Below the pieces are notes generated by a model. That model did not search any database, had not been told where the DNA came from, and saw only the letters and a program-made list of their open reading frames with translations. Positions 1 through 64,000 of a stretch of DNA of 64,000 nt are shown here, piece by piece. Positions within the stretch are counted from its first letter, which is position 1; every line of letters begins with the position of its first letter. The DNA comes from Methylomarinovum tepidoasis (GTDB taxonomy: Bacteria; Pseudomonadota; Gammaproteobacteria; Methylococcales; Methylothermaceae), in contig NZ_AP024718.1 of NCBI RefSeq assembly GCF_030294985.1, positions 1,503,001 to 1,567,000 on the forward strand, given 5' to 3'. The position numbers and the translations under genes were made by a program.

Positions 1-455
1 CCCTGGCGCCGGACGGCGAAACCCTGATTCTCAAACGTTACTGTCACATCGGCGTCGCCGTGGCCACGCCGGACGGGCTGGTGGTGCCGGTGATCCGCGA
101 CGTGGACCGCAAGGGCGTATGGGAACTGGCCGCAGAGCTGGCCGAGGTCAGCGCCCGTGCCCGGGCCGGCAAGCTCGGGCCCAACGATCTTCAGGGAGGT
201 TGCTTCTCCGTGTCCAGCCTCGGCGGCATCGGCGGGGGGCACTTCACCCCCATCGTCAACGTGCCGGAGGTGGCCATTCTGGGGTTGTCACGGGCGCGGA
301 TGCAGCCGGTGTGGAACGGCAGCGAATTCGAACCGCGGCTGATGCTGCCGATTTCCCTGTCTTACGACCACCGGGTGATCGACGGCGCCGAGGGGGCGCA
401 GTTCGTGGTCCGCTTCGGCCAGTTGCTCTGCGATTTGCGCCAGTTGGTGCTGTGA
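1..455 (+). CDS. aceF: Dihydrolipoamide acetyltransferase (pyruvate dehydrogenase E2), C-terminal part
   Basis: Partial gene entering from the left edge; the reading frame is open from base 3. It encodes the last ~150 residues of an E2 acyltransferase catalytic domain, which moves the acetyl group from the lipoyl arm to CoA. The stretch [17 protein letters not shown], the segment [24 protein letters not shown] and the active-site motif [10 protein letters not shown] are those of the pyruvate dehydrogenase E2 (AceF) rather than the 2-oxoglutarate E2. The lipoyl and E1/E3-binding domains lie outside the window. The E3 gene lpd follows 19 bp downstream, as in a typical aceE-aceF-lpd operon. Confidence 0.93.
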
Positions 456-474
456 GGGAGAGGGAGGAAGAAAC

Positions 475-1887
475 ATGACGATCGAAACCGAAGTCCTGGT
501 CATCGGCGCCGGCCCCGGCGGTTACACGGCGGCCTTCCGCGCCGCCGACCTGGGCAGGAAAGTGACTCTGGTGGAACGCTTTCCGGTGCTGGGGGGCGTG
601 TGCCTCAACGTCGGCTGCATTCCCTCCAAGGCCCTGCTGCACCTGGCGGAGCTGATCTATCAGGCCGGGGACGCGGCCGCCAAAGGCATCGATTTCGGCA
701 CCCCGAAGATCGACCTCGACAAGGTACGGGCCTGGAAGGAACGGGTGGTCAAGACCCTCAACACCGGCCTGGCCGGACTGGCCAAACAGCGCCAGGTCCA
801 GGTGGTGCAGGGAGTGGCCCGATTCACCTCCCCCCACGAGGTCGAGGTGGAAGGGCCTGAAGGCAGCGAAACCGTCCGTTTCCAGAACGCCATCATCGCC
901 GCCGGCTCCCGACCGGTGCAGCTGCCCGGCTTTCCTGACGATCCGCGGATCATGGATTCCACCGGCGCGCTGGCGCTGGAGGAGATTCCCGGTCATTTGC
1001 TGGTGGTGGGGGCAGGTGTCATCGGTCTGGAAATGGCCTGTGTCTATCATGCCCTGGGGGCGAAGATCTCGGTGGTGGAACTGGCGGACCAGATCCTACC
1101 GGGGACCGATCCGGAGCTGATCCGGCCGCTGCTGCAGACCATCACCAAGCGCTACGAGAACATCTGGCTGCGCGCTAAAGTGACTGGGGTCGAGGCCGGC
1201 GCGGACGGCCTGACGGTCCGTTTCGAGGGCGAGGGGGTGCCGGATCAGGCCCGCTTCGACCGTATCCTGGTGGCGGTGGGCCGCCGTCCCAACAGCGACC
1301 GTCTGAACCTGGCCGCTGCCGGCATCGACACCGACGAACGCGGTCTCATCCCGGTGGACGAGCAGATGCGCACCCAGGTGCCGCACATTTTCGCCATCGG
1401 CGATCTCGTGCCGGGGCCGATGCTGGCCCACAAGGCCAGCCACGAAGGCAAGATCGCCGCCGAGGTCATCGCCGGGGAGAAGGTGGCCTTCCAGGCCCTG
1501 ACCATCCCGGCGGTGGCCTATACCGATCCGGAAGTGGCCTGGATGGGCAGGAGCGAGGCCGACCTGAAGGAAGCCGGCATCGAATACGACAAGGCGGTAT
1601 TTCCCTGGGCCGCCAGCGGCCGCGCCCTGGCGATGGGGCGGCGCGAGGGGCTGACCAAGCTGCTGTGCGACAGGAAGACCCGCCGGATTCTGGGTGCCGG
1701 CATCACCGGGCCCCACGCCGGCGAGCTGATTTCCGAAGCCGTGCTGGCGCTGGAGATGGGGGCTGATGCCGAGGATCTGGCCCTGACCATCCATCCCCAT
1801 CCGACCCTGTCGGAGACGCTGATGTTCGCCGCCGAGATGCTCGAAGGCAGCATCACCGATCTGTATCTGGGCGGAAAGAAAAAATGA
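475..1887 (+). CDS. lpd: Dihydrolipoyl dehydrogenase (E3)
   Basis: Full-length 470-residue flavoprotein disulfide reductase that reoxidises dihydrolipoamide with NAD+ in the pyruvate dehydrogenase complex. Seen in the sequence: N-terminal FAD-binding GAGPGGYTAAFRAADLG, the redox disulfide in CLNVGCIPSK (Cys43 and Cys48), the NAD-binding GAGVIGLEMA near residue 180, the second FAD segment ending in AIGDLV, and the C-terminal HPHPTLSE holding the catalytic His442/Glu447 pair. The start is an ATG preceded by GGGAGAGGGAGG, a strong ribosome-binding site. It lies directly after the E2 gene and overlaps the next gene by 4 bp (ATGA). Confidence 0.96.
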   Translation: MTIETEVLVIGAGPGGYTAAFRAADLGRKVTLVERFPVLGGVCLNVGCIPSKALLHLAELIYQAGDAAAKGIDFGTPKIDLDKVRAWKERVVKTLNTGLAGLAKQRQVQVVQGVARFTSPHEVEVEGPEGSETVRFQNAIIAAGSRPVQLPGFPDDPRIMDSTGALALEEIPGHLLVVGAGVIGLEMACVYHALGAKISVVELADQILPGTDPELIRPLLQTITKRYENIWLRAKVTGVEAGADGLTVRFEGEGVPDQARFDRILVAVGRRPNSDRLNLAAAGIDTDERGLIPVDEQMRTQVPHIFAIGDLVPGPMLAHKASHEGKIAAEVIAGEKVAFQALTIPAVAYTDPEVAWMGRSEADLKEAGIEYDKAVFPWAASGRALAMGRREGLTKLLCDRKTRRILGAGITGPHAGELISEAVLALEMGADAEDLALTIHPHPTLSETLMFAAEMLEGSITDLYLGGKKK

Positions 1888-2681
1888 ACCTGGCGGAATT
1901 GTCCACGGTCGCGCTGCGCTGCCAGCATTTCGGCGAGGCCGGTCCGCCGTTGATGATCCTCCACGGCCTGTTCGGCGCCGGCCGCAATTGGTATTCCCTG
2001 GCCCGCAAGCTGGCGGATGAATGCCAGCTCCACGTCCCCGATCTGCGGGGACACGGGGAATCGCCTCAGGTGAGGCCCATCGACTATCCCCATATGGCCG
2101 CCGACGTTCTCGCCTTGCTCGATCGTGAAGGTTTGGACTCGGTCGGCCTGCTGGGTCACAGCATGGGCGGCAAGGTGGCTATGACCCTGGCGCTGCATGC
2201 GCCCGAGCGGGTGGAGCGGCTGATCGTGGTGGACATCGCCCCGGTGCAGTACAGCCACAACTTCGATCACGTCATCGCCGCCCTGCGGGCCCTGCCCCTG
2301 GAGAGAATCCACAGCCGTCGCGAGGCGGAGGCGTGGCTCAATCAGCACCTGGACAATCCGCTGGTGTGCCAGTTTCTGCTCCAGAATCTGGTAGCCGATG
2401 ATCACCGCTACCGCTGGCGTATCGACCTCGATCTCATCGCCGAGGCGCTGCCGGGCATCGTCGGTTTCCCCCTCGACGACCAGGTCAGGCCGTTCGCGGG
2501 GCCGACCCTGTTCATCGCCGGCGGCCGCTCGGAATACCTCAAGCCCCAGTACCACCAGGCCATCCGCACCCTGTTCCCCAACGCCCGCATCCAGACCGTC
2601 GCCAACGCCGGTCACTGGGTCCACATCGACGAGCCCGACGCCTTCCTCGATGTGGTGCGTTGCTTCCTGCGGGGGACATGA
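1884..2681 (+). CDS. Alpha/beta-fold hydrolase (YbfF-like esterase family)
   Basis: Protein of 265 residues with an alpha/beta hydrolase fold. The oxyanion-hole HGLFG motif occurs near residue 28, the nucleophile elbow is GHSMGG with Ser93, and the catalytic His is in NAGHWVHIDEP near the C terminus. No signal peptide is visible, so it is cytosolic. Overall it resembles the YbfF-type acyl-thioesterase/esterase group; the substrate cannot be read from the sequence. Its ATG overlaps the lpd stop codon (ATGA), so it is translationally coupled to the dehydrogenase operon. This could be chance packing or could reflect acyl-CoA housekeeping. Confidence 0.85.
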   Translation: MNLAELSTVALRCQHFGEAGPPLMILHGLFGAGRNWYSLARKLADECQLHVPDLRGHGESPQVRPIDYPHMAADVLALLDREGLDSVGLLGHSMGGKVAMTLALHAPERVERLIVVDIAPVQYSHNFDHVIAALRALPLERIHSRREAEAWLNQHLDNPLVCQFLLQNLVADDHRYRWRIDLDLIAEALPGIVGFPLDDQVRPFAGPTLFIAGGRSEYLKPQYHQAIRTLFPNARIQTVANAGHWVHIDEPDAFLDVVRCFLRGT

Positions 2682-2747
2682 GCCGACGCCATTAAAGCCG
2701 CGTCCCTTCCCGCCGCTAACTTCGGTGGGAATGCGGAAAGCGGCGAC

Positions 2748-3914
2748 ATGCGTATTTGGATCTGGCTCGGTTTGTTGTGGAGCGGTTGGGTGGCGGCGGA
2801 GGTGTATCAGCCGTCGCCGCTGACCGCCGGCTGGCGTCTGGAACAGGGAAAGCTGTCCTGCCGCCTGAGTCAGACGGTCGAAGATCTGGGAACGGTGGCC
2901 TTCGAGCACCGGGCCGGCAAGCCGCTGCGTTTCTGGTTGCAATTGGCGCACGAACCCCGGGTGGTGGACGCCGGCATCCAGATCCGTCCCGCGCCCTGGC
3001 AGCACCGTTACCTGCCCGGCCGGCGTTACGCCGTCGACCGCATCGAGGCGGCGGGAACTCTGGGCCGGCGCCTGGTGGTGGAAGGGCCGGTCGCCGAGCA
3101 GATGCTGGCGGCGGTGCACGCAGGTCGTTTTCCCCGCTTCGATTACCGCCGCCCCTGGGGAAACGTGCTCAGCGAGGCCCAGGTCAGCGTGTCGGCGGTG
3201 CGGTTCTGGGAACGGTATCCCGATTTCCAGGACTGCCGCGCCAAGCTGCCGCCCTACGGTCTGGATGACTTCACAGATCTGCGGTATTACTTCCGCGAGC
3301 GACAGGTCGAGCTGCCGCAGGCGGCCCGTACCCGCCTGTCCCAGCTGGCGGACCTGCTCCGACGTCTGGGCAAGGGCCAGGTGGCGGTCAGGAACGTCAC
3401 CGCCGGGACCGGCAAGGCGGCTGAAAGCTGGTTCCGGAAGCGGTTTCTCCGGGTGCGGCGTTGGCTTCGGTCCCAGGGGCTGGCGGCCAATCGGATCACC
3501 GCCGGCCGGGCCCGCGGCAAGCCGGTGGTGGAGATCCGCCTGTTCGGCCCCGAGGGGCTGCGCCTGTACCACTACGGCCGCCGCCAGAGCCGGCTCACCG
3601 CCGCCCAGCGTCGCCGGCTCGATCTGCTGGCCCGCTACGTCAACGAATTCTTCCCCGGCCGGCTCGTCATCCACGGTTACAGCGACGGCGCCCGCTGGCG
3701 CAGCGAGCGCACCAATCTGGCGCTGTCGCGCCGCTGGGCCGAGCGCATCCGCGATTATCTGGCCGGACGCGGGGTGGCGCCGCAGCGGATGACGGTCAAG
3801 GCCTGGGGATCGCGCCACCGGGTCGCCAGCAACCTGACCAAAGCCGGGCAGGCCAGGAACCGGCGGGTGCGGATCGATTTCGACGAGAGGCCGTTACCGG
3901 GCGCCGGGCACTGA
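2748..3914 (+). CDS. OmpA-family cell-wall-binding protein with MotY-like N-terminal domain
   Basis: Exported protein of 388 residues with a short signal peptide (cleavage after VAA near residue 17). The first ~200 residues resemble the N-terminal domain of MotY-type proteins (YQPSPLTAGWRLEQGKLSC; pattern-level similarity only). The C-terminal ~110 residues are an OmpA/MotB peptidoglycan-binding domain (IHGYSDGARWRSERTNLALS, then AWGSRHRVASN and the usual RNRRVRI end). It is about 100 residues longer than typical MotY because of a basic segment between the domains. No flagellar gene is nearby, so a motor role is uncertain. The 3' end overlaps the convergent gene on the other strand by 21 bp. 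Confidence 0.75.
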   Translation: MRIWIWLGLLWSGWVAAEVYQPSPLTAGWRLEQGKLSCRLSQTVEDLGTVAFEHRAGKPLRFWLQLAHEPRVVDAGIQIRPAPWQHRYLPGRRYAVDRIEAAGTLGRRLVVEGPVAEQMLAAVHAGRFPRFDYRRPWGNVLSEAQVSVSAVRFWERYPDFQDCRAKLPPYGLDDFTDLRYYFRERQVELPQAARTRLSQLADLLRRLGKGQVAVRNVTAGTGKAAESWFRKRFLRVRRWLRSQGLAANRITAGRARGKPVVEIRLFGPEGLRLYHYGRRQSRLTAAQRRRLDLLARYVNEFFPGRLVIHGYSDGARWRSERTNLALSRRWAERIRDYLAGRGVAPQRMTVKAWGSRHRVASNLTKAGQARNRRVRIDFDERPLPGAGH

Positions 3915-4691
3915 TCCGGCTTCGAGCCAGGATCTGGCCAGGGCCAGATCTTCGGGGGTATCGATGTCCACCGCCGCCTCCGGGTGTTCCAGGATCACGA
4001 AACGGACCCGGATGCCGAGCTTCCTTTCCACCTGCCGGGCCACCTCTGCGGTGGTCAGCCGGCCCAGCAGATAACGCCCCAGTGTGACCGCCCCCAGTTC
4101 CCGGATGAGGCGCCAGGGCCGTTTGCGCTGTCGTTCCAAACGGCGCCAGAAGTGGACGAATTCCCGTCCTTTGGGGGTGAGGAAGGCGAACAGGTTGCAG
4201 GTGCAGAAGGGGCCGTCGGCGAAGCGCAGGGCGGTGCGCCGCACGCCCGGAAAGCGCCGGACCACCAGCCGATGCGGGACCAGACCGACGGCCAGATCGA
4301 CGCCGCTGTCCTGGGCACGGCGGCAGAATTCCGTGAACACCGCGGAATCGGGAAAGGCCAGGTCCGAGGTGGTCAGCAGCACCGGCCGCTGGGGCGGGAC
4401 GGTTTCCATGCCGCGCCAGGCGCTGAGGGAGGGGGAGGCGGCGGGCGGCAGCCAGTGCAGGGGTTTGACGCTGTTTAAAGGGTGGCGGCGCCAGATGGCT
4501 TCGGTCGGCCCGACGAGGACGATGGCCTCGATGAGCGGGCAGCCTTCCAGGGCCGCCAACACCCGCGCCAGTAACGGCTTGCCTGCCAAGGGGACCAAGC
4601 TTTTGCAGGGGACGCCGGCGGCCGCGGCGACCGGGTTGTCCCGTTCACGGTCGGCGGCGAGAACGACGGCGTGCCAGTTTGTGACGCTCAC
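3894..4691 (-). CDS. Nucleotidyltransferase-family protein (MobA/GlmU-like fold)
   Basis: Protein of 265 residues beginning with a degenerate nucleotidyltransferase signature (HAVVLAADRERDNP, then PLAGKPLLARVLAAL) and containing a LLTTSDLAF segment at the position of the metal-binding Asp. The end, AAVDIDTPEDLALA, matches the end of the NTP_transf_3 (MobA-like) fold. It is not the molybdenum cofactor MobA, which occurs separately at 60828-61403. It lies downstream of the N-acyltransferase gene on the same strand, next to the sphingolipid genes, so activation of a lipid headgroup precursor is a reasonable inference. The start is GTG and lies inside one arm of a 28-bp inverted repeat. Confidence 0.7.
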   Translation of the reverse strand: MSVTNWHAVVLAADRERDNPVAAAAGVPCKSLVPLAGKPLLARVLAALEGCPLIEAIVLVGPTEAIWRRHPLNSVKPLHWLPPAASPSLSAWRGMETVPPQRPVLLTTSDLAFPDSAVFTEFCRRAQDSGVDLAVGLVPHRLVVRRFPGVRRTALRFADGPFCTCNLFAFLTPKGREFVHFWRRLERQRKRPWRLIRELGAVTLGRYLLGRLTTAEVARQVERKLGIRVRFVILEHPEAAVDIDTPEDLALARSWLEAGSVPGAR

Positions 4692-4797
4692 CGGGACGGG
4701 TTCCCGTTTTTCGGGGACGTCGTGAACCTGTCCCTGGGGACTTGGACACGGCCGTCCAGGCCGTGTACACCCCGAAAAACGGGAACCCGTCCCGGTG
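4689..4797. repeat. Perfect 28-bp inverted repeat with a nested hairpin
   Basis: The left arm at 4689-4716 and the right arm at 4770-4797 are exact reverse complements over 28 bases. Between them are 53 bases holding a second stem (ACACGGCC / GGCCGTGT, loop of about five bases). The element lies between two minus-strand genes and covers the GTG start and ribosome-binding region of the downstream one. It could be a REP/MITE-like palindrome or an RNA structure controlling translation. Copy number elsewhere in the genome cannot be judged from this window. Confidence 0.9.
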
Positions 4798-4815
4798 CTG
4801 TAATGCGTGGAACAT

Positions 4816-5946
4816 TCATGCCAGCGCTTTCTGATAGATCCGGTAACGTTTGTCGATCCTGGCCCCCAGGCTTTCGATGATGCCGCGGATGCGCCGGTTG
4901 TCCTCCAGAATCCACGACAGTTCCATGAAGCGCATCCCGTGGCGAAGCACGGGCTCGCGCAGGGCGTCCACCAGTAGATAGGCGATGGCGGCGCCCATCA
5001 GGCTTTGGCGCTGGGATTTGCGGATACCCATCAGGATCACCCGGCCGCTGTCGGGTGGCTGGAATTTCCAGCGCCACAGCAGCCTGAGCCAGTTGAACGG
5101 CAGCAGGCGGCCGTCGAGCCCGGCCAGCAGCTGATTCAGATTGGGAATGGCGACGATCATTCCCACCGCCTCGCCCCGATATTCGGCGATCTGGACGAAG
5201 TCGTCGGCGACGATGTGTTTGAGCGTCCCGGCCATTTCCGCGAATTCTTCCCGGGTGAAGGGCACGAAGCCCCAGTTGTCGGACCAGGCGTCGTTGAAGA
5301 TGTCGCGCAGCAGCTCGAATTCCTCCAGCAGGTGCCGGCGTCTAAGGGGGCGGACCCGGATTTCCCCGGTCGCCTTGGCCGCCAGCCGCCGGACCGGGGC
5401 GGGAAATTCGACATCGGTCTCGAGACGGTAGGCGAGCAGATCTTTGGCCTTGGCATAACCGAGGGCTTCGATCCGGTCGGCGTAATAGGGCGGGTTGTAG
5501 GGCATCATCACCATCGGCGGCCGGTCGAAGCCCTCGATCAGGAGGCCGCAGTCGTGGTTGATGGAGAGGTTGAACGGTCCCCGCACCGCCGTCATTCCCG
5601 CCTCCCGCAGCCAGGTTTCCGCCTGTCCCAGCAGGGCCTCGAACACCGCCGGATCGTCGATGGCCTCGAGCAGGCCGAAAAAGCCGGTCCGGTCGTCGTG
5701 CCGCTCCAGATAGAGCCGGTCGATCTGGGCGCTGATGCGGCCCACCGGCTCCCCATCGCGCAGCGCCAGCCAGCCCTGCCAGCGGGCGTGGCGGAAATAG
5801 GGGTTCTTCGGGGAAAGATGCTGGCGGCGTTCCAGCGCCAGGGGGGCGATCCAGTGGGGATTGCCGCGGTGGAGGCGGTGGGGGAGGCGGAGGAACCGTG
5901 TCAGATCCTTGGGATGGGTGACGGGAAGTAATCGCAGGGTGGTCAC
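4816..5946 (-). CDS. GNAT-superfamily N-acyltransferase, candidate bacterial ceramide synthase
   Basis: Protein of 376 residues without a signal peptide. It has the conserved core of a large proteobacterial GNAT-like family: YFRHARWQGWLALRDG, GRISAQIDRLY, FFGLLEAIDD, and RGPFNLSINHDCGLLIEGF followed by PPMVMMPYNPPYY. As I recall, the Caulobacter ceramide synthase bCerS belongs to this kind of GNAT protein. The gene is divergent from an operon encoding a serine palmitoyltransferase-like enzyme, an ACP and a CerR-like reductase. I infer that it N-acylates a sphingoid base or 3-keto precursor from an acyl-ACP or acyl-CoA. The start is GTG with a weak ribosome-binding site, so the exact N terminus is uncertain. 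Confidence 0.7.
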   Translation of the reverse strand: MTTLRLLPVTHPKDLTRFLRLPHRLHRGNPHWIAPLALERRQHLSPKNPYFRHARWQGWLALRDGEPVGRISAQIDRLYLERHDDRTGFFGLLEAIDDPAVFEALLGQAETWLREAGMTAVRGPFNLSINHDCGLLIEGFDRPPMVMMPYNPPYYADRIEALGYAKAKDLLAYRLETDVEFPAPVRRLAAKATGEIRVRPLRRRHLLEEFELLRDIFNDAWSDNWGFVPFTREEFAEMAGTLKHIVADDFVQIAEYRGEAVGMIVAIPNLNQLLAGLDGRLLPFNWLRLLWRWKFQPPDSGRVILMGIRKSQRQSLMGAAIAYLLVDALREPVLRHGMRFMELSWILEDNRRIRGIIESLGARIDKRYRIYQKALA

Positions 5947-6065
5947 GGAGACAGGTGTTGTATCGTTGCCTTAATGAGACGGTTGATTGTTTATTAGCAA
6001 CAGGCTATCCTTGAGGCCAAGTATTTCGGTGACCTTCGCGGGGTGCTCAGTGCTTTCCCCCGTGC

Positions 6066-6095
6066 TTGTTTCCGAATTGACGTCGATGCTATGAT
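6066..6095 (+). promoter_or_regulatory. Probable sigma-70 promoter of the sphingolipid operon
   Basis: A TTGTTT box at 6066-6071 and a TATGAT box at 6090-6095 are separated by 18 bases in the 280-bp divergent intergenic region. The predicted start would give a leader of about 125 nt before the TTG-initiated ligase gene. This is a match by eye to the consensus only. The rest of 5947-6226 shows no gene. Confidence 0.45.
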
Positions 6096-6226
6096 GTTTT
6101 TTACCCATAGGTTACCTGGCTTTCGCGTGAAAGCAACTGAAAACGACAGATAACTAAGGACACCTGCCTTCGCTGTTGTTGCGAAACGCCAACCGGTTTT
6201 TGTGAATTGAAAAAGGGGAGAGGCTC

Positions 6227-7969
6227 TTGGGTGCTCAAGCTACGCCTACCGAGAATACGTTGCCGCTGCGGCGGGCGGATTTTCCGACTTTAGCCGCAGC
6301 GCTGGATTACGCCGCGCAGGGGCGGACCGGCTGCAACTTCTACAACGGCCGTGGGGAGCTGTACGAGGTTCTGCCGTATTCCAAACTGCGAGAGCAATCC
6401 CTCGAGCTGGCCCGGCGTCTGGCCGGACTGGGGCTGCCGCGGGAGTCGCGCCTCGCCCTGGTGGCGGAGACCACCCCGGATTTCCTCCGCTTCTTCTTCG
6501 CCTGTCAATACGCCGGTCTGGTGCCGGTGCCGCTGCCCATCCCCTTCAGCCTCGGCAGCCACGAGGCTTATGTGCGCCAACTGCGGGCGATGTTGCAAAG
6601 CTGCCGTCCGGCGCTGGCGATGGCGCCGGTCAGTTTCATCTCCTTCCTCACCGAGGCGGCGGCAGGGCTCGATCTCGAATTTTTCGGCGCCCCGGAGGAT
6701 TTCTACCGCCTGCCTTACGGCAGCGCCGAACCACAGCCGCTCGAGCCCGACGAACTGGCCTACCTCCAGTACACTTCCGGCAGCACCCGTTTCCCGCGCG
6801 GGGTTATGATCCGCCAAGCGGCGGTGATGGACAACCTGGCGGGGATCGCCCAGCACGGCGTCGATCTGCGTCCCGGGGACCGGGCGGTGTCCTGGCTGCC
6901 GTTCTACCACGACATGGGGCTGGTGGGGCTGATGCTGACGCCGGTGGCGTCCCAGGTGTCGGTCGATTACCTGGGAACCCGCGAGTTCGCCATGCGGCCG
7001 CGTCAGTGGCTGGCGCTGATGTCCAGGAACAAGGCGACGATTTCCTTCGGACCCCCGTTCGGTTACGAGCTGTGCGCCCGCCGCCTGCGTCCCGGTGAGG
7101 CGGCCAAGTTCGATCTGAGCGCCTGGCGGGTGGCCGGTGTGGGGGCGGAGATGATCCGCACCGAAACCTTACGCAATTTCGTCGAGGCATTGGCGCCGGC
7201 GGGTTTCCGCGAAGAAGCTTTCCTGCCCTGCTACGGCATGGCCGAATGCTCCCTGGCCGTCTCCTTCGCGCCGTTGACCCAGGGGATCAAGGTCGATCGG
7301 GTCGACGGCGAGCTCCTGGCCTTGGAAGGACGGGCGGTTCCGACGGAGGAGGGCGAACGGGTCAACGAATTCGTCGACTGCGGCGTGCTGCTGCCCAGTT
7401 TCGAGATGCGGATTCTCGATGCCGACGGCAACGAGGTGGGCGAGCGCCAGATCGGCACCATCCACCTGCGCGGTCCGAGCGTGATGTCCGGCTATTTCGA
7501 GGATCCGGAAACCACCGAAGCGGTGCTGTCCAAGGACGGCTGGCTCAATACCGGCGACCTCGGCTACGTGGCCGACGGCCGCTTGTACCTGACCGGGCGG
7601 GCCAAGGATCTCATCATCGTCAACGGCCGCAACATCTGGCCGCAGGATCTGGAATATCTCGCCCACCGCCAGCCCGAGGTGCGTCCTGGTGACGCCCTGG
7701 CCTTCGGGGTGCCGGATGCGGATGGCGACCGGGTCATTCTGGTAGTGCAGTGCCGCGAGACCGACGAGGCCAAACGCGCCGATCTGGTGCAGCGCATCCG
7801 CTCCCAGGTGCAGGCGGAGATCGGTGTCGACTGCGCCGTGGAGCTGGTGCCATTGCATACTTTGCCGCGGACTTCCTCCGGCAAGCTGTCGCGTTCCAAG
7901 GCCCGGGAAAATTACATCACCCAGCACGGTCTGGTCCAGTCCAAGGGGCAGCGTGCCGCCGTTCTCTGA
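6227..7969 (+). CDS. Fatty acyl-AMP ligase (FAAL / acyl-ACP synthetase)
   Basis: Adenylate-forming enzyme of 580 residues. It has the adenylation core motif YTSGSTRFPRGVM near residue 185, the FAAL-type LPFYHDMGLVG segment, NTGDLGY with the hinge region GRAKDLIIVNGRNIWPQDLE, and the catalytic-lysine motif TSSGKLSRSKAR at the end. The sequence favours the FAAL branch, which loads fatty acids on an acyl carrier protein, over ordinary acyl-CoA ligases. An ACP gene lies 1 kb downstream. The start is TTG, chosen because GGGGAG precedes it by six bases and the family N terminus begins about there. It is the first gene of a five-gene run and probably supplies acyl-ACP for the PLP enzyme or the GNAT acyltransferase. 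Confidence 0.88.
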   Translation: MGAQATPTENTLPLRRADFPTLAAALDYAAQGRTGCNFYNGRGELYEVLPYSKLREQSLELARRLAGLGLPRESRLALVAETTPDFLRFFFACQYAGLVPVPLPIPFSLGSHEAYVRQLRAMLQSCRPALAMAPVSFISFLTEAAAGLDLEFFGAPEDFYRLPYGSAEPQPLEPDELAYLQYTSGSTRFPRGVMIRQAAVMDNLAGIAQHGVDLRPGDRAVSWLPFYHDMGLVGLMLTPVASQVSVDYLGTREFAMRPRQWLALMSRNKATISFGPPFGYELCARRLRPGEAAKFDLSAWRVAGVGAEMIRTETLRNFVEALAPAGFREEAFLPCYGMAECSLAVSFAPLTQGIKVDRVDGELLALEGRAVPTEEGERVNEFVDCGVLLPSFEMRILDADGNEVGERQIGTIHLRGPSVMSGYFEDPETTEAVLSKDGWLNTGDLGYVADGRLYLTGRAKDLIIVNGRNIWPQDLEYLAHRQPEVRPGDALAFGVPDADGDRVILVVQCRETDEAKRADLVQRIRSQVQAEIGVDCAVELVPLHTLPRTSSGKLSRSKARENYITQHGLVQSKGQRAAVL

Positions 7970-7972
7970 AGC

Positions 7973-8905
7973 GTGACGGACCCGGCGCCTTTGATCGCGC
8001 TGACCGGTGCCAGCGGCTTCATCGGCCGCTGGATCGCCCGCCACCTGGTTGCCGCCGGGTGGCGGGTTCGCGTTTTGGTGCGGCCCGGCTCCGAGTCCAG
8101 GTTGCCTGCCGATCTTCCGCTGCTGCGGCATCGGGGCACGTTGACCGTGCCGGAGGATCTGGCGGCCTTCGTCGCCGGCACGCAGGCGGTGGTTCATTGC
8201 GCCGGGCAGGTGCGCGGCATCACGCCAGCGGATTTCGAGGCCGTCAACGTCGCCGGAACCCGCCATCTGGCCGCTGCCGCCGCCAAGGCGCAGGTGAACC
8301 GTTTCGTGCTGATTTCATCCCTGGCGGCTCGGGAGCCCCATTTGTCTCCTTATGCGGCCAGCAAGCGCGCGGGGGAGGAAGCGCTGTCGGCGTTCGGGCA
8401 GGCGTTCTCGTCTTTGGCGCTACGGCCGCCGGCGGTGTACGGGCCCGGTGACCGGGAGATGCGCCCGTTGCTGAAAGCGATGGCGCGGGGTTGGATTCCC
8501 GTCCTCAGCGACTTGAGCGCCCGTTTTTCCCTGCTCTACGTCGAGGATCTGGCCCGGGCGGTGACGGCGGCGGTGCGGAGCGACGCCGAAGGGGTGTTCG
8601 AACTGGACGATGGCCATCCCCAAGGTTACGGCTGGCATGAGGTGCGGACCATCGCCGCCGCCTACCGTCAGGGGAAGGCGCGTCTGCTGCCGGTGCCCGA
8701 AGCACTGTTGCGGACCTTGGCCGGGATCAACCTGGGTCTTGCCAGGCTGAGCGGGCGCTTGCCGATGCTGACCCCGGCCAAGGTCAACGAGTTACGCCAC
8801 CTGGACTGGGTGTGCGACAATACCCGAATCTGTCAGGTCCTCGACTGGCGTCCCCAGGTGGATTTCGCCACCGGGTTGGTCCGGACCCTGGCGTCACCGG
8901 TTTGA
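7973..8905 (+). CDS. NAD-dependent epimerase/dehydratase family reductase, candidate ceramide reductase (CerR-like)
   Basis: Extended short-chain dehydrogenase/reductase of 310 residues. The N terminus has the Rossmann motif TGASGFIGRW, followed by VVHCAGQVRG and the active-site YAASKRAGEE (YxxxK). In the Caulobacter sphingolipid pathway an NAD-epimerase-like protein, CerR, reduces the 3-keto group after N-acylation. Position between the acyl ligase and the ACP/serine palmitoyltransferase-like genes supports the same role here, but it is an inference. It starts with GTG three bases after the previous stop. Other SDR functions such as sugar modification cannot be excluded by sequence alone. 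Confidence 0.75.
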   Translation: MTDPAPLIALTGASGFIGRWIARHLVAAGWRVRVLVRPGSESRLPADLPLLRHRGTLTVPEDLAAFVAGTQAVVHCAGQVRGITPADFEAVNVAGTRHLAAAAAKAQVNRFVLISSLAAREPHLSPYAASKRAGEEALSAFGQAFSSLALRPPAVYGPGDREMRPLLKAMARGWIPVLSDLSARFSLLYVEDLARAVTAAVRSDAEGVFELDDGHPQGYGWHEVRTIAAAYRQGKARLLPVPEALLRTLAGINLGLARLSGRLPMLTPAKVNELRHLDWVCDNTRICQVLDWRPQVDFATGLVRTLASPV

Positions 8906-8927
8906 ACCAATCAACGACCAACATGCC

Positions 8928-9173
8928 ATGAAGACCTATCAACAAGTACTCGAAGAATTGCTGCAGACCTTCCGCACTCTGGTTCCTCAGGCGACGGAGA
9001 TCGACGAGGACACCGAACTGGTGGGGAGCCTCGGCCTCGATTCCATGAAGGTGATGAACCTGCTCCAGGAAGTCGAGGATCATTTCGACGTTTCGATTCC
9101 CCTGAACGTGCTCCCGGACGTGCGCACCGTCGGCGATCTGGCCCAGAAGATCCACAAGCAGCTACAGGATTGA
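8928..9173 (+). CDS. Dedicated acyl carrier protein
   Basis: Acidic protein of 81 residues with the phosphopantetheine attachment motif GLDSMKVM; Ser39 is the modified residue. Unlike the housekeeping AcpP it is not surrounded by fab genes. It lies between a candidate ceramide reductase and a serine palmitoyltransferase-like gene, with a fatty acyl-AMP ligase upstream, so it is probably a pathway-specific carrier that presents the acyl chain to the PLP enzyme. Its stop codon overlaps the next ATG by one base (TGATG), indicating coupled translation. Confidence 0.88.
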   Translation: MKTYQQVLEELLQTFRTLVPQATEIDEDTELVGSLGLDSMKVMNLLQEVEDHFDVSIPLNVLPDVRTVGDLAQKIHKQLQD

Positions 9174-10369
9174 TGACTCTCCTCGACAAATTCAGGCCGC
9201 TCCAGGAGGCCCGCGACCAGCTCAAGGCCCTCGGTGCCGATCCTTTCAACGTGGTGGTGGAGAAGATCCTCTCGCCCACCGAGGCGATCGTCAACGGTCG
9301 CCAGGTAATCCTGGCCGGCACCAACAATTATCTGGGGCTGACCTTCCATCCCGAGTGCATCGAAGCGGCGGTCCGGGCGCTCCGCGAGGAAGGCTGCGGC
9401 ACCACCGGTTCGCGCATGGCCAACGGCAACTACGTCGATCACCAGGCGCTGGAGCGGGAGTTCGCAGAATTTTACGGGCTTCCCTACAGCGTGGTGTTCT
9501 CCGCCGGTTACCTGGCCAACCTGGCGCTGCTCTCCACCCTGCCGGGGGCGGACGATGTCATCCTGATCGACGCCGACTGTCACGCCAGCATCTACGACGG
9601 CTGCAAGATGAGCGCCGCCGAAGTGATCCGCTTCCGCCACAACGATGTCGCCGACCTGGACAAGCGCCTGCGCCGTCTCAAGGACCGCGCCCGCTGCACC
9701 CTGGTGGTGGTGGAAGGGATCTACAGCATGTTCGGTGACCGCGCCCCCCTGCGGGAGATCGTCGAGGTCAAGGACCGTTACGGCGCCTTCCTCATGGTGG
9801 ACGAGGCCCATTCCCTCGGGGTGCTGGGCGAGCAGGGCCGGGGACTGGTGGAGGCGGAAGGAGTGACCGAACGGGCCGATTTCATCGTCGGCACCTTCAG
9901 CAAGAGCCTGGGCGCCATCGGCGGCTACTGCGTCAGCTCCCACCAAGCCCTCGACACCCTGCGTTACGCCGCCCGGCCCTACATCTTCACCGCTTCCTCC
10001 TCGCCGGCCCAGATCGCCTCCACCCGGGTCGCCCTGCGCTTGCTGCGCGACGGCCGGGAACTGCGCCGGCGTCTGTGGGACAACGCCGAGCGTTTCTACA
10101 ACGGCCTCAAGGCGCTGGGCTGTACCCTGGGCCCGCAGCTCAGCCCGGTGGTGCCGGTGATTCTGAGCGAGGACCGGGCCGATTCGCTGGCGGTGTGGAA
10201 GGAGCTGCTCGAACGCGGCGTGTACGTCAATCTGGTGATGCCGCCGGCCACCCCCGACCACCGCTGCCTGCTGCGCTGCAGCATGAGCGCCGCCCACACA
10301 CCGGCGCAGATCGACCGTCTGCTCGACACCTTCGCCCAGGTGTTCGCCGCCCACGGCCTGTCCGCCTGA
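9173..10369 (+). CDS. spt: Serine palmitoyltransferase-like alpha-oxoamine synthase
   Basis: PLP enzyme of 398 residues from the alpha-oxoamine synthase family (serine palmitoyltransferase, BioF, Kbl, HemA), which condenses an amino acid with an acyl thioester and releases CO2. Seen: GTTGSRMANGNYVDHQALE for substrate binding, VDEAHSLGVLGEQGRG for the PLP-ring Asp/His, and GTFSKSLGAIGGY carrying the Schiff-base Lys244. The ACP, acyl ligase, reductase and N-acyltransferase neighbours favour serine palmitoyltransferase over BioF or Kbl. The ATG at 9173 overlaps the ACP stop; a TTG one codon earlier is less likely. The gene is coupled to the ABC transporter gene by a TGATG overlap. Confidence 0.82.
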   Translation: MTLLDKFRPLQEARDQLKALGADPFNVVVEKILSPTEAIVNGRQVILAGTNNYLGLTFHPECIEAAVRALREEGCGTTGSRMANGNYVDHQALEREFAEFYGLPYSVVFSAGYLANLALLSTLPGADDVILIDADCHASIYDGCKMSAAEVIRFRHNDVADLDKRLRRLKDRARCTLVVVEGIYSMFGDRAPLREIVEVKDRYGAFLMVDEAHSLGVLGEQGRGLVEAEGVTERADFIVGTFSKSLGAIGGYCVSSHQALDTLRYAARPYIFTASSSPAQIASTRVALRLLRDGRELRRRLWDNAERFYNGLKALGCTLGPQLSPVVPVILSEDRADSLAVWKELLERGVYVNLVMPPATPDHRCLLRCSMSAAHTPAQIDRLLDTFAQVFAAHGLSA

Positions 10370-12099
10370 TGCGCCTGCTGTTCCGTTTCCTGCGCGCCTA
10401 TCCCCGTCAGAGCCTGATCGTCCTAGTCGCTCTGGTGCTGGCCGGTCTGGTGGAGGGCGTGAGCATGACCGCGCTGCTGCCGATGTTGAGTTCGGTGGTG
10501 GAAAGTGGTGGCGCGCTGGAAATGAAGACCGATGGCAAAGCGGCTTATCTGCTCAAGGCACTGGAATGGGCCGGACTGCCCCTGACCCTGGGAGTGCTGA
10601 TCGTCGTCCTGGTGGTAGGCACGGTGTTGCGCAGCGGACTGGTGCTGGTGGCCAAGAAATACGTCGGTTACACCATCGCCCAGGTGGCGACGGATCTGCG
10701 TCTGCAGCTGCTCGACGCCCTGCTCAAGGCCAAGTGGAATTTCTACCTTGGATTGCCGTTGGGGACGCTGGCCAACGCCATGTCCACGGAGCCCAACCGG
10801 GCGTCGATGGCGTATTTTCACGGTACCAACATGCTGGCCGCCGCCATTCAGGCGTTCGCCTACGTGGCAGTGGCGATGACGGTTTCCTGGACGGCGACGC
10901 TGGCTTATCTGGGCGGGGCGGTGGCGGTCCTGGCCATCCTGCAGTTCTTCGTGCGCATGGCCAAAAAGGCCGGCAAACGCCAGACCCGGGTGCTCAAAGC
11001 CCTGCTGCGCCAGTTGACCGATTGCCTGCAGTCGGTCAAGCCGCTCAAGGCCATGGGCCGGGAGGAACTGGCCGACCGCGTGATCGCCACCGAAACCAGG
11101 CGCCTCAACAAGGCACTGCAGAAGGACGTGTTGAGCAAGGAAGCTTTGAAAGCGGTGCAGGGTCCGGCGTTCCTGGGGTTGGTCAGCGGCGGTTTCTACG
11201 TCGGCTACGTGCTGTGGCACATGCCGACGGCCGAGGTGATGGTGTTGCTGATCCTGCTCAGCCGGGTGCTGTCGGCCATGGGGCGGATGCAGCGCATGCA
11301 CCAGAATATGGTCAGTTGTGAAAGCGCCTACTGGTCCCTGCTCGGCACCATCGAGGAGGCACGGCGTGCGGTCGAGCCGACCGGGGGCGAGCGCCGGCCG
11401 ACTTTGTCCCGGGGCATCGCGCTGGAGGAGGTCCATTTCGCTTACGAGCACCGCCCGGTGCTCCAGGGCTTGTCCCTGTCCATTCCCGCCGGGGAGCTGA
11501 CGGCCCTGATCGGGTTTTCCGGCGCCGGCAAGACCACGGTGGTGGATCTGGTCACCGGTCTGCTCCGTCCCCAAAGCGGGCGGATTCTCATCGACGGCGT
11601 CGATCTGCTCGAAATCGATCTCCATGCCTGGCGGCGCCTGATCGGCTACGTGCCCCAGGAGAACCTGCTGCTGCACGACACCATTCTCACCAACGTCACT
11701 TTCGGTGATCCGGGTCTCACCGCAGCCGATGCCGAGTGGGCCCTGAAGGCGGCGGGCGCCTGGGAATTCGTCAGCCGCCTGCCGGAAGGGATGCAGACGG
11801 TCGTGGGCGAGCGCGGCGCGCGGCTGTCCGGCGGCCAGCGCCAGCGCATCATGATCGCCCGCGCCCTGGCGCACCGGCCCAAACTGCTGATTCTCGACGA
11901 GGCCACCAGCGCCCTCGATCCCGAAACCCAGCGCGCCATCTGCCGCACCCTGCAGGATCTGAAGCAGGCGTACGCGCTGACCATTCTGGCCATTTCCCAC
12001 CAGCCCAGCATCGTCGAAATCGCCGACCGTATCTATCAGCTGGAGAAGGGGAAGGCGCGTCTGCTGGAGGCCCCCAAGGCGGTCGCCGCCCTCGGTTAG
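10369..12099 (+). CDS. MsbA-like ABC exporter, fused permease and ATPase
   Basis: Half-transporter of 576 residues. The first ~330 residues hold about six membrane helices (for example LIVLVALVLAGLVEGVSMTA). The nucleotide-binding domain follows with Walker A GFSGAGKTTV, signature LSGGQRQR, Walker B LLILDEATSALD and a switch His in AISHQPS. The organisation is that of lipid flippases and exporters such as MsbA. As the last gene of the sphingolipid operon it may move the finished lipid, or a head-group intermediate, across the inner membrane. The start overlaps the preceding stop codon (TGATG). The 3' end overlaps the convergent Hsp70-family gene by 4 bp. Confidence 0.88.
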   Translation: MRLLFRFLRAYPRQSLIVLVALVLAGLVEGVSMTALLPMLSSVVESGGALEMKTDGKAAYLLKALEWAGLPLTLGVLIVVLVVGTVLRSGLVLVAKKYVGYTIAQVATDLRLQLLDALLKAKWNFYLGLPLGTLANAMSTEPNRASMAYFHGTNMLAAAIQAFAYVAVAMTVSWTATLAYLGGAVAVLAILQFFVRMAKKAGKRQTRVLKALLRQLTDCLQSVKPLKAMGREELADRVIATETRRLNKALQKDVLSKEALKAVQGPAFLGLVSGGFYVGYVLWHMPTAEVMVLLILLSRVLSAMGRMQRMHQNMVSCESAYWSLLGTIEEARRAVEPTGGERRPTLSRGIALEEVHFAYEHRPVLQGLSLSIPAGELTALIGFSGAGKTTVVDLVTGLLRPQSGRILIDGVDLLEIDLHAWRRLIGYVPQENLLLHDTILTNVTFGDPGLTAADAEWALKAAGAWEFVSRLPEGMQTVVGERGARLSGGQRQRIMIARALAHRPKLLILDEATSALDPETQRAICRTLQDLKQAYALTILAISHQPSIVEIADRIYQLEKGKARLLEAPKAVAALG

Positions 12100-14855
12100 G
12101 CGATCAGTTTCAGGCCCGGCGGCAGGGCTTCGCCGAACAGGCGCTGTTCGTCCTCCGCCGACAGCTCCGCTACCTCGCTCACCATCGCGATCCACGAAGC
12201 CGGCGCCTTGGCCTGTTTGAGCTGGGCGATGACGGCCTCGCGCAGCTGAGGGTCCACGTCGCGGCTGCGGTCGCCGCAGCGCCGCGCCAGCAGGGCGGCG
12301 GCGAACCCCAACAGCGGCCGTTTCCTAAAATCCATCGTCAGCAGTTGCCGCAGCCAGTCCTCCGCTTCCTCGCGGGGGACGCAGTTGTGGGCGCTGCCGT
12401 AGAAGGGTACCCGGCTTCCCACTCGCCCCAAAGCCCAGGCGGTCTGTTCCGGTTCCTTAGGACTCTGCAGGCGCTTGAGCAGCCAGCGGCCCAGTTCGGT
12501 CTTGGTGCTTGGGGGCAGGTGCTCCAGCACCGCCGCCAGGCGGACGATGTTTTCGTAGCTACGCTGCCGGCTCAGGGTGGCGAGCTTGCCTTTGCGGGAT
12601 TTGACCGGATCGAGGTAGTCGCGGATGTCGGCATAGAGGCTCTCCTGGGCATGGGCGTCCAGACCGCCGGCGAGGCGGCGCCAGAAGGTCCACCACTCGG
12701 CCCAGTTCTGGATCACGTTGACGAACTGGAGCCCCGCGGCGTACAGGGGCCAGAGCTGATCGATGCGCCAGTCGTCCAGGGGATAACCGAAGCCGGGACG
12801 CAGGCAGAAACCGGTCAGGCCCAGCCAGGCGCGCTCGTGTTCGGCGCTGCGGCGGCGGAACCGGCGTCCTTCCAGCAGCGCATCGGCCAGTTCCCGCAGC
12901 AGGGGCATGTCCCAGCGCTGTCGCGGTCCCAGGCGCTTTTCCAGTTCCGCGCGCAGGCTTTTGACCAGCTTGGGGGAAACGTCCCGGGATTTCCTGCCGA
13001 AGACCTGGCGGATCAGTCCCAGGGCCTCGTCCAGATGGGGATGGGAGGCGTCCTGGATCTTGTGGCTGAGGGGTTGGCGGCGTAGTTCGAAGGTCAGTTG
13101 CCAGCGCTTTTCCGGATCGTCCACGGCGACGCAGTCCAGTTCCAGGGTGCCCACTTCGGTGAGGCGGGCGGCGAGGCGGACCTGGATCTCGCCCTGGTCT
13201 TCACCGGCCAGCGCCAGCACCAGCGGCGGCAGGGGGGCGAAGCGCTCGCTGTCCAGGGGCAGGACCTCGCCGGGGACAGGGGTGATGTCGTCGCTGGTGG
13301 CGACTAGGTGAAAACGCACCGGACGGCCCAGACGCAGCGCAAACCGGCGGTCCCGGAGGAGAACCTCCCGTTCCTCTTCGGCGCCACGGGGCAGCAGGCA
13401 CACCCCCTGGGGCTGACCGGTTTCGTTTTCCACCACCAGAAAGTAACTGCGGGGCGAGCCGCCGCCGATTCTGGGTTGCAGCCCGCGGCGGGCCAGGCCG
13501 TAGGCGACCGCTCCGGCGGCGACGGCAAAATCCGGATGGGGATTGTCGAGCCGGCGGATGGAGGTCCGTCCCCAGCGGGAAACCACCGCCAGCAGGCGTT
13601 CGGTGATGACCGGGCTCAAAAACACCCCGCCGTTGAGCAGGATGGCGTCGGGGACCGGTTCGGCTTGCGCGTTTCCCAAAGCCTGGGCGGCGGCCCGGCG
13701 GTGGTGGCTGAGGAAGGCGGCGATGTGGCGGGTGACCGCCGGATCGGCCACATAGGGCAGGCCGAATTCCACCAAGCCGCTGCGGACCCCTTCCGGGTGA
13801 TCCTGGAGCGAGACTTCGGGGAAGAAGCCGTCGAGGACGATGCGGCGCACCTCCTCGCGGGTGAAAGTGACCGCGCGGGCCGCGCCGATCAGCCTGCGAC
13901 CGCCGCCGAGGATGGTGACCGTGGCGCTCTCGGGGTCACCTTCGGCCAGCAGGCGCTCCTTGGCCAGGCGGCACTGTTCCACCAGCTGGGCGAAGTCGGC
14001 CGGGGACAGTTTGTGGCCCTGGTCGAGCAGGCGTTCCTCGGCCAGATGCGCCAGCATGAGGTCGATGTTGTCGCCTCCCAGGAGCAGATGGTCGCCGATG
14101 CCGATGCGGGTCAGTTCGGGCTGACCGTCGCCGGGAGCGATGGCGATCAGGGTCAGATCGGTGGTGCCGCCGCCCAGATCCACCACCAGCAGCAGGCGGC
14201 GGTCGGCGATGGGGGACAGGTCGCCGCGGTGGCGGTGGAGCCAGTCGTAACACACCGCCTGGGGTTCCTCCAGCAGGCGGATACGGGAAAGGCCGGCCCT
14301 GCGGGCTGCCTCCACGGTCAGGGTGCGGGCGGCCTCGTCGAAGGAGGCCGGCACCGTGACGATGACTTCCTGGGTCTCCAGCGGGTGGTCGGGGAAGCGG
14401 TAATTCCAGGCGCCGCGCACGTGGGCCAGGTAACTGGCGCTGGCAGTCAGGGGCGAAACCTTGGGCACCTCCGGCGGCGAACCCCAGGGCAGGATGTCGG
14501 CCAGACGGTCGACGCCGTCGTTGCACAGCCAGCTCTTGGCGCTGGTGACCAGACGGCCGAGGGATTTGGCCCCCAGGCGGCGGGCCAGCTCGCCGATCAC
14601 CGGGTGCGGCACCGGGTCGCCGATGTCCACCGGCGGCCAGGGCAGGCGGATTTCCTCCGGGTTCAGTTCACCTTCCGCCGGATGATAGCGCACCGAGGGC
14701 AGCAGGGGCCGCTCCGCCAGTTCCCCGGGGGCGATGAGCTGAGGAATGGCGAAGCGCTCCACCGGCGCCTCGGGGCCGCGGGACAGGTCGGTGTAGGCGA
14801 CCAGGGTGTGGGTGGTCCCCAGGTCGATGCCGACCAGATACCGGGGCTTGGCCAT
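12096..14855 (-). CDS. Hsp70-family protein with long C-terminal extension (DUF3731-type)
   Basis: Atypical Hsp70 of 919 residues. The N-terminal actin-like ATPase has the phosphate-1 motif GIDLGTTHTLVAYTD, the phosphate-2 motif VVDLGGGTTDLTLIA and AILLNGGVFLSP. The last ~350 residues do not resemble the DnaK lid; they contain segments such as RQRSYENIVRLAAVLEHLPP and match my recollection of DUF3731. The client is unknown. It is followed by no gene on its strand and lies 3 bp downstream of a second Hsp70 gene, which itself overlaps a DUF2760 gene. This trio recurs in proteobacteria, which suggests a dedicated chaperone module rather than the housekeeping DnaK. Confidence 0.85.
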   Translation of the reverse strand: MAKPRYLVGIDLGTTHTLVAYTDLSRGPEAPVERFAIPQLIAPGELAERPLLPSVRYHPAEGELNPEEIRLPWPPVDIGDPVPHPVIGELARRLGAKSLGRLVTSAKSWLCNDGVDRLADILPWGSPPEVPKVSPLTASASYLAHVRGAWNYRFPDHPLETQEVIVTVPASFDEAARTLTVEAARRAGLSRIRLLEEPQAVCYDWLHRHRGDLSPIADRRLLLVVDLGGGTTDLTLIAIAPGDGQPELTRIGIGDHLLLGGDNIDLMLAHLAEERLLDQGHKLSPADFAQLVEQCRLAKERLLAEGDPESATVTILGGGRRLIGAARAVTFTREEVRRIVLDGFFPEVSLQDHPEGVRSGLVEFGLPYVADPAVTRHIAAFLSHHRRAAAQALGNAQAEPVPDAILLNGGVFLSPVITERLLAVVSRWGRTSIRRLDNPHPDFAVAAGAVAYGLARRGLQPRIGGGSPRSYFLVVENETGQPQGVCLLPRGAEEEREVLLRDRRFALRLGRPVRFHLVATSDDITPVPGEVLPLDSERFAPLPPLVLALAGEDQGEIQVRLAARLTEVGTLELDCVAVDDPEKRWQLTFELRRQPLSHKIQDASHPHLDEALGLIRQVFGRKSRDVSPKLVKSLRAELEKRLGPRQRWDMPLLRELADALLEGRRFRRRSAEHERAWLGLTGFCLRPGFGYPLDDWRIDQLWPLYAAGLQFVNVIQNWAEWWTFWRRLAGGLDAHAQESLYADIRDYLDPVKSRKGKLATLSRQRSYENIVRLAAVLEHLPPSTKTELGRWLLKRLQSPKEPEQTAWALGRVGSRVPFYGSAHNCVPREEAEDWLRQLLTMDFRKRPLLGFAAALLARRCGDRSRDVDPQLREAVIAQLKQAKAPASWIAMVSEVAELSAEDEQRLFGEALPPGLKLIA

Positions 14856-14858
14856 GGG

Positions 14859-16946
14859 TTACTTTTTGAACGGCCAGAAACCGCCCTTGCGCTCCCGCTC
14901 TTCCCGTTCCTCGGCGGTTTCCTCCTGGGGCGGTGCTGCTTCGGCGGATGTCTCTGCTGCCTCTGCTTCGGCAGGCGCCTCTTCCGCCGGCGTCTCTGTC
15001 TCTTCTGCTGCGGCTTCCGCTTCGGCCGGCGGGTTTTCCTCCACCGCTTCGGCGATCACCGCCTCCGGCACCGGCGATTCCGGGGCCTGGGGCTGGGCCG
15101 GCAGTTCCTGGCCGCGGACGTCGAATTCGATCTTCCAGCGTTCGCCGGTATCCTTGGCCACCGCCTCCAGGCGCAGGGTGCCGACTTCGGTATAGGTGGC
15201 GACCAGGTTCACCGGCACCACCTCGCCGGGCTTGCGGTTTTCCGGCGGCAGGGCGATCTCGATTTCCGCCAGCTCCTGGATTTCCTCCTCGGACCACTGG
15301 TCGATCAGGGCGCCGACCGGGTCATCGCGGCGCACGGTGGAGGCGAAGAAGCGGAACCGCACCGGCTCACCCACCACCAGGCCGAATTCGTAGGGGGGCA
15401 GGGGGGCTTCGGTGCCTTCCTCCATGCCGAAGGGAGCGACGCACAGCAGCCGGATCGGCGGCGGGAAGCCGGGAACCGCCGGCATGGCGCTCTCGACGCC
15501 CACGTAGTAGGTGGCCGCGGTGCCGCCGCGGATCCTGACCCCGCCGCCCAGGCGCACGTAGCTGTAATAGGCCGCGCCACGGGCCACCGCCAGGTCCAGG
15601 TCGGCTCCTTCCAGCAGCCGGGCTTCCGGGGCGCCGTCGGTCCGCAGCCAGTGATTGACCGCCTCCAGCACCCGCTGGGCGAGCATGTCGGCCTTGAACA
15701 CTCCACCGTTGAGCAGGATGGCCGAGGGATGGATGAAACGGGCCCCCTCGGGGACGCTGACGTCCTTCAATTCGTCCACCGCGCCCACCTGGCGGGTGAG
15801 GAAGTGGGCCAGATGGACGGTGATGCGGGCGTCCTGGGCGTAGGGTAGCCCCAGGGTGGTCAGGCCGGTGCGCGGCCGCGAGACCGGTTTTTCGTCGATG
15901 GAAACGATGGGAAAGAAGCCGTCGATCAGAGTGCGCTGGACTTCCTCGCGGGTCAGTTCCGTGCGCAGGGTACCGCCGATGAGCTTGGAGCCGCGGCTGG
16001 GCACTACCACCGGCATCGCCTGCAGCTCGGGGTCGGCCAGCAGCTTCTCCTTGGCCTCGCGGCAGCTATGCGTCAGGGCGTGGATCTGCCAGGGATCGAG
16101 GCGTTTGCCCTCCTGTTCCAGCTTCATCTTCACCACGTAGGCCAGGGCCAGGTCCATGTTGTCGCCGCCCAGGAGGATGTGATCGCCGACGGCCACGCGC
16201 TCCAGCTGCAGGTTGCCGTCCTCCTCGGTGACGGCGATGAGCGACAGGTCGGTGGTGCCGCCGCCCACGTCCACCACCAGGATGATGTCGCCCACGTGGA
16301 CCTGCTCGCGCCACTGCCCCTCGCTGAGCTGGATCCAGCTGTACAGGGCCGCCTGGGGTTCCTCCAGTAGCACCGCCTGTTCCAGGCCGGCTTCGCGGGC
16401 GGCTTCGGCGGTCAGTTCGCGGGCGGCCGGGTCGAAGGAAGCGGGGACGGTGAGGACCAGATGTTGTTCCTCCAGGGGGGCGTCCGGGTGGAGGTAGTTC
16501 CAGGCGTCGCGCATGTGCTGGAGGTATTCCAGGGAAGCCTGATAGGGCGACACCCGCGGGATTTCCTCCGGGGCCTCGATGGGCAGGAAGGCCTCCTTGG
16601 GATTGACCCCGGCGTGGCACAGCCAGCTCTTGGCGCTCGAAACCAGGCGGATCGGGGTTTTGCTGCCCAGCTCGCGGGCGAGGACCCCGACGATGTGTTC
16701 GACGTCCTCGCGCCAGGGCAGCACCCTGTCCTCCGGCCGCAGCTCGTCCGGATGGGGCAGATACAGGAAGGAAGGCAGCTGGCGCCGTTCCTCCACCTCG
16801 CCCGGGGCGATCAGCTGGGGGATGCCCATGGGTTCGACCGGCGCCAGATCGCGGTCGCACTTTTCCAGGTCGGTCCAGGCGACCACGCTGTTGGTGGTGC
16901 CCAGGTCGATGCCGACGGCGTAGCGTTTGTCGTTCTGATCGCTCAT
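14859..16946 (-). CDS. Hsp70-family protein with acidic Ala/Glu-rich tail
   Basis: Protein of 695 residues with an intact actin-type ATPase: GIDLGTTNSVVAWTD at the N terminus, VVDVGGGTTDLSLIAV near residue 215 and AILLNGGVFKAD near residue 415. The last ~90 residues are a low-complexity Ala/Glu/Pro tail ending in a basic aromatic patch, RKGGFWPFKK, which might anchor the protein or contact a partner. It is distinct from DnaK, lacking the EEVD-like lid end. Its ATG overlaps the stop of the DUF2760 gene upstream (4 bp), and the second Hsp70 gene follows after 3 bp, so the three are almost certainly co-translated. Confidence 0.87.
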   Translation of the reverse strand: MSDQNDKRYAVGIDLGTTNSVVAWTDLEKCDRDLAPVEPMGIPQLIAPGEVEERRQLPSFLYLPHPDELRPEDRVLPWREDVEHIVGVLARELGSKTPIRLVSSAKSWLCHAGVNPKEAFLPIEAPEEIPRVSPYQASLEYLQHMRDAWNYLHPDAPLEEQHLVLTVPASFDPAARELTAEAAREAGLEQAVLLEEPQAALYSWIQLSEGQWREQVHVGDIILVVDVGGGTTDLSLIAVTEEDGNLQLERVAVGDHILLGGDNMDLALAYVVKMKLEQEGKRLDPWQIHALTHSCREAKEKLLADPELQAMPVVVPSRGSKLIGGTLRTELTREEVQRTLIDGFFPIVSIDEKPVSRPRTGLTTLGLPYAQDARITVHLAHFLTRQVGAVDELKDVSVPEGARFIHPSAILLNGGVFKADMLAQRVLEAVNHWLRTDGAPEARLLEGADLDLAVARGAAYYSYVRLGGGVRIRGGTAATYYVGVESAMPAVPGFPPPIRLLCVAPFGMEEGTEAPLPPYEFGLVVGEPVRFRFFASTVRRDDPVGALIDQWSEEEIQELAEIEIALPPENRKPGEVVPVNLVATYTEVGTLRLEAVAKDTGERWKIEFDVRGQELPAQPQAPESPVPEAVIAEAVEENPPAEAEAAAEETETPAEEAPAEAEAAETSAEAAPPQEETAEEREERERKGGFWPFKK

Positions 16947-17599
16947 AGCTCCACCTCCGCCGGGGCGAGGATGTCAACCCGATGGCCTTCCGACAGCTGC
17001 GGCAGCTTCACCCTGACGGCGTGCCAGCCGCGGTGGACGAGCACGCCCTGGAACGGGGGCTCGCCGACGATGTTGCCGGTGAGGCGGATCTCCGCCGGGT
17101 CGAAGCCTTTGGGAATGGTGATGCGGGTGCCTTCCTCCTCGGGGCGCACCGGCTCGATGTCGAAGTGTTCGTGGAGCACCTTGCGGCAGCCCTCGTGGAC
17201 GATGCGGGCGGCCGCCCCCACGTCGGCATCGGAATAGGCGCTGATGTCCTCTTCGAGGAAATCGAGCAGGCGGGCCTCGCTCTGGAACAGTCCCAGAAGC
17301 TGCAGGGCGGCGTCCGGGGTGGGTTCGCGCAGGATGACCGGTTTGGGGGGCGGGGCCGATCTTTCCGCCTTTTTCTCCTCGCGGACCGCCGTGGGCGGCG
17401 GGGTTGGGGCGGGCGCGGGTTTTTCCACCACCTTTTCGATCACCTGGGGCTGGGCCGGGGCGGCGCTGCGACGCAGCAGCACCAGCACGGCGACGGTCAG
17501 CACCAGAACCAACAGAAACAGCGTCACGATGAACGCGATCCCCAGGATCAGATGGAGCGCGTCCAGGGTCTGGGGCAGCTGGGAAATGTCGATGTTCAT
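16943..17599 (-). CDS. DUF2760 membrane-anchored protein
   Basis: Protein of 218 residues with one N-terminal membrane helix (residues ~15-42, VTLFLLVLVLTVAVLVLL). A Pro-rich linker follows, then a ~130-residue C-terminal domain beginning ALQLLGLFQSEARLLDFLEE that matches DUF2760. The topology suggests the domain faces the cytosol, where it could recruit the two Hsp70 proteins encoded immediately downstream. No enzymatic motif is seen. It is the first gene of the three-gene minus-strand operon ending at 12096. Confidence 0.82.
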   Translation of the reverse strand: MNIDISQLPQTLDALHLILGIAFIVTLFLLVLVLTVAVLVLLRRSAAPAQPQVIEKVVEKPAPAPTPPPTAVREEKKAERSAPPPKPVILREPTPDAALQLLGLFQSEARLLDFLEEDISAYSDADVGAAARIVHEGCRKVLHEHFDIEPVRPEEEGTRITIPKGFDPAEIRLTGNIVGEPPFQGVLVHRGWHAVRVKLPQLSEGHRVDILAPAEVEL

Positions 17600-17652
17600 G
17601 CCTCTTCAATCCTGTCGTTATGGTTGGGGAGCCTCACTGAGGCGGAATTGTA

Positions 17653-18075
17653 TCATTCCCCCGTCTGCCGGGCTGCCCGAGCCTGGGCTTCCACCGCCAT
17701 GAGATTGCGCAGCACGAAACGCGCCGCCTGGGTGCGCTTGCGTTTGAGATAGCGGCGGGTGATGCGGGGATCGACGCCCTCGGCGTCGAAGGCGGTGCGG
17801 ATCGGCTGCAGGCGTTTCTCACAGCGGCGCAGCAGCGCCTGGGTTTCGTAGCGGGAGTCACCGCCCTGGTAGCGGTAATGCATCAGCTCGTCCTGAATGC
17901 AGCCGAAGTAATCCCGGCTGGCGGCCATCGCCGTCTGTTTGGTCTCCTCTTTAAGCGTGCTGGGGTTCCATCGCTTCGCCGGTTCCGCCTTCGCTTGCGC
18001 GGGCGGTTGGCTCTCGGGCGTGCCGGCGCAGGCGGCCAGCAGTGTCATCAGGGTGAACAGAACGCACCGTGTCAT
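17653..18075 (-). CDS. Putative lipoprotein of unknown function
   Basis: Protein of 140 residues with a signal peptide and lipobox LAAC (lipidated Cys16). The mature part starts with a Pro/Ala-rich linker and continues as a basic helical region with two Cys (YFGCIQDEL and LLRRCEKRL) about 40 residues apart. I recognise no family. It stands alone on the minus strand between the DUF2760 operon and tRNA-Arg. A ribosome-binding AAGGAGG lies 5-6 bases upstream of the ATG. Confidence 0.7.
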   Translation of the reverse strand: MTRCVLFTLMTLLAACAGTPESQPPAQAKAEPAKRWNPSTLKEETKQTAMAASRDYFGCIQDELMHYRYQGGDSRYETQALLRRCEKRLQPIRTAFDAEGVDPRITRRYLKRKRTQAARFVLRNLMAVEAQARAARQTGE

Positions 18076-18120
18076 CGGATATACCTCCTTGCTGAGGGAC
18101 GCTTGGCAGGCGTGGGGGGA

Positions 18121-18197
18121 TGGCGCCCCGACCAGGATTCGAACCTGGGGCCTTCCCCTTAGGAGGGGGACGCTCTATCCAGCTGAGCTATCGGGGC
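18121..18197 (-). tRNA. tRNA-Arg (anticodon CCT)
   Basis: A complete cloverleaf reads on the minus strand. The 7-bp acceptor stem is GCCCCGA/TCGGGGC, the T arm carries GGTTCGAATCC, and the anticodon loop CTCCTAA sits on a TCCCC/GGGGA stem, giving CCT and decoding AGG. The 3' CCA is encoded at 18121-18123. No integrase or duplicated tRNA end is seen next to it. Confidence 0.96.
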
Positions 18198-18281
18198 GAA
18201 GTTGGATCGAAAATTCTAACGCTTTAGGGTGGTGGGTGCCAGTGGCAGGTTTCCTGCCCTTTCCCCGGTAGGCCGAGTTGC

Positions 18282-18287
18282 TATAAT
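18282..18287 (+). promoter_or_regulatory. Consensus -10 box (TATAAT) of the fhc operon
   Basis: A perfect TATAAT lies 31 bp before the fhcB start codon. The -35 region 17 bp upstream (CTTTCC) is weak, which suggests activator dependence or an imperfect promoter. A ribosome-binding AGGGAG follows at about 18308. Confidence 0.5.
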
Positions 18288-18318
18288 GCGACGAAACCAT
18301 GTAGCACAGGGAGCGCCG

Positions 18319-19596
18319 ATGGCCAAGATGACCGAACCGGGAATGTGGGTGGAAGTGCCCAGCCCCTTCTGTGGAATCGCCGCCGACGATCTGACCCTGC
18401 GGATCGGGGACGACGGCCGGGTCGAGGTGGTGGAGAACGGCGACGCCGTCACTCGGGCCGGTTTCGAGCAGCCCTTGGGGGACACCTGCCCCCGGGTCCG
18501 GGGAAAGCCGGTGGATCTGGAAACCGCCGTCGCCGAGGCGGCGGGGATTCTCGGCAAGGCCGAGGCGCCGCTGTTTGCCGGCATGGCCGCCGACGTCAAC
18601 GGTATCCGTGCCGCCCTGTCCCTGGCCGACCGGCTGGGGGCGGTGGTCGATACCGTCAATGCTGAAGCCAGCCTGCGCAACCTCCTGGTGCTGCAGGATT
18701 CCGGCTGGATGACCTGTACCCTGGCGGAGGTGAAGAACCGCGCCGATTTGATCGTGGTGGTCGGCTGCGACATCGATGCCGCCTTTCCCCGCTTCTTCGA
18801 ACGCCACGTGTGGCAGGATGGCATGTTCGTCACCGCCGGCGAGCGCCGGGTGACATTCCTGGGCAAGGCGCCTTCGGGTACCAGCGCCACCGCGCCGGAT
18901 GGAACGCCGCCCCGGGTGCTGGCCTGTAGGGATGGCGACCTGCCTCAGGTGGTGGCGGCCTTGCGGGCCCTGGCCAAGGACGCCCCGGTGGCGGCCGAGC
19001 GCGTCGGCGGCATCCATGTCGCCGAGCTGCGGAATCTGGCCGAAGCGCTCAAGGCGGCCCGCTACGGAGTGGTGGTCTGGGCCGCCGGGGCGCTGGCCTG
19101 GGATCACGCCGAGCTGACGGTGCAGAATCTGTGCGAGCTGGTCAAGGAAATCAACCGGGCCACCCGCTGCAGCGGCCTGCCTTTGGGCGGCAAGAATGGG
19201 GATCAGACCGTCGCCCAGGTGTGCGGTTGGCAGACCGGCTTCCCGCTGCGGGTGGATTTCCGCCGCGGCACGCCCAACTACGATCCCTGGCTCAACGCCG
19301 CCGACCGGCTGCTGGCCGGCGGCGAGGCCGATGCGTTGCTGTGGCTGGCGCCCTTCGACGCCAGCCAGACGCCGCCGGCGGCCGACGTTTCTCAGGTGGT
19401 CGTCGGCCGCTGCGGCATGACCTTGGGCCGGGAGCCGGAGGTGTTCATTCCGGTGGGTTGTCCCGGCATCGACCATGCCGGCCACACTTACCGCACCGAC
19501 AACGTGGTGGCGGTGCGGCTGTACCGGCTGCGGGAGACGGCATTGCCCAGCGCCGCCGAGGTGCTGCAGGCCATCGAGGCCAAGCTGCGGCGATGA
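18319..19596 (+). CDS. fhcB: Formyltransferase/hydrolase complex subunit FhcB (formylmethanofuran dehydrogenase subunit B homologue)
   Basis: Protein of 425 residues from the FmdB/FwdB family. It belongs to the Fhc complex, which turns formyl-tetrahydromethanopterin into formate through methylofuran during formaldehyde oxidation. Recognisable segments are PSPFCGIAADDL at the N terminus, LRNLLVLQDSGWMTCTLAEV, and the end DHAGHTYRTDNVV. In methylotrophs this subunit is known to have lost the molybdopterin chemistry of the archaeal enzyme. The start at 18319 was chosen over upstream in-frame codons because AGGGAG precedes it and the family N terminus begins there. The stop overlaps the next gene by 4 bp. 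Confidence 0.92.
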   Translation: MAKMTEPGMWVEVPSPFCGIAADDLTLRIGDDGRVEVVENGDAVTRAGFEQPLGDTCPRVRGKPVDLETAVAEAAGILGKAEAPLFAGMAADVNGIRAALSLADRLGAVVDTVNAEASLRNLLVLQDSGWMTCTLAEVKNRADLIVVVGCDIDAAFPRFFERHVWQDGMFVTAGERRVTFLGKAPSGTSATAPDGTPPRVLACRDGDLPQVVAALRALAKDAPVAAERVGGIHVAELRNLAEALKAARYGVVVWAAGALAWDHAELTVQNLCELVKEINRATRCSGLPLGGKNGDQTVAQVCGWQTGFPLRVDFRRGTPNYDPWLNAADRLLAGGEADALLWLAPFDASQTPPAADVSQVVVGRCGMTLGREPEVFIPVGCPGIDHAGHTYRTDNVVAVRLYRLRETALPSAAEVLQAIEAKLRR

Positions 19597-20075
19597 CGAG
19601 CCAGTTGCTCGCCACCCTGATCGCCGGCGTTTTGGTCGTCGGCATCGCCGTCGCCCTGGCGATCTACGTGATCCGCCACTACGTGGTGCGTTCGGCCACC
19701 TGGCGCAAGGCGCCGGGGCGGATCGTCGCCACCCGGTTGGATGCTGCCGAACATCCCCGCACGGGCGCCAGGCTGTTCGGCGCCCACGTCAGTTACGAAT
19801 ACCAGGTCGGCGGGCGCACCTATCACGGCCACCGCATCAATCCCGACTACATCTACACCAACCGCGAAGCCTTCCACCGCGAGATCTTGAAACGCTATCA
19901 GGAAGGCAAGCAGGTGACCGTCTATTACAATCCCAAAAACCCCACCGAAGCTTATCTGGAGTTGGGCATCCCCAAGGTGCTGCTGGCGTTGATGGCGCTG
20001 GCGGTGGTCTTCATGCTGACGGTGTTCGCAGTGCTGGTGGAGATGGTGGCGGAATACGCGGGAGCCGGGCAATGA
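19593..20075 (+). CDS. DUF3592 membrane protein inserted in the fhc operon
   Basis: Protein of 160 residues with an N-terminal membrane helix (residues ~5-28) and another at the C terminus (~133-155). They flank a soluble beta-rich domain containing GAHVSYEYQVGGRTYHGHRI and VTVYYNPKNPTEAYLE, the hallmark of DUF3592. It has no known link to C1 metabolism. It overlaps the fhcB stop by 4 bp and is followed by fhcA after 28 bp, so it is co-transcribed with the formyltransferase/hydrolase genes. The function is unknown. Confidence 0.82.
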   Translation: MTSQLLATLIAGVLVVGIAVALAIYVIRHYVVRSATWRKAPGRIVATRLDAAEHPRTGARLFGAHVSYEYQVGGRTYHGHRINPDYIYTNREAFHREILKRYQEGKQVTVYYNPKNPTEAYLELGIPKVLLALMALAVVFMLTVFAVLVEMVAEYAGAGQ

Positions 20076-20103
20076 TCTTCAACCCAACGAACAGGGAACC
20101 GAT

Positions 20104-21765
20104 ATGCTGATCAAACTCAAGGGAGGCACCGTCTACGATCCAGCTCATGGCATCGACGGTCAGGTGCGCGACCTCTACGTCCAGGACGGCCGTATCGTCG
20201 AGCCGCCGCCCGGCGCACGGGTCGATCGGGAATACGACCTGTCCGGAAAGATCGTCATGGCAGGCGCCATCGACATGCACACCCACATCGGCGGCGGTAA
20301 GGTCAACATCGCCCGCACGATGCTACCGGAGGACCACCGTGCCGATCCCCAGTACCACACCGAGCGGCTGCGTTCCGGTTGTGGCCATGCCGCCCCCAGT
20401 ACCCTGACCACCGGCTACCGCTACGCCGAGATGGGCTTTACCACCGCCTTCGAGCCGGCGGTGCTGCCGGTCAACGCTCGCCAGGCCCACATGGAGATGG
20501 GCGACATTCCCATCCTCGACAAGGGCGGTTACGCCATGCTCGGCAGCGACGATTTCCTGCTGCGGCTGCTGCGCGACGGCGCTGACCAGCAGGCCATCAA
20601 CGATTACGTCGCCTGGACCCTGAACGCCACCCAGTGCATCGGCATCAAGGTGGTCAACCCCGGTGGCATCAGCGCCTTCAAGTTCAACCAGCGGGCCCTG
20701 GATCTGGACGAGCGGCACGCCTACTACGGCGTCACGCCGCGCCAGGTGCTCAAGACCCTGGCCACCGCAGTGCATGAACTGGGCGTTCCCCATCCGCTCC
20801 ACGTCCACGGCTGCAACCTGGGGGTGCCGGGCAATGTGGAAACCACCCTCAAGACCATCGCCGGCATCGAGGGGTTGCCTCTGCATCTGACCCACATCCA
20901 GTTCCACAGCTACGGCACCGAGGGGGATTTCAAGTTTTCCTCCGGGGCGGCGCGGATCGCCGAGGCGGTCAACGCCAACCCCAACATCACCGTGGACGTG
21001 GGCCAGATCCTGTTCGGGCAGACGGTCACCGCCTCGGGCGACAACATGCGCCAGCACGCCAACGCCGGCCACGCCCATCCGAAGAAGTGGGTGTGCATGG
21101 ACATCGAATGCGACGCCGGCTGCGGGGTGGTGCCGTTCAAGTATCGGGACCAGAACTTCGTCAACGCCCTGCAGTGGGCCATCGGCCTGGAGATCTTCCT
21201 GCTGGTGGACGACCCGTGGCGGGTGTTTCTCACCACCGACCATCCCAACGGCGCCCCCTTCACCAGCTATCCCCACCTGATCCGCCTGCTCATGGACCGG
21301 ACCTTCCGCAACGAGCAGCTCTCGCGCCTGCACCCGGAGGCGCAGAAGATGACCACCCTGGCGGCCATCGAGCGCGAATACAGCCTCTACGAGATCGCCA
21401 TCATGACCCGCGCCGGGGCCGCCAGGCTGGTGGGCCTGGACGACCGCGGCCATCTGGGGGCGGGAGCGGCGGCCGACATCACCGTCTATACCCCCAACGA
21501 GGACGTGGAGGCCATGTTCGCCAGGCCGGCCTACGTGTTCAAGGACGGCGAGCTGGTGGTCCGGGACGGCCAGGTGGTCGGCGTCACCTGGGGCACCACC
21601 CACACCGTCAAGCCGGATTACGATGCCGGCATCGAGAAGCAACTGGCCGATTACTTCGACCGCTACATGACCATGAAACTGGACAACTTCATCATCCGTG
21701 ACGAGGAGATCGCCGAGGACGGCCGTGGCAGCATCACCGTGCATCCGTGCGGAGGGCAGGGCTGA
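20104..21765 (+). CDS. fhcA: Formyltransferase/hydrolase complex subunit FhcA (formylmethanofuran dehydrogenase subunit A homologue)
   Basis: Protein of 553 residues from the amidohydrolase-like FmdA family. This subunit hydrolyses formyl-methylofuran to formate. The metal-binding DMHTHIGGGKVN near residue 60 is present, along with PHPLHVHGCNLGVPGN, LHLTHIQFHSYG and HPNGAPFTSYP, all typical of FhcA and its archaeal relatives. Full length for the family. It is coupled to fhcD by a TGATG overlap. With FhcB, FhcC and FhcD it forms the complete cytosolic complex. Confidence 0.96.
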   Translation: MLIKLKGGTVYDPAHGIDGQVRDLYVQDGRIVEPPPGARVDREYDLSGKIVMAGAIDMHTHIGGGKVNIARTMLPEDHRADPQYHTERLRSGCGHAAPSTLTTGYRYAEMGFTTAFEPAVLPVNARQAHMEMGDIPILDKGGYAMLGSDDFLLRLLRDGADQQAINDYVAWTLNATQCIGIKVVNPGGISAFKFNQRALDLDERHAYYGVTPRQVLKTLATAVHELGVPHPLHVHGCNLGVPGNVETTLKTIAGIEGLPLHLTHIQFHSYGTEGDFKFSSGAARIAEAVNANPNITVDVGQILFGQTVTASGDNMRQHANAGHAHPKKWVCMDIECDAGCGVVPFKYRDQNFVNALQWAIGLEIFLLVDDPWRVFLTTDHPNGAPFTSYPHLIRLLMDRTFRNEQLSRLHPEAQKMTTLAAIEREYSLYEIAIMTRAGAARLVGLDDRGHLGAGAAADITVYTPNEDVEAMFARPAYVFKDGELVVRDGQVVGVTWGTTHTVKPDYDAGIEKQLADYFDRYMTMKLDNFIIRDEEIAEDGRGSITVHPCGGQG

Positions 21766-22661
21766 TGGTCATCAACGGCATCCACATCGACGACACCTTC
21801 GCCGAGGCCTTCCCCATGAAGGCCACCCGCGCCATCATCACCGCCCAGAACCTGGAGTGGGCCTACCACAGCGCCCGCGCCATGACGGGTTTCGCCACCT
21901 CGGTGATCGCCTGCGGCTGCGAGGCCGGCATCGAGCGCGAGCTCAGCCCGGAGGAGACGCCGGACGGCCGCCCCGGGGTTGCGGTGCTGATCTTCGCCAT
22001 GGGCGGCAAGGGGCTGGCCAAACAGCTGGAAACCCGCGCCGGCCAGTGCGTGCTGACCTCGCCCACCTCGGCCCTGTTCGCCGGCATCGAGGGAGGCAAG
22101 CCCATTCCCCTGGGCAAGAACCTGCGTTTCTTCGGCGACGGTTTCCAGATGTCGAAGAAGATCGGCGGCAGGCGCTACTGGCGCATCCCGGTGATGGACG
22201 GCGAATTTTTGGCCGAGGAAACCACCGGCATGGTAGATGCGGTCGGCGGCGGCAATTTCCTGATCCTGGCCGAATCCCAGCCCCAAGCCCTGGCGGCCTG
22301 TGAGGCGGCGGTGGCGGCGATGAAAGAGATCCCCAACGTCATCATGCCGTTTCCCGGCGGGGTGGTGCGCTCCGGTTCCAAGGTCGGCTCCAAGTACAAG
22401 GCCCTCAATGCCTCCACCAACGACGCCTTTTGTCCGACCCTGAAAGGGGTGACGAACACCCAGCTGTCACCGGAGATCGAATCGGTGATGGAGATCGTCA
22501 TCGACGGTCTGACCAAGGAGGACATCGACAAGGCCATGCGCGCCGGCATCGAGGCGGTGTGTCAGCTGGGGGCCGGGGCCGGCATCCGCCGCATCAGCGC
22601 CGGCAACTACGGCGGCAAGCTGGGGCCGTTCCACTTTCACCTGCGGGAGATCATGGCATGA
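21765..22661 (+). CDS. fhcD: Formylmethanofuran:tetrahydromethanopterin formyltransferase (FhcD)
   Basis: Protein of 298 residues, the usual length for Ftr/FhcD. It transfers the formyl group between formyl-tetrahydromethanopterin and methylofuran. Typical segments are INGIHIDDTFAEAFPMKATR at the start, GFATSVIACGCEAGIE, and MPFPGGVVRSGSKVGSKYKA. The ATG at 21765 overlaps the fhcA stop codon; an in-frame ATG 18 bases upstream would lie inside fhcA and adds residues not seen in the family. The stop overlaps fhcC by 4 bp. Confidence 0.96.
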   Translation: MVINGIHIDDTFAEAFPMKATRAIITAQNLEWAYHSARAMTGFATSVIACGCEAGIERELSPEETPDGRPGVAVLIFAMGGKGLAKQLETRAGQCVLTSPTSALFAGIEGGKPIPLGKNLRFFGDGFQMSKKIGGRRYWRIPVMDGEFLAEETTGMVDAVGGGNFLILAESQPQALAACEAAVAAMKEIPNVIMPFPGGVVRSGSKVGSKYKALNASTNDAFCPTLKGVTNTQLSPEIESVMEIVIDGLTKEDIDKAMRAGIEAVCQLGAGAGIRRISAGNYGGKLGPFHFHLREIMA

Positions 22662-23470
22662 GCGCGTTGACTTTGACCCTGAAGGCCGAACCCCGCCAGC
22701 GGGTGGACATGCGTCCACTGTCGGCGGCCAGGGAACTGACCCCGGCGGAAATCGCCGCCCTCAAGCTCTGGCTCGGAAAGCGCCGCCGGCGCGTGGACGA
22801 GCTGTTCACCCTGGAAGGCGATGACACCGCCCGCCTGGTGCTGCGCGGCGACTGCCGCAAGCTCGATTACATCGGCCGCGACGCCCGCGATCTCGACATC
22901 ACCGTGGAAGGAAATGCGGGGGCCTATGCCGGCATGGGGATGCGTTCGGGCCGGCTGCACGTCAAGGGCGATGCCGATCTTTTCGCCGCCTGCGAACTGC
23001 GCGGCGGTCTGGTGCAGATCGACGGCAATGCCGGAAACTTCCTGGGCGCCGCCCTGCCCGGGGACAAACGCGGCATGCGCGGCGGCATCGTGCTGGTGAA
23101 GGGAGATGCCGGCGACCGTTGCGGTGACCAGTTGCGCCGCGGCATCATCCTGGTGGAAGGCAACGCTGGTGACTACTGCGGTTCGCGCCTGATCGCCGGC
23201 ACCATCGCGGTGATGGGGCAGGTGGGGAAAAATCCCGGCTACGGCCTGCGCCGCGGCACCCTGCTGTTGTGGCGGGAACCGGCAGTCATCCCGGCCACCT
23301 ACGGCGACTGCGGCACCCACACCCTGGGATTCCTGCCGCTGTGGTTCGCCGGCCTGCGCCATCTCGACAGCCGCTTCGCCGATCCAGCCAACGCCTTCAA
23401 CCGGGTCCACCGCTACGGGGGGGATCTGGCCTCGGTGGGACGGGGAGAGATTCTGGTCCGTGCCGCTTAG
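22658..23470 (+). CDS. fhcC: Formyltransferase/hydrolase complex subunit FhcC (formylmethanofuran dehydrogenase subunit C homologue)
   Basis: Protein of 270 residues whose central part is a right-handed beta-helix made of repeated GxxG turns (for example GNAGAYAGMGMRSGRLHVKGDA, then GGIVLVKGDAGDRCG and GIILVEGNAGDYCG). This is the fold shared by FmdC and the glutamate synthase alpha domain. It is the scaffold subunit of the complex. The ATG overlaps the fhcD stop by 4 bp; this frame also extends upstream inside fhcD but without a family match. It is the last of the fhc genes. Confidence 0.94.
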   Translation: MSALTLTLKAEPRQRVDMRPLSAARELTPAEIAALKLWLGKRRRRVDELFTLEGDDTARLVLRGDCRKLDYIGRDARDLDITVEGNAGAYAGMGMRSGRLHVKGDADLFAACELRGGLVQIDGNAGNFLGAALPGDKRGMRGGIVLVKGDAGDRCGDQLRRGIILVEGNAGDYCGSRLIAGTIAVMGQVGKNPGYGLRRGTLLLWREPAVIPATYGDCGTHTLGFLPLWFAGLRHLDSRFADPANAFNRVHRYGGDLASVGRGEILVRAA

Positions 23471-23497
23471 AATAACGATACCAGGGGAGGAAAACAC

Positions 23498-23926
23498 ATG
23501 TTCGAACTGTTAGTCGCTTTGACCGTATTGTTTGTGGCCTACACGCTGTACATCTTCATCAGCGTGGCCATCAAGGGCTGTCCCCACGAGGAAGGACCTG
23601 AAACCGCTGCCCCGCCACCGCCGCAGGCTCCGGTGTCGCCTGAAGCGCCGAAGCCGGCCGCCGAGGCCGCGCCCGCCACGGCCGAACCCGAACCCAGCGA
23701 CGAGGAAGTCGCCCAGCTCAAGCAGTTCAAAAATCCGGAAACCGGCGAACTGGCCGCCGTGCCCACCAACTACCGCTTCGCCAAGCGCTGGATCAAGGAA
23801 GCCCTGGTCAAGGAGGGCCTGCTCGACCGCATCTACCGCAACAACGAATTGCAGGATCCGGAAACCGCCGCCAGGGTCAAGGAAGCGTTGGAACGCTTCA
23901 AGCGGCTGCGCAAGTACTGGGCCTGA
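23498..23926 (+). CDS. Small membrane-anchored protein of unknown function
   Basis: Protein of 142 residues. An N-terminal membrane helix (residues ~3-25) is followed by a Pro/Ala/Glu-rich linker of about 45 residues and a C-terminal helical domain (ELAAVPTNYRFAKRWIKEALVKEGLLD and a basic end, RFKRLRKYWA). No family is recognised. A good ribosome-binding site, GGGGAGG, precedes the ATG. It lies 27 bp after fhcC on the same strand and may be the end of that operon. Confidence 0.65.
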   Translation: MFELLVALTVLFVAYTLYIFISVAIKGCPHEEGPETAAPPPPQAPVSPEAPKPAAEAAPATAEPEPSDEEVAQLKQFKNPETGELAAVPTNYRFAKRWIKEALVKEGLLDRIYRNNELQDPETAARVKEALERFKRLRKYWA

Positions 23927-23929
23927 AGC

Positions 23930-24382
23930 TCACCAATACCGTCCGGCCCCGATGAAATGCCGCCACCAGTAGCGGTTAAGCCGGGTGGTTCGGACGCGCT
24001 TGCCGCGCGAAGGGGCGTGGACGAAATTGCCGTCGCCCACGTGCCAGCCCTTGCGCGCGGGACGGAAGAACAGCAGGTCTCCCGGTTGCAGTGCCCCGGC
24101 CGGGATCTTGCGGGCGTGGCGCCATTGTTGCCTGGCGGCGCGGGGAACGTCAAGGCCGAAGCGGCGGTGGGTGAATTGGACTAGGCCGCTGCAATCGAAG
24201 CCGCTGGGATCGTTGCCGCCGTAACGGTAAGGCACGCCCTGATACCGCAGCGCGATGGCGGCGATCCTCGCTCCCAGATGCGTGGCCGAAGCGGCGGGTC
24301 GGGAAGGATGAGCCGCGCATCCGCCCAGCACCGAGGCCAGAATCCCCAGTCCCATGAGATGTGCTTGAATCCGTTGGCGCAT
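23930..24382 (-). CDS. NlpC/P60-family lipoprotein (cell-wall hydrolase)
   Basis: Protein of 150 residues starting [13 protein letters not shown], with a lipobox LGGC that predicts an outer-membrane lipoprotein. The catalytic domain has the NlpC/P60 triad context: Cys in [10 protein letters not shown], His in [14 protein letters not shown] and the [10 protein letters not shown] loop. Such proteins cut peptide stems of peptidoglycan, as Spr/MepS does. A longer start at 24433 would place extra residues before the signal peptide and is less likely. It is divergent from dapD, an enzyme for the same polymer's precursor. Confidence 0.85.
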
Positions 24383-24432
24383 GGCGGGTATGCTTTGCCG
24401 TTTCCATCGACAACCATAACAGGGATATCGCA

Positions 24433-25251
24433 ATGAGTGAACTGGCGCGCGTCATCGAGGACGCCTTCGAAAAGCGGACCGAACTGAGCCCCCAAAGCGC
24501 CCCGGCGGAAATCCGCGAGGCGGTGGAGGCGGCTCTGTGCCTGCTCGATTCCGGTCAGGCGCGGGTGGCGGAGAAAAAGGACGGCCAGTGGGTGGTGAAC
24601 CAGTGGCTCAAGAAGGCGGTGCTGCTGTCGTTCCGCCTCAATGACAACCGCATGATGGATGGGGCGCCGACCAATTTCTACGACAAGGTGGAGCTGAAGT
24701 ATGCCGGCTACCGCCCCGAGGACTTCCGCCGCGACGGGGTGCGGGTGGTGCCTTTCGCCAACGTCCGCCGCGGGGCCTACGTGGCGCCGGGCGCGGTGCT
24801 GATGCCGTCCTACGTCAACATCGGCGCTTACGTGGATTCCGGCACCATGGTGGACACCTGGGCCACGGTGGGTTCCTGTGCCCAGATCGGCAAGAACGTG
24901 CATCTGTCCGGCGGCGTTGGTATCGGCGGGGTGCTGGAGCCGCTGCAAGCCAATCCCACCATCATCGAGGACAATTGCTTCATCGGCGCCCGCTCCGAGA
25001 TCGTCGAGGGGGTGATCGTCGAGGAAGGTTCGGTGATCTCCATGGGGGTCTACATCGGCCAGTCCACCAAGATCTACAACCGCCAAACCGGCGAAATCAG
25101 CTACGGCCGCGTGCCTGCCGGCTCGGTGGTGGTGCCCGGCAGCCTGCCGGCCAAGGACGGCAGCCACAGCCTCTACTGCGCCGTCATCATCAAACAGGTG
25201 GACGAGCGTACCCGCAGCAAGGTGGGGATCAACGAGCTGCTTAGGGACTGA
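24433..25251 (+). CDS. dapD: 2,3,4,5-tetrahydropyridine-2,6-dicarboxylate N-succinyltransferase
   Basis: Protein of 272 residues (E. coli DapD has 274). It performs the succinyl-CoA-dependent step of diaminopimelate and lysine synthesis. The left-handed beta-helix is visible as hexapeptide repeats ([40 protein letters not shown]) and the motif [19 protein letters not shown]. The ATG at 24433 follows AGGGAT and matches the family start; upstream in-frame codons do not. dapE follows after 2 bp, so the two form an operon. Confidence 0.96.
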
Positions 25252-25253
25252 CC

Positions 25254-26387
25254 GTGAGCGAAACCCTGGAGCTGGCCAAGGCCCTGATCGCTAAGCCCTC
25301 AGTGACGCCGGAGGACGCCGGCTGCATGGAGCTGATCGTGGAGAAGCTGGAGCCTTCGGGTTTCGAGGCGGAATTCCTCGACTTCGGCGACACCCGCAAT
25401 CTGTGGCTGCGCCGCGGCAGCGCCCGGCCGCTGTTCGTGTTTCTCGGTCACACCGACGTGGTGCCGCCCGGCGACCCGGCCGCCTGGATCTTTCCGCCCT
25501 TCGAGCCCCACGTCCACGAGGGCAAGCTCTACGGCCGCGGCGCCGCCGACATGAAGGGGGCGGTGGCGGCCTTCACCGTCGCCTGCCGCCGTTTCGTGGA
25601 GAAGCACCCGGATCACGCCGGTTCCATCGCCGTGCTGCTGACTTCCGACGAGGAAGGACTCGCCGTCGACGGCGTGGCGAAGGTGGTGGAGGTGCTCCAG
25701 GCCCGCGACGAAACCATCGACTGGTGCCTGGTGGGGGAGCCGTCGAGCGAGACGAAGCTGGGTGACGTGGTCAAGGTCGGACGCCGCGGCTCCCTCACCG
25801 GCATGTTGCGGGTCTTCGGCGTTCAGGGGCACGTGGCCTATCCCCACAAGGCCAGAAATCCCATCCACCAGTTCGCCCCGGCCTTGAACCACCTGGTCAA
25901 CGAAGTCTGGGACGAGGGCAACGACCACTTTCCCTCCACCACTTTTCAAATCGCCAATATCGAGGCTGGCACCGGGGCCGAGAACGTCATCCCCGGCCAT
26001 CTCGACGTCCAGTTCAACTTCCGCTTCTCCACCGAGCTGACCGCCGAGGCCATCCAGCGCCGGGTGGCCGAGATCCTCGACCACTACGGTCTCGACTACG
26101 AACTGGACTGGCGCCTGTCCGGCAACCCCTTCCTGACCGCCAGTGACGAGATCATCGGCGCGGTGCAGCAGGCCCTCAGGGAGGTGCTGGGACGGGAGGC
26201 CGAACTGTCCACCGCCGGCGGCACCTCCGATGGCCGTTTCATCGCCCCCACCGGCGCCCAGGTGCTGGAGCTGGGACCTATCAACGCCACCATCCACCAG
26301 GTCAACGAGCACGTGGCGGTGGCCGATCTCGACGCCCTGACCGAGGTGTACGAGCAGGTGCTGGGGAATCTGTTGCTGCGAGGGTGA
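25254..26387 (+). CDS. dapE: Succinyl-diaminopimelate desuccinylase
   Basis: M20-family metallohydrolase of 377 residues, usual length. It removes the succinyl group from N-succinyl-LL-diaminopimelate using two zinc ions. Ligands and motifs seen: GHTDVVPPGD, YGRGAADMKGAVAAF, TSDEEG with the catalytic Glu pair, GEPSSE, and the C-terminal STAGGTSDGRF and NATIHQVNEHV. The start is GTG, two bases after the dapD stop. Confidence 0.95.
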   Translation: MSETLELAKALIAKPSVTPEDAGCMELIVEKLEPSGFEAEFLDFGDTRNLWLRRGSARPLFVFLGHTDVVPPGDPAAWIFPPFEPHVHEGKLYGRGAADMKGAVAAFTVACRRFVEKHPDHAGSIAVLLTSDEEGLAVDGVAKVVEVLQARDETIDWCLVGEPSSETKLGDVVKVGRRGSLTGMLRVFGVQGHVAYPHKARNPIHQFAPALNHLVNEVWDEGNDHFPSTTFQIANIEAGTGAENVIPGHLDVQFNFRFSTELTAEAIQRRVAEILDHYGLDYELDWRLSGNPFLTASDEIIGAVQQALREVLGREAELSTAGGTSDGRFIAPTGAQVLELGPINATIHQVNEHVAVADLDALTEVYEQVLGNLLLRG

Positions 26388-26393
26388 AAAACC

Positions 26394-27140
26394 ATGCAAA
26401 GCCACGAAGTCGACTACCGCATCGTCGGTGAGGACCTGCAGCTGGTGGAGATCGTTCTCGATCCCGGCGAGACCGTGGTGGCCGAGGCGGGGATGATGCT
26501 CTACCTGGAGGAGGACATCGCCTTCGAGACCCGCCTCGGTGACGGCTCCGAGGCCGGGGTCATGGGCAAGCTGTGGTCTCTGGGAAAGCGCATGCTCACC
26601 GGCGAGTCCGTGTTCCTGACCCATTTCACCAACGAAGGACAGCGCCCGCGCACCGTCGCCTTCGCCGCTCCCTATCCCGGCTCCATCATTCCTGTCGATC
26701 TGGCCCAATTGGGTGGGGAGATCACCTGCCAGAAGGACGCCTTCCTCGCCGCCGCCAAGGGGACGAAGATCGACGTGGTGTTTCAGAAGCGCCTGGGCAC
26801 CGGCTTCTTCGGCGGCGAGGGCTTCATCCTCGAGCGCCTGGAGGGGGACGGCATGGCCTTCCTCCACGCCGGCGGCAAGGTGGTGAAGAAGGATTTGGTA
26901 GGGGAGACGATCCGGATCGATACCGGCTGCCTGGTGGCCTTCGGGCCGGGGATCGACTACGGCATCGGCCTGGCCGGCGGGCTCAGGAGCATGTTCTTCG
27001 GCGGCGAGGGATTGTTTCTGGCCACGCTTTCGGGCACCGGCAGCGTGTGGATTCAGAGCCTGCCGTTCTCGCGCCTGGCCGAGCGGGTCATCGACGCCGC
27101 CGTCGGAATGGGCCGGCTGCGCCTCGGGGACGAAGGCTAG
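26394..27140 (+). CDS. AIM24/TIGR00266-family protein
   Basis: Protein of 248 residues with no signal peptide. It has the features of the TIGR00266/AIM24 family: [59 protein letters not shown], and the end FGPGIDYGI with [22 protein letters not shown]. The biochemical role of the family is not established. It follows dapE by 6 bp and is probably the end of that operon. Confidence 0.88.
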
Positions 27141-27142
27141 CC

Positions 27143-27170
27143 AAAAAAAATGCCCGCCGGGAAGGGCGGG
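27143..27170 (-). terminator. Rho-independent terminator reading leftward
   Basis: On the minus strand the stem CCCGCC / GGCGGG with a six-base loop is followed by eight T residues. The T run lies on the AIM24 side, so it terminates leftward transcription. No minus-strand gene is seen to its right for several kb, so the transcript it stops is unclear. It sits 3 bp after the AIM24 stop. Confidence 0.75.
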
Positions 27171-27289
27171 CCAAGGCATGGGAGCAATACCCATGAGGAG
27201 GATCCTAAAAAGGAGGTAAGTGATGAACACTTGTTTCCATAGACCGTACAAATAGAGATTTGTTCCCATCATTGTTTCTTTTTCGTTGT

Positions 27290-28135
27290 GATTGCGGTGG
27301 CGCTATCGAGCCTGGCGTAGAATCGGCCTTTTCCTCTCCTTCGAGGTCAGCGCCCTGTACCTGCCCCTTCCCCACGCCGAGGGTGCCACCTGCCCGGCCG
27401 AGCTGCAGCGCAAACTGCAAGCCAAAGGGCCCGATTACGGTCCCCGTATCCGCCACCGCCGGGATAGCCGGCTGCTGCGCGCCTCTCTGAACGGCCGCGC
27501 CGGCAGCGAGGGGCTGCAGGAGGACTACGCCTTTCTCGGCGAGGGTCTGCTGGCTCTTTACGATATGACCACCGATCCGCTCTGGCTCGACCGCGCCCGG
27601 GTGCTGGCCCGCCTCCAGCGTCGCGCCCCCCAGTCCGAATACGAAGCCCGTCTGCGTCGGCTGGCCGCCGCCCCAGGAGCTGCGGTCCGCCGCGCAGCCC
27701 CGTCGGCTTCTTCGGGCTGCTGTTGGCCCTGCGCGAGTTCGAACAGGGCGAGGTGGGACCGGTGTGGTGGGCCGCTCGCGCCCAAGTCCGTGTCAGCGGC
27801 TTTTTGTGGGGAGGGGAATGCGTGGTCTGGTTCAGGATCGCCGACGGCTGGTACCTCAACGGTCCGGAAGTGGGCCAAGACCTCCTTCCCACCCGCCTGG
27901 CCCTGGACTTGCCTACTCGCGGCTGGCGCCTCGGGCCGATCGCTTATCCCCACCCCATCGCTTATCCCCGCCCCAAAGTGTCAGAATTTTTTACAGCCGC
28001 CGGCCGTTGCCCGTGTGTCAGGCCCGGGTCGAGCTGCGTTTCCCGATCGAAACCGTCGGTCGGGGCCCTGTGCCCTTGAAGCTACAGCTGCAGGCGTGTG
28101 CCGAAAGACTTGGTGTTACAGATACCACCGTCATG
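27290..28135 (+). pseudogene. Decayed gene with DUF255/YyaL-like and DsbD N-terminal-like segments
   Basis: Homology-like segments occur in successive frames with no intact reading frame. At about 27440-27630 the segment LQEDYAFLGEGLLALYDMTTDP resembles the DUF255 (YyaL) family (LEDYAFL..GLLALYEAT.DP). At about 27800-28130, split over two frames, are VSGFLWGGECVVWFRIADGWYLNG, PTRLALD and VELRFPIETVGRG..PLKLQLQACAE, which resemble the periplasmic domain of DsbD. Frames change near 27700 and again near 27990. An imperfect tandem duplication of about 18 bp (ATCGCTTATCCCC repeated) lies at 27939-27975. It is probably the 3' part of a former thioredoxin-type gene. Confidence 0.6.
27978..27996 (+). 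promoter_or_regulatory. Upstream copy of a GTGTC-N4-TTTTTTACAG motif
   Basis: First of two 19-bp sites (GTGTC-AGAA-TTTTTTACAG) that share 15 of 19 positions with the second copy at 28137. It lies within the decayed gene, about 270 bp upstream of the predicted sigma-54 start site. It may be a regulator-binding site for the PEP-CTERM gene. Confidence 0.5.
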
Positions 28136-28136
28136 A

Positions 28137-28155
28137 GTGTCGATATTTTTTACAG
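28137..28155 (+). promoter_or_regulatory. GTGTC-N4-TTTTTTACAG motif, likely enhancer site
   Basis: Second copy (GTGTC-GATA-TTTTTTACAG), centred about 110 bp upstream of the predicted sigma-54 transcription start of the PEP-CTERM gene, the usual distance for an enhancer-binding activator. PEP-CTERM genes in other Proteobacteria are controlled by the PrsK/PrsR two-component system with sigma-54, which makes PrsR the first candidate. Confidence 0.55.
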
Positions 28156-28229
28156 TCTCTGGGCCTTGTGTCTCAAAAAACCATAAATTTCTTGTATATG
28201 GTATTGATTTTATAAAAAATAATTTTATC

Positions 28230-28244
28230 TGGCGCAGATTTTGC
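28230..28244 (+). promoter_or_regulatory. Sigma-54 promoter of the PEP-CTERM gene
   Basis: TGGCGCA-GATT-TTGC matches the -24/-12 consensus (TGGCACG-N4-TTGC), with GG and GC exactly ten bases apart. Transcription would start near 28256, giving a leader of about 37 nt to the ATG at 28293. The ribosome-binding AGGAGG lies just before the ATG. Confidence 0.7.
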
Positions 28245-28292
28245 GAATATTTAAGGTGCAAGTTGATCTGTTTAAAAGGTAGGAGGTCATAG

Positions 28293-28922
28293 ATGAAAAC
28301 AAGATGGCACCACTTGGCATTGATGGTGGGACTGATGTGGGGTAGTGCGGCTTCGGCCACGCTTGTAAATGGCGATTTTTCTTCAGGATTCACTGGTTGG
28401 TCCGGGCAGGAAGATTACATCACGGATTTCGATGCGGCAGATATGGATGCATCCACATCGCCGGATCCTTTCACCATCGTCAACGAGGCGGGTTTTACAA
28501 ACGCAGCCAAACTAAGTACTCATTATGATCAAACTGGCACTGGTTGGGCTTTATCGCTGTATCAACAATTCACCATGCCCACGCTCTCTGCATCAGGCAG
28601 TACTTTGTGGCTGGATTTCGACTACAGCGTCTCGCTTGACGATGTGGCGGGGGGTGATAATTGGTACGCCCAGTTGACTGATAAATCCGGATCGGGACTG
28701 CCCCCGTTGGACCTGGATGTGTCTCCAGGGCCTTTCGATGTGACGGCGTTTGCAGGTAAAGCGGTTGAAATCCTCTTCGCGCTGGAGAATATTGCTGGTG
28801 GCGATGACACGCTCTTGATCGACAACGTTACGATAACCGAAAGACTGGCGGCCGTGCCTGAACCAAGCATTCTTGGATTGTTGGGGCTGGGCATGCTGCT
28901 GCTGCGGCGTAAAACTTTCTGA
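28293..28922 (+). CDS. PEP-CTERM sorting-domain exported protein
   Basis: Exported protein of 209 residues. A signal peptide (cleavage near ASA at residue ~23) is followed by a beta-rich domain starting TLVNGDFSSGFTGW, common in surface proteins of this class. The C terminus is VPEPSILGLLGLGMLLLRRKTF: the VPEP motif, a hydrophobic helix and a basic end, which is the exosortase recognition signal. No exosortase gene lies in the window. It is preceded by a sigma-54-type promoter with upstream sites. The next gene follows after 18 bp with a good ribosome-binding site, so both are probably transcribed together. Confidence 0.88.
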   Translation: MKTRWHHLALMVGLMWGSAASATLVNGDFSSGFTGWSGQEDYITDFDAADMDASTSPDPFTIVNEAGFTNAAKLSTHYDQTGTGWALSLYQQFTMPTLSASGSTLWLDFDYSVSLDDVAGGDNWYAQLTDKSGSGLPPLDLDVSPGPFDVTAFAGKAVEILFALENIAGGDDTLLIDNVTITERLAAVPEPSILGLLGLGMLLLRRKTF

Positions 28923-28940
28923 CAGATTGGGAGGAGAACG

Positions 28941-31900
28941 ATGACAAACAGAAAAACATCGTGGAACCGGAGCGCCATTGCCGGCCTTTTCAGTTTCTTC
29001 CTTGCGCTTGTCTTTAGTCATGGAGCTATTGCGGCGGGTGCCATTGCAGGGGAATGGCAACCTGCCGCAGGGGTGACTGTGGAGAAAGGCAGCCGTTTCT
29101 ACGATACTGGAGAGCGGGTTTACTACACGATCAACACCCTTACCAACACGTCGGGTAAAGCGATCACCGGCCCGCTTCGTTTGCTGGTGACGAGTGCCTC
29201 CCACACGGTGACCAACGATGATGGGGAGGAGAATGGGCAGCCATATTTCGATGTACTTGTTGCGGAAGAAGTCCTTGAGCCCGGTGCTCAGCGCCAAGTG
29301 ACCATCAAGTTCCAGCCACGTCGGGCGCGTTTCGCTTACGAGGTGGAGGCGCAGGTATTCGTGGCGCCTGCCGACAGCGACGGAGATGGTATTCCTGATG
29401 GGGAAGATCTGTGTCCCAATGACCCCCAGAACGCTTGTTTCAGCGTCAGTGGTGAGGTCTATGGTGGTGGCGCCGCTCTGACCGGTGCCAGTGTGGTCAT
29501 CGGGCTCAATTCGGTTCAGGTCGCCACGGATGCGGCAGGTCGCTTCACGGCAACAGGTGTGAGCGTGAACGAATTGGCTACCGATGGTCTCAATCGGTTC
29601 TTTCCCGTCCGTGTATCGGCATCTGGATATTCCAGCGGCTATGCCAAGGCGGTTCTGGTCCCTGGAACTACGAATTACGAAGTAATCGTGCGCCTTGATC
29701 CTGTCTCCGATCAGATCACGGAAGACGATGATGTTTCTCAAGGCGTTCCCATTCAGGAAGATGGGCAAACCGTCGGTTCGCTCAAGATCCCGACCGACGC
29801 TCTGCCGGTCGGTGTGACCAAGGTGACGGGGACGGTGACTTATCTCGATCCGGAGACTGAGCTGGATGCCGCACCGGGCGGTGATCTGCTTGCGTTGCCG
29901 CCAGGTTCCGACCCCAATGCTGCGCCAGTGCCATTGGAAAGCTTCGGTATGATGGAATTTGATTTGCGTGACCAGGATGGTAATCCTATCCATCAGTTGG
30001 GAGGCACCGCCGAGGTTTGCATGAAGGCAACTTCAGGGTTGCAGGTCGGTGATACCGTGCCATTGTGGTATTACGATGAGAGTCGTGGATTATGGATAGA
30101 AGAAGGACAGGGAACGGTGGAAGACCGCAACGGTCAGCTGATGATCTGTGGTCAGGTCAGCCATTTTACCTGGTGGAACTACGATCAACCGGTCGATACC
30201 CATTCCTGCTTCAAATATAAATTCGTGGATGAAAACAGTGGCGCTGATCTGGACTTTATGGATTGGTATGCTGAAGGCGTAACTTACAATGGAACCTCGC
30301 CAGAACGGGCTTGTAACCGTGATGCCGACGATCCTGAAACCGGTGGCGACACCATTTCTTCCCTCACGGTCAAGAAAAGCAGTGCGACTCAGACCGAGCA
30401 AATCCGGGTATACACCTACCTCTCGGGAGTCAAGTATTACTTGGTGCGTGATGGTGATGGGACTTACAGCCTGAGCCAGAATATAGCCGATGCGGCCGTG
30501 TTCGACGATCCTCAAGATCAGGGCAGCTGCCTGACCAATCAGAATGTGGAGAACTGTCGTTATCTGGATTATCAGGATGTAGGCGCCGACGGTGTTTTGC
30601 CTCTGTCTTCCGATATCAACTATCCGCCGGTGATTACGGATTTCTTCATTGACAATCAGTCCCTGCTGATCGGTCAATCCACTGATGTGCATGTCACCGT
30701 GACAGATCCGGAAGATGTCGATCCCGTGACGGTAGAATGGAGTTACAACTGCTGGGATGGAACCGGCGGCAGTTTGGTTCCAAATTCCGATAGTGGTCCC
30801 TCACCGAGCACTTTCACCGCTACCTTCACGTCGCCGAGCACTGTATCGGGATATGGTTTGTGGTGCCAGATCACGGTAACGGCCAGCGATGCAGCTGGCA
30901 ACACCAGCACTGCAGAAAACTGGGTCACCGTCCATCCGAGTCAATACTGGATCATCATTGACGGAACGCTTTACGGCACGGATGGAAATCCCATGCCCAA
31001 CGCTCCGATGACATTCTATGGCTGCAGTGAATCGCAGTGGCTGTCAACGGATGACAACGGTGCTTACCACATTGAAGCGGACATGACGGATTGTTTCACC
31101 GGCTACTATGGGGAGGGATTCGCTTATGGTGAAGTTACAATCGAGGTTCCCTATGAGCATGAGGCTCAATCCTGGAGCAGGAGTGAACATCTGTACCCAG
31201 ATATATATTCTGGCTGTTCCGAATTGTCAGATGGGATTCATTGCCAGCACGATATTCATTTGCCGGTTGTCTGGGGTGCATTGCAAGGTGCTTTGCTTGG
31301 TTCCTATGATTCCATTGACCTGTGGCGCTATAGCTATGATGGTGACTATTTTGGTTATGATTGGACCCAGATTTCCATCCCTGAAGGCTCCGGCTCATAT
31401 GGGCCGGTATCCGTTCCCCTCGGAGAGATTTCTATGATGGGGTATGAAACTGGGACAGGCAGCGGCTACTGGCTCTATACGGTAATGCCCAGCACGGACG
31501 GCGCCCGGCAGGATTTCGGTCCTGCAGGTAGTGCCTCGGTGGTGGTAACGGTCTTTGATGGTGATGGGAATCCACTTGCGAATGTAGGGGTCAGTCTCTG
31601 GAGTGATAATGGAAACAGCTCAAGTGCAACCACGGACGGCAATGGCCAGGTGACTTTTACAGGGATTCCTCTGGGGCTGGTTTATGTCTCTTCAGATTCC
31701 CCTTATTATTCAGGTGGGGCCTTGATCACTGAAAATAACGAAACGGTTTATATCGACCTTGGCGGTTCCGATACTTGCCAGGTGACGGGTACCGCCTATG
31801 GCTGGGACGGACAACCTGTGGCAGGTGTTGAGGTGGATTTGTGGAATGAGTGGACGACTGGCGAATTTAACAGCCTGGTTGTGACCACTGATCCCATGGG

Positions 31901-32069
31901 AGGCTTCTCGTTTGACGGAATTTACCCGGGTTGGATAGGCTGGAGTGATTACTATGGTTATTATTATGCTTTGGCAATGCCGATCAGTCATTGCCGTCCT
32001 GAATCAGGCAGTCCCCGGGTCATCCGTTTTGACCGGCCGCCGTTGCCCGAGGTGATGTTCATGGATTAA
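28941..32069 (+). CDS. Large secreted multidomain beta-rich protein
   Basis: Protein of 1042 residues with a signal peptide (cleavage after AIAA near residue 32). In order: a beta domain (~35-140), a calcium-binding thrombospondin type-3-like loop DSDGDGIPDGEDLCPND, carboxypeptidase-regulatory-like segments (VSGEVYGGGAALTGASV near 170; DGTLYGTDGNPMPNAPM near 675; VTGTAYGWDGQPVAGVEV near 945), a central domain with FGMMEFDLRDQDGNPI and VCMKATSGLQVGDTVPLWYYDE, and a Big/PKD-like domain (VHVTVTDPEDVDPVTVEWSY). It is rich in Asp, Gly and Tyr with several Cys pairs, so it is likely extracellular. There is no membrane anchor or PEP-CTERM. GC content is visibly lower than in flanking core genes. Function unknown; an adhesin or surface structural protein is possible. 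Confidence 0.75.
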   Translation: MTNRKTSWNRSAIAGLFSFFLALVFSHGAIAAGAIAGEWQPAAGVTVEKGSRFYDTGERVYYTINTLTNTSGKAITGPLRLLVTSASHTVTNDDGEENGQPYFDVLVAEEVLEPGAQRQVTIKFQPRRARFAYEVEAQVFVAPADSDGDGIPDGEDLCPNDPQNACFSVSGEVYGGGAALTGASVVIGLNSVQVATDAAGRFTATGVSVNELATDGLNRFFPVRVSASGYSSGYAKAVLVPGTTNYEVIVRLDPVSDQITEDDDVSQGVPIQEDGQTVGSLKIPTDALPVGVTKVTGTVTYLDPETELDAAPGGDLLALPPGSDPNAAPVPLESFGMMEFDLRDQDGNPIHQLGGTAEVCMKATSGLQVGDTVPLWYYDESRGLWIEEGQGTVEDRNGQLMICGQVSHFTWWNYDQPVDTHSCFKYKFVDENSGADLDFMDWYAEGVTYNGTSPERACNRDADDPETGGDTISSLTVKKSSATQTEQIRVYTYLSGVKYYLVRDGDGTYSLSQNIADAAVFDDPQDQGSCLTNQNVENCRYLDYQDVGADGVLPLSSDINYPPVITDFFIDNQSLLIGQSTDVHVTVTDPEDVDPVTVEWSYNCWDGTGGSLVPNSDSGPSPSTFTATFTSPSTVSGYGLWCQITVTASDAAGNTSTAENWVTVHPSQYWIIIDGTLYGTDGNPMPNAPMTFYGCSESQWLSTDDNGAYHIEADMTDCFTGYYGEGFAYGEVTIEVPYEHEAQSWSRSEHLYPDIYSGCSELSDGIHCQHDIHLPVVWGALQGALLGSYDSIDLWRYSYDGDYFGYDWTQISIPEGSGSYGPVSVPLGEISMMGYETGTGSGYWLYTVMPSTDGARQDFGPAGSASVVVTVFDGDGNPLANVGVSLWSDNGNSSSATTDGNGQVTFTGIPLGLVYVSSDSPYYSGGALITENNETVYIDLGGSDTCQVTGTAYGWDGQPVAGVEVDLWNEWTTGEFNSLVVTTDPMGGFSFDGIYPGWIGWSDYYGYYYALAMPISHCRPESGSPRVIRFDRPPLPEVMFMD

Positions 32070-32082
32070 ATAAACTTTCGCA

Positions 32083-32107
32083 GAGGAGGGGGCACCCCCC
32101 CCTCCTC
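32083..32107. terminator. Intergenic GC hairpin
   Basis: The stem GAGGAGGGGG / CCCCCTCCTC with a five-base loop lies 13 bp after the stop codon of the large secreted protein gene. No T run follows, so it may stabilise the upstream message rather than terminate. Confidence 0.5.
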
Positions 32108-32136
32108 ATGCTCTACATTGATGAGGGTAATGACCA

Positions 32137-32370
32137 ATGAAAAAAAGGATACTGAGCTTCCTGATCTTGTCTTTAAGTGGTAGTGTGACGGCCTTTGAAC
32201 AAAACCAGCCTCCTGCCGAGAGGGATCTGGTGCGACAGAAAATGTTGGAAGTGCGTAAGCGACAAGAGGTTGTCCGTGCCCGGTATCGGGCCGAACAGGT
32301 GGCAAGAAAACTCAAGAAAGAGGTGGATCGTAAAGCAGCGATGAGGCGTGGTGAAACGCTTGGTAAGTGA
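32137..32370 (+). CDS. Small exported charged protein
   Basis: Protein of 77 residues with a signal peptide (MKKRILSFLILSLSGSVTA). The mature part of about 58 residues is almost entirely Lys, Arg, Glu and Gln and is predicted to be a single long helix (DLVRQKMLEVRKRQEVVRAR). No family is recognised. It lies 67 bp after the large secreted protein gene and just before a terminator shared with the convergent DsbA-like gene. Confidence 0.6.
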   Translation: MKKRILSFLILSLSGSVTAFEQNQPPAERDLVRQKMLEVRKRQEVVRARYRAEQVARKLKKEVDRKAAMRRGETLGK

Positions 32371-32387
32371 ATATTTAATCTGACAAG

Positions 32388-32415
32388 AAACCCGGCCTTC
32401 AATGGCCGGGTTTTT
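32388..32415. terminator. Bidirectional Rho-independent terminator
   Basis: The stem AAACCCGGCC / GGCCGGGTTT with a six-base loop is followed by further T residues on the plus strand and by TTTCTTGT on the minus strand. It lies between the convergent genes ending at 32370 and 32399 and overlaps the last codons of the DsbA-like gene. Confidence 0.85.
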
Positions 32416-33211
32416 CCTGGGCGGCATTTAATTTGGCAATATCCAACCGCAGACGGAGTAGTGAGGCGGCTCCTTGGCGCAAGATCATCCGTCCAGAAGT
32501 GTGATGGACCAGAATGTTTGCCGGGGTTCCGATCAACCCCAGCCGTTTTGCCTCTTCAGCATCCTGCTCGACCTTGGTACGGAAACGACCTTCTGAAACA
32601 CAGGAGGATAGGTCGTCAAATGATATGCCTGCGGCCTTTGCAGCCTGGCGAATGGCGGCCTGCCGGTCCTGCTTTCCCCGCTTGGGTTGTAGAAACAGCT
32701 TTTCGGAAAAAATCCAAAAGCTCTCGTTGCCTGCCAAGTAAGCTGCGCATTCAGCGGCTTCTGCTTCCATTTTTGCGTTTGGATTGTGGAAATCTGCCGG
32801 CATATGGCGAAAAACCCAATTTATCGTGCCCCGGGAATCGTGCACCAGTTTTTTTAGGGTTGGATGTATTTTTCGGCAATAGGGGCATTCAAAGTCAGAG
32901 AATTCGATCACGCTGACCGGGGCATTTGGGTTTCCATAAATATGGTCGCGTTTTGGGTCAATGGGGCGTAAATGTTTTTTCAGGCGCTCAATTTGAGCTT
33001 TCTGTCTTTCCATCTTATTTTGTATTCTCGCCAGTGCCCGGCGCTTTTCCTGTGCGCGAATTTCCTCGCGAATCACTTGCCGCAGTCGAGGATCTGATAG
33101 CAGTTCCGTGATAATTTCGTGTTTAAATTGGTCGAGTGACTGAAGAGGTTCAGCTGCGAGCAACGGGGCTGAGCAAAGAAGTGCTATGGCAAGTGGTGGA
33201 TTTGCGCGCAT
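32399..33211 (-). CDS. DsbA-family thiol:disulfide protein with N-terminal coiled coil
   Basis: Exported protein of 270 residues with a signal peptide (cleavage near LAA, residue ~20). A basic helical segment (~30-85, RLRQVIREEIRAQEKRRALAR) is followed by a thioredoxin-fold domain with the active site FSDFECPYCRKIHP and the cis-Pro region LIGTPANILVHH. It resembles ScsC/BdbD-type proteins whose N-terminal helices can oligomerise. In the periplasm it could oxidise or isomerise disulfides; the partner DsbB/DsbD-like protein is not in the window. An AGGAGA ribosome-binding site precedes the ATG, and the AT-rich stretch upstream contains -10-like TATAAT sequences. Confidence 0.87.
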   Translation of the reverse strand: MRANPPLAIALLCSAPLLAAEPLQSLDQFKHEIITELLSDPRLRQVIREEIRAQEKRRALARIQNKMERQKAQIERLKKHLRPIDPKRDHIYGNPNAPVSVIEFSDFECPYCRKIHPTLKKLVHDSRGTINWVFRHMPADFHNPNAKMEAEAAECAAYLAGNESFWIFSEKLFLQPKRGKQDRQAAIRQAAKAAGISFDDLSSCVSEGRFRTKVEQDAEEAKRLGLIGTPANILVHHTSGRMILRQGAASLLRLRLDIAKLNAAQEKPGH

Positions 33212-33307
33212 GGAAGGCTCTCCTGACTTTGCGTTATAATATACATATCTTTACGGAATTATATACTGCTTTTTAAGGCTCCCGGTCACTTTTTCTGCCT
33301 CCTCTAG

Positions 33308-33520
33308 GGCACCCCACCACCCTCGAAGCCGCCGGATTTGGGCACGATCGTCCGTCTCGTAGCTGGCTTTGGCGGCTGGCTGGGACGCAAGAACGATCCC
33401 CCGCCCGGCCCCAAAGCCTTGTGGCAGGGCATGACCAAACTGAGCGCCTACGTGGAGGCCGTGACTGCCATCCAGACGGCCGAGATCAAGTTCCCGCAGA
33501 AAAAACGGATAAGACATTGA
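33308..33520 (+). pseudogene. Remnant of an IS4-type transposase C terminus
   Basis: About 70 codons after an in-frame stop encode PPDLGTIVRLVAGFGGWLGRKNDPPPGPKALWQGM. This resembles the C-terminal end of IS4-family transposases (…RLVAxLGGFLGRKxDGxPGxKTLWRG…). The N-terminal catalytic part and both terminal inverted repeats are missing. It is a decayed insertion at the right edge of the AT-rich accessory stretch. The rest of 33212-33694 shows no further gene. Confidence 0.7.
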
Positions 33521-33694
33521 TTTCTATGAGTTGCAGGAGATGTGGGTAATAGGGTGCCTCTAGGGAGGTGCTGTGATGGAGATCAATGTCAGGCCGGGAT
33601 GGGGTATTCATGAAAAACAGCATACGGATGATTTGGCCCGAAGGCAATTTCTTCCAATCTCTTATAATGAGTCATCTCATTTGGATTTCCCGCT

Positions 33695-35035
33695 ATGAGT
33701 GAAAAAACACTGTTCCCCAGGATCGGCTTCGTCAGCCTCGGCTGCCCCAAGGCGCTGGTGGACAGCGAGCGCATCCTCACCCGCCTGCGGGCGGAAGGGT
33801 ATGAGATTTCCCCCGCCTACGATCAGGCCGATCTGGTGGTGGTCAACACTTGCGGTTTCATCGAGGAGGCGGTGGCCGAGTCTCTGGAGGCCATCGGCGA
33901 GGCTCTGGACGAGCATGGCCGGGTGATCGTCACCGGCTGCCTGGGGGAGCGGGCCGACAGGATCCGGAAACGCTTTCCCGGCGTGCTGGAGGTGACCGGG
34001 GCCCACGACTACGAGGGGGTGATGGACGCGGTCCACCGTCACCTGCCGCCGGCCCACGACCCCTTCACCAGCCTGGTGCCGCCGGAGGGGATCCGGCTGA
34101 CCCCGCGCCACTACGCCTACCTGAAGATCGCCGAGGGCTGCAACCACAAATGCACCTTCTGCATCATCCCCTCCCTGCGCGGGCCCTTGGTCAGCCGCCC
34201 GGTCGGCGAGGTGCTGGCCGAGGCCGAGCGGCTGGTGCTGGCAGGGGTGCGCGAGCTGTTGGTCATTTCCCAGGACACCAGCGCCTACGGCGCCGATCTC
34301 AAGTACCGGGAGGACGATTGGCGCGGCCGCCGCTTCCGGACCCGCTTGACCGATCTGGCCCGGGGGCTGGGGGAGCTGGGAGTGTGGGTGCGGCTCCACT
34401 ACGTCTACCCTTATCCCCACGTGGACGAGGTGATTCCCCTGATGGCCGAGGGAAGGATCCTGCCCTATCTGGACGTGCCGCTGCAGCACGCCAGCCCCCG
34501 GATTCTCAAATTGATGAAGCGCCCGGCCGATGCCGAGGACACGCTGCGGCGGATCGAGTTCTGGCGGCGGGTGTGTCCCGATCTGGTGCTGCGCAGCACC
34601 TTCATCGTCGGCTTTCCGGGGGAGACCGACGCCGAGTTCGAACAGCTGCTGGATTTCCTGCGAGAGGCCCGGCTCGATCGGGTGGGGGCGTTCAAGTATT
34701 CCCCGGTGGAAGGGGCGGCGGCCAACGCACTGCCCGATCCGGTGCCGGAGGAAGTCAAGGAGAAACGGCTGGCTGAGCTGATGGCGCTGCAGGCGGAGAT
34801 CAGCGCCGACAAGCTGGCCGCGCGGGTCGGCAGGGTGGAGACGGTGCTGGTGGACGAGGTCGGCGAAGAAGGCGCCATCGCCAGAAGCTATGGCGACGCT
34901 CCGGAAATCGACGGGGTGGTGGTGATCGAGGACGGCCAGGAGCTGCGCCCCGGCCAGTTCGCCAAGGTGGAGATCACCGCTTCCGGCGATCACGATCTGT
35001 GGGCGTGGCCGGCGGTTCAAGGAGAGGATCGGTAG
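33695..35035 (+). CDS. rimO: Ribosomal protein S12 methylthiotransferase
   Basis: Radical SAM enzyme of 446 residues that adds a methylthio group to Asp88/89 of ribosomal protein S12. The N-terminal UPF0004 domain shows [15 protein letters not shown] and [11 protein letters not shown], with the third cluster Cys in VTGCLGER. The radical SAM cluster is [17 protein letters not shown] (CxxxCxxC). The C-terminal TRAM domain follows [11 protein letters not shown]. Usual length. A TATAAT sequence lies at 33663-33668, about 27 bp upstream of the ATG. Confidence 0.96.
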
Positions 35036-35165
35036 ATATCCTTACGGTGTTCCACCCGAATTATCTGCACGTGGTGACCAGCCTAGTGTGGATTGCCGTC
35101 GCCGGGTCCGCCAACAAGAAACGCCAGGGAAAGCCCCCGGGCGTCAAAAACCATGTGATATAGTT
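35036..35165 (-). pseudogene. Possible fragment of a small gene, interrupted
   Basis: On the minus strand a reading frame starting near 35154 gives MVFDARGLSLAFLVGGPGDGNPH, a stop, then [17 protein letters not shown] up to the rimO end. The segment [11 protein letters not shown] resembles the C-terminal end of RelE/ParE-type toxins, but the match is short and there is no start or partner gene. This may be chance. Confidence 0.2.
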
Positions 35166-35200
35166 TCCCCGCTAAGGCGCAGACAAAGGACGATCCGAAC

Positions 35201-36109
35201 ATGCCAATCAGACCCACCGGCTACCGGCCCGCAGCCGGAATTCTCCTGCTGGCCCTGCTGCTCATCGGCGGGTGCTCCACGCTCGGGGAACAGGGTGGGA
35301 CCGGCGAAGCGTTCTTGCTGCCCCCGATCACCGAACAGCCTACCGGTGAACATCATCCCGGGAAGTTCGTCTGGCATGACCTGCTCACGACGGACGAGGT
35401 GGCGGCCCAGACCTTTTATGGTGAGCTCCTTGGCTGGTCCTTCCGCAATCGCGGCGAATACATCCAGATTTACAACGGCGACCGGCTGATCGGCGGCATC
35501 GTTGCCATTCGCCCCGGGACCGGCAAGGCCCGGCCGGTGCCTAGCCAGTGGCTCGCCTTCATGTCGGTGGAGGATGTGGACCGCGCTGCCGAAACGGTGC
35601 AGGCCAACGGCGGAACGCTCATCAATGGTCCCATGTCACTCGGCGAACGTGGGCGCGCCGTGCTCATCGGCGATCCTGCGGGCGCCCAATTACTGCTGCT
35701 CCATGCCACTGGCGGCGATCCGATGGACCGCGAACCCGGCATCGGCGACTGGCTGTGGAACGAGGTCTGGACGCTGGAGCCCGGTCCCTTGGTGAGTTTC
35801 TACACGGAAGTGGGGCAGTACGAAGGGGCACTGCAGGGAGACGACTACGTGGTGCTCATCGACGAAGGGCGATGGCGTGCCGGAATTCGCTCCATCAGGC
35901 AGAAGGCCTATGCCGGCCGCTGGGTGCCCGTGGTGAGAGTGAAGGATCCCGCCAGCCTGCTCGACAAGGTCCGCAAGCTCGGCGGTCGCGTGCTGCTGGT
36001 CCCCGGCGAAGAGGGCGCCAGCGAGGATACCGCGCTCATCGCCGACAACGGCGGCGCCATGCTCATCCTGCAGCGCTGGGTCTTCCCGTCAGGCAAGGAG
36101 GTGCACTGA
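35201..36109 (+). CDS. Lipoprotein with two VOC (glyoxalase-like) domains
   Basis: Protein of 302 residues with a lipobox LIGGC (Cys25). The mature part has two beta-alpha-beta-beta-beta modules of the vicinal oxygen chelate superfamily: FVWHDLLTTDEVAAQTFYGELLGW near residue 56 and a degenerate second copy beginning WLWNEVWTLEPGPLVSFYTEVG near 183. VOC proteins are usually cytosolic, so a lipidated, exported one is uncommon. The ligand is unknown. The next small lipoprotein gene follows after 2 bp. Confidence 0.8.
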   Translation: MPIRPTGYRPAAGILLLALLLIGGCSTLGEQGGTGEAFLLPPITEQPTGEHHPGKFVWHDLLTTDEVAAQTFYGELLGWSFRNRGEYIQIYNGDRLIGGIVAIRPGTGKARPVPSQWLAFMSVEDVDRAAETVQANGGTLINGPMSLGERGRAVLIGDPAGAQLLLLHATGGDPMDREPGIGDWLWNEVWTLEPGPLVSFYTEVGQYEGALQGDDYVVLIDEGRWRAGIRSIRQKAYAGRWVPVVRVKDPASLLDKVRKLGGRVLLVPGEEGASEDTALIADNGGAMLILQRWVFPSGKEVH

Positions 36110-36111
36110 TC

Positions 36112-36498
36112 ATGAAAAAGCCTCTCAGAGGACTGCTGGCCTTCCCCGCGGCGGGCATCGCCTTGCTTCTCAGCGGCTGCACCTCGGATGGCATCGGTTA
36201 CACCAGCGTCGGCGTCTGGTACGGCTACCCCTATTACGGTTCCGGCTGGGACTACTATCCTTATCCCTGCTGCTGGGACGACGACGATCACCACCATCAT
36301 CCCGACCGGCCCAAGCCCGTCACGCCCATTCAACCGGCAAACCCCAGGCCGCTTCCGGGGCGCCCCATCACCACGCCCGGCGCCCCATCACGCCCCAAGC
36401 CACCCAGCAACATCGGTCGGCCAAGGCCGCGACCCTCGATACAGCCCATGCGGGCGCCACGTGCCATGCCCCGGCGCGGCGGTGGAAGGCGCCGCTGA
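36112..36498 (+). CDS. Small proline-rich lipoprotein with Tyr- and His-rich segments
   Basis: Protein of 128 residues with a lipobox LLSGC (Cys23). The mature part has a Tyr/Trp/Gly-rich stretch (VWYGYPYYGSGWDYYPYP), then CCWDDDDHHHHPDRP, a cluster of Cys, Asp and His that could bind metal, then a Pro/Arg-rich basic tail ending RRGGGRRR. No family is recognised. It is probably co-transcribed with the VOC lipoprotein. ATG at 36112, preceded by AAGGAGG inside the previous gene. Confidence 0.65.
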   Translation: MKKPLRGLLAFPAAGIALLLSGCTSDGIGYTSVGVWYGYPYYGSGWDYYPYPCCWDDDDHHHHPDRPKPVTPIQPANPRPLPGRPITTPGAPSRPKPPSNIGRPRPRPSIQPMRAPRAMPRRGGGRRR

Positions 36499-36515
36499 TC
36501 CGTACCTGAACGCGG

Positions 36516-38888
36516 TCATCGAATCCAAGGCCGGGCCTGTTTGATGGCCAGATGGCCGCGGCTGCCGTCGTCGGTTTCGGTGATCTTGAACTCGATCTCG
36601 ATGGCGAAATCGTCTTCGCCGCCGTAGCGCTTTTTGAAGTGGTGGTGGATGAGGGTCAGGTAATGACGCAACTGTGCGATCTCTTCCCGGCGCAGCACCG
36701 TTTCCGAGACCGGCTGGCCATAGACTTCGGTGACGTTGCTGTGACGCAGGTACAGAGTTTCCCAGGTGTCGGTGCTTTCCGCTCCCGGCAACCGGACCAG
36801 CAGGAACTCGTCCGGAACAGGAAAGACCGTCTCGCCGCCGATTTCCAGGGGTTTGGGGTTGGTGACCGAGATTTCCCCGTACTGGGCGTTGACGGTGAAG
36901 CCGGGCCAGCCGGCATTGTAGAGATTCGCGCTTACGGCCACCCCGTTGGCCTGCTCGTCGCCGTAGTTGGGATGGATCAGCACTCCCATGTAGGTATGCA
37001 GGTGATCGACGCGCCAGAACGCCCGTTCCTCGAACGCCCCATCGTTCCATAGGCTGGCCCAGACTTTCTTGACGCTCTCGATCAGCGCCCCCTCGTCGGC
37101 CTTGTGGGTGGTCGAACGATAGAGGCCAGCGCCGTTGAAGCCGGGAAGATCTTCGTTATTGGTGCTGGAACGGCAGCGCAGCGACTGGTGGAAAGGCGGT
37201 CCGCCGGGTTCCCAGAAACGGCGGACGGCTTCGATGGCGGCGATCAGATCGTCCGGCGCCTCGCCTTTTTTGATCCGTTTGCGCAGGGTTTTGAGCTGGG
37301 CGCTGCGGTATTCCGGATCATCCTGGAACCGGGCGTCGGCCAGGAGCGCCCGGACCTGATCGTAAAAGGAAGGTCCGTGTTCTCCCGGCGGACACAGGGT
37401 GGTTTGCGCCTTACCGCAGCGGGGCAGGGCCATGAAGCGGTCGTAGAGGGAAAAGGGGAGGACATAGCCGTCGGGGGCTACTCCTTCCGGGAGGATCTTC
37501 CCCAGCTCGGCGACGTTGGCGGCCTTGACCCCGAAGGCGCGCCAGTCGGAAAAGCCGATGTCCGTCAGCGGCAGCGGTTCGGTGACGCTTAGATCGTATT
37601 CCGGCACCTGAACCTGAGTGGGCCGCAGACCGTCGAGCCAGTTCTGTGCTTCCGCCTCGCTGGCCGATTCCAGACGGATGCCGTCGGCGTCGGCGTGAAG
37701 ATGCACCCATTGGCCGATGAGAGGGGCGATGTCAGGACGGGTGGCGGCGTTTCGAAGATAGACGTTGGGCCGCCGGTCCTGTTTGGCCCGCAGGTTGATG
37801 TGGGACAGGGTGGTCTGGGGCGTTTCGGTGATGATGCCGGCCACCCGTTTCAGGTCGTTGGGGACGTAGGTGAAGATGGCGACGTCACGGGCCGAGGGAA
37901 GCGGGTCGCCCGGCCGGACCAGCCGCAGACGGCCATAGCTGTCGCCGGGGTTGAGGACGGCGCTGTCGGTGTCTGCGAAAAGCTCGGTGGAGAACATCAG
38001 CGGAATGCCGTCGCCGGCGAGTGCGTCGCCGTGTTCGCGGGCCAGGGTTTCCTGGGTGACGCCCAGGGGATGATAGATCAACCGGTCGGCGGCGAACGGC
38101 ATGGCCTGCTGGAGCAGACGGAAGGCCGCACGGATACCGGAAACCGGCACCGGGTCGGTGGGCCAGAACTCCAGCGCGTAGCGGTCGTTCTGAGGGTAGT
38201 GGACCACGGAGCCGACCAGATTGCGCCGCCCCTGGCTGAAGTAGCTGACGGCGTTGAAGCGGGCGATCGCTTCGTCCCGTGCCAGCTCGGGATACCACCC
38301 CAGCGCATCATGGACGAAATCGAAGTGGAGCGAGTAGCGGCGGCTGTTCTGGAAGTGGAGCAGGGGGTGGCCGGTGTCGATGTCGGTGATGACGAACTTG
38401 ACCTCTTCGGCGCCGCCGATTCCGGCGCTGGCCGCCAACTGGGAGAAATCCTCCGGGTTCCGTAGCCGTAGCCGGCCTTCGGTTTCCGCCAGGTATCGGT
38501 AACCGGGATCGCCGTTTTCCGGGTAAGCCTCGGTCACCAGGAACTGAATCCCGCCAAGGCCCGGAACCTGCGTCAGACGTACTTGAAAACGGGGGGCGCC
38601 AGGGCGTTCGGCGAGTGTCACCGGCAGTTGGAGCGTCCCGGTGGCGGCATCGTAAACGGGGCCGTCTTCGGGGGTCTGGTCACAGACGGACAGTTCGGTG
38701 AGCGCGAATTGCCAGCGGTCTTCGGCAAGGCGCTCTAGGGTGACGTTGCAATAGGCGGTTTGTCCGGCGATGACGCCGGGCACGGTCAGGGTGGCATCGC
38801 TGTCGTGGTAGTCAGCCGGTGCGGCGGCATGGGGAGAAGGACAGGAAAGTGCGGCCATCGCCAGGATGGCTGCCGGTCGGATGTTCAT
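36516..38888 (-). CDS. Exported PEP/pyruvate-binding domain protein
   Basis: Protein of 790 residues with a signal peptide (MNIRPAAILAMAALSC…HAAA). The first ~450 residues are an unassigned beta-rich region. The C-terminal ~330 residues resemble the ATP-grasp-like nucleotide-binding domain of pyruvate phosphate dikinase and PEP synthase: FGVKAANVAELGKILPEG, SSTNNEDLPGFNGAGLYRST and the end EIEFKITETDD with IKQARPW. Such an ATP-dependent fold outside the cytosol is unexpected. The start at 38888 was chosen because the signal peptide begins there; it overlaps the upstream gene's stop by 4 bp, so the two are coupled. Confidence 0.78.
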   Translation of the reverse strand: MNIRPAAILAMAALSCPSPHAAAPADYHDSDATLTVPGVIAGQTAYCNVTLERLAEDRWQFALTELSVCDQTPEDGPVYDAATGTLQLPVTLAERPGAPRFQVRLTQVPGLGGIQFLVTEAYPENGDPGYRYLAETEGRLRLRNPEDFSQLAASAGIGGAEEVKFVITDIDTGHPLLHFQNSRRYSLHFDFVHDALGWYPELARDEAIARFNAVSYFSQGRRNLVGSVVHYPQNDRYALEFWPTDPVPVSGIRAAFRLLQQAMPFAADRLIYHPLGVTQETLAREHGDALAGDGIPLMFSTELFADTDSAVLNPGDSYGRLRLVRPGDPLPSARDVAIFTYVPNDLKRVAGIITETPQTTLSHINLRAKQDRRPNVYLRNAATRPDIAPLIGQWVHLHADADGIRLESASEAEAQNWLDGLRPTQVQVPEYDLSVTEPLPLTDIGFSDWRAFGVKAANVAELGKILPEGVAPDGYVLPFSLYDRFMALPRCGKAQTTLCPPGEHGPSFYDQVRALLADARFQDDPEYRSAQLKTLRKRIKKGEAPDDLIAAIEAVRRFWEPGGPPFHQSLRCRSSTNNEDLPGFNGAGLYRSTTHKADEGALIESVKKVWASLWNDGAFEERAFWRVDHLHTYMGVLIHPNYGDEQANGVAVSANLYNAGWPGFTVNAQYGEISVTNPKPLEIGGETVFPVPDEFLLVRLPGAESTDTWETLYLRHSNVTEVYGQPVSETVLRREEIAQLRHYLTLIHHHFKKRYGGEDDFAIEIEFKITETDDGSRGHLAIKQARPWIR

Positions 38889-40456
38889 CTTACGGTTTCC
38901 AGCTGGAAAGTCAGGGAAGGCGTATCGGGGATCTGGCGCAGATCGACGGTGAAAGTGTCCAGGTGGCCGTCGGGGAAGCGCACACGGACCGACGGGATGT
39001 GCAGGCGGCCGCTGTCCGGCAGGTAGCGGGCCGGGTGAGCCGGCGCTTCCGTGGGCGTCAGTTCCTGCAACCGGAACTGCCATCCGGGCCCCTGGGGATC
39101 GCGGGCCAGGATCGCCCGGTACCAGCCCCGGCCGGCTTCCCAGATGCCCACGCCGTCGAGCATCAGGCGTCCGTCGTCGAAGTCGAAGCGGGCGGAAGGC
39201 GGAAGTGCCGTGGAACCGGTGCGGAAGACGGCGCCTTCAGCGTTATCCCCCAGACGCCTGCCGGGGGCGCCGATCCACAGGTGCTTTCCGGCCACCGCCA
39301 GGCTGGCGCCGAACCGGTCGTAGGCCCGTCCTTGCGCCAGTTCCAGGGGGGCATCCTGCCATGCTTCGGCAACCTGGCTGAAGCGATGGACCACCCCCGT
39401 GCGGAAACGTTTGCCGGTTTCCCGAGGCGCGCCGACCAGCAATCGTTCTCCTTGCCAGGCCAGAGCCGCGCCGAACCGGCCGTCTTCGCCTGGACGGTCT
39501 GAGGCCAGAATGGTCTGAGGTTGCCATCGGGATCCGTCATAACCGTAGAGATAGACGACCCCGGTGGCCAGGGTGTCGCCCACGTCCTTGCCGGGAGAGC
39601 CGACGGCCAGTTTGCCGTCCCGCAACGCCAGCGCCGCACCGTAATCTTGGAGGCATTCCGCGTCCCCCGGCGCCAGGGTCGCCGCTGGTGTAGTGGCGCC
39701 GGCGGCCAGTTCGGAAAGGCGATACAGATACACCACCCCCACATCCTCGCCACAGAAAGGGGCGTCCCCCTTGGCGATGGCGAAGGCATGGGTGGAAAGG
39801 TCTCCGGCAGGGACGATGCGGCCCTGAAACGGGGTCACGTCCCGGGCCGGCGCGCCCACGGCAAGCCCGTCTCCGGCCAGCGCCAGGGAAGCGCCATAGT
39901 CCGCCTGGAATTCTCCCTGGGGATCGGTCAGACGCTGGATCAGGGTGCAGTTCTCCCGGCAACGGTACAGGAAGACCGCACCACCGGCGTCGGCTCCCGG
40001 TGCTCCTACCGCGAGCCACTCTCCAGCCGCCGCCAGCGCCGCTCCAAAGCGGTCTCCGCTCCCGGCATCCGGAGATTGCAGGGTTTCCTGATGCTGCCAC
40101 CGGCCCGTCTGGTCGCGCCGGTAGCGATGTACCCGGCCACCGTTTTCCCCGTCCGGGGCGGCGACCGCCAAACCGGCCGCGGATAGAGCGACCTGTTCGC
40201 CGAAACCGGGGGCATCGGCGCGCAAGACGGCCGCCTCGCCCCACAGGCCGGGGCGGGGATAGTCCCGTTCGTAGACGATCACCCGCCCCGAAGCGGCCAC
40301 GGCGGCGCTGTCTTCCGTCAAGGCCAGGATTTGGCCGAAACGGCGGTTGTCGCCGGGGTCGGTGGGCAGCAGCCGTTGGTTACGATCTAGTTCCCCGGAA
40401 CTTGCAGCGCCGCTCAAAGCGAGCGGCAGCAGGACGATCAGGCGATAGCGGTGCAA
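38885..40456 (-). CDS. Exported FG-GAP/integrin-like beta-propeller protein
   Basis: Protein of 523 residues with a signal peptide (cleavage near ASS, residue ~20). It has about seven FG-GAP-like repeats of the form DRFGAALAAAGEWLAVGAPGAD..G.VFLYR, for example DYGASLALAGDGLAVGAPARD and DRFGASLAVAGKHLWIGAPGR, which should form a beta-propeller. The last ~110 residues (RFDFDDGRLMLDGVGIWEAG onward) are a separate domain. It is a likely surface or periplasmic protein, translated together with the exported PEP/pyruvate-binding protein. No anchor is seen. Confidence 0.82.
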   Translation of the reverse strand: MHRYRLIVLLPLALSGAASSGELDRNQRLLPTDPGDNRRFGQILALTEDSAAVAASGRVIVYERDYPRPGLWGEAAVLRADAPGFGEQVALSAAGLAVAAPDGENGGRVHRYRRDQTGRWQHQETLQSPDAGSGDRFGAALAAAGEWLAVGAPGADAGGAVFLYRCRENCTLIQRLTDPQGEFQADYGASLALAGDGLAVGAPARDVTPFQGRIVPAGDLSTHAFAIAKGDAPFCGEDVGVVYLYRLSELAAGATTPAATLAPGDAECLQDYGAALALRDGKLAVGSPGKDVGDTLATGVVYLYGYDGSRWQPQTILASDRPGEDGRFGAALAWQGERLLVGAPRETGKRFRTGVVHRFSQVAEAWQDAPLELAQGRAYDRFGASLAVAGKHLWIGAPGRRLGDNAEGAVFRTGSTALPPSARFDFDDGRLMLDGVGIWEAGRGWYRAILARDPQGPGWQFRLQELTPTEAPAHPARYLPDSGRLHIPSVRVRFPDGHLDTFTVDLRQIPDTPSLTFQLETVR

Positions 40457-40634
40457 GCTCAGGCTCCGCCGTTATCGGTGGGCGTGTCTTCGCCGGGATG
40501 GTGGCTGCCGTGAGGCATTTGTTTCATCTTCATTCTTCGAGTGTTGTGGAAAACTTACCGAGTAATAAGGCAAATTACACGCCACGGAAAAACATCAGGA
40601 AATCCAGCTACTTGCAAAGGTGCGACGTGCTCTT

Positions 40635-40671
40635 ATGCGGCATATGCCGCATATTTGCGGCATATGCCGCA
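40635..40671. promoter_or_regulatory. Two tandem 16-bp palindromes, likely activator-binding sites
   Basis: TGCGGCATATGCCGCA occurs twice (40636-40651 and 40656-40671), with centres 20 bp apart, about two helical turns. Each is a perfect palindrome; the first extends to 18 bp. The pair is centred about 110 bp upstream of the predicted sigma-54 start site, where enhancer-binding proteins normally sit. I do not recognise the regulator. The remainder of 40457-40825 shows no gene. Confidence 0.75.
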
Positions 40672-40737
40672 TTTTATGTTCCCGCGCATCCACCGGCACG
40701 ATCTGCAATCTGTTTGAATTCAATGGGTAAGCAATAT

Positions 40738-40752
40738 TGGACCGGATTTTGC
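40738..40752 (+). promoter_or_regulatory. Sigma-54 promoter of the multiheme cytochrome array
   Basis: TGGACCG-GATT-TTGC matches the -24/-12 consensus with GG and GC exactly ten bases apart. Transcription would start near 40764, leaving a leader of about 62 nt before the ATG at 40826. It shares the GATTTTGC half with the PEP-CTERM promoter at 28230. Confidence 0.68.
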
Positions 40753-40825
40753 TAAATGCAGGAGACCAGGTCGTAGCCGCTTTATCGGCCATCCATCGCA
40801 AAGCAAACCTTGAATGAGGGGGAAC

Positions 40826-43618
40826 ATGAAAAAACGATATGTGTGGCTTCTGCTCGGGCTCGGATTCGGCCCGGCACAGGCCAAGGTCAACTGGATCGAC
40901 AAACCGGTGGAGCATCCGGCGATCCCCTTGCTGGACGAGAACGGGAAGCATGTGCTCGAAAGCGGCATGCCCTACAGCCCAAGAAAGAGCTGCGCTGGAT
41001 CCGGTTGTCACGATTACGACAAGATCACCTCCGCCTACCACTTCGAAATGGGGCGGGACGAGGCGCGCGACGATTTCGGCAAGTTCAGTCCTTTCCTGGG
41101 GGCCAAATCCCTGGTCAGCCCCGGTTGGTTCGGGGGCTTCAACTGCATGGGGGGCAGCATCCCCACCTTCCTGGCCAACAAGAGCAACGGTTATAAGGAA
41201 ATGATCCGGGACTACGGGGCGGCCGGTTTCATCGGTTGTTCCAGTTGCCATGCCGGTGGCGGTTTCGGCGAGAAGGACCGGGAAGGCATCCGCTATACCG
41301 ATCGCGATCCGGCTACGATTCCCTTGTGGGATGGCGACTACTACAACCGCGGCACCGACGAGAACAACCAGAAGACCGACAAAAGCGTGGTGGCCAAGTG
41401 GGACTGGCACAAGAGCGGCCTTCTGGAGGCCGATTGCATGTGGTGCCACATGAGTCCCGACGAGGTGAAACTGCCTGACGAGCGCATGTCCCTGAGCCGT
41501 GGCATCATTGGCGCCTACCGCAACGCCCGGCGCGAGTTCATCAGCGGCGGCTGGTTTCGCTACGCTGCCAACACCGCCTGGGAATTCGTTCCCACTGTCG
41601 ACGGCAAGCAGCTCCTGACCATCGAGCGGGATTGGAGCGAGGACGGAAAAAGCTACGAGCTCAAAACCGGAGAGGACGGCAATCCGGTGATTCACTGGAA
41701 TCCGGAAGCCTTCGACGAGAACGGCCGTATCCACGTCAAGATGCTGCGCTTCCCGGAGAGCGACAACTGCATGTCCTGTCACGTAACTAGCAACTCCCGC
41801 CGCGGTTTCTACGGTTATGGCGACAACGCCCGCATGGAGCTGGGCGAGGACGGCACCCTGGTGGAGGATTACCAGGACGACGTCCACAAGGACAAGGACC
41901 TGGGCGAGTACTGGCACGGCGAATCGCGCATCATGGACAACTGCAATGTCTGCCACAGCCGCGCCTACCTCAAGACCCGCCATGAGAACGTGAATCTGGA
42001 CCAGGATCACAATTTCATGAAGGGCAACTCGGATATGGACATCCGCAACGACCTGGACTTCTCCGCCGACCTTCGCACCTGCGAATACTGTCACGTGGAG
42101 GGCAGGAACCCGCGCGGCGAGCCGGCGGTGATTCCGTCCGGTCAGGACAGCCTGCTGGCGGCCCACCTGGAGCGCTGGAAGAACAGCGGCTACATGACCG
42201 GCTACAGTCAGCAAAGCCTGAACCGGGTGGTGCAGACCCACTTCAACGTCCTCAATTGCCAGACCTGCCACATCACCGGCAAAAAGGGACGGGGTGGCAG
42301 GCCGTTGCAGATCATGTACCGCTACCGGGACGATGTGGACGGCAAGCGCAAGATCGTCCCCTACAACCCGCGCCTGCGCTATCTGTGGATCGACACCACC
42401 ACCGGGTGGGCGTTGACCCGCTACGAGCGCGGCCTGGTCACCAAACAGCAAGTGGATGAGAACGGCGAACCGATCAAGGACGGCCGCAACTTCGTTTTCG
42501 ATATCGTCGATCCGGAGACCGGCGAGAAGCTGCCGGGTACGGTGTTGGGGCGCGTCTCCCATGGCAGCCTGCGGATTGGAGATCCGACGGACGCCGACGG
42601 TTACCGCTCTCTCAAGCGCGCCTATGACAAGCTGATGCAGATGCGTCACGGGCCACAATTGAACGGCCGCAACCCGGATGTGAAATTGGTGTGGTTGGAA
42701 TCCAACGAGTACATCATCTCCCACAACGTCCGTCCGGCGGCCGATTCGGTTCCCTGCGGCGACTGCCACGCCCGGAAACAGGACGGTTCCTACAGCTCGC
42801 TGCTGAAGGAAGACGGCATCCTGGGATCGGGAAACAGCAAGTATGTGGCCACGCTGCCGGATCCGAAGCTGGTGGAAGAAGGCGTGGTGGTGCTGGGAAT
42901 GCCCTACATGCGCATCGACGGCGACGGCGCCATTTATGAAAACGAAAAGGACATTCTGTTCACTACCCTGGCGAATCCGTTCATGACCGTCAACGACGCG
43001 CCGGAAAGCCGCTTCTTCGGTGGTTTCCTGCGGAAGATGCCGTTGAAGCGGGTGACGGGGTTGAGCGGCCTGCCGCCGGAAACGGTCAGACAGTACGGTC
43101 AGCGCTATGGCGAAGACACGCCGCTGTATGCCCTGGTGCCTCGTTATGGCAAGGACACCCTGCGCAAGACCATCGTCGCCCTGCCGGTCAACACCGTGAC
43201 CGACGCTTTGGCGCCGAAGTGGCGCGCCGAGCTGTTGCTGTTCCCGCGTTCGGCCCAGCTCACCGACCTGCTGCACAGCCGCGGCTTCGGTGACCTGGCC
43301 TCCGATGTGATCCACGTCAGCATGCTGGACGATCACAAGCGGGCCATAACCGATCTGTTCGGCAACCGGTTGATCGTGAAGCTGCCTTACCGCGGCAGGG
43401 CCGGAAACGTCAACGGCATCGAGGTGCTGATGTCGGTGGACGGCCGGGAAATCCACCGCATCGATCCGCAGGACATCGTCGACTTCGTGCCGGCGACCCA
43501 GGCGAGTGGAGAACGGCTGCCAGGCTCCCAGGTATCCAACCCGGACCTGGATGTGGAGGATGGCTACGTGATCTTCCTGGCCGACCAGCCCGGCTTCTTT
43601 GCAGTGGTCGATCGTTGA
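40826..43618 (+). CDS. Octaheme c-type cytochrome, exported
   Basis: Protein of 930 residues with a Sec signal peptide (MKKRYVWLLLGLGFGPAQA). Heme motifs in order: an unusual CX4CH (CAGSGCH, from Cys56), then CSSCH, CMWCH, CMSCH, CNVCH, CEYCH, CQTCH and CGDCH, so up to eight hemes, all in the first ~670 residues. The last ~230 residues lack Cys-heme motifs and look like a beta-rich domain. There is no lipobox; it is soluble in the periplasm or secreted. It is the first gene of the array, after a GAGGGGGAA ribosome-binding site, and by size and position a candidate terminal reductase or surface cytochrome. Substrate unknown. Confidence 0.88.
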   Translation: MKKRYVWLLLGLGFGPAQAKVNWIDKPVEHPAIPLLDENGKHVLESGMPYSPRKSCAGSGCHDYDKITSAYHFEMGRDEARDDFGKFSPFLGAKSLVSPGWFGGFNCMGGSIPTFLANKSNGYKEMIRDYGAAGFIGCSSCHAGGGFGEKDREGIRYTDRDPATIPLWDGDYYNRGTDENNQKTDKSVVAKWDWHKSGLLEADCMWCHMSPDEVKLPDERMSLSRGIIGAYRNARREFISGGWFRYAANTAWEFVPTVDGKQLLTIERDWSEDGKSYELKTGEDGNPVIHWNPEAFDENGRIHVKMLRFPESDNCMSCHVTSNSRRGFYGYGDNARMELGEDGTLVEDYQDDVHKDKDLGEYWHGESRIMDNCNVCHSRAYLKTRHENVNLDQDHNFMKGNSDMDIRNDLDFSADLRTCEYCHVEGRNPRGEPAVIPSGQDSLLAAHLERWKNSGYMTGYSQQSLNRVVQTHFNVLNCQTCHITGKKGRGGRPLQIMYRYRDDVDGKRKIVPYNPRLRYLWIDTTTGWALTRYERGLVTKQQVDENGEPIKDGRNFVFDIVDPETGEKLPGTVLGRVSHGSLRIGDPTDADGYRSLKRAYDKLMQMRHGPQLNGRNPDVKLVWLESNEYIISHNVRPAADSVPCGDCHARKQDGSYSSLLKEDGILGSGNSKYVATLPDPKLVEEGVVVLGMPYMRIDGDGAIYENEKDILFTTLANPFMTVNDAPESRFFGGFLRKMPLKRVTGLSGLPPETVRQYGQRYGEDTPLYALVPRYGKDTLRKTIVALPVNTVTDALAPKWRAELLLFPRSAQLTDLLHSRGFGDLASDVIHVSMLDDHKRAITDLFGNRLIVKLPYRGRAGNVNGIEVLMSVDGREIHRIDPQDIVDFVPATQASGERLPGSQVSNPDLDVEDGYVIFLADQPGFFAVVDR

Positions 43619-43623
43619 GAGAA

Positions 43624-43652
43624 GGGGGGAAGAAAACCTTCTGCTTCCCCCC
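43624..43652. terminator. Intergenic hairpin after the first cytochrome gene
   Basis: The stem GGGGGGAAG / CTTCCCCCC with an 11-base loop begins 6 bp after the octaheme stop codon. A second, imperfect stem (AGGGGCCCC / GGGGTCCCT) lies at about 43688-43710, followed by CCTTTT. They may attenuate transcription or stabilise the first gene's message relative to the rest of the array. Confidence 0.55.
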
Positions 43653-43729
43653 GGTTGAACGCCCTTGTTCAGAACTGCCTTGATTTCAGGGGCCCCCACG
43701 CGGGGTCCCTCCTTTTGCGGAGGAGAAAA

Positions 43730-43954
43730 ATGCTGAAAACACTTTGGTTCAAAACGGTTCCCTGGCTGGCCGGCGTTGGAATCGCCGGCGGCCAGGCGGG
43801 GCTGGCGACCCGCTGTACGGTTCCCCAGCAGGGCCTCTGCTCCGGCTGCGGCAGTTGCGCGGTGGTGGCAGCTTCCCTGGTGACCTGGGCGGTGATGGCC
43901 AAGAAACGCCGCGGCGGGGATTTTTACACCGTGACCACGGAAGAAAGCCGCTGA
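43730..43954 (+). CDS. Small membrane protein with CX6CX2CX2C cluster
   Basis: Protein of 74 residues. A hydrophobic N-terminal segment (TVPWLAGVGIAGG) is followed by RCTVPQQGLCSGCGSC, four Cys spaced CX6CX2CX2C, then a membrane helix (AVVAASLVTWAVMA) and a basic tail. The Cys spacing suggests an Fe-S cluster or metal site at the membrane surface. It contains no CXXCH. I recognise no family. ATG at 43730, preceded by GGAGGAG; an in-frame start at 43655 lies within the hairpin region and has no ribosome-binding site. Confidence 0.7.
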   Translation: MLKTLWFKTVPWLAGVGIAGGQAGLATRCTVPQQGLCSGCGSCAVVAASLVTWAVMAKKRRGGDFYTVTTEESR

Positions 43955-43961
43955 AGTTGCG

Positions 43962-45218
43962 ATGCGCCGCCTTCTGGTCCTGGTCGGGATGTTTCTTTGT
44001 GGCGGCGCCGGGGCGGCGGGTCTGAGCGCCATGCTGGAAAGCAAGTTTCAGGTGGACAACCGTTTCAACACCAGCCCACGGATCCTGGGAGAGATATGGG
44101 GCGATGCGGAGCTGCTCGAGCCAGGCCGCTGGCGTGCCCACGCCTCCTGGGCCGGCCGCCTTTCCAGCCTCAGCGACGACAGCGGCGGCCGCCTGTATCA
44201 GGCCTTCTGGGAAGGATTGTGGCCCAGATTCCAGGGGGCATTGCGGCTGGGGCGGTTCCAGCGCGCCGATCTGGCCGGGTTTTACCTGTTGGACGGCGGT
44301 CAGTTGGATTATCGGTTAAAGGGGTGGCAGGTTCAGTGGTACGGCGGCCGGCCGCTGCGCCTCGATCACGTGCGCAGCATCGAAGGCGATTCGGTATTCG
44401 GCGTCACCCTGGAGCGCGACGAAGCAAAAGACCGCTGCTGGCGGGGATTCTGTTGGCGGGGTTACCGGACGGTGTTCGCTTATCAGGCGTTCCGCAATCA
44501 CCGGTTGTCCCGCCGTCTCCAGGGCACCGCTTCGGTACGGGGAAACCGGGGAGAACGGCAGGCTTGGGAAGCGGCCCTGAGCGCCACCTACCGTTTCGAC
44601 CGTCGCCGCTTCGAGGATGTCTGGTTCAACGGCTTCATCGACCTGACGCCGGCCTTGCGCTTTCGCACCAATTACGAGTACTACCGGCCCCGCTCGCCGT
44701 TTCCCACCTTTCGAGAACGCTTCGTCAGCGCCTACGCCCTGGGAGAGCAGAGTTTGTTCCGCGCCGAACTGCACCACCGCCCCCGGCCGTCCCTTCATTA
44801 TTACCTGGGGGGACAGCGGGCCACCAAGGCGGACGGTTTCGACGGTTACGGCCTGATCGGCGGGGGGGATTACCGCTGGCGCGACACCGTTTTCGCGCTG
44901 CGTTACGATTTTCTGGAAATCGGTTACGACCGCGCCCACAGCGGCTACGGCCAGATCCGCCATGCCTTCAGCTCCCGTTTGGAAGCGTGGATCAACGGCG
45001 CCGTCCGGCGGGAGGAGAAATGGCTTTACGGCGTCAACTGGGTTCGGGGCGGGGAGGCCGGTTTCCGTTACCACATCGGCAGCGGTTGGACGGTGCAAAC
45101 CAGCCTGTCCTACATCGCTAACAGCCGGCGCCGCGACGATTACGTCGGCGCGGTGCGGGTGATCTACTACCTCGACCGTTTTCAGCCCAAGGGGAAGCCA
45201 TGCGTCTGGTCCTGTTGA
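43962..45218 (+). CDS. Putative outer-membrane beta-barrel protein
   Basis: Protein of 418 residues with a signal peptide (MRRLLVLVGMFLCGGAGA). The mature part consists of alternating amphipathic strands rich in Tyr, Trp, Arg and Gly (for example LRFRTNYEYYRPRSP, GYGLIGGGDYRWRDTVFALRYDFLEIGYD), as in a barrel of roughly 16-18 strands. There is no heme motif. Strands end at VRVIYYLDRF, with the Phe typical of barrel ends, but the frame runs 11 residues further and overlaps the next gene by 19 bp. Among multiheme cytochrome genes it may be the porin part of a porin-cytochrome conduit, shorter than MtrB. Confidence 0.72.
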   Translation: MRRLLVLVGMFLCGGAGAAGLSAMLESKFQVDNRFNTSPRILGEIWGDAELLEPGRWRAHASWAGRLSSLSDDSGGRLYQAFWEGLWPRFQGALRLGRFQRADLAGFYLLDGGQLDYRLKGWQVQWYGGRPLRLDHVRSIEGDSVFGVTLERDEAKDRCWRGFCWRGYRTVFAYQAFRNHRLSRRLQGTASVRGNRGERQAWEAALSATYRFDRRRFEDVWFNGFIDLTPALRFRTNYEYYRPRSPFPTFRERFVSAYALGEQSLFRAELHHRPRPSLHYYLGGQRATKADGFDGYGLIGGGDYRWRDTVFALRYDFLEIGYDRAHSGYGQIRHAFSSRLEAWINGAVRREEKWLYGVNWVRGGEAGFRYHIGSGWTVQTSLSYIANSRRRDDYVGAVRVIYYLDRFQPKGKPCVWSC

Positions 45219-45790
45219 TGCTGTTGCTGTGCTGGTTGGGCGGGCAGGCCGCCGAAACCGCCAGGGAAAAGCGCTGGTGGGAGAAGCGGGAGGCGCGCAA
45301 GCCGGACATCTACTTTCCCCACAACGTCCACATGGCGGTCATGAAGCAGGAAGGGGACATGTGCATGCTGTGTCATTCGTTCCAGAAGACCGACGAGAAG
45401 GATCTCAAGCTGCTGAAAGACCTGAGCGCGGTGGTCAACGAACCCCTCAAGGCGGTGTGTCACGACTGCCACGTGGTGGAACGGCGGGCGCCGTGGCGCT
45501 GCGAGCTGTGTCATCCCGACAAGACCAGGATCTGGCCGGCCGATCACAATTTCGGCTATGTCCAGCATCACGCCACCGCCGCCCGGCGCGACGAGAACGC
45601 CTGCCGCGAGTGCCATTTGGAGCTGTCCTTCTGCACCGACTGCCATTTCCGCCGCGAGATCTCCGGTACCGGTTACCACCCCCTCGGCTACCTCACCCTG
45701 CACGGCATGGAGGCACGCACCATGCCCGCCAACTGCGGCCGCTGCCACAACAATTTCTACTGTGACAATTGCCACCGGAGGCGGCGATGA
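45200..45790 (+). CDS. Heptaheme c-type cytochrome, periplasmic
   Basis: Protein of 196 residues with a signal peptide (cleavage near QAA, residue ~18). Seven CXXCH motifs: CMLCH, CHDCH, CELCH, CRECH, CTDCH, CGRCH and CDNCH, about one per 25 residues, with extra His (FPHNVHMAVM, DHNFGYVQHH) for bis-His ligation. Such density is typical of cytochrome c7/NrfH-like electron-transfer wires. It overlaps the barrel gene at its start and the next cytochrome gene by 4 bp at its end. It could sit inside or next to the barrel. Confidence 0.88.
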   Translation: MRLVLLMLLLCWLGGQAAETAREKRWWEKREARKPDIYFPHNVHMAVMKQEGDMCMLCHSFQKTDEKDLKLLKDLSAVVNEPLKAVCHDCHVVERRAPWRCELCHPDKTRIWPADHNFGYVQHHATAARRDENACRECHLELSFCTDCHFRREISGTGYHPLGYLTLHGMEARTMPANCGRCHNNFYCDNCHRRRR

Positions 45791-46746
45791 GATTCGGGTG
45801 GCTGGTGATCATGCTGCTATTGGCCGCAGGCGTGGCGGCGGCCAAGGGACGGGATGTCTCTTTGGCGCGCAATCAAGTGCTCCTGACCGAACGCCATGAA
45901 GGCTGGGGCAAATCCCGCTGTCAGGCCTGCCACGTGCTGTCGCTGATTCATAAAAACGCCCCGCATATCCGCGGCATCGTGCGGAACAAGGGGTTTGACA
46001 CCTGCACGGGTTGCCACGGTGACAACGGCGCCGCCGCCAAGCGTCCCTGCCTGGTGTGTCACAATGATCGTGATCTGCCGTTGTCCCCGCTTCAAACCGG
46101 CGCCCATACCCACGATTTCGACCGCCTTGCCGACCGCCCCTTGACCGATCAGGACTGTCTGGTCTGTCATCAGGCGGCCGATATGGACGGGGTGTGGGAA
46201 CGGAACGTGGATCTGACGCGGATTCCCGACGCCACCGGCCTGGCCGATCCCTACCGCCACGAATCCGAGTTCTGCCTGCGCTGCCACAACCGCGACCATC
46301 AGCAGCCCGGTTTCGCGCTGCGCGCTTTCGATTACCGCGATCCCTTGATCGCCATCGAGGAAGACTGGCGCCATATCGACACCCACGGCTACCCCAGGGG
46401 CAGCGGCCAGCGCACCTACGCCGGCCTGCGCCCCCCTTACCGCTATCCGGCGGTGCTCGCCTGCACCGAGTGTCACGCCATGCACGGCACCGAAAATCCC
46501 AAGCTGATCATCGACGACAGCCGCAAAGGCGCTTTCCTGCTCCCATTCCGCGATGCGGGGATTCCGGTGCGGGTGTTCAGCGACATCGGCGATTATTCCC
46601 AGTTGTGCGTGTTGTGCCACCAGATGGAAACGCCGGTGGAAGACGCCCTGATCGATACCGGCAACGGCTTGTATGGCGTGCATCAGGTCGGCGCCAACTG
46701 CACCTTGTGTCACACCCACGGACGTGCGGCCCAGGTGGGATTATGA
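45787..46746 (+). CDS. Octaheme c-type cytochrome, periplasmic
   Basis: Protein of 319 residues with a signal peptide (MRFGWLVIMLLLAAGVAAA). Eight CXXCH motifs: CQACH, CTGCH, CLVCH, CLVCH, CLRCH, CTECH, CVLCH and CTLCH. The mature protein is free of other recognisable domains. Closely coupled to its neighbours on both sides through ATGA overlaps, so it is made in step with them. Probably a soluble electron carrier between the inner membrane and the outer-membrane part of the array. Confidence 0.88.
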   Translation: MRFGWLVIMLLLAAGVAAAKGRDVSLARNQVLLTERHEGWGKSRCQACHVLSLIHKNAPHIRGIVRNKGFDTCTGCHGDNGAAAKRPCLVCHNDRDLPLSPLQTGAHTHDFDRLADRPLTDQDCLVCHQAADMDGVWERNVDLTRIPDATGLADPYRHESEFCLRCHNRDHQQPGFALRAFDYRDPLIAIEEDWRHIDTHGYPRGSGQRTYAGLRPPYRYPAVLACTECHAMHGTENPKLIIDDSRKGAFLLPFRDAGIPVRVFSDIGDYSQLCVLCHQMETPVEDALIDTGNGLYGVHQVGANCTLCHTHGRAAQVGL

Positions 46747-47612
46747 GACGGTTTCTCTGGGGGCTTGCGCTGATGGTGGCTTCCGTGGCGGCGGAAAAGC
46801 CCAAGGTGCCGCCGTTGCATCATCTGGTGGATATCCGTGTGCCGGATTCCATGCAGGTCGATCCTGCGCTGCCGCTTCCCGCCGACCGCAAGCTCACCTG
46901 TCCGGTATGCCACGGCATCAAGGACATCGACAAAAAGGATTTCGACAAGGTGGACAAGGACGATCCCAATTTTCTCCGCGGCGGTCCCTACCGGGATCTG
47001 ACCCGGTTCTGTTTCCGCTGCCACGATCAGGAAAGCCACCAGCGCCCCAACATCCACGCCATGCTGGACGACAAAGGCGGGATCAGGAAGGACCACTGTC
47101 TCTATTGCCACGAGAAGGCGCCTGAACGCGACCGCCGCTACCGCCTGGAGGAGGTCAAGCTGCGGGCGCCGCCGGACAAGCTGTGCTGGGGGTGCCATCT
47201 CAAGACGCCCCACCTCAACGCCCTCGAGCATCAGGTGAAACCTTCGAAAAAGGTGAAAAAACAGCGGAAAACGTTCCTCCGTGATCATCCGGAGGCGATC
47301 CTGCCTTTGACCAGCGACGGGCGGGTGACCTGCATCACCTGTCATACCCCCCATCCGCCGGGGGTGATCCGCAAGGATCTGCCGGCGGCCCATCAGGTGG
47401 CCGGCGCCAAGGTGGAGAAAGGGCCGGTTTACGGCGACAGCCCGTGGGAAAAGACCCTCGCCGAGGACAAGGGGGCGCGGCTCGCCGAGCTGAGCCGCAA
47501 ATACGGGCGGCCGCTGACGTTCCGTTATCGCCAGATTCGGAAGGAGGCCCTGTTGCGCCTGCCCGCCAAGGACGGGCAGCTGTGCGGGGCCTGCCACGTG
47601 TTCGATCAATGA
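46743..47612 (+). CDS. Hexaheme c-type cytochrome, periplasmic
   Basis: Protein of 289 residues with a short signal peptide (MRRFLWGLALMVASVAA). Six CXXCH motifs: CPVCH, CFRCH, CLYCH, CWGCH, CITCH and CGACH, the last five residues before the C terminus. A Lys/Asp-rich stretch (DIDKKDFDKVDKDD) separates the first two. Overlaps the previous gene by 4 bp and is followed after 10 bp by the NapH-like gene. It may receive or give electrons to that membrane protein. Confidence 0.87.
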   Translation: MRRFLWGLALMVASVAAEKPKVPPLHHLVDIRVPDSMQVDPALPLPADRKLTCPVCHGIKDIDKKDFDKVDKDDPNFLRGGPYRDLTRFCFRCHDQESHQRPNIHAMLDDKGGIRKDHCLYCHEKAPERDRRYRLEEVKLRAPPDKLCWGCHLKTPHLNALEHQVKPSKKVKKQRKTFLRDHPEAILPLTSDGRVTCITCHTPHPPGVIRKDLPAAHQVAGAKVEKGPVYGDSPWEKTLAEDKGARLAELSRKYGRPLTFRYRQIRKEALLRLPAKDGQLCGACHVFDQ

Positions 47613-47622
47613 GGAGGTCGTG

Positions 47623-48654
47623 ATGAGAACCTTATCCGTCTGGCGCCGCTGGCAGGCGGTGCCGAAAATGCAGAAATTCCGTTATGGCGTCATCGCCGCA
47701 TCCTGTCTCGCTTTCCTTGGGCCGCTGGCGTTTCTGCCCCAACTGGTGGGCAACAAGGACCTGTGCGGGGTGCTGTGCATGCGCCGCTTCTATCTCTATT
47801 TTCCCGGCATGAGCTTCGAGGATCTGTGGATGCACGTGTCGGTGGCCTGGATCGGGGTCATCGCCTTCTTCACCATCATCACCGTGACCTTTTTCTTCGG
47901 CCGCATCTGGTGTTCCTTCCTCTGTCCTGTGGGCGGCTTCAGCGAGCTGGTCAGCCGCGCCTTGGGGGAACGCTGGAAGATCGATTATCGCTTTCTGCCG
48001 CAGGTGCCGATCCGCTACGGTTATCTGGCCGCCTACCTGGTGCTGTTGCCCATGGCGGGGGTGAGCGCCTGCACCCTGTGCAACTTCGTCACCGTGCCCC
48101 GCTTCGTCTCGGCCCTCACGGGAGGGGCCGCCGGGCTGGCTTTCATCTTCTCCACCATCGGCCTGGCGAATCTGGCCATGTTGCTGCTGTTGGGTTTCTT
48201 TTCCGAGAAGGGACGGGCCTATTGCCAGCTCATGTGTCCCATCGGCGCTATCGACGCCTTGGTCAACCGCCTGGGAGCCAAGTTGCGCATGACCTACCAC
48301 ATCCGGGTCGAGCGCAGCCGCTGCACCGGTTGCAACGAGTGCGCCAAGGCCTGCATGTGCGGGGCCATCAAGATGGTGGACCGCATCGCCACCGTGGACC
48401 AGACTTCCTGCATGTCCTGTCACGACTGCGTCGATCATTGCGAATGGCACGCCATCGAATGGACGCCGGGACCGCGCCAGAAGACGCCCAAGCGGGTCAA
48501 GCAGGGGATTCAGATCTTCCCCGAGCCCCAGTGGCAAGCTTTCGCTCCCAAAAGCTCCGTGGGAACGGTGGACTGGAGCCGTCTGGTCAATGGCCTGATC
48601 ATCACCTTTTTGTTGTCTTTCATCGCCATCACTTCATGGTCCAACTGGTTCTGA
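47623..48654 (+). CDS. NapH-like membrane polyferredoxin
   Basis: Protein of 343 residues with four to five membrane helices. The paired WCSFLCPVGGF and CQLMCPIGAID motifs are characteristic of NapH/MauN/NosR-type quinol oxidoreductases. A cytosolic loop after about residue 225 carries two 4Fe-4S motifs, CTGCNECAKAC and CMSCHDCVDHC; the CMSCH in the second is a cluster ligand site, not a heme site. Such proteins pass electrons between the quinone pool and periplasmic cytochromes. ATG at 47623 chosen for correct spacing to GAGGAGG. The last 19 bp overlap the diflavin-cytochrome fusion gene. Confidence 0.88.
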   Translation: MRTLSVWRRWQAVPKMQKFRYGVIAASCLAFLGPLAFLPQLVGNKDLCGVLCMRRFYLYFPGMSFEDLWMHVSVAWIGVIAFFTIITVTFFFGRIWCSFLCPVGGFSELVSRALGERWKIDYRFLPQVPIRYGYLAAYLVLLPMAGVSACTLCNFVTVPRFVSALTGGAAGLAFIFSTIGLANLAMLLLLGFFSEKGRAYCQLMCPIGAIDALVNRLGAKLRMTYHIRVERSRCTGCNECAKACMCGAIKMVDRIATVDQTSCMSCHDCVDHCEWHAIEWTPGPRQKTPKRVKQGIQIFPEPQWQAFAPKSSVGTVDWSRLVNGLIITFLLSFIAITSWSNWF

Positions 48655-51512
48655 TCTTCACCGCCCTGTGGGCCGCCGGCGCGGCGGCCCTGGAGCGCCA
48701 TGCCGACCCGGACGGCTGTCTGAGCTGTCACAGCCTGCCAGGGTTGGAATATTTCGATGACCAGGGGGTGCGGCGCACCGCCACCATCCTGAAGGAAGCC
48801 TATTACGGCTCCCTGCACGGCAGCGTCCCTTGTCGCGACTGTCACCGTAAGATCCGCGACTATCCCCACGATCCCAAGAACGGCTATGTGGATTGCTCGG
48901 CCAGCTGCCACGTGGAGGAGCCTTCGGAGGGCAAGCGCTTCAGTCACAAGGACATCGTGGAGGAATTCAAAAAATCGGTCCACGGCATGGGCAAGAAGGC
49001 CGGCTGGACCAAGGATTTTCATGGCGGCAACCGCCTCGAGGAAGTCGAAAACCAACAAAATCCTTCCTGCCGCTATTGCCATTACAACGAGCCTTACATC
49101 CCTCCCCACCGCCTGGCCCAGTTCATGGAGGCGTTCGGCCACGTGGACACGGAATGCGGCAGTTGTCATCAGGGGGAGGTCTGGCGCGATCAGTTCGGCG
49201 GCCACATCCTGCGCCGCCTCATCGGCAACCACTATTCCAAGAACGACGCCAACGCCCTGTGCGTCTGTTGCCACGGCGACCACAAGAAGATGAAGGCGGC
49301 GAAGATCCGCGATCTGGAAACCGGCGAGATGAAACCGGCCGCGCCGCGTTTCGTCTTCGCCGTGGACAGCTACGCCAAGTTCCTGCATGCCCGCCTGCTG
49401 GAAGTGGGGGTGGAGGACGGCGCGTCCTGCATCGACTGCCATGCGCCGGAAGACGAGGGCTTCCGCCACGGCATCCTGTCCCACCGCGATCCCAAGGCCA
49501 GCACCCATCCGGACCATCTGGCCGACACCTGCGGCCAGTCCGGTTGCCACGGCGACTACGCCAAAAATCCCCTGAACCGCGGCTTTCTGCTCACCGACAT
49601 GCACGATATGGCCTGGGTGCCGCTGGATCGGATCCGGAAGGCCGGCTTCGATCTCGAGGTGGTGAAGGATTCTCCCTGGTGGACGGTGGTCTGGATTTTG
49701 GGGCCGCTGGCGGCGCTGTTCCTGGTGGGCCAGGCGCTGTGGTGGCTGTGGGAGAACAGGGACGAGGCGGTGCCGATCCTCGGCGGGGGGAAATTCCGCA
49801 CCATCATGCTGGAGATGCCCGCGCCCCCCGCCTGGTGGCGGCGTTTGTTGGGATCCGAGGAGGAAGCCGCCTCCCTGGAACCGGGCGGGGATCTCGATGA
49901 CCATCTGGTCATCCTCTACGGCTCCCAGACCGGCAACGCCGAAGGGGTGGCCGAACAGCTGTTCCATTTGGCCGAACGCTGGCAGCTGCCGGTCCGGCTC
50001 ATCGACATGGCCGAGCTGGAGCCGAAGGAACTGGCGCGTTTTCAGTATCTGTTCGTCCTCACCAGCACCCAGGGGGAAGGGGAACCGCCCCTCAATGCCC
50101 AGAACCTGCACCGTTATCTGAAGGAACTTTCCGAAAAAAGCCACGAAAAGCCGCTGTTGCCGCACCTGCACTATGCGGTCTTCGGCCTCGGCGACAGCAG
50201 CTATACCTACTTCTGCCAGTGCGGCAAGGATTTCGACGCCTTCCTGGAAAAGCTGGGCGGCGAACGGGTGCTGCCGCGGGTGGACGCCGACGTGGATTAC
50301 GAGGAGCCTGCGGCCGAATGGCTGGCCAAGGTGATCGAGATCTACCGTAAGCTGAGCGGCCACGAAGGGGTCGAGCCGCCGCCAGAGAAAGCCCCGGCGG
50401 AGAGTGGTTATGGCAAGCAGCGCCCCTATCCGGCGCCGGTATTGGTCAACCGCAACCTCAACGGCCCTGGTTCGGCCAAGGAAACCCGCCATATCGAATT
50501 CTCCCTGGAAGGCAGCGGGCTGAGCTACGAACCGGGGGACGTGCTGGGGGTGTATCCCACCAACCCGCCGGCCTACGTGGAGGACCTGCTCCGGGTGTTG
50601 GGGTGGAGCGGCTATGAGGAAGTGGAGCTGTCGGGGGAGCGTCTGAGCCTTAGGGAGGCTTTCTTCAGCCGTTTGGACATCACCTCTCTGACCCGGCCGC
50701 TGCTGGAGAAATACGCCGAGGCCAGCGGCGCCGAACTTCAGCCCCTGTTGGCCGACGCCAAGGCGCTGGAGGACTATCTCTGGGGGCGGCAGTTGATCGA
50801 TCTGGTGGAGGACTATCCGCCGAAGCTGGATCCCCAGGCCTTCGTCGCCCTGCTGCGCAAGCTGCCGCCACGGCTGTATTCCATTTCCTCCAGCCCCCGC
50901 ATGCATCCCGGCCAGGTCCATCTGACCGTGGGCGTGGTGCGTTACCACAGCCACGGCCGCGACCGCGAAGGGATCTGTTCCAATTACCTGGCCCGGCGCC
51001 GGCCGGGGGAGACGGCGCTGGCGTTCGTCCAGGTCAACGACCATTTCCGCCTGCCCCAAGACGGCAGCGCCGATGTCATCATGGTGGGATCGGGAACCGG
51101 TATCGCCCCGTTCCGCGCCTTCCTGGAGGAGCGGGAGGCCAGCGGCGCTGCGGGCCGCAATTGGCTGTTCTTCGGCGATCAGCATCAGGCCACCGATTTC
51201 CTCTATGCCGAGGAGTTGGAAGACAAGCGCAAGCGGGGTGTGCTCACCCGCCTGTCGCTGGCCTTCTCCCGCGATCAGGAGCGGCGCATTTACGTCCAGC
51301 ACCGGATGCAGGAGGAGGCGGTCGAGCTGTACGCCTGGCTGGAAGGCGGTGCCTACTTCTATGTCTGTGGCGATGCCTCGCGGATGGCCAAGGACGTCCA
51401 CTGCACCCTGGTGGAGATCCTCATGGGCCAGGGAGGGCTGAGCGAGGAAAAGGCCGAGGCGTATCTCAAAACGATGGAACAGGAAGGCAGGTATCAGCGG
51501 GATGTCTATTAA
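48636..51512 (+). CDS. Octaheme cytochrome - membrane helix - CysJ-like NADPH diflavin reductase fusion
   Basis: Protein of 958 residues. A signal peptide (MVQLVLIFTALWAAGAAA) is followed by a periplasmic domain with CLSCH, CRDCH, CSASCH (CX3CH, Cys87), CRYCH, CGSCH, CVCCH, CIDCH and CGQSGCH (CX4CH, Cys299). A single membrane helix spans about residues 348-373, with basic residues after it, so the rest is cytosolic. Then come a flavodoxin domain (LYGSQTGNAEG near 427), an FAD-binding domain (RLYSISSSP near 746, GICSNYLA) and an NADPH-binding domain (VGSGTGIAPFRAF near 817, YVCGDASRMAKDV). It ends YQRDVY exactly like sulfite reductase CysJ. This joins an NADPH oxidase module to periplasmic hemes in one chain. 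The start overlaps the NapH-like gene. Electron direction and partner are unknown. Confidence 0.9.
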   Translation: MVQLVLIFTALWAAGAAALERHADPDGCLSCHSLPGLEYFDDQGVRRTATILKEAYYGSLHGSVPCRDCHRKIRDYPHDPKNGYVDCSASCHVEEPSEGKRFSHKDIVEEFKKSVHGMGKKAGWTKDFHGGNRLEEVENQQNPSCRYCHYNEPYIPPHRLAQFMEAFGHVDTECGSCHQGEVWRDQFGGHILRRLIGNHYSKNDANALCVCCHGDHKKMKAAKIRDLETGEMKPAAPRFVFAVDSYAKFLHARLLEVGVEDGASCIDCHAPEDEGFRHGILSHRDPKASTHPDHLADTCGQSGCHGDYAKNPLNRGFLLTDMHDMAWVPLDRIRKAGFDLEVVKDSPWWTVVWILGPLAALFLVGQALWWLWENRDEAVPILGGGKFRTIMLEMPAPPAWWRRLLGSEEEAASLEPGGDLDDHLVILYGSQTGNAEGVAEQLFHLAERWQLPVRLIDMAELEPKELARFQYLFVLTSTQGEGEPPLNAQNLHRYLKELSEKSHEKPLLPHLHYAVFGLGDSSYTYFCQCGKDFDAFLEKLGGERVLPRVDADVDYEEPAAEWLAKVIEIYRKLSGHEGVEPPPEKAPAESGYGKQRPYPAPVLVNRNLNGPGSAKETRHIEFSLEGSGLSYEPGDVLGVYPTNPPAYVEDLLRVLGWSGYEEVELSGERLSLREAFFSRLDITSLTRPLLEKYAEASGAELQPLLADAKALEDYLWGRQLIDLVEDYPPKLDPQAFVALLRKLPPRLYSISSSPRMHPGQVHLTVGVVRYHSHGRDREGICSNYLARRRPGETALAFVQVNDHFRLPQDGSADVIMVGSGTGIAPFRAFLEEREASGAAGRNWLFFGDQHQATDFLYAEELEDKRKRGVLTRLSLAFSRDQERRIYVQHRMQEEAVELYAWLEGGAYFYVCGDASRMAKDVHCTLVEILMGQGGLSEEKAEAYLKTMEQEGRYQRDVY

Positions 51513-52284
51513 GCGTTGGATCGGCTTCGTTGTCCTGGGATTGGCCTGGGGCGCAGCCCAGGCGCAGCCCGACTATATCCAGGCGGTGGAACAGGCCCGC
51601 CCCGATCCGGAAACCCTGGCCAAGGCGCGGGAAAAGGTGAAAAAGCACAAGGCTCTGAAGATCCGCGACGATATCGATGCCAAGCTGCCGCATTTTCACC
51701 GCCGTACGGAAAAGAAGGTGACGCAAGGAGAGACCTTTTGCCAGATCTGCCATCTGCCGTTGCCCCATCAAAAGTCGGTGCGCACCCGCGCCTTCCTGAA
51801 CATGCACAGCCGCTTCGTCGCCTGCGCCACCTGCCACTACCGGCCCCAAGGCAAGGCGCTGGACTACCTTTGGCTCGACTACCGCAGCGGCAGGGCGGTG
51901 GCGGGGGAAGGACGGCTGCGTACCGGCACCGACACCCCCGCCAGCCAGCCCCTCGACGGTTGGGTGAAGATCGCCCCCTTCGTGGAGAATGAGCCGGTGG
52001 TGCCGCTGCCGCAGGATCCGTGGGCGGAGGCGACCGCCCGTCGCTGGCGGGAGAGCGGTCTGGAACAGCGGGCCGAGCTTCAGGCCCGGTTGCATCTGCC
52101 GCTGGAAGAGCAGGGGCCCAAGTGCAGCGACTGTCATCAGGAGGAACGGCCGTTGCTGGACCTGGAGCGCCTGGGCGTTTCCAGAGAACAGGCCCGTCTG
52201 GTCTATCGCCACATGATTCCGCAGTTCTTCGGCCGCTATCGGGACCAAGATCAGAAGATCCGCATCATCGACATCACCCAGTGA
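51502..52284 (+). CDS. Triheme c-type cytochrome, periplasmic
   Basis: Protein of 260 residues with a signal peptide (MSIKRWIGFVVLGLAWGAAQA). Three CXXCH motifs: CQICH near residue 80, CATCH near 110 and CSDCH near 210. A helical Lys-rich N-terminal region (LAKAREKVKKHKALKIRDD) precedes the first heme. It overlaps the fusion gene by 11 bp and the next gene by one base (TGATG). Low heme density suggests a structural or docking role rather than a wire. Confidence 0.85.
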   Translation: MSIKRWIGFVVLGLAWGAAQAQPDYIQAVEQARPDPETLAKAREKVKKHKALKIRDDIDAKLPHFHRRTEKKVTQGETFCQICHLPLPHQKSVRTRAFLNMHSRFVACATCHYRPQGKALDYLWLDYRSGRAVAGEGRLRTGTDTPASQPLDGWVKIAPFVENEPVVPLPQDPWAEATARRWRESGLEQRAELQARLHLPLEEQGPKCSDCHQEERPLLDLERLGVSREQARLVYRHMIPQFFGRYRDQDQKIRIIDITQ

Positions 52285-54920
52285 TGAGAACCATCCTGCT
52301 GTTGCTCCTGTGGTTGCCTCTCGCCCCGGCCCTGGCCGCGCCGTGGCCGCAGGTAACGAAACGCGCCGTGGTCGGCCGTCTGCCGCAACCGGCGGCGGTG
52401 GCGGCATCTTCCCGGGCGTTGGCGGCCCTGGATGCGGAAGGACGGCTGTGGCGCTGGCCCGTCGGAGGCGGCGGCAAACCCGCGGTAAAGGAATACGGCT
52501 TCGACCGCCCTTTGGGGCTGGCGCCTTTGGAAGGCGGCTGGCTGGTGGCCGACACCGGCCACGGACGCCTGGTCTGGGTGGGTGGCGACGGGGCGGTAAA
52601 GCGGCAGTGGCCGTTGACGCTGCCTTGCCTGGAGGCGGAAACCCCCTGCACGCCCAAGACGCCCCGGCCGGTTTCGGTGGCGGCGGTCGCCAACGAACTG
52701 GTCTGGAGCGACCGCAATCATTTGTTGTGCCGCATCGACCGGGACGTCGGCGCGCTGCAGGGTTGTGTCGGCGGTTACGGGCGCATGGAAGGGCAGTTCC
52801 AGTATCCCTTTCAGATCGCCGTCGATGAGAGCGGTTTCCTGTTGGTGGCCGACGTGCTGGGAGGACGGGTGCAGATGTTCGACCGCAAGGGACGGTATTT
52901 CGCCCAGTTCGGCCGCTTCGGCATCGCGGAAGGGGAACTGTACCGCCCCAACGGCGTCGCCCTCGATCCACAGCACGGGCTGGCTTTCGTCAGCGACGCC
53001 TATTTCGGCGCCATCGCCGTGTTCCATCAGGGAGAGCCGCTGGGGCGGCTGGAAGACGCCAGCGGCCGCCCTGTCATCCTCGATACCCCCAGCAATCTGT
53101 TTTACCGCGATGGAAAACTCTACGCCGCCGAAACCGGCGCCGACCGGATCGTCGTTCTCGATTTGGCCTTTAGCGAACGGGAACCGCCCGCCTTTTCCGC
53201 CTCCGGTCTTTCCGTGTCGCAGAAGGATTGCCTGCTGTGCCATCTGGAGTTCGCCAAAGAGGCGCCGTTGGAAATCAGAGGGCCTGACGAGCTGGGGCAG
53301 TTGCCGGTGGCCCGGTTCCGGATGTGCTACAGCTGCCATCATGGCCCGGTGGTGGATTCCCGTATGATCATTCGCGCCGGGGCCCAGCACCCGACCCTCT
53401 ACGATCCCGAATTGAAGCGGAAGAAACGCCCCTGGCCGCGGGAGGACGAGCTGCCGGACGTGTTCCCGATCACCGAGGAACACCAGCTCACCTGCACCAG
53501 TTGCCATACGCCCCATACCGCCGAGATCGAAGGGACGACTCTGTATCCCGATCACAAAAACCCCTGGTTGCGGGTTCCCAACCCCGAGGGGCGGTTGTGC
53601 GAACGCTGTCACGAATCCAAGGCCAAGGGGGCGCGCGATCCCGACGATTCCCATCACGGCGTCAATCATCCCCTGGGAATCAGGTTGCGGCCATCGCCTT
53701 ACAAAGGCGCGCCGGGGTATCCTGCCGATCCGGGTTTGACCCACGGCCTGCCCGACAGCTTGCGGAAGGCCGGCGGCATGCTGGGCCCGGACGACACTCT
53801 GGCATGCCAGAGTTGCCATCAGATCCACGGTGGCGTCAGCGACGATCTGTTGTTGCTCGACGATGACCGGGGGCAGCTCTGCCGCCAGTGCCATAGACGC
53901 CAGTTCAGCCGTAGTAAAAGGGAAGCCCGTCGCAAAGGGGTCCATCCCGTCAACGTCAAGCCGGAGGAAAAGATCCTTCGCGGCGGCAAACGGGTTCGTT
54001 TCGTCACCTGCGGCAGCTGCCACCCGGTCCACGACGGCAAGCCGCAAACGCCGATGCTGCTGAAACCCGCCGAATCCCTATGCCAGGACTGCCACCCGCG
54101 CCAGCACGCCAAGGACAAGGACGACGCCCGCCGGAAGGGAGTGCACCCGGTCAATGTGACGCTGGAGGAACCGGTCACCATCGCCGGACAGCGTTGGAAA
54201 AAAGTCGGTTGCCTGACCTGTCATGCGGTTCACCGGGGTCGTCCCAATACCCCTGCGCTGGTGGAGGATCATCACGACGGCCGGTTGTGCCGCCACTGCC
54301 ATGAAGACAATAGCCCGGTGCTGGGCAGCGATCACGATCTTCGCATCACCGCCAAGGACAGCCGCAACCACTTCGACGAAACCCCGGCCCAGGCCGGCCT
54401 GTGCGGCGCTTGCCACACCTTGCACCGGGGCAAGGGCAAGTGGCCTTATCTTTATGCGGCCAAGATCGTCGGCCATCCGCAAAAGCCCGCTGAGGACGGC
54501 GATAGCACGCCATTTCGGCGCGACCAGCTATGCCTCAACTGCCATCAGGATCATCCCCAGGCGGTGGCTAAGGATAAGGTGGTGAAGTTTTTCAGCCATC
54601 CCCACAAGGACATCGTGCTGCGATCCGAGCCCGACAGGATACCGCTGCTCGATGCCAGGGAGCAGGACAGCGAAACCGGTGCCATCGGCTGTACCACTTG
54701 CCACGATCCTCACGTCTGGACCCCCAGGCACCGTCAGGCGAAGCGCCCGCCGCTGGCGGCCAACCGCAAGAACCTGGAGGGCGACCCCCACTCCAGCTTT
54801 CTGCGCCAGCTGCAGCCGCAGAAGACCTTCTGCCTGGGATGCCACGGTCTGGAAGTGCGGGAAAAGTACAAGTACTTCCACGACGATTTCGTCCGCGGGG
54901 TGGTCGATTATCTGCGATAA
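52284..54920 (+). CDS. NHL beta-propeller fused to a 14-heme c-type cytochrome
   Basis: Exported protein of 878 residues with a signal peptide (MRTILLLLLWLPLAPALA). Residues ~25-310 form an NHL-type propeller (GFDRPLGLAPLEGGWLVADTGHGRLV, GQFQYPFQIAVDESGFLLVADVLGGRVQMF, GELYRPNGVALDPQHGLAFVSDAYF). The rest has 14 CXXCH motifs: CLLCH, CYSCH, CTSCH, CERCH, CQSCH, CRQCH, CGSCH, CQDCH, CLTCH, CRHCH, CGACH, CLNCH, CTTCH and CLGCH. Two near-identical segments (ARRKGVHPVNV at about residues 548 and 614) show internal duplication. It is the last cytochrome gene of the array. The propeller may dock a partner or bind a substrate. Confidence 0.88.
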   Translation: MRTILLLLLWLPLAPALAAPWPQVTKRAVVGRLPQPAAVAASSRALAALDAEGRLWRWPVGGGGKPAVKEYGFDRPLGLAPLEGGWLVADTGHGRLVWVGGDGAVKRQWPLTLPCLEAETPCTPKTPRPVSVAAVANELVWSDRNHLLCRIDRDVGALQGCVGGYGRMEGQFQYPFQIAVDESGFLLVADVLGGRVQMFDRKGRYFAQFGRFGIAEGELYRPNGVALDPQHGLAFVSDAYFGAIAVFHQGEPLGRLEDASGRPVILDTPSNLFYRDGKLYAAETGADRIVVLDLAFSEREPPAFSASGLSVSQKDCLLCHLEFAKEAPLEIRGPDELGQLPVARFRMCYSCHHGPVVDSRMIIRAGAQHPTLYDPELKRKKRPWPREDELPDVFPITEEHQLTCTSCHTPHTAEIEGTTLYPDHKNPWLRVPNPEGRLCERCHESKAKGARDPDDSHHGVNHPLGIRLRPSPYKGAPGYPADPGLTHGLPDSLRKAGGMLGPDDTLACQSCHQIHGGVSDDLLLLDDDRGQLCRQCHRRQFSRSKREARRKGVHPVNVKPEEKILRGGKRVRFVTCGSCHPVHDGKPQTPMLLKPAESLCQDCHPRQHAKDKDDARRKGVHPVNVTLEEPVTIAGQRWKKVGCLTCHAVHRGRPNTPALVEDHHDGRLCRHCHEDNSPVLGSDHDLRITAKDSRNHFDETPAQAGLCGACHTLHRGKGKWPYLYAAKIVGHPQKPAEDGDSTPFRRDQLCLNCHQDHPQAVAKDKVVKFFSHPHKDIVLRSEPDRIPLLDAREQDSETGAIGCTTCHDPHVWTPRHRQAKRPPLAANRKNLEGDPHSSFLRQLQPQKTFCLGCHGLEVREKYKYFHDDFVRGVVDYLR

Positions 54921-54957
54921 TCCCGGCTATCTGACTCCTGCGGGAAGGAGGCGAGCG

Positions 54958-55551
54958 ATGGGAATGCGATGGTTGGTTGGGTTCTGGTTCCTGTGGCTGC
55001 AGGTTGCGGCGGCCACGTCGGTGCGGGAGGCCGGTCTGGACGAGATGCTGCGCAACTCGGAGCTGGTGTTCCGGGGGCAGGTGAGCGGCAGCGAAATCCG
55101 GGATGACGGCCCAAGACCCTATACCCGCGTCACCTTCCGGGTCGAGGCGATCATCAAGGGCGATTACGACGGCGATACCTTGAGCCTGGATTTTGCCGGT
55201 GCCCCTGCCCGCGGCCTGCGGGTGGATGAGATGCGCTATCCCCAGCCGGGGGAGCGGGGCATCTATTTCGTCGAATCCCTCCGGCGCCGCCAGGCCAATC
55301 CCCTCTACGGCTGGTCCCAGGGGCATTTCAGGATCGTGGTGCGGAACGGCCGCGCCGTGGTGGTCGGCGGCGACGGCAAGCCGGTGGTGGCGGTGACCGG
55401 GTCGCCCAAGGGAGAGAATGGCGCCAGGTGGGCTTTGAGCCGGGGGGTTCCCAAAGGGGTGCGCACCGAAAGCCGGGCCTGGGACAGGGGGCTGACGCCG
55501 GTACAGTTCGAAGACCTATTGCGTCAGCGCCTGGAGGCGCTGCAGCCATGA
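54958..55551 (+). CDS. Exported protein of unknown function
   Basis: Protein of 197 residues with a signal peptide (MGMRWLVGFWFLWLQVAAA). The mature part begins with REAGLDEMLRNSELVFRGQVSGSEI and continues as a beta-rich domain (YTRVTFRVEAIIKGDYDGDTLSLDF, GERGIYFVESL). It resembles exported proteins found next to matrixin-like proteases, and indeed overlaps such a gene by 4 bp; it may be an inhibitor or chaperone, but that is a guess. GGAAGGAGG precedes the ATG. It lies 37 bp after the 14-heme cytochrome gene and may belong to the same transcript. Confidence 0.65.
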   Translation: MGMRWLVGFWFLWLQVAAATSVREAGLDEMLRNSELVFRGQVSGSEIRDDGPRPYTRVTFRVEAIIKGDYDGDTLSLDFAGAPARGLRVDEMRYPQPGERGIYFVESLRRRQANPLYGWSQGHFRIVVRNGRAVVVGGDGKPVVAVTGSPKGENGARWALSRGVPKGVRTESRAWDRGLTPVQFEDLLRQRLEALQP

Positions 55552-56840
55552 GGCTGTTTTGCTTCCTTGTCCTGTACGGCGTTGCCGCCACCAGCTTCGC
55601 CTATCAATTCATGGGCGGGCGCTGGCCGCAGCCTGAGACCACCATACGGTTCGATCTGGTGGATACCCAGGGACGGGATCGCGCCCCCAGTGGCACGCGC
55701 TGGAACGACGGCTTCCGGGAGGCCATGGAACGGTGGAATCGCAGCACCGGTTTTACGTTCCATGCCGATGAAGGGACGGCGCCGGATCCGTGCCGCAGCG
55801 ACGGTCAAAGCGGAGCCGGTTTCCGGGTGGATGATTGCGGTTTCGTCTTCGGCCGCACCACCCTGGCGATCACCTATACCCAGACCCGTGCGGGCCTGAT
55901 CGAGGAAGCCGATATCGTTTTCAACGGCACCCTGGACTGGGACATCTATTCGGGCCCCCTGCGCCGCCGTGAGGATTTCGTCCGGGTCGCCACCCACGAG
56001 CTGGGTCATGTTCTGGGGCTGGATCACGAGGACAGCGGGGTCCCCTCAATCATGACCTCGCTGGTGAGCGATCTGGAATTCCCCCAGAAAGACGACATGG
56101 ACGGCGTGGCCGTTTTGTACGACGTCCCCAGTCCGCAGCCCGAGGCATGCCGCCGGCAGGTCGCGATCCTTTTGAATCAGCCTGTGGAAGGCCGCTTCGA
56201 GCCGTCAGATTGTCAGCGGCGCTTTCTCGCCGACTCACCCTTCGACAGCGACGACAGCTTCGTGGATCTGTACCGCTTCCAGCTGCCGGTGACGGCGCTG
56301 GTGGTGGTGCAGCTGGCGTCTGACACGGCAGATTCTTATCTCGAACTGTACGACCGCGAGCGTCAGAAGCTGATCGCTTGGGATGATGACAGCGGCACAG
56401 GTCTCGATGCCATGCTTTATGCTCGCTTGGAACCGGGGGAGTACCTGATCCAGGCCAATACCGCCTTGTCCTGGGCGCAAACCGGCGACTACCGGTTGCA
56501 GGTGCGTGTGAATCTGGACCAGCCGTCGGCGGCCCGGTTGACGGACGATTGGAATATCGTCATCGACGCGGTGGAGGTCGACGGCGGGTTGCTTCACGGT
56601 GAGCTGTTGTCCTATGTCAATCCGCTCGATCCGGAGGGGCTCTACTGGCGCCTGGGAAACATCGCCGCCGGTGGCGCATCGGGCCGCGGCGGCGTGGTGT
56701 ATTTCCCGGGGAGCAGAAACGTGATTTTCAATCCCATAGACGCCTTAGGGCGGCATTACGATGCCGTGCTGCGGCCTTATGTCAATCCTGCAGATCCCAC
56801 AGGCTGGTACTGGCGGCTGGAGTCGGCCTGGCCGCGCTAG
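55548..56840 (+). CDS. Matrixin-like zinc metalloprotease with C-terminal PPC-like domain
   Basis: Exported protein of 430 residues with a signal peptide (MRLFCFLVLYGVAATSFA). The catalytic domain contains the metzincin motif HELGHVLGLDH near residue 150 and a Met-turn SIMTS shortly after, both typical of matrixins. Residues ~225-325 (PFDSDDSFVDLYRFQLP, SYLELYDRERQKLIAWDDDSG) match a bacterial pre-peptidase C-terminal domain. The final ~100 residues contain two related YVNP segments (LSYVNPLDPEGLYWRL, RPYVNPADPTGWYWRL), an internal repeat. Substrate unknown. Convergent with ccmB, 2 bp apart. Confidence 0.88.
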   Translation: MRLFCFLVLYGVAATSFAYQFMGGRWPQPETTIRFDLVDTQGRDRAPSGTRWNDGFREAMERWNRSTGFTFHADEGTAPDPCRSDGQSGAGFRVDDCGFVFGRTTLAITYTQTRAGLIEEADIVFNGTLDWDIYSGPLRRREDFVRVATHELGHVLGLDHEDSGVPSIMTSLVSDLEFPQKDDMDGVAVLYDVPSPQPEACRRQVAILLNQPVEGRFEPSDCQRRFLADSPFDSDDSFVDLYRFQLPVTALVVVQLASDTADSYLELYDRERQKLIAWDDDSGTGLDAMLYARLEPGEYLIQANTALSWAQTGDYRLQVRVNLDQPSAARLTDDWNIVIDAVEVDGGLLHGELLSYVNPLDPEGLYWRLGNIAAGGASGRGGVVYFPGSRNVIFNPIDALGRHYDAVLRPYVNPADPTGWYWRLESAWPR

Positions 56841-56842
56841 CG

Positions 56843-57523
56843 TCAGCTCAAGCTGATGCGGATGGCGGCGGCGATGGCCAACGGCGCCAGGGTCGAGGCC
56901 AGTGCCAGCAGGGCGGCGAGGAAATACAGCTGCCCTGAGATCGGCAGGCCGGCGGCGGCGGCGCCGACGGCCCCGGTGGCGAAAATCAGCACCGGAATGT
57001 AGAGGGGCAGCACCAGCAAGGTCAGCAGCACGCCGCCGCGGCGCAGTCCCACCGTCAGGGCGGTGCCGACGGCGCCGATCAGGCTCAGCAGCGGGGTGCC
57101 CAGGGCCAGGGTGGCCAGCAGCGCCAGGGTGGCGGGCTGGGACAGGGACAGCAGCAGCGCCAGCACCGGGGCCAGCAGCAACATCGGCAGGCCGCTGACC
57201 AGCCAGTGGGCCAGAACCTTGGCGGTGACCAGCCAGGGCAGGGGATGGGGGCTGAGGGCCAGTTGTTCCAGAGTGCCGTCGGCGAAATCGGTCTTGAACA
57301 GGTTCTCCAGGGAGAACAGCGCCGACAGCAGGGCGGCGATCCAGATGATGCCGGGGGCGATGGTGCGCAGGATCTCCGGTTCCGGGCTGATCCCCAAGGG
57401 ATAGAGGCTGACGATCATCAGGAAGAACAGCGGGGGGTTGAGCAGCTCGCCCCGGTGGCGGAAGGCCAGGATCAGGTCGCGTTTGAGCAGGGTCCAGAAG
57501 GCCGATAGCGGAGAGCTCAGCAT
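56843..57523 (-). CDS. ccmB: Heme exporter subunit CcmB
   Basis: Protein of 226 residues with six membrane helices, the usual length. It is the permease of the CcmAB transporter needed in cytochrome c maturation System I. Recognisable parts are KRDLILAFRHRGELLNPPLFFLMIVSLYPLG, FSLENLFKTDFADGTLEQLALSP and FATGAVGAA. The other ccm genes, including ccmA, are not beside it: upstream is a tRNA and ribosomal genes, downstream the convergent protease gene. Proximity to the multiheme array is suggestive but may be coincidental. Confidence 0.92.
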   Translation of the reverse strand: MLSSPLSAFWTLLKRDLILAFRHRGELLNPPLFFLMIVSLYPLGISPEPEILRTIAPGIIWIAALLSALFSLENLFKTDFADGTLEQLALSPHPLPWLVTAKVLAHWLVSGLPMLLLAPVLALLLSLSQPATLALLATLALGTPLLSLIGAVGTALTVGLRRGGVLLTLLVLPLYIPVLIFATGAVGAAAAGLPISGQLYFLAALLALASTLAPLAIAAAIRISLS

Positions 57524-57541
57524 GGTTTTCCCGTCGCCATG

Positions 57542-57567
57542 AAAAAGCCGCCCTGTACGGGCGGCTT
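57542..57567 (-). terminator. Rho-independent terminator after tRNA-Gln
   Basis: On the minus strand the stem AAGCCGCCC / GGGCGGCTT with a five-base loop is followed by a run of T. It ends the rplM-rpsI-tRNA-Gln transcript before ccmB. Confidence 0.85.
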
Positions 57568-57573
57568 CCGGGT

Positions 57574-57647
57574 TGGCTGGGGGACCAGGATTCGAACCTG
57601 GGTAAACGGAGTCAGAGTCCGTTGTCCTGCCGCTAGACGATCCCCCA
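57574..57647 (-). tRNA. tRNA-Gln (anticodon CTG)
   Basis: A complete cloverleaf on the minus strand begins TGGGGGATCG and ends with encoded CCA at 57574-57576. The T arm has GGTTCGAATCC, and the anticodon loop CTCTGAC on an ACGGA/TCCGT stem gives CTG, decoding CAG. It lies 11 bp after rpsI on the same strand. Confidence 0.96.
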
Positions 57648-57658
57648 AGAAATCGGTA

Positions 57659-58054
57659 TCAGCGTTTGGAGTACTGCGGCCGTTTGCGGGCTTTGTGCAG
57701 ACCCACCTTCTTGCGTTCCACCTTGCGGGCGTCCCGGGTCAGATGACCGGCTTTGCGCAGCGGGGAACGCAGGGTTTCGTCGTAATCGACCAGGGCGCGG
57801 GCGATGCCGTGGCGGATCGCGCCGGCCTGTCCGGTCGGACCGCTGCCCTTGACCGTAATCATGATATCGAATTTTTCGGTCATTTCAACACATTCCAGCG
57901 GCTGGCGCACGATCATGCAGTCGGTCTTGCGGCCGAAATAGACGTCCAGCGGCTTCTGGTTGACGGTGATCTGACCGGAGCCCGGCTTCAGGAAGACACG
58001 GGCGACGGAACTCTTGCGACGGCCGGTGCCGTAGTGATATTGGGTTTGTGCCAT
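57659..58054 (-). CDS. rpsI: 30S ribosomal protein S9
   Basis: Protein of 131 residues with the complete S9 signature: [15 protein letters not shown] at the N terminus, [19 protein letters not shown], and the basic tail ending RKRPQYSKR that reaches the P-site tRNA. The ATG at 58054 was chosen because the family starts there; the frame runs further upstream into rplM without homology. It is co-transcribed with rplM, 10 bp upstream. Confidence 0.98.
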
Positions 58055-58064
58055 GATCGGTTGC

Positions 58065-58493
58065 TTACAGTTCCAGAACTTTGGGTTGTTGGGCGTGATG
58101 GTTGTGCTGCGAGCCGGCGTAAACCTTGAGCTTGCGGAACATCGCCCGGCCGAGCGGATTCTTCGGCAGCATGCCGCGGACCGCATTCTCGATGATGCGC
58201 TCGGGATGCGTGGCGCGCTGTTTGCCGAGGGTGATCGATTTGATACCGCCGGGATAGCCGCTGTGGCGGTAGTAGACTTTCCTTTCTTCCTTGCGGCCGG
58301 TCACCTTCACCTTCTCGGCGTTGATGACGATGATGTAGTCGCCGGTGTCCACGTGGGGGGTGTATTCGGGCTTGTGCTTGCCCCGCAGGCGGCGGGCGAT
58401 CTCGGCGGCCAGACGCCCCAACGTCTTTCCTTCGGCATCGATGACGTACCAGTCGCGTTTCACTTCGTGGGGTTTGGCGCTAAAGGTCTTCAT
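58065..58493 (-). CDS. rplM: 50S ribosomal protein L13
   Basis: Protein of 142 residues, the usual length, with [38 protein letters not shown] and [20 protein letters not shown] precedes the ATG at 58493. It is the first gene of the rplM-rpsI operon, with a promoter 47-75 bp upstream. Confidence 0.98.
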
Positions 58494-58539
58494 GATTCTC
58501 CTTGCGAACTTCCGATTTGGGGCTGATCTGAAACGGTGA

Positions 58540-58568
58540 ATTCTAGAGGATAGCCGGATTCCATGCAA
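58540..58568 (-). promoter_or_regulatory. Sigma-70 promoter of rplM-rpsI
   Basis: Reading on the minus strand, TTGCAT (58568-58563) and TAGAAT (58545-58540) are separated by 17 bases. The predicted start near 58533 gives a 40-nt leader. This is good agreement with the consensus. Confidence 0.75.
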
Positions 58569-58613
58569 GACCTGTCGTGCACAACGGTGGATTTTCCGCC
58601 GACGGGGCCATGT

Positions 58614-58619
58614 TATACT
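58614..58619 (+). promoter_or_regulatory. -10 box of the KamA-like gene
   Basis: TATACT lies 40 bp upstream of the ATG at 58659. No clear -35 box is seen 17 bases before it. Its position supports the start at 58659 rather than the longer frame from 58563. Confidence 0.4.
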
Positions 58620-58658
58620 CCATGGCTTTCCCGATTCAACCAGCCACACAAGCGTCCC

Positions 58659-60041
58659 ATGCCACACTCCAGCGCGACCAAAGCTTTCCCCCGGATGCAG
58701 CCGGGCCCCCGTTTCGAGGTTTATACCCTAGCGGATCTGGAGAAGGGGACGATCCCCCATCTCCAGTCCCTGTCACCGCAACAGCGCCTCGCCATGCGGG
58801 CGGTGGCTCACGTCCTGCCGTTCCGGGTCAACCGTTACGTGATCGAGGAGCTCATCGACTGGGACCGGGTGCCGGACGATCCCCTGTTCCAGCTCACCTT
58901 CCCGCAGCCCGGGATGCTGGCTCCCGACGACCTAGCGGCGATGACGGATCTGCTGCAACGTCAGGCGCCGGCGGGCGAGATCAGGGCCAGGGTGCAGAAA
59001 ATCCGCGCCCGTCTCAATCCTCACCCGGCCGGACAGCTGGCGCTGAACCGCCCCCGTGACGCCGAGGGCAATCCCATAGGCGGCCTGCAGCACAAATATC
59101 GGGAGACGGTGCTGTTCTTCCCCAGCCAGGGGCAGACCTGTCACAGCTACTGCACCTTCTGCTTCCGCTGGGCTCAGTTCATCGGCGACAAGTCGCTGCG
59201 CATGGCCTCCCGCGAGGCGGGGGTGTTGCACGATTACCTGCGCCGTCACCGGGAAGTGACCGATCTGTTGATTACCGGCGGCGACCCCCTGGTGATGAAG
59301 ACCCGTCATCTGGCCGATTATCTGGAGCCGTTGCTGGCGCCGGAATTCGCACACATCCGCACCCTCCGCATCGGCACCAAGTCCCTGAGCTTCTGGCCCC
59401 ACCGCTATCTGAGCGACGAGGACGCCGACGACCTGCTGCGGCTGCTGGAAAGGCTGGTCGCCGGCGGCAAGCACGTGGCCCTCATGGCCCATTACAACCA
59501 CTGGCGCGAGCTGGAGACCCCGGCGGCGCGCCGGGCCATCGCCCGGGTGCGGGAGACCGGCGCGGTGATCCGCGCCCAGGGGCCCTTGATCGCCCACGTC
59601 AACGACGATCCCGGTGTCTGGGCAAGGCTGTGGCAGACCCAGGTGAGTTTAGGCATCGTGCCTTATTACATGTTCGTGGAGCGCGACACCGGGGCGCGTC
59701 ACTATTTCGAGGCGCCGCTGGCGCGCTGCTGGGAGATTTACCGTCAGGCGCTGCAGCAGGTTTCCGGTCTGGGGCGTACCGCCCGCGGTCCCAGCATGAG
59801 CGCCACGCCCGGCAAGGTGGATATCCAGGGCGTGACGGAGATCGCCGGGGAAAAGGTCTTCGTGCTGCGCTTCATCCAGGGGCGCAATCCCGACTGGGTC
59901 CAGCGGCCCTTCTTCGCCCGCTTCGACCCTAAGGCCACCTGGCTCGATCAGCTCAGGCCCGCCTTCGGCGAGGAGAAGTTCTTCTTCGAGGACGAGTTGG
60001 CGGCGATGCTTCAGGCCGACCGCCGCGGTGGGGCGTCGTAA
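58659..60041 (+). CDS. KamA-family radical SAM protein (lysine 2,3-aminomutase-like)
   Basis: Protein of 460 residues. The radical SAM cluster motif is [11 protein letters not shown] (CxxxCxxC), preceded by [15 protein letters not shown] and followed by [16 protein letters not shown], as in lysine 2,3-aminomutases. The PLP-binding lysine is probably in [13 protein letters not shown]. It is longer than EpmB (~340 residues), so a free amino acid aminomutase is more likely than the EF-P modification enzyme. The beta-lysine acetyltransferase often paired with such genes for osmolyte synthesis is not adjacent. The product is not assigned. The end overlaps the convergent fdhD by 31 bp. Confidence 0.85.
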
Positions 60042-60841
60042 ACCAGCCGTTCCCGGCCGTGGTACACCAGGAAATGGTGTCCCCGGGCTCGGGCGATCAG
60101 GACGATGCCGGCCCGGCGGGCCATTTCCAGGCCCATCTGGGTGACCCCGGAGCGCGACAGCAGCACCGGGATGCCCATCTGCGCCGCCTTGATGCTCATC
60201 TCCGAGGTCAGGCGTCCGGTGGTGTAGAAAATCTTGTCGCCGCCGTCGATGCCGTTGAGCCACATGTGACCGGCGATGGCGTCGACGGCGTTGTGGCGGC
60301 CCACGTCCTCGCAGAAGAACAGGATCTCTCCTTTCGGGGAACACAGGGCGCAGCCGTGGACGGCGCCGGCCTGTTTGTAGACTGCGTTGTGGGCCTTGAG
60401 ATTGGCCAGCAGGCGGTAGAGGACCGACTGGCGCACTGGCGGCGGCTGCAGGCGGATCTTCTCCAGGCGTTCCTGCAGCCGACCGTAGACCGTCCCCTGA
60501 CCACAGCCGGTGGTGACCGTGCGCTTCCCCAGCAGCGCCAGTTTGTCCGGATCGGTGCCGTGGCGGGTGACCACGGCGGCCGCCTCCACTTCCCAGTCCA
60601 CCTGCACTGCCTTGATCTCGGCGATGTCGTCCACCAGACCCTGATTGCGCAGGTAGCCCAGGGTCAGCAGTTCCGGTTCGGTGCCCAGGGTCATCAGGGT
60701 GACGATTTCATGCTTGTCCAGATAGACGGTCAAGGGCCGTTCGGCGGCGACGGCCTTTTCCACCGGACGGCCGTATTCGTCGTGGGCGGTGACGGGCAGG
60801 GCGGCGGCCAGGCCGCTGTCGCTCAGTTCAAGGCGCGCCAT
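60011..60841 (-). CDS. fdhD: Formate dehydrogenase sulfurtransferase FdhD
   Basis: Protein of 276 residues that delivers sulfur to the molybdenum cofactor of formate dehydrogenase. Typical segments: EPELLTLGYLRNQGLVDD, FCEDVGRHNAVDAIAG and RLTSEMSIKAAQMGIPVLLSRSGVT. The active-site loop reads TVTTGCGQGT and has one Cys instead of the CxxC of E. coli FdhD, a variant seen in some other bacteria. Formate oxidation follows the Fhc complex in methylotrophs, so this links to the fhc genes at 18-23 kb. The start overlaps mobA by 14 bp. Confidence 0.93.
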   Translation of the reverse strand: MARLELSDSGLAAALPVTAHDEYGRPVEKAVAAERPLTVYLDKHEIVTLMTLGTEPELLTLGYLRNQGLVDDIAEIKAVQVDWEVEAAAVVTRHGTDPDKLALLGKRTVTTGCGQGTVYGRLQERLEKIRLQPPPVRQSVLYRLLANLKAHNAVYKQAGAVHGCALCSPKGEILFFCEDVGRHNAVDAIAGHMWLNGIDGGDKIFYTTGRLTSEMSIKAAQMGIPVLLSRSGVTQMGLEMARRAGIVLIARARGHHFLVYHGRERLVYDAPPRRSA

Positions 60842-61403
60842 GGAAGTCTTCGGGGGTGTTGACGTTGAGGAAGGCGTCGGGATGGTCGCTGCAGTCCACC
60901 GCCGTCCACCGATGGCGCCCGGCCCAGCGATCGATCTTGTGGTGCCCGGCGGCGAGCCAGGCGGCCAGATCGTCGGCCAGATGGGTGCGCAGGGCCATGA
61001 CCACCGGGTGCAGCCGCTGTCCGTCGTGGGCGATGGCGATGTCGTGGCCGTCGTCCAGCGCCGCCGGCAGGCGCGCCAGCAGCGTGGCGGAGAGCCGGGG
61101 GCTGTCGCAGGGGACCACCAGCAGGCAAGGGGTCCTGGCCCGCCCCAGGGCGGCGAGGATACCGGCCAGGGGCCCCTGGAAATCGGGCAGTGAATCGGGG
61201 ACGACCGGGTGGCCGAAGCGGCGGTAATCCGCCAGATTGCGGTTGGCGTTGATGAGAATTTCGCCGCACACCGGTTCCAGCGCCTGCAGGGCATAGCGGA
61301 TCAGGGGCCGGCCGCGGTACTCAAGCAATCCCTTGTCGATGCCGCCCAGCCGCCGGGCTCTGCCGCCAGCCAGGACCACGCCGGTGATCTGCTCGCGCGT
61401 CAT
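60828..61403 (-). CDS. mobA: Molybdenum cofactor guanylyltransferase
   Basis: Protein of 191 residues that attaches GMP to molybdopterin. The nucleotide-binding [27 protein letters not shown] at the N terminus and [11 protein letters not shown] with its metal-binding Asp are clear; it ends with NVNTPEDF. It overlaps fdhD and nadB by a few bases. Pairing with fdhD suggests supply of bis-MGD cofactor for formate dehydrogenase. Confidence 0.94.
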
Positions 61404-62998
61404 GGGGCAGGGGGCGTCAGGACGGTGTTGCGGGGCGGATCCTTGGGGCGGGGATAGTCGAGGGTGTAGTGCAGCCCGCGGCTTTCCTTGCGCGTCATGG
61501 CGCTTCTGACGATCAGTTCGGCGGCGATGATGAGGTTGCGCAGCTCCAACAGATCGCTGGTGACGCGGAAGTGGCCGTAGTAGTCGGCGATCTCCTGTTT
61601 GAGCAGTTCCACCCGCCTAAGGGCCCGCTGCAGACGCTTGTCGGTGCGGACGATGCCGACGTAGTCCCACATGAAGCGGCGGATCTCGTCCCAGTTGTGG
61701 CTCACCACCACTTCCTCGTCGGAATCGGTGACCTGGGATTCGTCCCAGGCCGGCAGCGGCGGCGGGGCAGGCAGGTCGTCGAGATGGTCGCGCAGGTCTT
61801 CGGCCGCCAGCTCGGAGAACACCAGGCATTCCAGCAGCGAGTTGCTGGCCATGCGGTTGGCACCGTGCAGTCCGGTGCAGGCGGTTTCCCCCACCGCGTA
61901 CAGGCCGGGGATGTCGGTACGCCCGCGGGCGTCTGTGACCACCCCGCCGCAGGTGTAGTGGGCCGCGGGCACCACCGGGATCGGTTCCCGGGTGATGTCG
62001 ATGCCGAATGCCAGGCAGCGCCGGTAGATGGTGGGAAAGTGGTCGCGGATGAAGCCCGCCGGCTTGTGGGAGATGTCGAGATAGACGCAGTCGATCCCGA
62101 GGCGCTTCATCTCGTGGTCGATGGCGCGGGCGACGATGTCGCGCGGCGCCAGTTCGGCGCGGGGGTCGAAGCGGTCCATGAACGGGGTGCCGTCGGGCAG
62201 CAGCAGCCGGGCCCCCTCGCCGCGCAGGGCCTCGGAGATCAGGAACGAGCGCGCTTGGGGGTGATACAGGCAGGTGGGATGGAACTGCATGAATTCCATG
62301 TTGGCCACCCGGCAGCCGGCGCGCCAGGCCATGGCGATGCCGTCGCCGGTGGCGGTGTCCGGATTGCTGGTGTAGAGATAGACCTTGGCTGCTCCACCGG
62401 TGGCCAATACCACCGTTCGGGCCCCGAAAGTCCGCACCTTGCGGGCGTTGCGGTCGAGCACATAGGCGCCCACCACCCGCTGCGGCGCGCGGTCGAGCTT
62501 GGCGGTGGTGATGAGGTCGATGGCGTTGTGGTATTCGTAAAGGTCGATGTTGGGGTGGGCTTTGGCCCGGGCCAGCAGCGAGGTCTCCACCGCCTTGCCG
62601 GTAGCGTCGGCGGCATGGACCACGCGGCGGTGGCTGTGGCCGCCCTCCCGGGTCAGATGCAGGTGGCGGCCGCCGTCTTCGGCTTCCACTTCGGTGAAGG
62701 TGACGCCCTGATCCAGCAGCCACTGGATCGCCGCCTTGCCGCGGGAGACCACCAGGCGCACGATCTCCGGGTCGCACAGGCCGGCGCCGGCCTCCAGGGT
62801 GTCTTGGATGTGGGATTCGACCGAATCTTCGGCGTCCACCACCGCGGAAATGCCGCCCTGGGCGTAGAAGGTGCTGCACTCGGACATTTCCGCCTTGGCG
62901 AGGACGGCCACCCGGGCGCGATCGGCAAGGCGCAGGGCGACGCCGAGGCCGGCGGCACCGCTGCCGATGATGAGGACGTCGTGATAAGCGTGTGTCAT
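61400..62998 (-). CDS. nadB: L-aspartate oxidase
   Basis: FAD-dependent enzyme of 532 residues, first step of de novo NAD synthesis (aspartate to iminoaspartate). Motifs: the FAD-binding [66 protein letters not shown], and [25 protein letters not shown] with [19 protein letters not shown]. Full length. It is divergent from rpoE, the conserved gammaproteobacterial arrangement, and overlaps mobA by 4 bp. Confidence 0.96.
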
Positions 62999-63042
62999 GG
63001 GCTATTTATAACAGAATCCGCCTGCGGTGGCACAGGCCCGCG

Positions 63043-63071
63043 TTGAACGTGGGGGGGGAAACCGGGATAAT
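63043..63071 (+). promoter_or_regulatory. Sigma-70 promoter of rpoE
   Basis: TTGAAC (63043-63048) and GATAAT (63066-63071) are separated by 17 bases. The start would be near 63078, about 50 nt before the chosen rpoE ATG. No sigma-E consensus (GAACTT-N16-TCTGA) is evident here. Confidence 0.65.
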
Positions 63072-63126
63072 GTTCGGTCATCCATTTGACAGGACGGACT
63101 GGTGCACAGTTCGGGCCAATCTGGCG

Positions 63127-63804
63127 ATGCAGGCCGAAGCGACGCTCACAGACGGGGAAAAGGGATTGAAAGCAGAAGGCCAATCGGCGGCGGACGTTGA
63201 CCGCGAGCTGGTCCGGCGCGTCCAGCAGGGGGACAAGAAAGCCTTCGATCTGCTGGTGCTCAAGTATCAGCCCAAGATCGTCCAGCTCATCAGCCGCTAC
63301 ATCCGCGATCCGTCCGAGGCCCTGGACGTCGCCCAGGAAACCTTCATCAAGGCCTACCGGGCGCTGCCCCGTTTCCGCGGGGACAGCGCGTTCTACACCT
63401 GGCTGTACCGGATCGCCATCAATACCGCCAAGAATCACATCGCCGCCCGGGCGCGGCGGCCTTCCGATTCGGAAATCGAACTGGAAACCGCGGAACAATT
63501 CGAAGGGGCCGTTCGTCTAAAGGACCAGGAGACCCCCGAGGGGATCCTGTTGAGCGAGGAGATCGCCGACGCGGTGCGCCAGGCGATCGAGGAGTTGCCC
63601 GACGAATTGCGTACCGCCATCATCCTGCGGGAATTCGAAGGGTTGAGTTACGAGGAAATCGCTCAGGCGATGGGTTGTCCGGTCGGAACGGTGCGTTCGC
63701 GCATCTTCCGGGCCCGGGAGGCGATCGACAAGAAACTGCGGACCTTGCAAAGCGGCATGCGCAAGGATCGCAAAGCGAAAAAATCCGAACCGGTGGAAAA
63801 ATGA
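63127..63804 (+). CDS. rpoE: RNA polymerase sigma-E factor
   Basis: ECF sigma factor of 225 residues controlling the envelope stress response. Region 2 shows DKKAFDLLVLKYQPKIVQLISRYI and DVAQETFIKAYRALPRFRGDSAFYTWLYRIAIN; region 4 shows ELPDELRTAIILREFEGLSYEEIAQAMGCPVGTVRSRIFRARE. The start is uncertain: ATG 63127 has a poor ribosome-binding site, while a TTG at 63166 lies after GGGGAAAAGGGA. Either lies downstream of the predicted promoter. The anti-sigma gene rseA follows after 16 bp. Confidence 0.95.
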   Translation: MQAEATLTDGEKGLKAEGQSAADVDRELVRRVQQGDKKAFDLLVLKYQPKIVQLISRYIRDPSEALDVAQETFIKAYRALPRFRGDSAFYTWLYRIAINTAKNHIAARARRPSDSEIELETAEQFEGAVRLKDQETPEGILLSEEIADAVRQAIEELPDELRTAIILREFEGLSYEEIAQAMGCPVGTVRSRIFRAREAIDKKLRTLQSGMRKDRKAKKSEPVEK

Positions 63805-63820
63805 CCAGAGGCATCCGCTC

Positions 63821-64000
63821 ATGCAAGACGATGTGAATTGGAAACTCTCCCTCTTGATGGACGACGAACTGCCTCCCGACGAAGCGATCGCCTTGTTGGA
63901 GCGTCTGCACAACGACTCGAATCTTCAGGATACGTGGTATCAGTACCAGTTGATCCGCCAGGCTGTGCGCCACGGCGCTGGTGCGCACGCCACCGCCGCC
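63821..64000 (+). CDS. rseA: Sigma-E anti-sigma factor RseA, N-terminal part
   Basis: The first 60 codons of a gene that runs off the right edge. The protein begins MQDDVNWKLSLLMDDELPPDE and continues with LQDTWYQYQLIRQAVRHG, which matches the cytosolic sigma-binding domain of RseA (SxLMDGE..., W..Y.LI...LR). The membrane helix and periplasmic part lie outside the window. The position right after rpoE confirms the assignment. Confidence 0.9.
   Translation, partial: MQDDVNWKLSLLMDDELPPDEAIALLERLHNDSNLQDTWYQYQLIRQAVRHGAGAHATAA

Follow-up and report, generated by a model that had tools for sequence, protein, structure and literature searches.

We analyzed a window of DNA (the whole stretch under study, 64,000 nucleotides) from Methylomarinovum tepidoasis IN45, a deep-sea methane eater. 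Nine genes, which we call A to I, run in one direction between positions 40826 and 54920 of this window. Seven of them encode cytochromes, which together carry 51 CXXCH and three CX3CH/CX4CH motifs, or 54 hemes by motif count; the remaining two encode a barrel (B) and a NapH-like Fe-S membrane protein (F). The features are as follows.

40636-40651 and 40656-40671, no strand: tandem perfect palindrome TGCGGCATATGCCGCA, two copies, 155-190 bp upstream of A; candidate regulator site
40826-43618, + strand: gene A, 930 aa; octaheme cytochrome, seven CXXCH and one CX4CH
43962-45218, + strand: gene B, 418 aa; no heme motifs; 22-strand beta-barrel, predicted outer membrane
45200-45790, + strand: gene C, 196 aa; heptaheme cytochrome, seven CXXCH
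45787-46746, + strand: gene D, 319 aa; octaheme cytochrome, eight CXXCH; weak DmsE/MtrA-family match
46743-47612, + strand: gene E, 289 aa; hexaheme cytochrome, six CXXCH
47620-48654, + strand: gene F, 344 aa; NapH-like, polytopic Fe-S protein
48636-51512, + strand: gene G, 958 aa; fusion of an octaheme domain (six CXXCH, one CX3CH and one CX4CH), a transmembrane (TM) helix and a CysJ-like reductase
51502-52284, + strand: gene H, 260 aa; triheme cytochrome, three CXXCH
52284-54920, + strand: gene I, 878 aa; NHL beta-propeller and 14-heme cytochrome

From B onward, the genes overlap by 19 (B/C), 4, 4, 19, 11 and 1 bp, with a 7-bp gap between E and F, and 343 bp separate A from B. The initial annotation had described overlaps of 4-19 bp after the first two genes; the tight packing stood, while the overlaps go down to 1 bp and the E-F gap had been missed. 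It had also started the array at 40635, which is at the tandem palindrome upstream of A, the first gene starting at 40826. The two palindrome copies are the only full matches to TGCGGCATATGCCGCA in the genome; a degenerate yet recognizable form is present in M. caldicuralii. Our recount of the heme motifs was identical to that of the initial annotation (seven cytochromes, 51 CXXCH plus three longer motifs, with 8, 7, 8, 6, 8, 3 and 14 hemes); the single CXXCH of F, which falls inside a ferredoxin cluster motif, was left out. The motifs are not due to chance because the seven genes that carry them are conserved, with the same heme counts found again in other lineages, and the alignments of the cytochromes indicated about one conserved non-motif His per heme. 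Judged from the alignments, the odd heme motifs of A and G are real: C56, C61 and H62 of the CX4CH in A were invariant in 39 out of 39 sequences, and both cysteines and the histidine of each of the two longer motifs in G were invariant in 14 out of 14.

At the outer-membrane end, the barrel gene B is flanked by the multiheme cytochrome genes A and C. The AlphaFold2 model of B, built from a 45-row alignment, had a mean pLDDT of 88.5 and 22 strands, as counted from its element list, and its fold matches were outer-membrane barrels, the best being TonB receptors and porins. The barrel proposed earlier thus has a confident predicted structure behind it. MtrB was absent from the 50 best rows of the fold list. 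Searches of PDB sequences with the octaheme domain, A, B and C yielded nothing meaningful, and the A profile had no match with E below 1. C has 28 aa per heme and seven conserved non-motif His for its seven hemes; we place it as a candidate wire within barrel B. A ends in a ZU5/GAIN-like domain (about residues 728-930), has seven conserved non-motif His for eight hemes and gave a moderate structure model (pLDDT 72.3). It is a putative cell-surface terminus; the surface fraction of Methylococcus capsulatus is reported to hold proteins that map, by our inference, as A homologues (MCA0424 and MCA0426; PMC4831470).

Of the remaining cytochromes, D, E and H, and perhaps I, are taken to be periplasmic. 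All four scored below the cut-off of 192.2 bits for the DmsE/MtrA decaheme family (TIGR03508), with 36.4 bits for D (E 3.7e-9), 42.5 for I, 23.6 for E and 22.4 for H. Relatives of I of about equal or greater length carry 12-20 CXXCH. A search of the genome for Cytochrome_C554 gave no matches.

At the inner-membrane end, F has a Fer4_5 domain (39 out of 39 sequences) and two ferredoxin clusters (residues 235-274, positions 48322-48441), and 16 of its Cys are conserved in all 63 sequences, that of the window included. Hydropathy and the alignment place two Cys quartets at opposite faces of the membrane, C98/C102/C202/C206 at the predicted cytoplasmic face and C49/C53/C151/C154 at the predicted periplasmic face. 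F scored 63.7 bits against NapH (TIGR02163; cut-off 213.05) and 21.6 bits against CcoG (TIGR02745; E 9.2e-5, cut-off 316.7). When compared with seven NosR-like proteins, the four that were readable (L176, L181, L184 and L186) had no Cys pair at C151/C154 (0 out of 4), a partial test of the extra cysteines in that the main alignment began after C49/C53.

G consists of an octaheme domain (approximately residues 1-340), one TM helix (approximately 350-368, positions 49683-49739) and a CysJ-like FMN/FAD/NADPH reductase (approximately positions 49902-51509). CysJ (TIGR01931) was the best family for the reductase, at 657.5 bits just below the cut-off of 668.15; the domain is clearly CysJ-like and retains SRDQ..IYVQ and the C-terminal DVY, and at E <= 0.001 the genome has no second match of this kind. 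Family match and full domains support the diflavin reductase fusion read from the sequence alone as a CysJ-type NADPH enzyme.

Two complementary fusions, as read from the protein sequences, link the parts at the inner membrane. F and the octaheme domain form one polypeptide in 19 out of 65 rows, always with one hydrophobic segment between the ferredoxin domain and the first heme (19 out of 19). The octaheme domain is fused to an NADPH diflavin reductase in 8 out of 65 rows, leaving 57 without a fused reductase; one TM helix lies between hemes and flavodoxin in the four scored out of seven database proteins, the other three having no copy of the motif used for scoring. In a 61-row tree (a short search with SH-aLRT support only, from which three rows without usable F and L067, whose F is cut, were left out), the seven reductase fusions included formed one side of a branch with SH-aLRT 98. 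The lineages that keep the reductase fusion are Methylothermaceae, Methylococcus, further Methylococcaceae metagenome-assembled genomes (MAGs) and a MAG labelled Nitrosomonas. For the donor, the earlier proposal of NADPH or quinol found support for NADPH only where the reductase is fused; nothing here spoke for quinol.

All nine genes occur in order in 36 out of 69 database loci, which were found through the octaheme domain. Among the other 33 loci, 24 are truncated by the end of a contig on the side where genes are missing; nine depart from the order with room to spare, including one with the reductase fusion whose flanks contain none of A, H and I (L071). These loci are not all independent genomes, L100 and L102 coming from one MAG, and five of them (L127, L131, L132, L134 and L135) had no octaheme row that passed the coverage filter. 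L135, at 25% identity, is of doubtful kinship. The ORF that precedes C in L107 and L110 was unmatched by the B profile, which at first seemed to speak against the conduit. Across 81 genomes (that of the window and 80 relatives), A was present in 17. Of these, 15 also had a strong octaheme match, and two have contigs that end within the cluster (in E in G002 and in A in G005), with no octaheme match elsewhere. The 64 genomes without A had three weak octaheme matches only. The unity of the parts, implied by the initial annotation, is borne out by this conserved order and by the fusions.

The F-octaheme fusions fall within a clade of 26 rows, among whose members are five Thiotrichaceae (Beggiatoa relatives) and MAGs labelled Chromatiales; this rules out a system confined to methanotrophs and takes it beyond the methylotroph setting first suggested. 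The set was also found in mussel methanotroph symbionts and other Gammaproteobacteria. Genome-wide searches covered the genomes of five of the six Thiotrichaceae loci (all but L127) and detected A in four and B in three, with neither in G084.

Judged by gene order and heme counts, from which the mapping is inferred, A-I appear to match the copper-starvation-induced operon MCA0424-MCA0433 of M. capsulatus Bath. That operon was noted in 2004 (PMC517821); a description from 2015/16 presents it as a copper-regulated cytochrome and barrel operon and a plausible electron exporter, with its cytochromes up 2.3-8.6 fold without copper (PMC4831470). With this match we dropped the earlier view that the gene set was an unrecognized one. 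The gene order and heme counts of A-I recur in M. capsulatus Texas, whose cluster, second A copy included, totals 58 CXXCH over eight cytochromes, in agreement with the published figure for the Bath operon. M. capsulatus carries two A genes and adjoining c553o genes, whereas there is a single A in the window; the one c553o-like query had no match in the M. tepidoasis genome and matched 4 out of 8 other genomes of the genus searched. MCA0431 is listed in the published Bath table merely as a multiheme cytochrome. The NADPH-driven inner end is likely, and it was not recognized in the literature that we found on the operon; literature searches for Beggiatoa porin-cytochromes and for Methylomarinovum with multiheme proteins found none.

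M. capsulatus cells without copper produce a formate-driven anodic current and reduce ferrihydrite; deletion of MCA0421 lowered the current only from 118 to 86 nA/cm2, and the organism did not grow on Fe(III) (PMC6281684). MCA0421 is a c553o cytochrome that neighbors the operon and no relative of A. The c553o-like proteins upstream of the operon (two each in M. capsulatus Texas and G042) had no BLAST or profile match to A, and the two from M. capsulatus matched none of the window proteins by BLAST and had one profile match, of 4 bits, to C. A as a cytochrome c553o was thus ruled out, no homology having been found. In the M. capsulatus literature found, MCA0421 is the published mutant, and no deletion of an orthologue of a window gene turned up.

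Taken together, the nine genes probably encode a conduit from cytosolic NADPH to the cell surface. We read F and G as an inner-membrane module that would pass electrons from NADPH to periplasmic hemes and so feed the barrel-cytochrome conduit. Electrons would move from NADPH through FAD and FMN in the cytoplasmic reductase of G to the two ferredoxin clusters of F, and from there, going by the cysteine positions alone, to the two Cys quartets of F, one per membrane face. The periplasmic-face quartet would reduce the octaheme domain of G, which would pass electrons to the periplasmic cytochromes E, H, D and perhaps I, and these to C inside barrel B, to octaheme A at the surface and to an extracellular oxidant. 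Flow is likely outward; candidate acceptors are a mineral, Cu(II)/Fe(III) or redox overflow, and the likely use is the dumping of excess reductant or the reduction of extracellular metal, rather than stand-alone respiration. NADPH cannot be the universal donor, because 57 out of 65 rows lack the fused reductase; in such relatives, a different cytosolic donor (ferredoxin or flavodoxin) or quinol would have to feed the F-octaheme core. Points against the conduit are the best fold matches of B (TonB receptors and porins) with no meaningful PDB sequence match, the small effect of deleting MCA0421, the lack of growth of M. capsulatus on Fe(III) and the nine loci that depart from the gene order. More tentatively, and with somewhat less than even confidence, we suggest that F and the octaheme domain together represent a class of inner-membrane oxidoreductase that is as yet undescribed, whose Fe-S chain across the membrane (two ferredoxin clusters and a Cys quartet at either face) would bypass the quinone pool. 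One lineage would have captured a CysJ-type reductase to become an NADPH:extracellular-acceptor oxidoreductase, the core having spread over methanotrophs and large sulfur bacteria.

Other readings of the same genes were weighed. By a logic analogous to that of FRE-type reductases, the array might use NADPH to reduce Cu(II)/Fe(III) at the surface and so mobilize metal for uptake, rather than serve respiration. We regard this as unlikely. NADPH, rather than quinol, would suit assimilatory use, and F has its weak match to CcoG; the M. capsulatus operon is reported to respond to copper starvation, to have a putative FUR box upstream of MCA0424 and to lie with TonB-family genes in one copper-responding cluster, MCA0421-0447 (PMC4831470). 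However, M. tepidoasis is without sMMO (PMC10950024), the subset of neighboring ORFs scanned included no metal transporter, and most rows are without the reductase. Alternatively, A could act at the surface as the terminal enzyme that reduces a soluble compound, with a distant likeness to octaheme tetrathionate reductase, and receive its electrons from the other proteins. TIGR04315 matched A in 39 out of 39 sequences (best E 4.1e-16), the only multiheme protein among the 50 best fold matches of A was the octaheme cytochrome 1SP3 (Z 4.8, rmsd 4.8, 283 aligned, 19% identity), and the conserved His of A leave a place for one other ligand. This reading is nonetheless improbable: the A of the window scores 19.5 bits against a TIGR04315 cut-off of 375, which 0 out of 61 genomes reach, a Z of 4.8 is within the range that the tool calls common, and both the moderate model and the PDB sequence search with the A profile speak against it.

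Inward flow, in which electrons from outside would be used to make NADPH or reduced ferredoxin that serves methane oxidation or biosynthesis, is quite improbable. In its favor, Beggiatoa relatives, which also have the set, are lithotrophs. Tanaka et al. raise the possibility of electron uptake where NAD(P)H is drained by sMMO (PMC6281684), but the current measured in M. capsulatus was anodic and formate dependent, and reduction of NADP+ from multiheme cytochromes would presumably be uphill in a set with no recognized ion-pumping subunit. We consider it very improbable that the CysJ-like domain works in assimilatory sulfite reduction, its fusion to the cytochrome being incidental. Its near-cut-off CysJ score, with no second CysJ-like match in the genome, would fit such a role. 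Yet the fusion is kept across all the lineages named above, and the SiR-like protein typed (608 aa), one of two NIR_SIR_ferr matches, the other being an 896-aa frame, was CysI by neither model (157.0 bits against a cut-off of 457 and 110.8 against 756.55); on the one protein typed, we set the domain aside as a sulfite reductase partner.

For the preferred reading, an outward NADPH-to-surface conduit, the wider interest is that aerobic methanotrophs can produce current and reduce iron and that A-I are a complete candidate route for this, with NADPH as the proposed entry point; the known mutant, in MCA0421, hit a different kind of gene. In MtrCAB of Shewanella and OmbB-OmaB-OmcB of Geobacter, a barrel is combined with a small periplasmic multiheme protein and a large surface cytochrome. 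The array shares this plan as predicted, whereas no family-level sequence match was found for B or C, and C has seven hemes. Known conduits start with quinol dehydrogenases of the CymA, CbcL or ImcH type, in contrast to the Fe-S protein and octaheme/NADPH reductase at the inner-membrane end here; a quinone-independent Fe-S link across that membrane, if true, would set this array apart from them. F resembles NapH, NosR and CcoG in its Fer4_5 domain with two CX3CP motifs and its two-cluster ferredoxin domain, and differs in four extra invariant Cys on the predicted periplasmic face and in its linkage or fusion to an octaheme domain. Similarly, the reductase of G is like CysJ of NADPH sulfite reductase in its full FMN, FAD and NADP domains and C-terminal DVY, and unlike it in sitting behind a periplasmic octaheme domain and a TM helix. 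The Methylobacter PCC reported in 2026 is likewise a proposed extracellular route in Methylococcales; as described in PMC13322032, it comprises four genes, a decaheme protein of the MtrA family, an MtrB/PioB barrel and two monoheme cytochromes. These are different genes, which rules out identity with the array described here.

We consider the nine co-directional genes A–I a real and widely conserved set that probably encodes a trans-envelope electron conduit. A recount agreed with the initial annotation on all nine genes and on the content of the seven cytochromes, 51 CXXCH and three longer motifs. The 4-19 bp overlaps that it described after the first two genes held at five junctions (19, 4, 4, 19 and 11 bp); one further overlap measured 1 bp and E and F were separated by a 7-bp gap. 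The A-B spacing was 343 bp.

Genes of the cluster, from gene calls (window coordinates)
40826-43618, plus strand: A, cytochrome
43962-45218, plus strand: B, predicted outer-membrane barrel
45200-45790, plus strand: C, cytochrome
45787-46746, plus strand: D, cytochrome
46743-47612, plus strand: E, cytochrome
47620-48654, plus strand: F, NapH-like Fe-S membrane protein
48636-51512, plus strand: G, fusion of an octaheme domain and a CysJ-like reductase
51502-52284, plus strand: H, cytochrome
52284-54920, plus strand: I, cytochrome

Two perfect copies of the palindrome TGCGGCATATGCCGCA lie 155-190 bp upstream of A (window 40636-40671), and a genome search returned these tandem copies as the only two full matches. 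A degenerate palindrome pair is kept in M. caldicuralii IT-9 (G003; 2,694,844 bases, against 2,442,387 for the window genome, of which 2,421,873 are main contig and 20,514 plasmid). A table in PMC10950024 gives sMMO as absent from both M. tepidoasis IN45 and M. caldicuralii IT-9; a search of the main text gave no word that starts with "cytochrome". Divergently upstream of the cluster, 36516-40456 (minus strand) holds two ORFs, one of 855 aa with a PPDK_N domain and one of 523 aa with FG-GAP repeats. The window is mostly 60-70% GC, with an island of 52-54% GC at 28001-34000. In this island lie a 1042 aa ORF (28941-32069) with carboxypeptidase-regulatory/Ig-like domains and, on the minus strand, a DsbA-like protein (32402-33211). 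Downstream of I, two ORFs that overlap as listed occupy 54652-56840: one lacks a Pfam match and the other encodes a matrixin-type metallopeptidase (Peptidase_M10).

Among 81 genomes (the window's own and 80 relatives), A was present in 17 and the octaheme domain in 18, three of these being weak matches (G017, G056 and G074; E 1.9e-9 to 4.7e-6) in genomes where A was not found. All 15 genomes with strong octaheme matches also carried A. Only G002 and G005 had A alone; in both the contig ends within the cluster, and a genome-wide search found no octaheme match elsewhere. Scanning database genome contigs with the octaheme alignment yielded 69 loci, from methanotrophs (Methylothermaceae, Methylococcus capsulatus Texas, Methyloprofundus, Methylobacter, Methylomonas and mussel symbionts), Beggiatoa relatives (Parabeggiatoa, Halobeggiatoa, Thioploca and Venteria), Chromatiales-labelled and unclassified Gammaproteobacteria, and two metagenome-assembled genomes (MAGs), one with the label Nitrosomonas and the other with the label Polarisedimenticolaceae. 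The complete set A-I occurred in order in 36 loci. By our reading, 24 of the other 33 stop at most 0.6 kb from a contig or locus end on the side of the missing genes. The nine departing loci not near an end comprise L071, which lacks A, H and I with room to spare; L077, which lacks A despite 2.9 kb of room; six broken-up Thiotrichaceae clusters (L104, L107, L110, L115, L124 and L127); and L135, from which all the genes are missing. Genome-wide searches of five Thiotrichaceae found A in four and B in three. The MAG labelled Nitrosomonas sp. GW-Mt58 (L070, 49% GC) has all nine genes and the reductase fusion, reflecting either transfer or a binning error.

The AlphaFold2 model of B (45 rows; mean pLDDT 88.5) is a 22-strand barrel, as counted from the element list. 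Its fold matches (TonB receptors, OprD-type porins, MOMP and ushers) show that the modelled B is of the outer-membrane type, without implying kinship with MtrB. In the model of A, the C-terminal part (about 728-930) is similar to ZU5/GAIN domains (best Z 10.3, rmsd 3.5, 135 aligned), and the heme part is modelled more poorly. In I, 14 hemes come after an NHL propeller. Non-motif histidines conserved at 90% or more numbered 7 for eight hemes in A, 7 for seven in C, 7 for eight in D, 6 for six in E, 9 for eight in the octaheme domain and 4 for three in H; in I, 12 stand against 12 conserved motif histidines of 14. These numbers suit bis-His wires, with one heme each in A and D having no conserved second histidine. 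A separate 892 aa frame (L150:859-3534, in G045) resembles octaheme tetrathionate reductase over most of the model (best piece 123.7 bits, below cut-off); it gave no BLAST match to A.

F, which combines Fer4_5 with a ferredoxin domain for two clusters, resembles NapH at a score (63.7 bits) below the cut-off (213.05). Sixteen of its cysteines are invariant across all 63 sequences: eight belong to the ferredoxin domain, four form the CX3CP pairs C98/C102/C202/C206, and four are C49/C53/C151/C154. From hydropathy and charge, we infer that the first two groups lie inside and the third outside. In an alignment with seven NosR-like proteins that begins after C49/C53, the C151/C154 pair of F is absent from the four that were compared. 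Behind the octaheme part of G come a single transmembrane helix and then a full set of flavodoxin, FAD and NAD(P)-binding domains. CysJ is the best family for this reductase (657.5 bits; cut-off 668.15), and the nearest solved structures are sulfite reductase flavoproteins (6efv and 9c91). Two CysJ features persist in G, SRDQ..IYVQ and the DVY at the C-terminus, residues of a type that binds NADPH in the CysJ/P450-reductase family. Frames of 731-756 aa with a CysJ-type reductase 53-61% identical to that of G occur at L140:2207-4474 (G009), L141:2091-4283 (G001) and L144:2654-4921 (G011), and also in G002 and G007. A domain scan of L140 placed an FwdD-like molybdopterin-binding domain (formylmethanofuran dehydrogenase subunit D) before the reductase, which suggests a putative NADP(H)-linked formylmethanofuran dehydrogenase; the N-termini at L141 and L144 resemble it by eye.

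Across 65 rows (64 loci and the window), F and G were separate in 35, F and the octaheme domain shared one frame in 19, the octaheme domain and reductase did so in eight, and usable F was missing from three. All seven reductase fusions present in a 61-row tree fell on one side of a branch with support 98; the F-octaheme fusions need two changes. One hydrophobic segment separates the ferredoxin domain from the first heme in 19 of 19 F-octaheme fusions, and one separates hemes from flavodoxin in each of the four reductase fusions scored, of seven. Different lineages fuse F to one side of the octaheme domain or the reductase to the other, a classical sign of one complex; the three probably act together, their ferredoxin and reductase portions facing the cytoplasm and their hemes on the outer side of the membrane. 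Electrons would pass from the FMN of G to the ferredoxin clusters of F, a natural step given that the usual acceptor of CysJ, CysI, is a [4Fe-4S] protein, and would cross the membrane by a candidate Fe-S path through F. In the titles, abstract openings and passages that it covered, a literature search found no description of an octaheme-CysJ or F-octaheme fusion; the passages came from PMC13322032, PMC11218250, PMC6295460, PMC10950024 and PMC8805035, and PMC4688376 gave no matches.

The initial annotation did not recognise this gene set as Mtr, Omc-porin, Nap, Nrf or Dms; its outer half had, however, already been proposed in M. capsulatus. Larsen and Karlsen (PMC4831470) report a region induced by copper absence, with MCA0424 and MCA0426 at the surface, the barrel MCA0427 and eleven genes as a putative operon, whose eight cytochromes hold 58 CxxCH; they considered it highly plausible that electrons are passed to the cell exterior. 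M. capsulatus Texas likewise has eight cytochromes, including two A copies (7+7+7+8+6+6+3+14 = 58 CXXCH). On this count and gene order, A would map to MCA0426 (with MCA0424 as paralogue), B to MCA0427, C to MCA0428, D to MCA0428b, E to MCA0429, F to MCA0430, G to MCA0431, H to MCA0432 and I to MCA0433.

Ward et al. (PMC517821) placed MCA0424 in the c553o family, whereas a table in PMC4831470 sets it apart. Two c553o-like proteins upstream of the M. capsulatus operon, taken from position and size to be of the MCA0421/0423 type, showed no similarity to A, and we rejected A as a c553o protein; if the mapping is right, this agrees with the later table. One of the two, used as query, found nothing in the window's genome and matches in four same-genus genomes. 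According to Tanaka et al. (PMC6281684), M. capsulatus produces formate-driven anodic current and reduces ferrihydrite, and deleting MCA0421 lowers the current from 118 to 86 nA/cm2. Since the two c553o-like proteins do not resemble A and the one used as query has no match in the window's genome, that mutant would lie outside the nine-gene set and does not test it. To the earlier proposal, our analysis adds a probable inner-membrane module, its NADPH version in one lineage, spread beyond methanotrophs and this correction; M. capsulatus has two copies of A, whereas the window has one.
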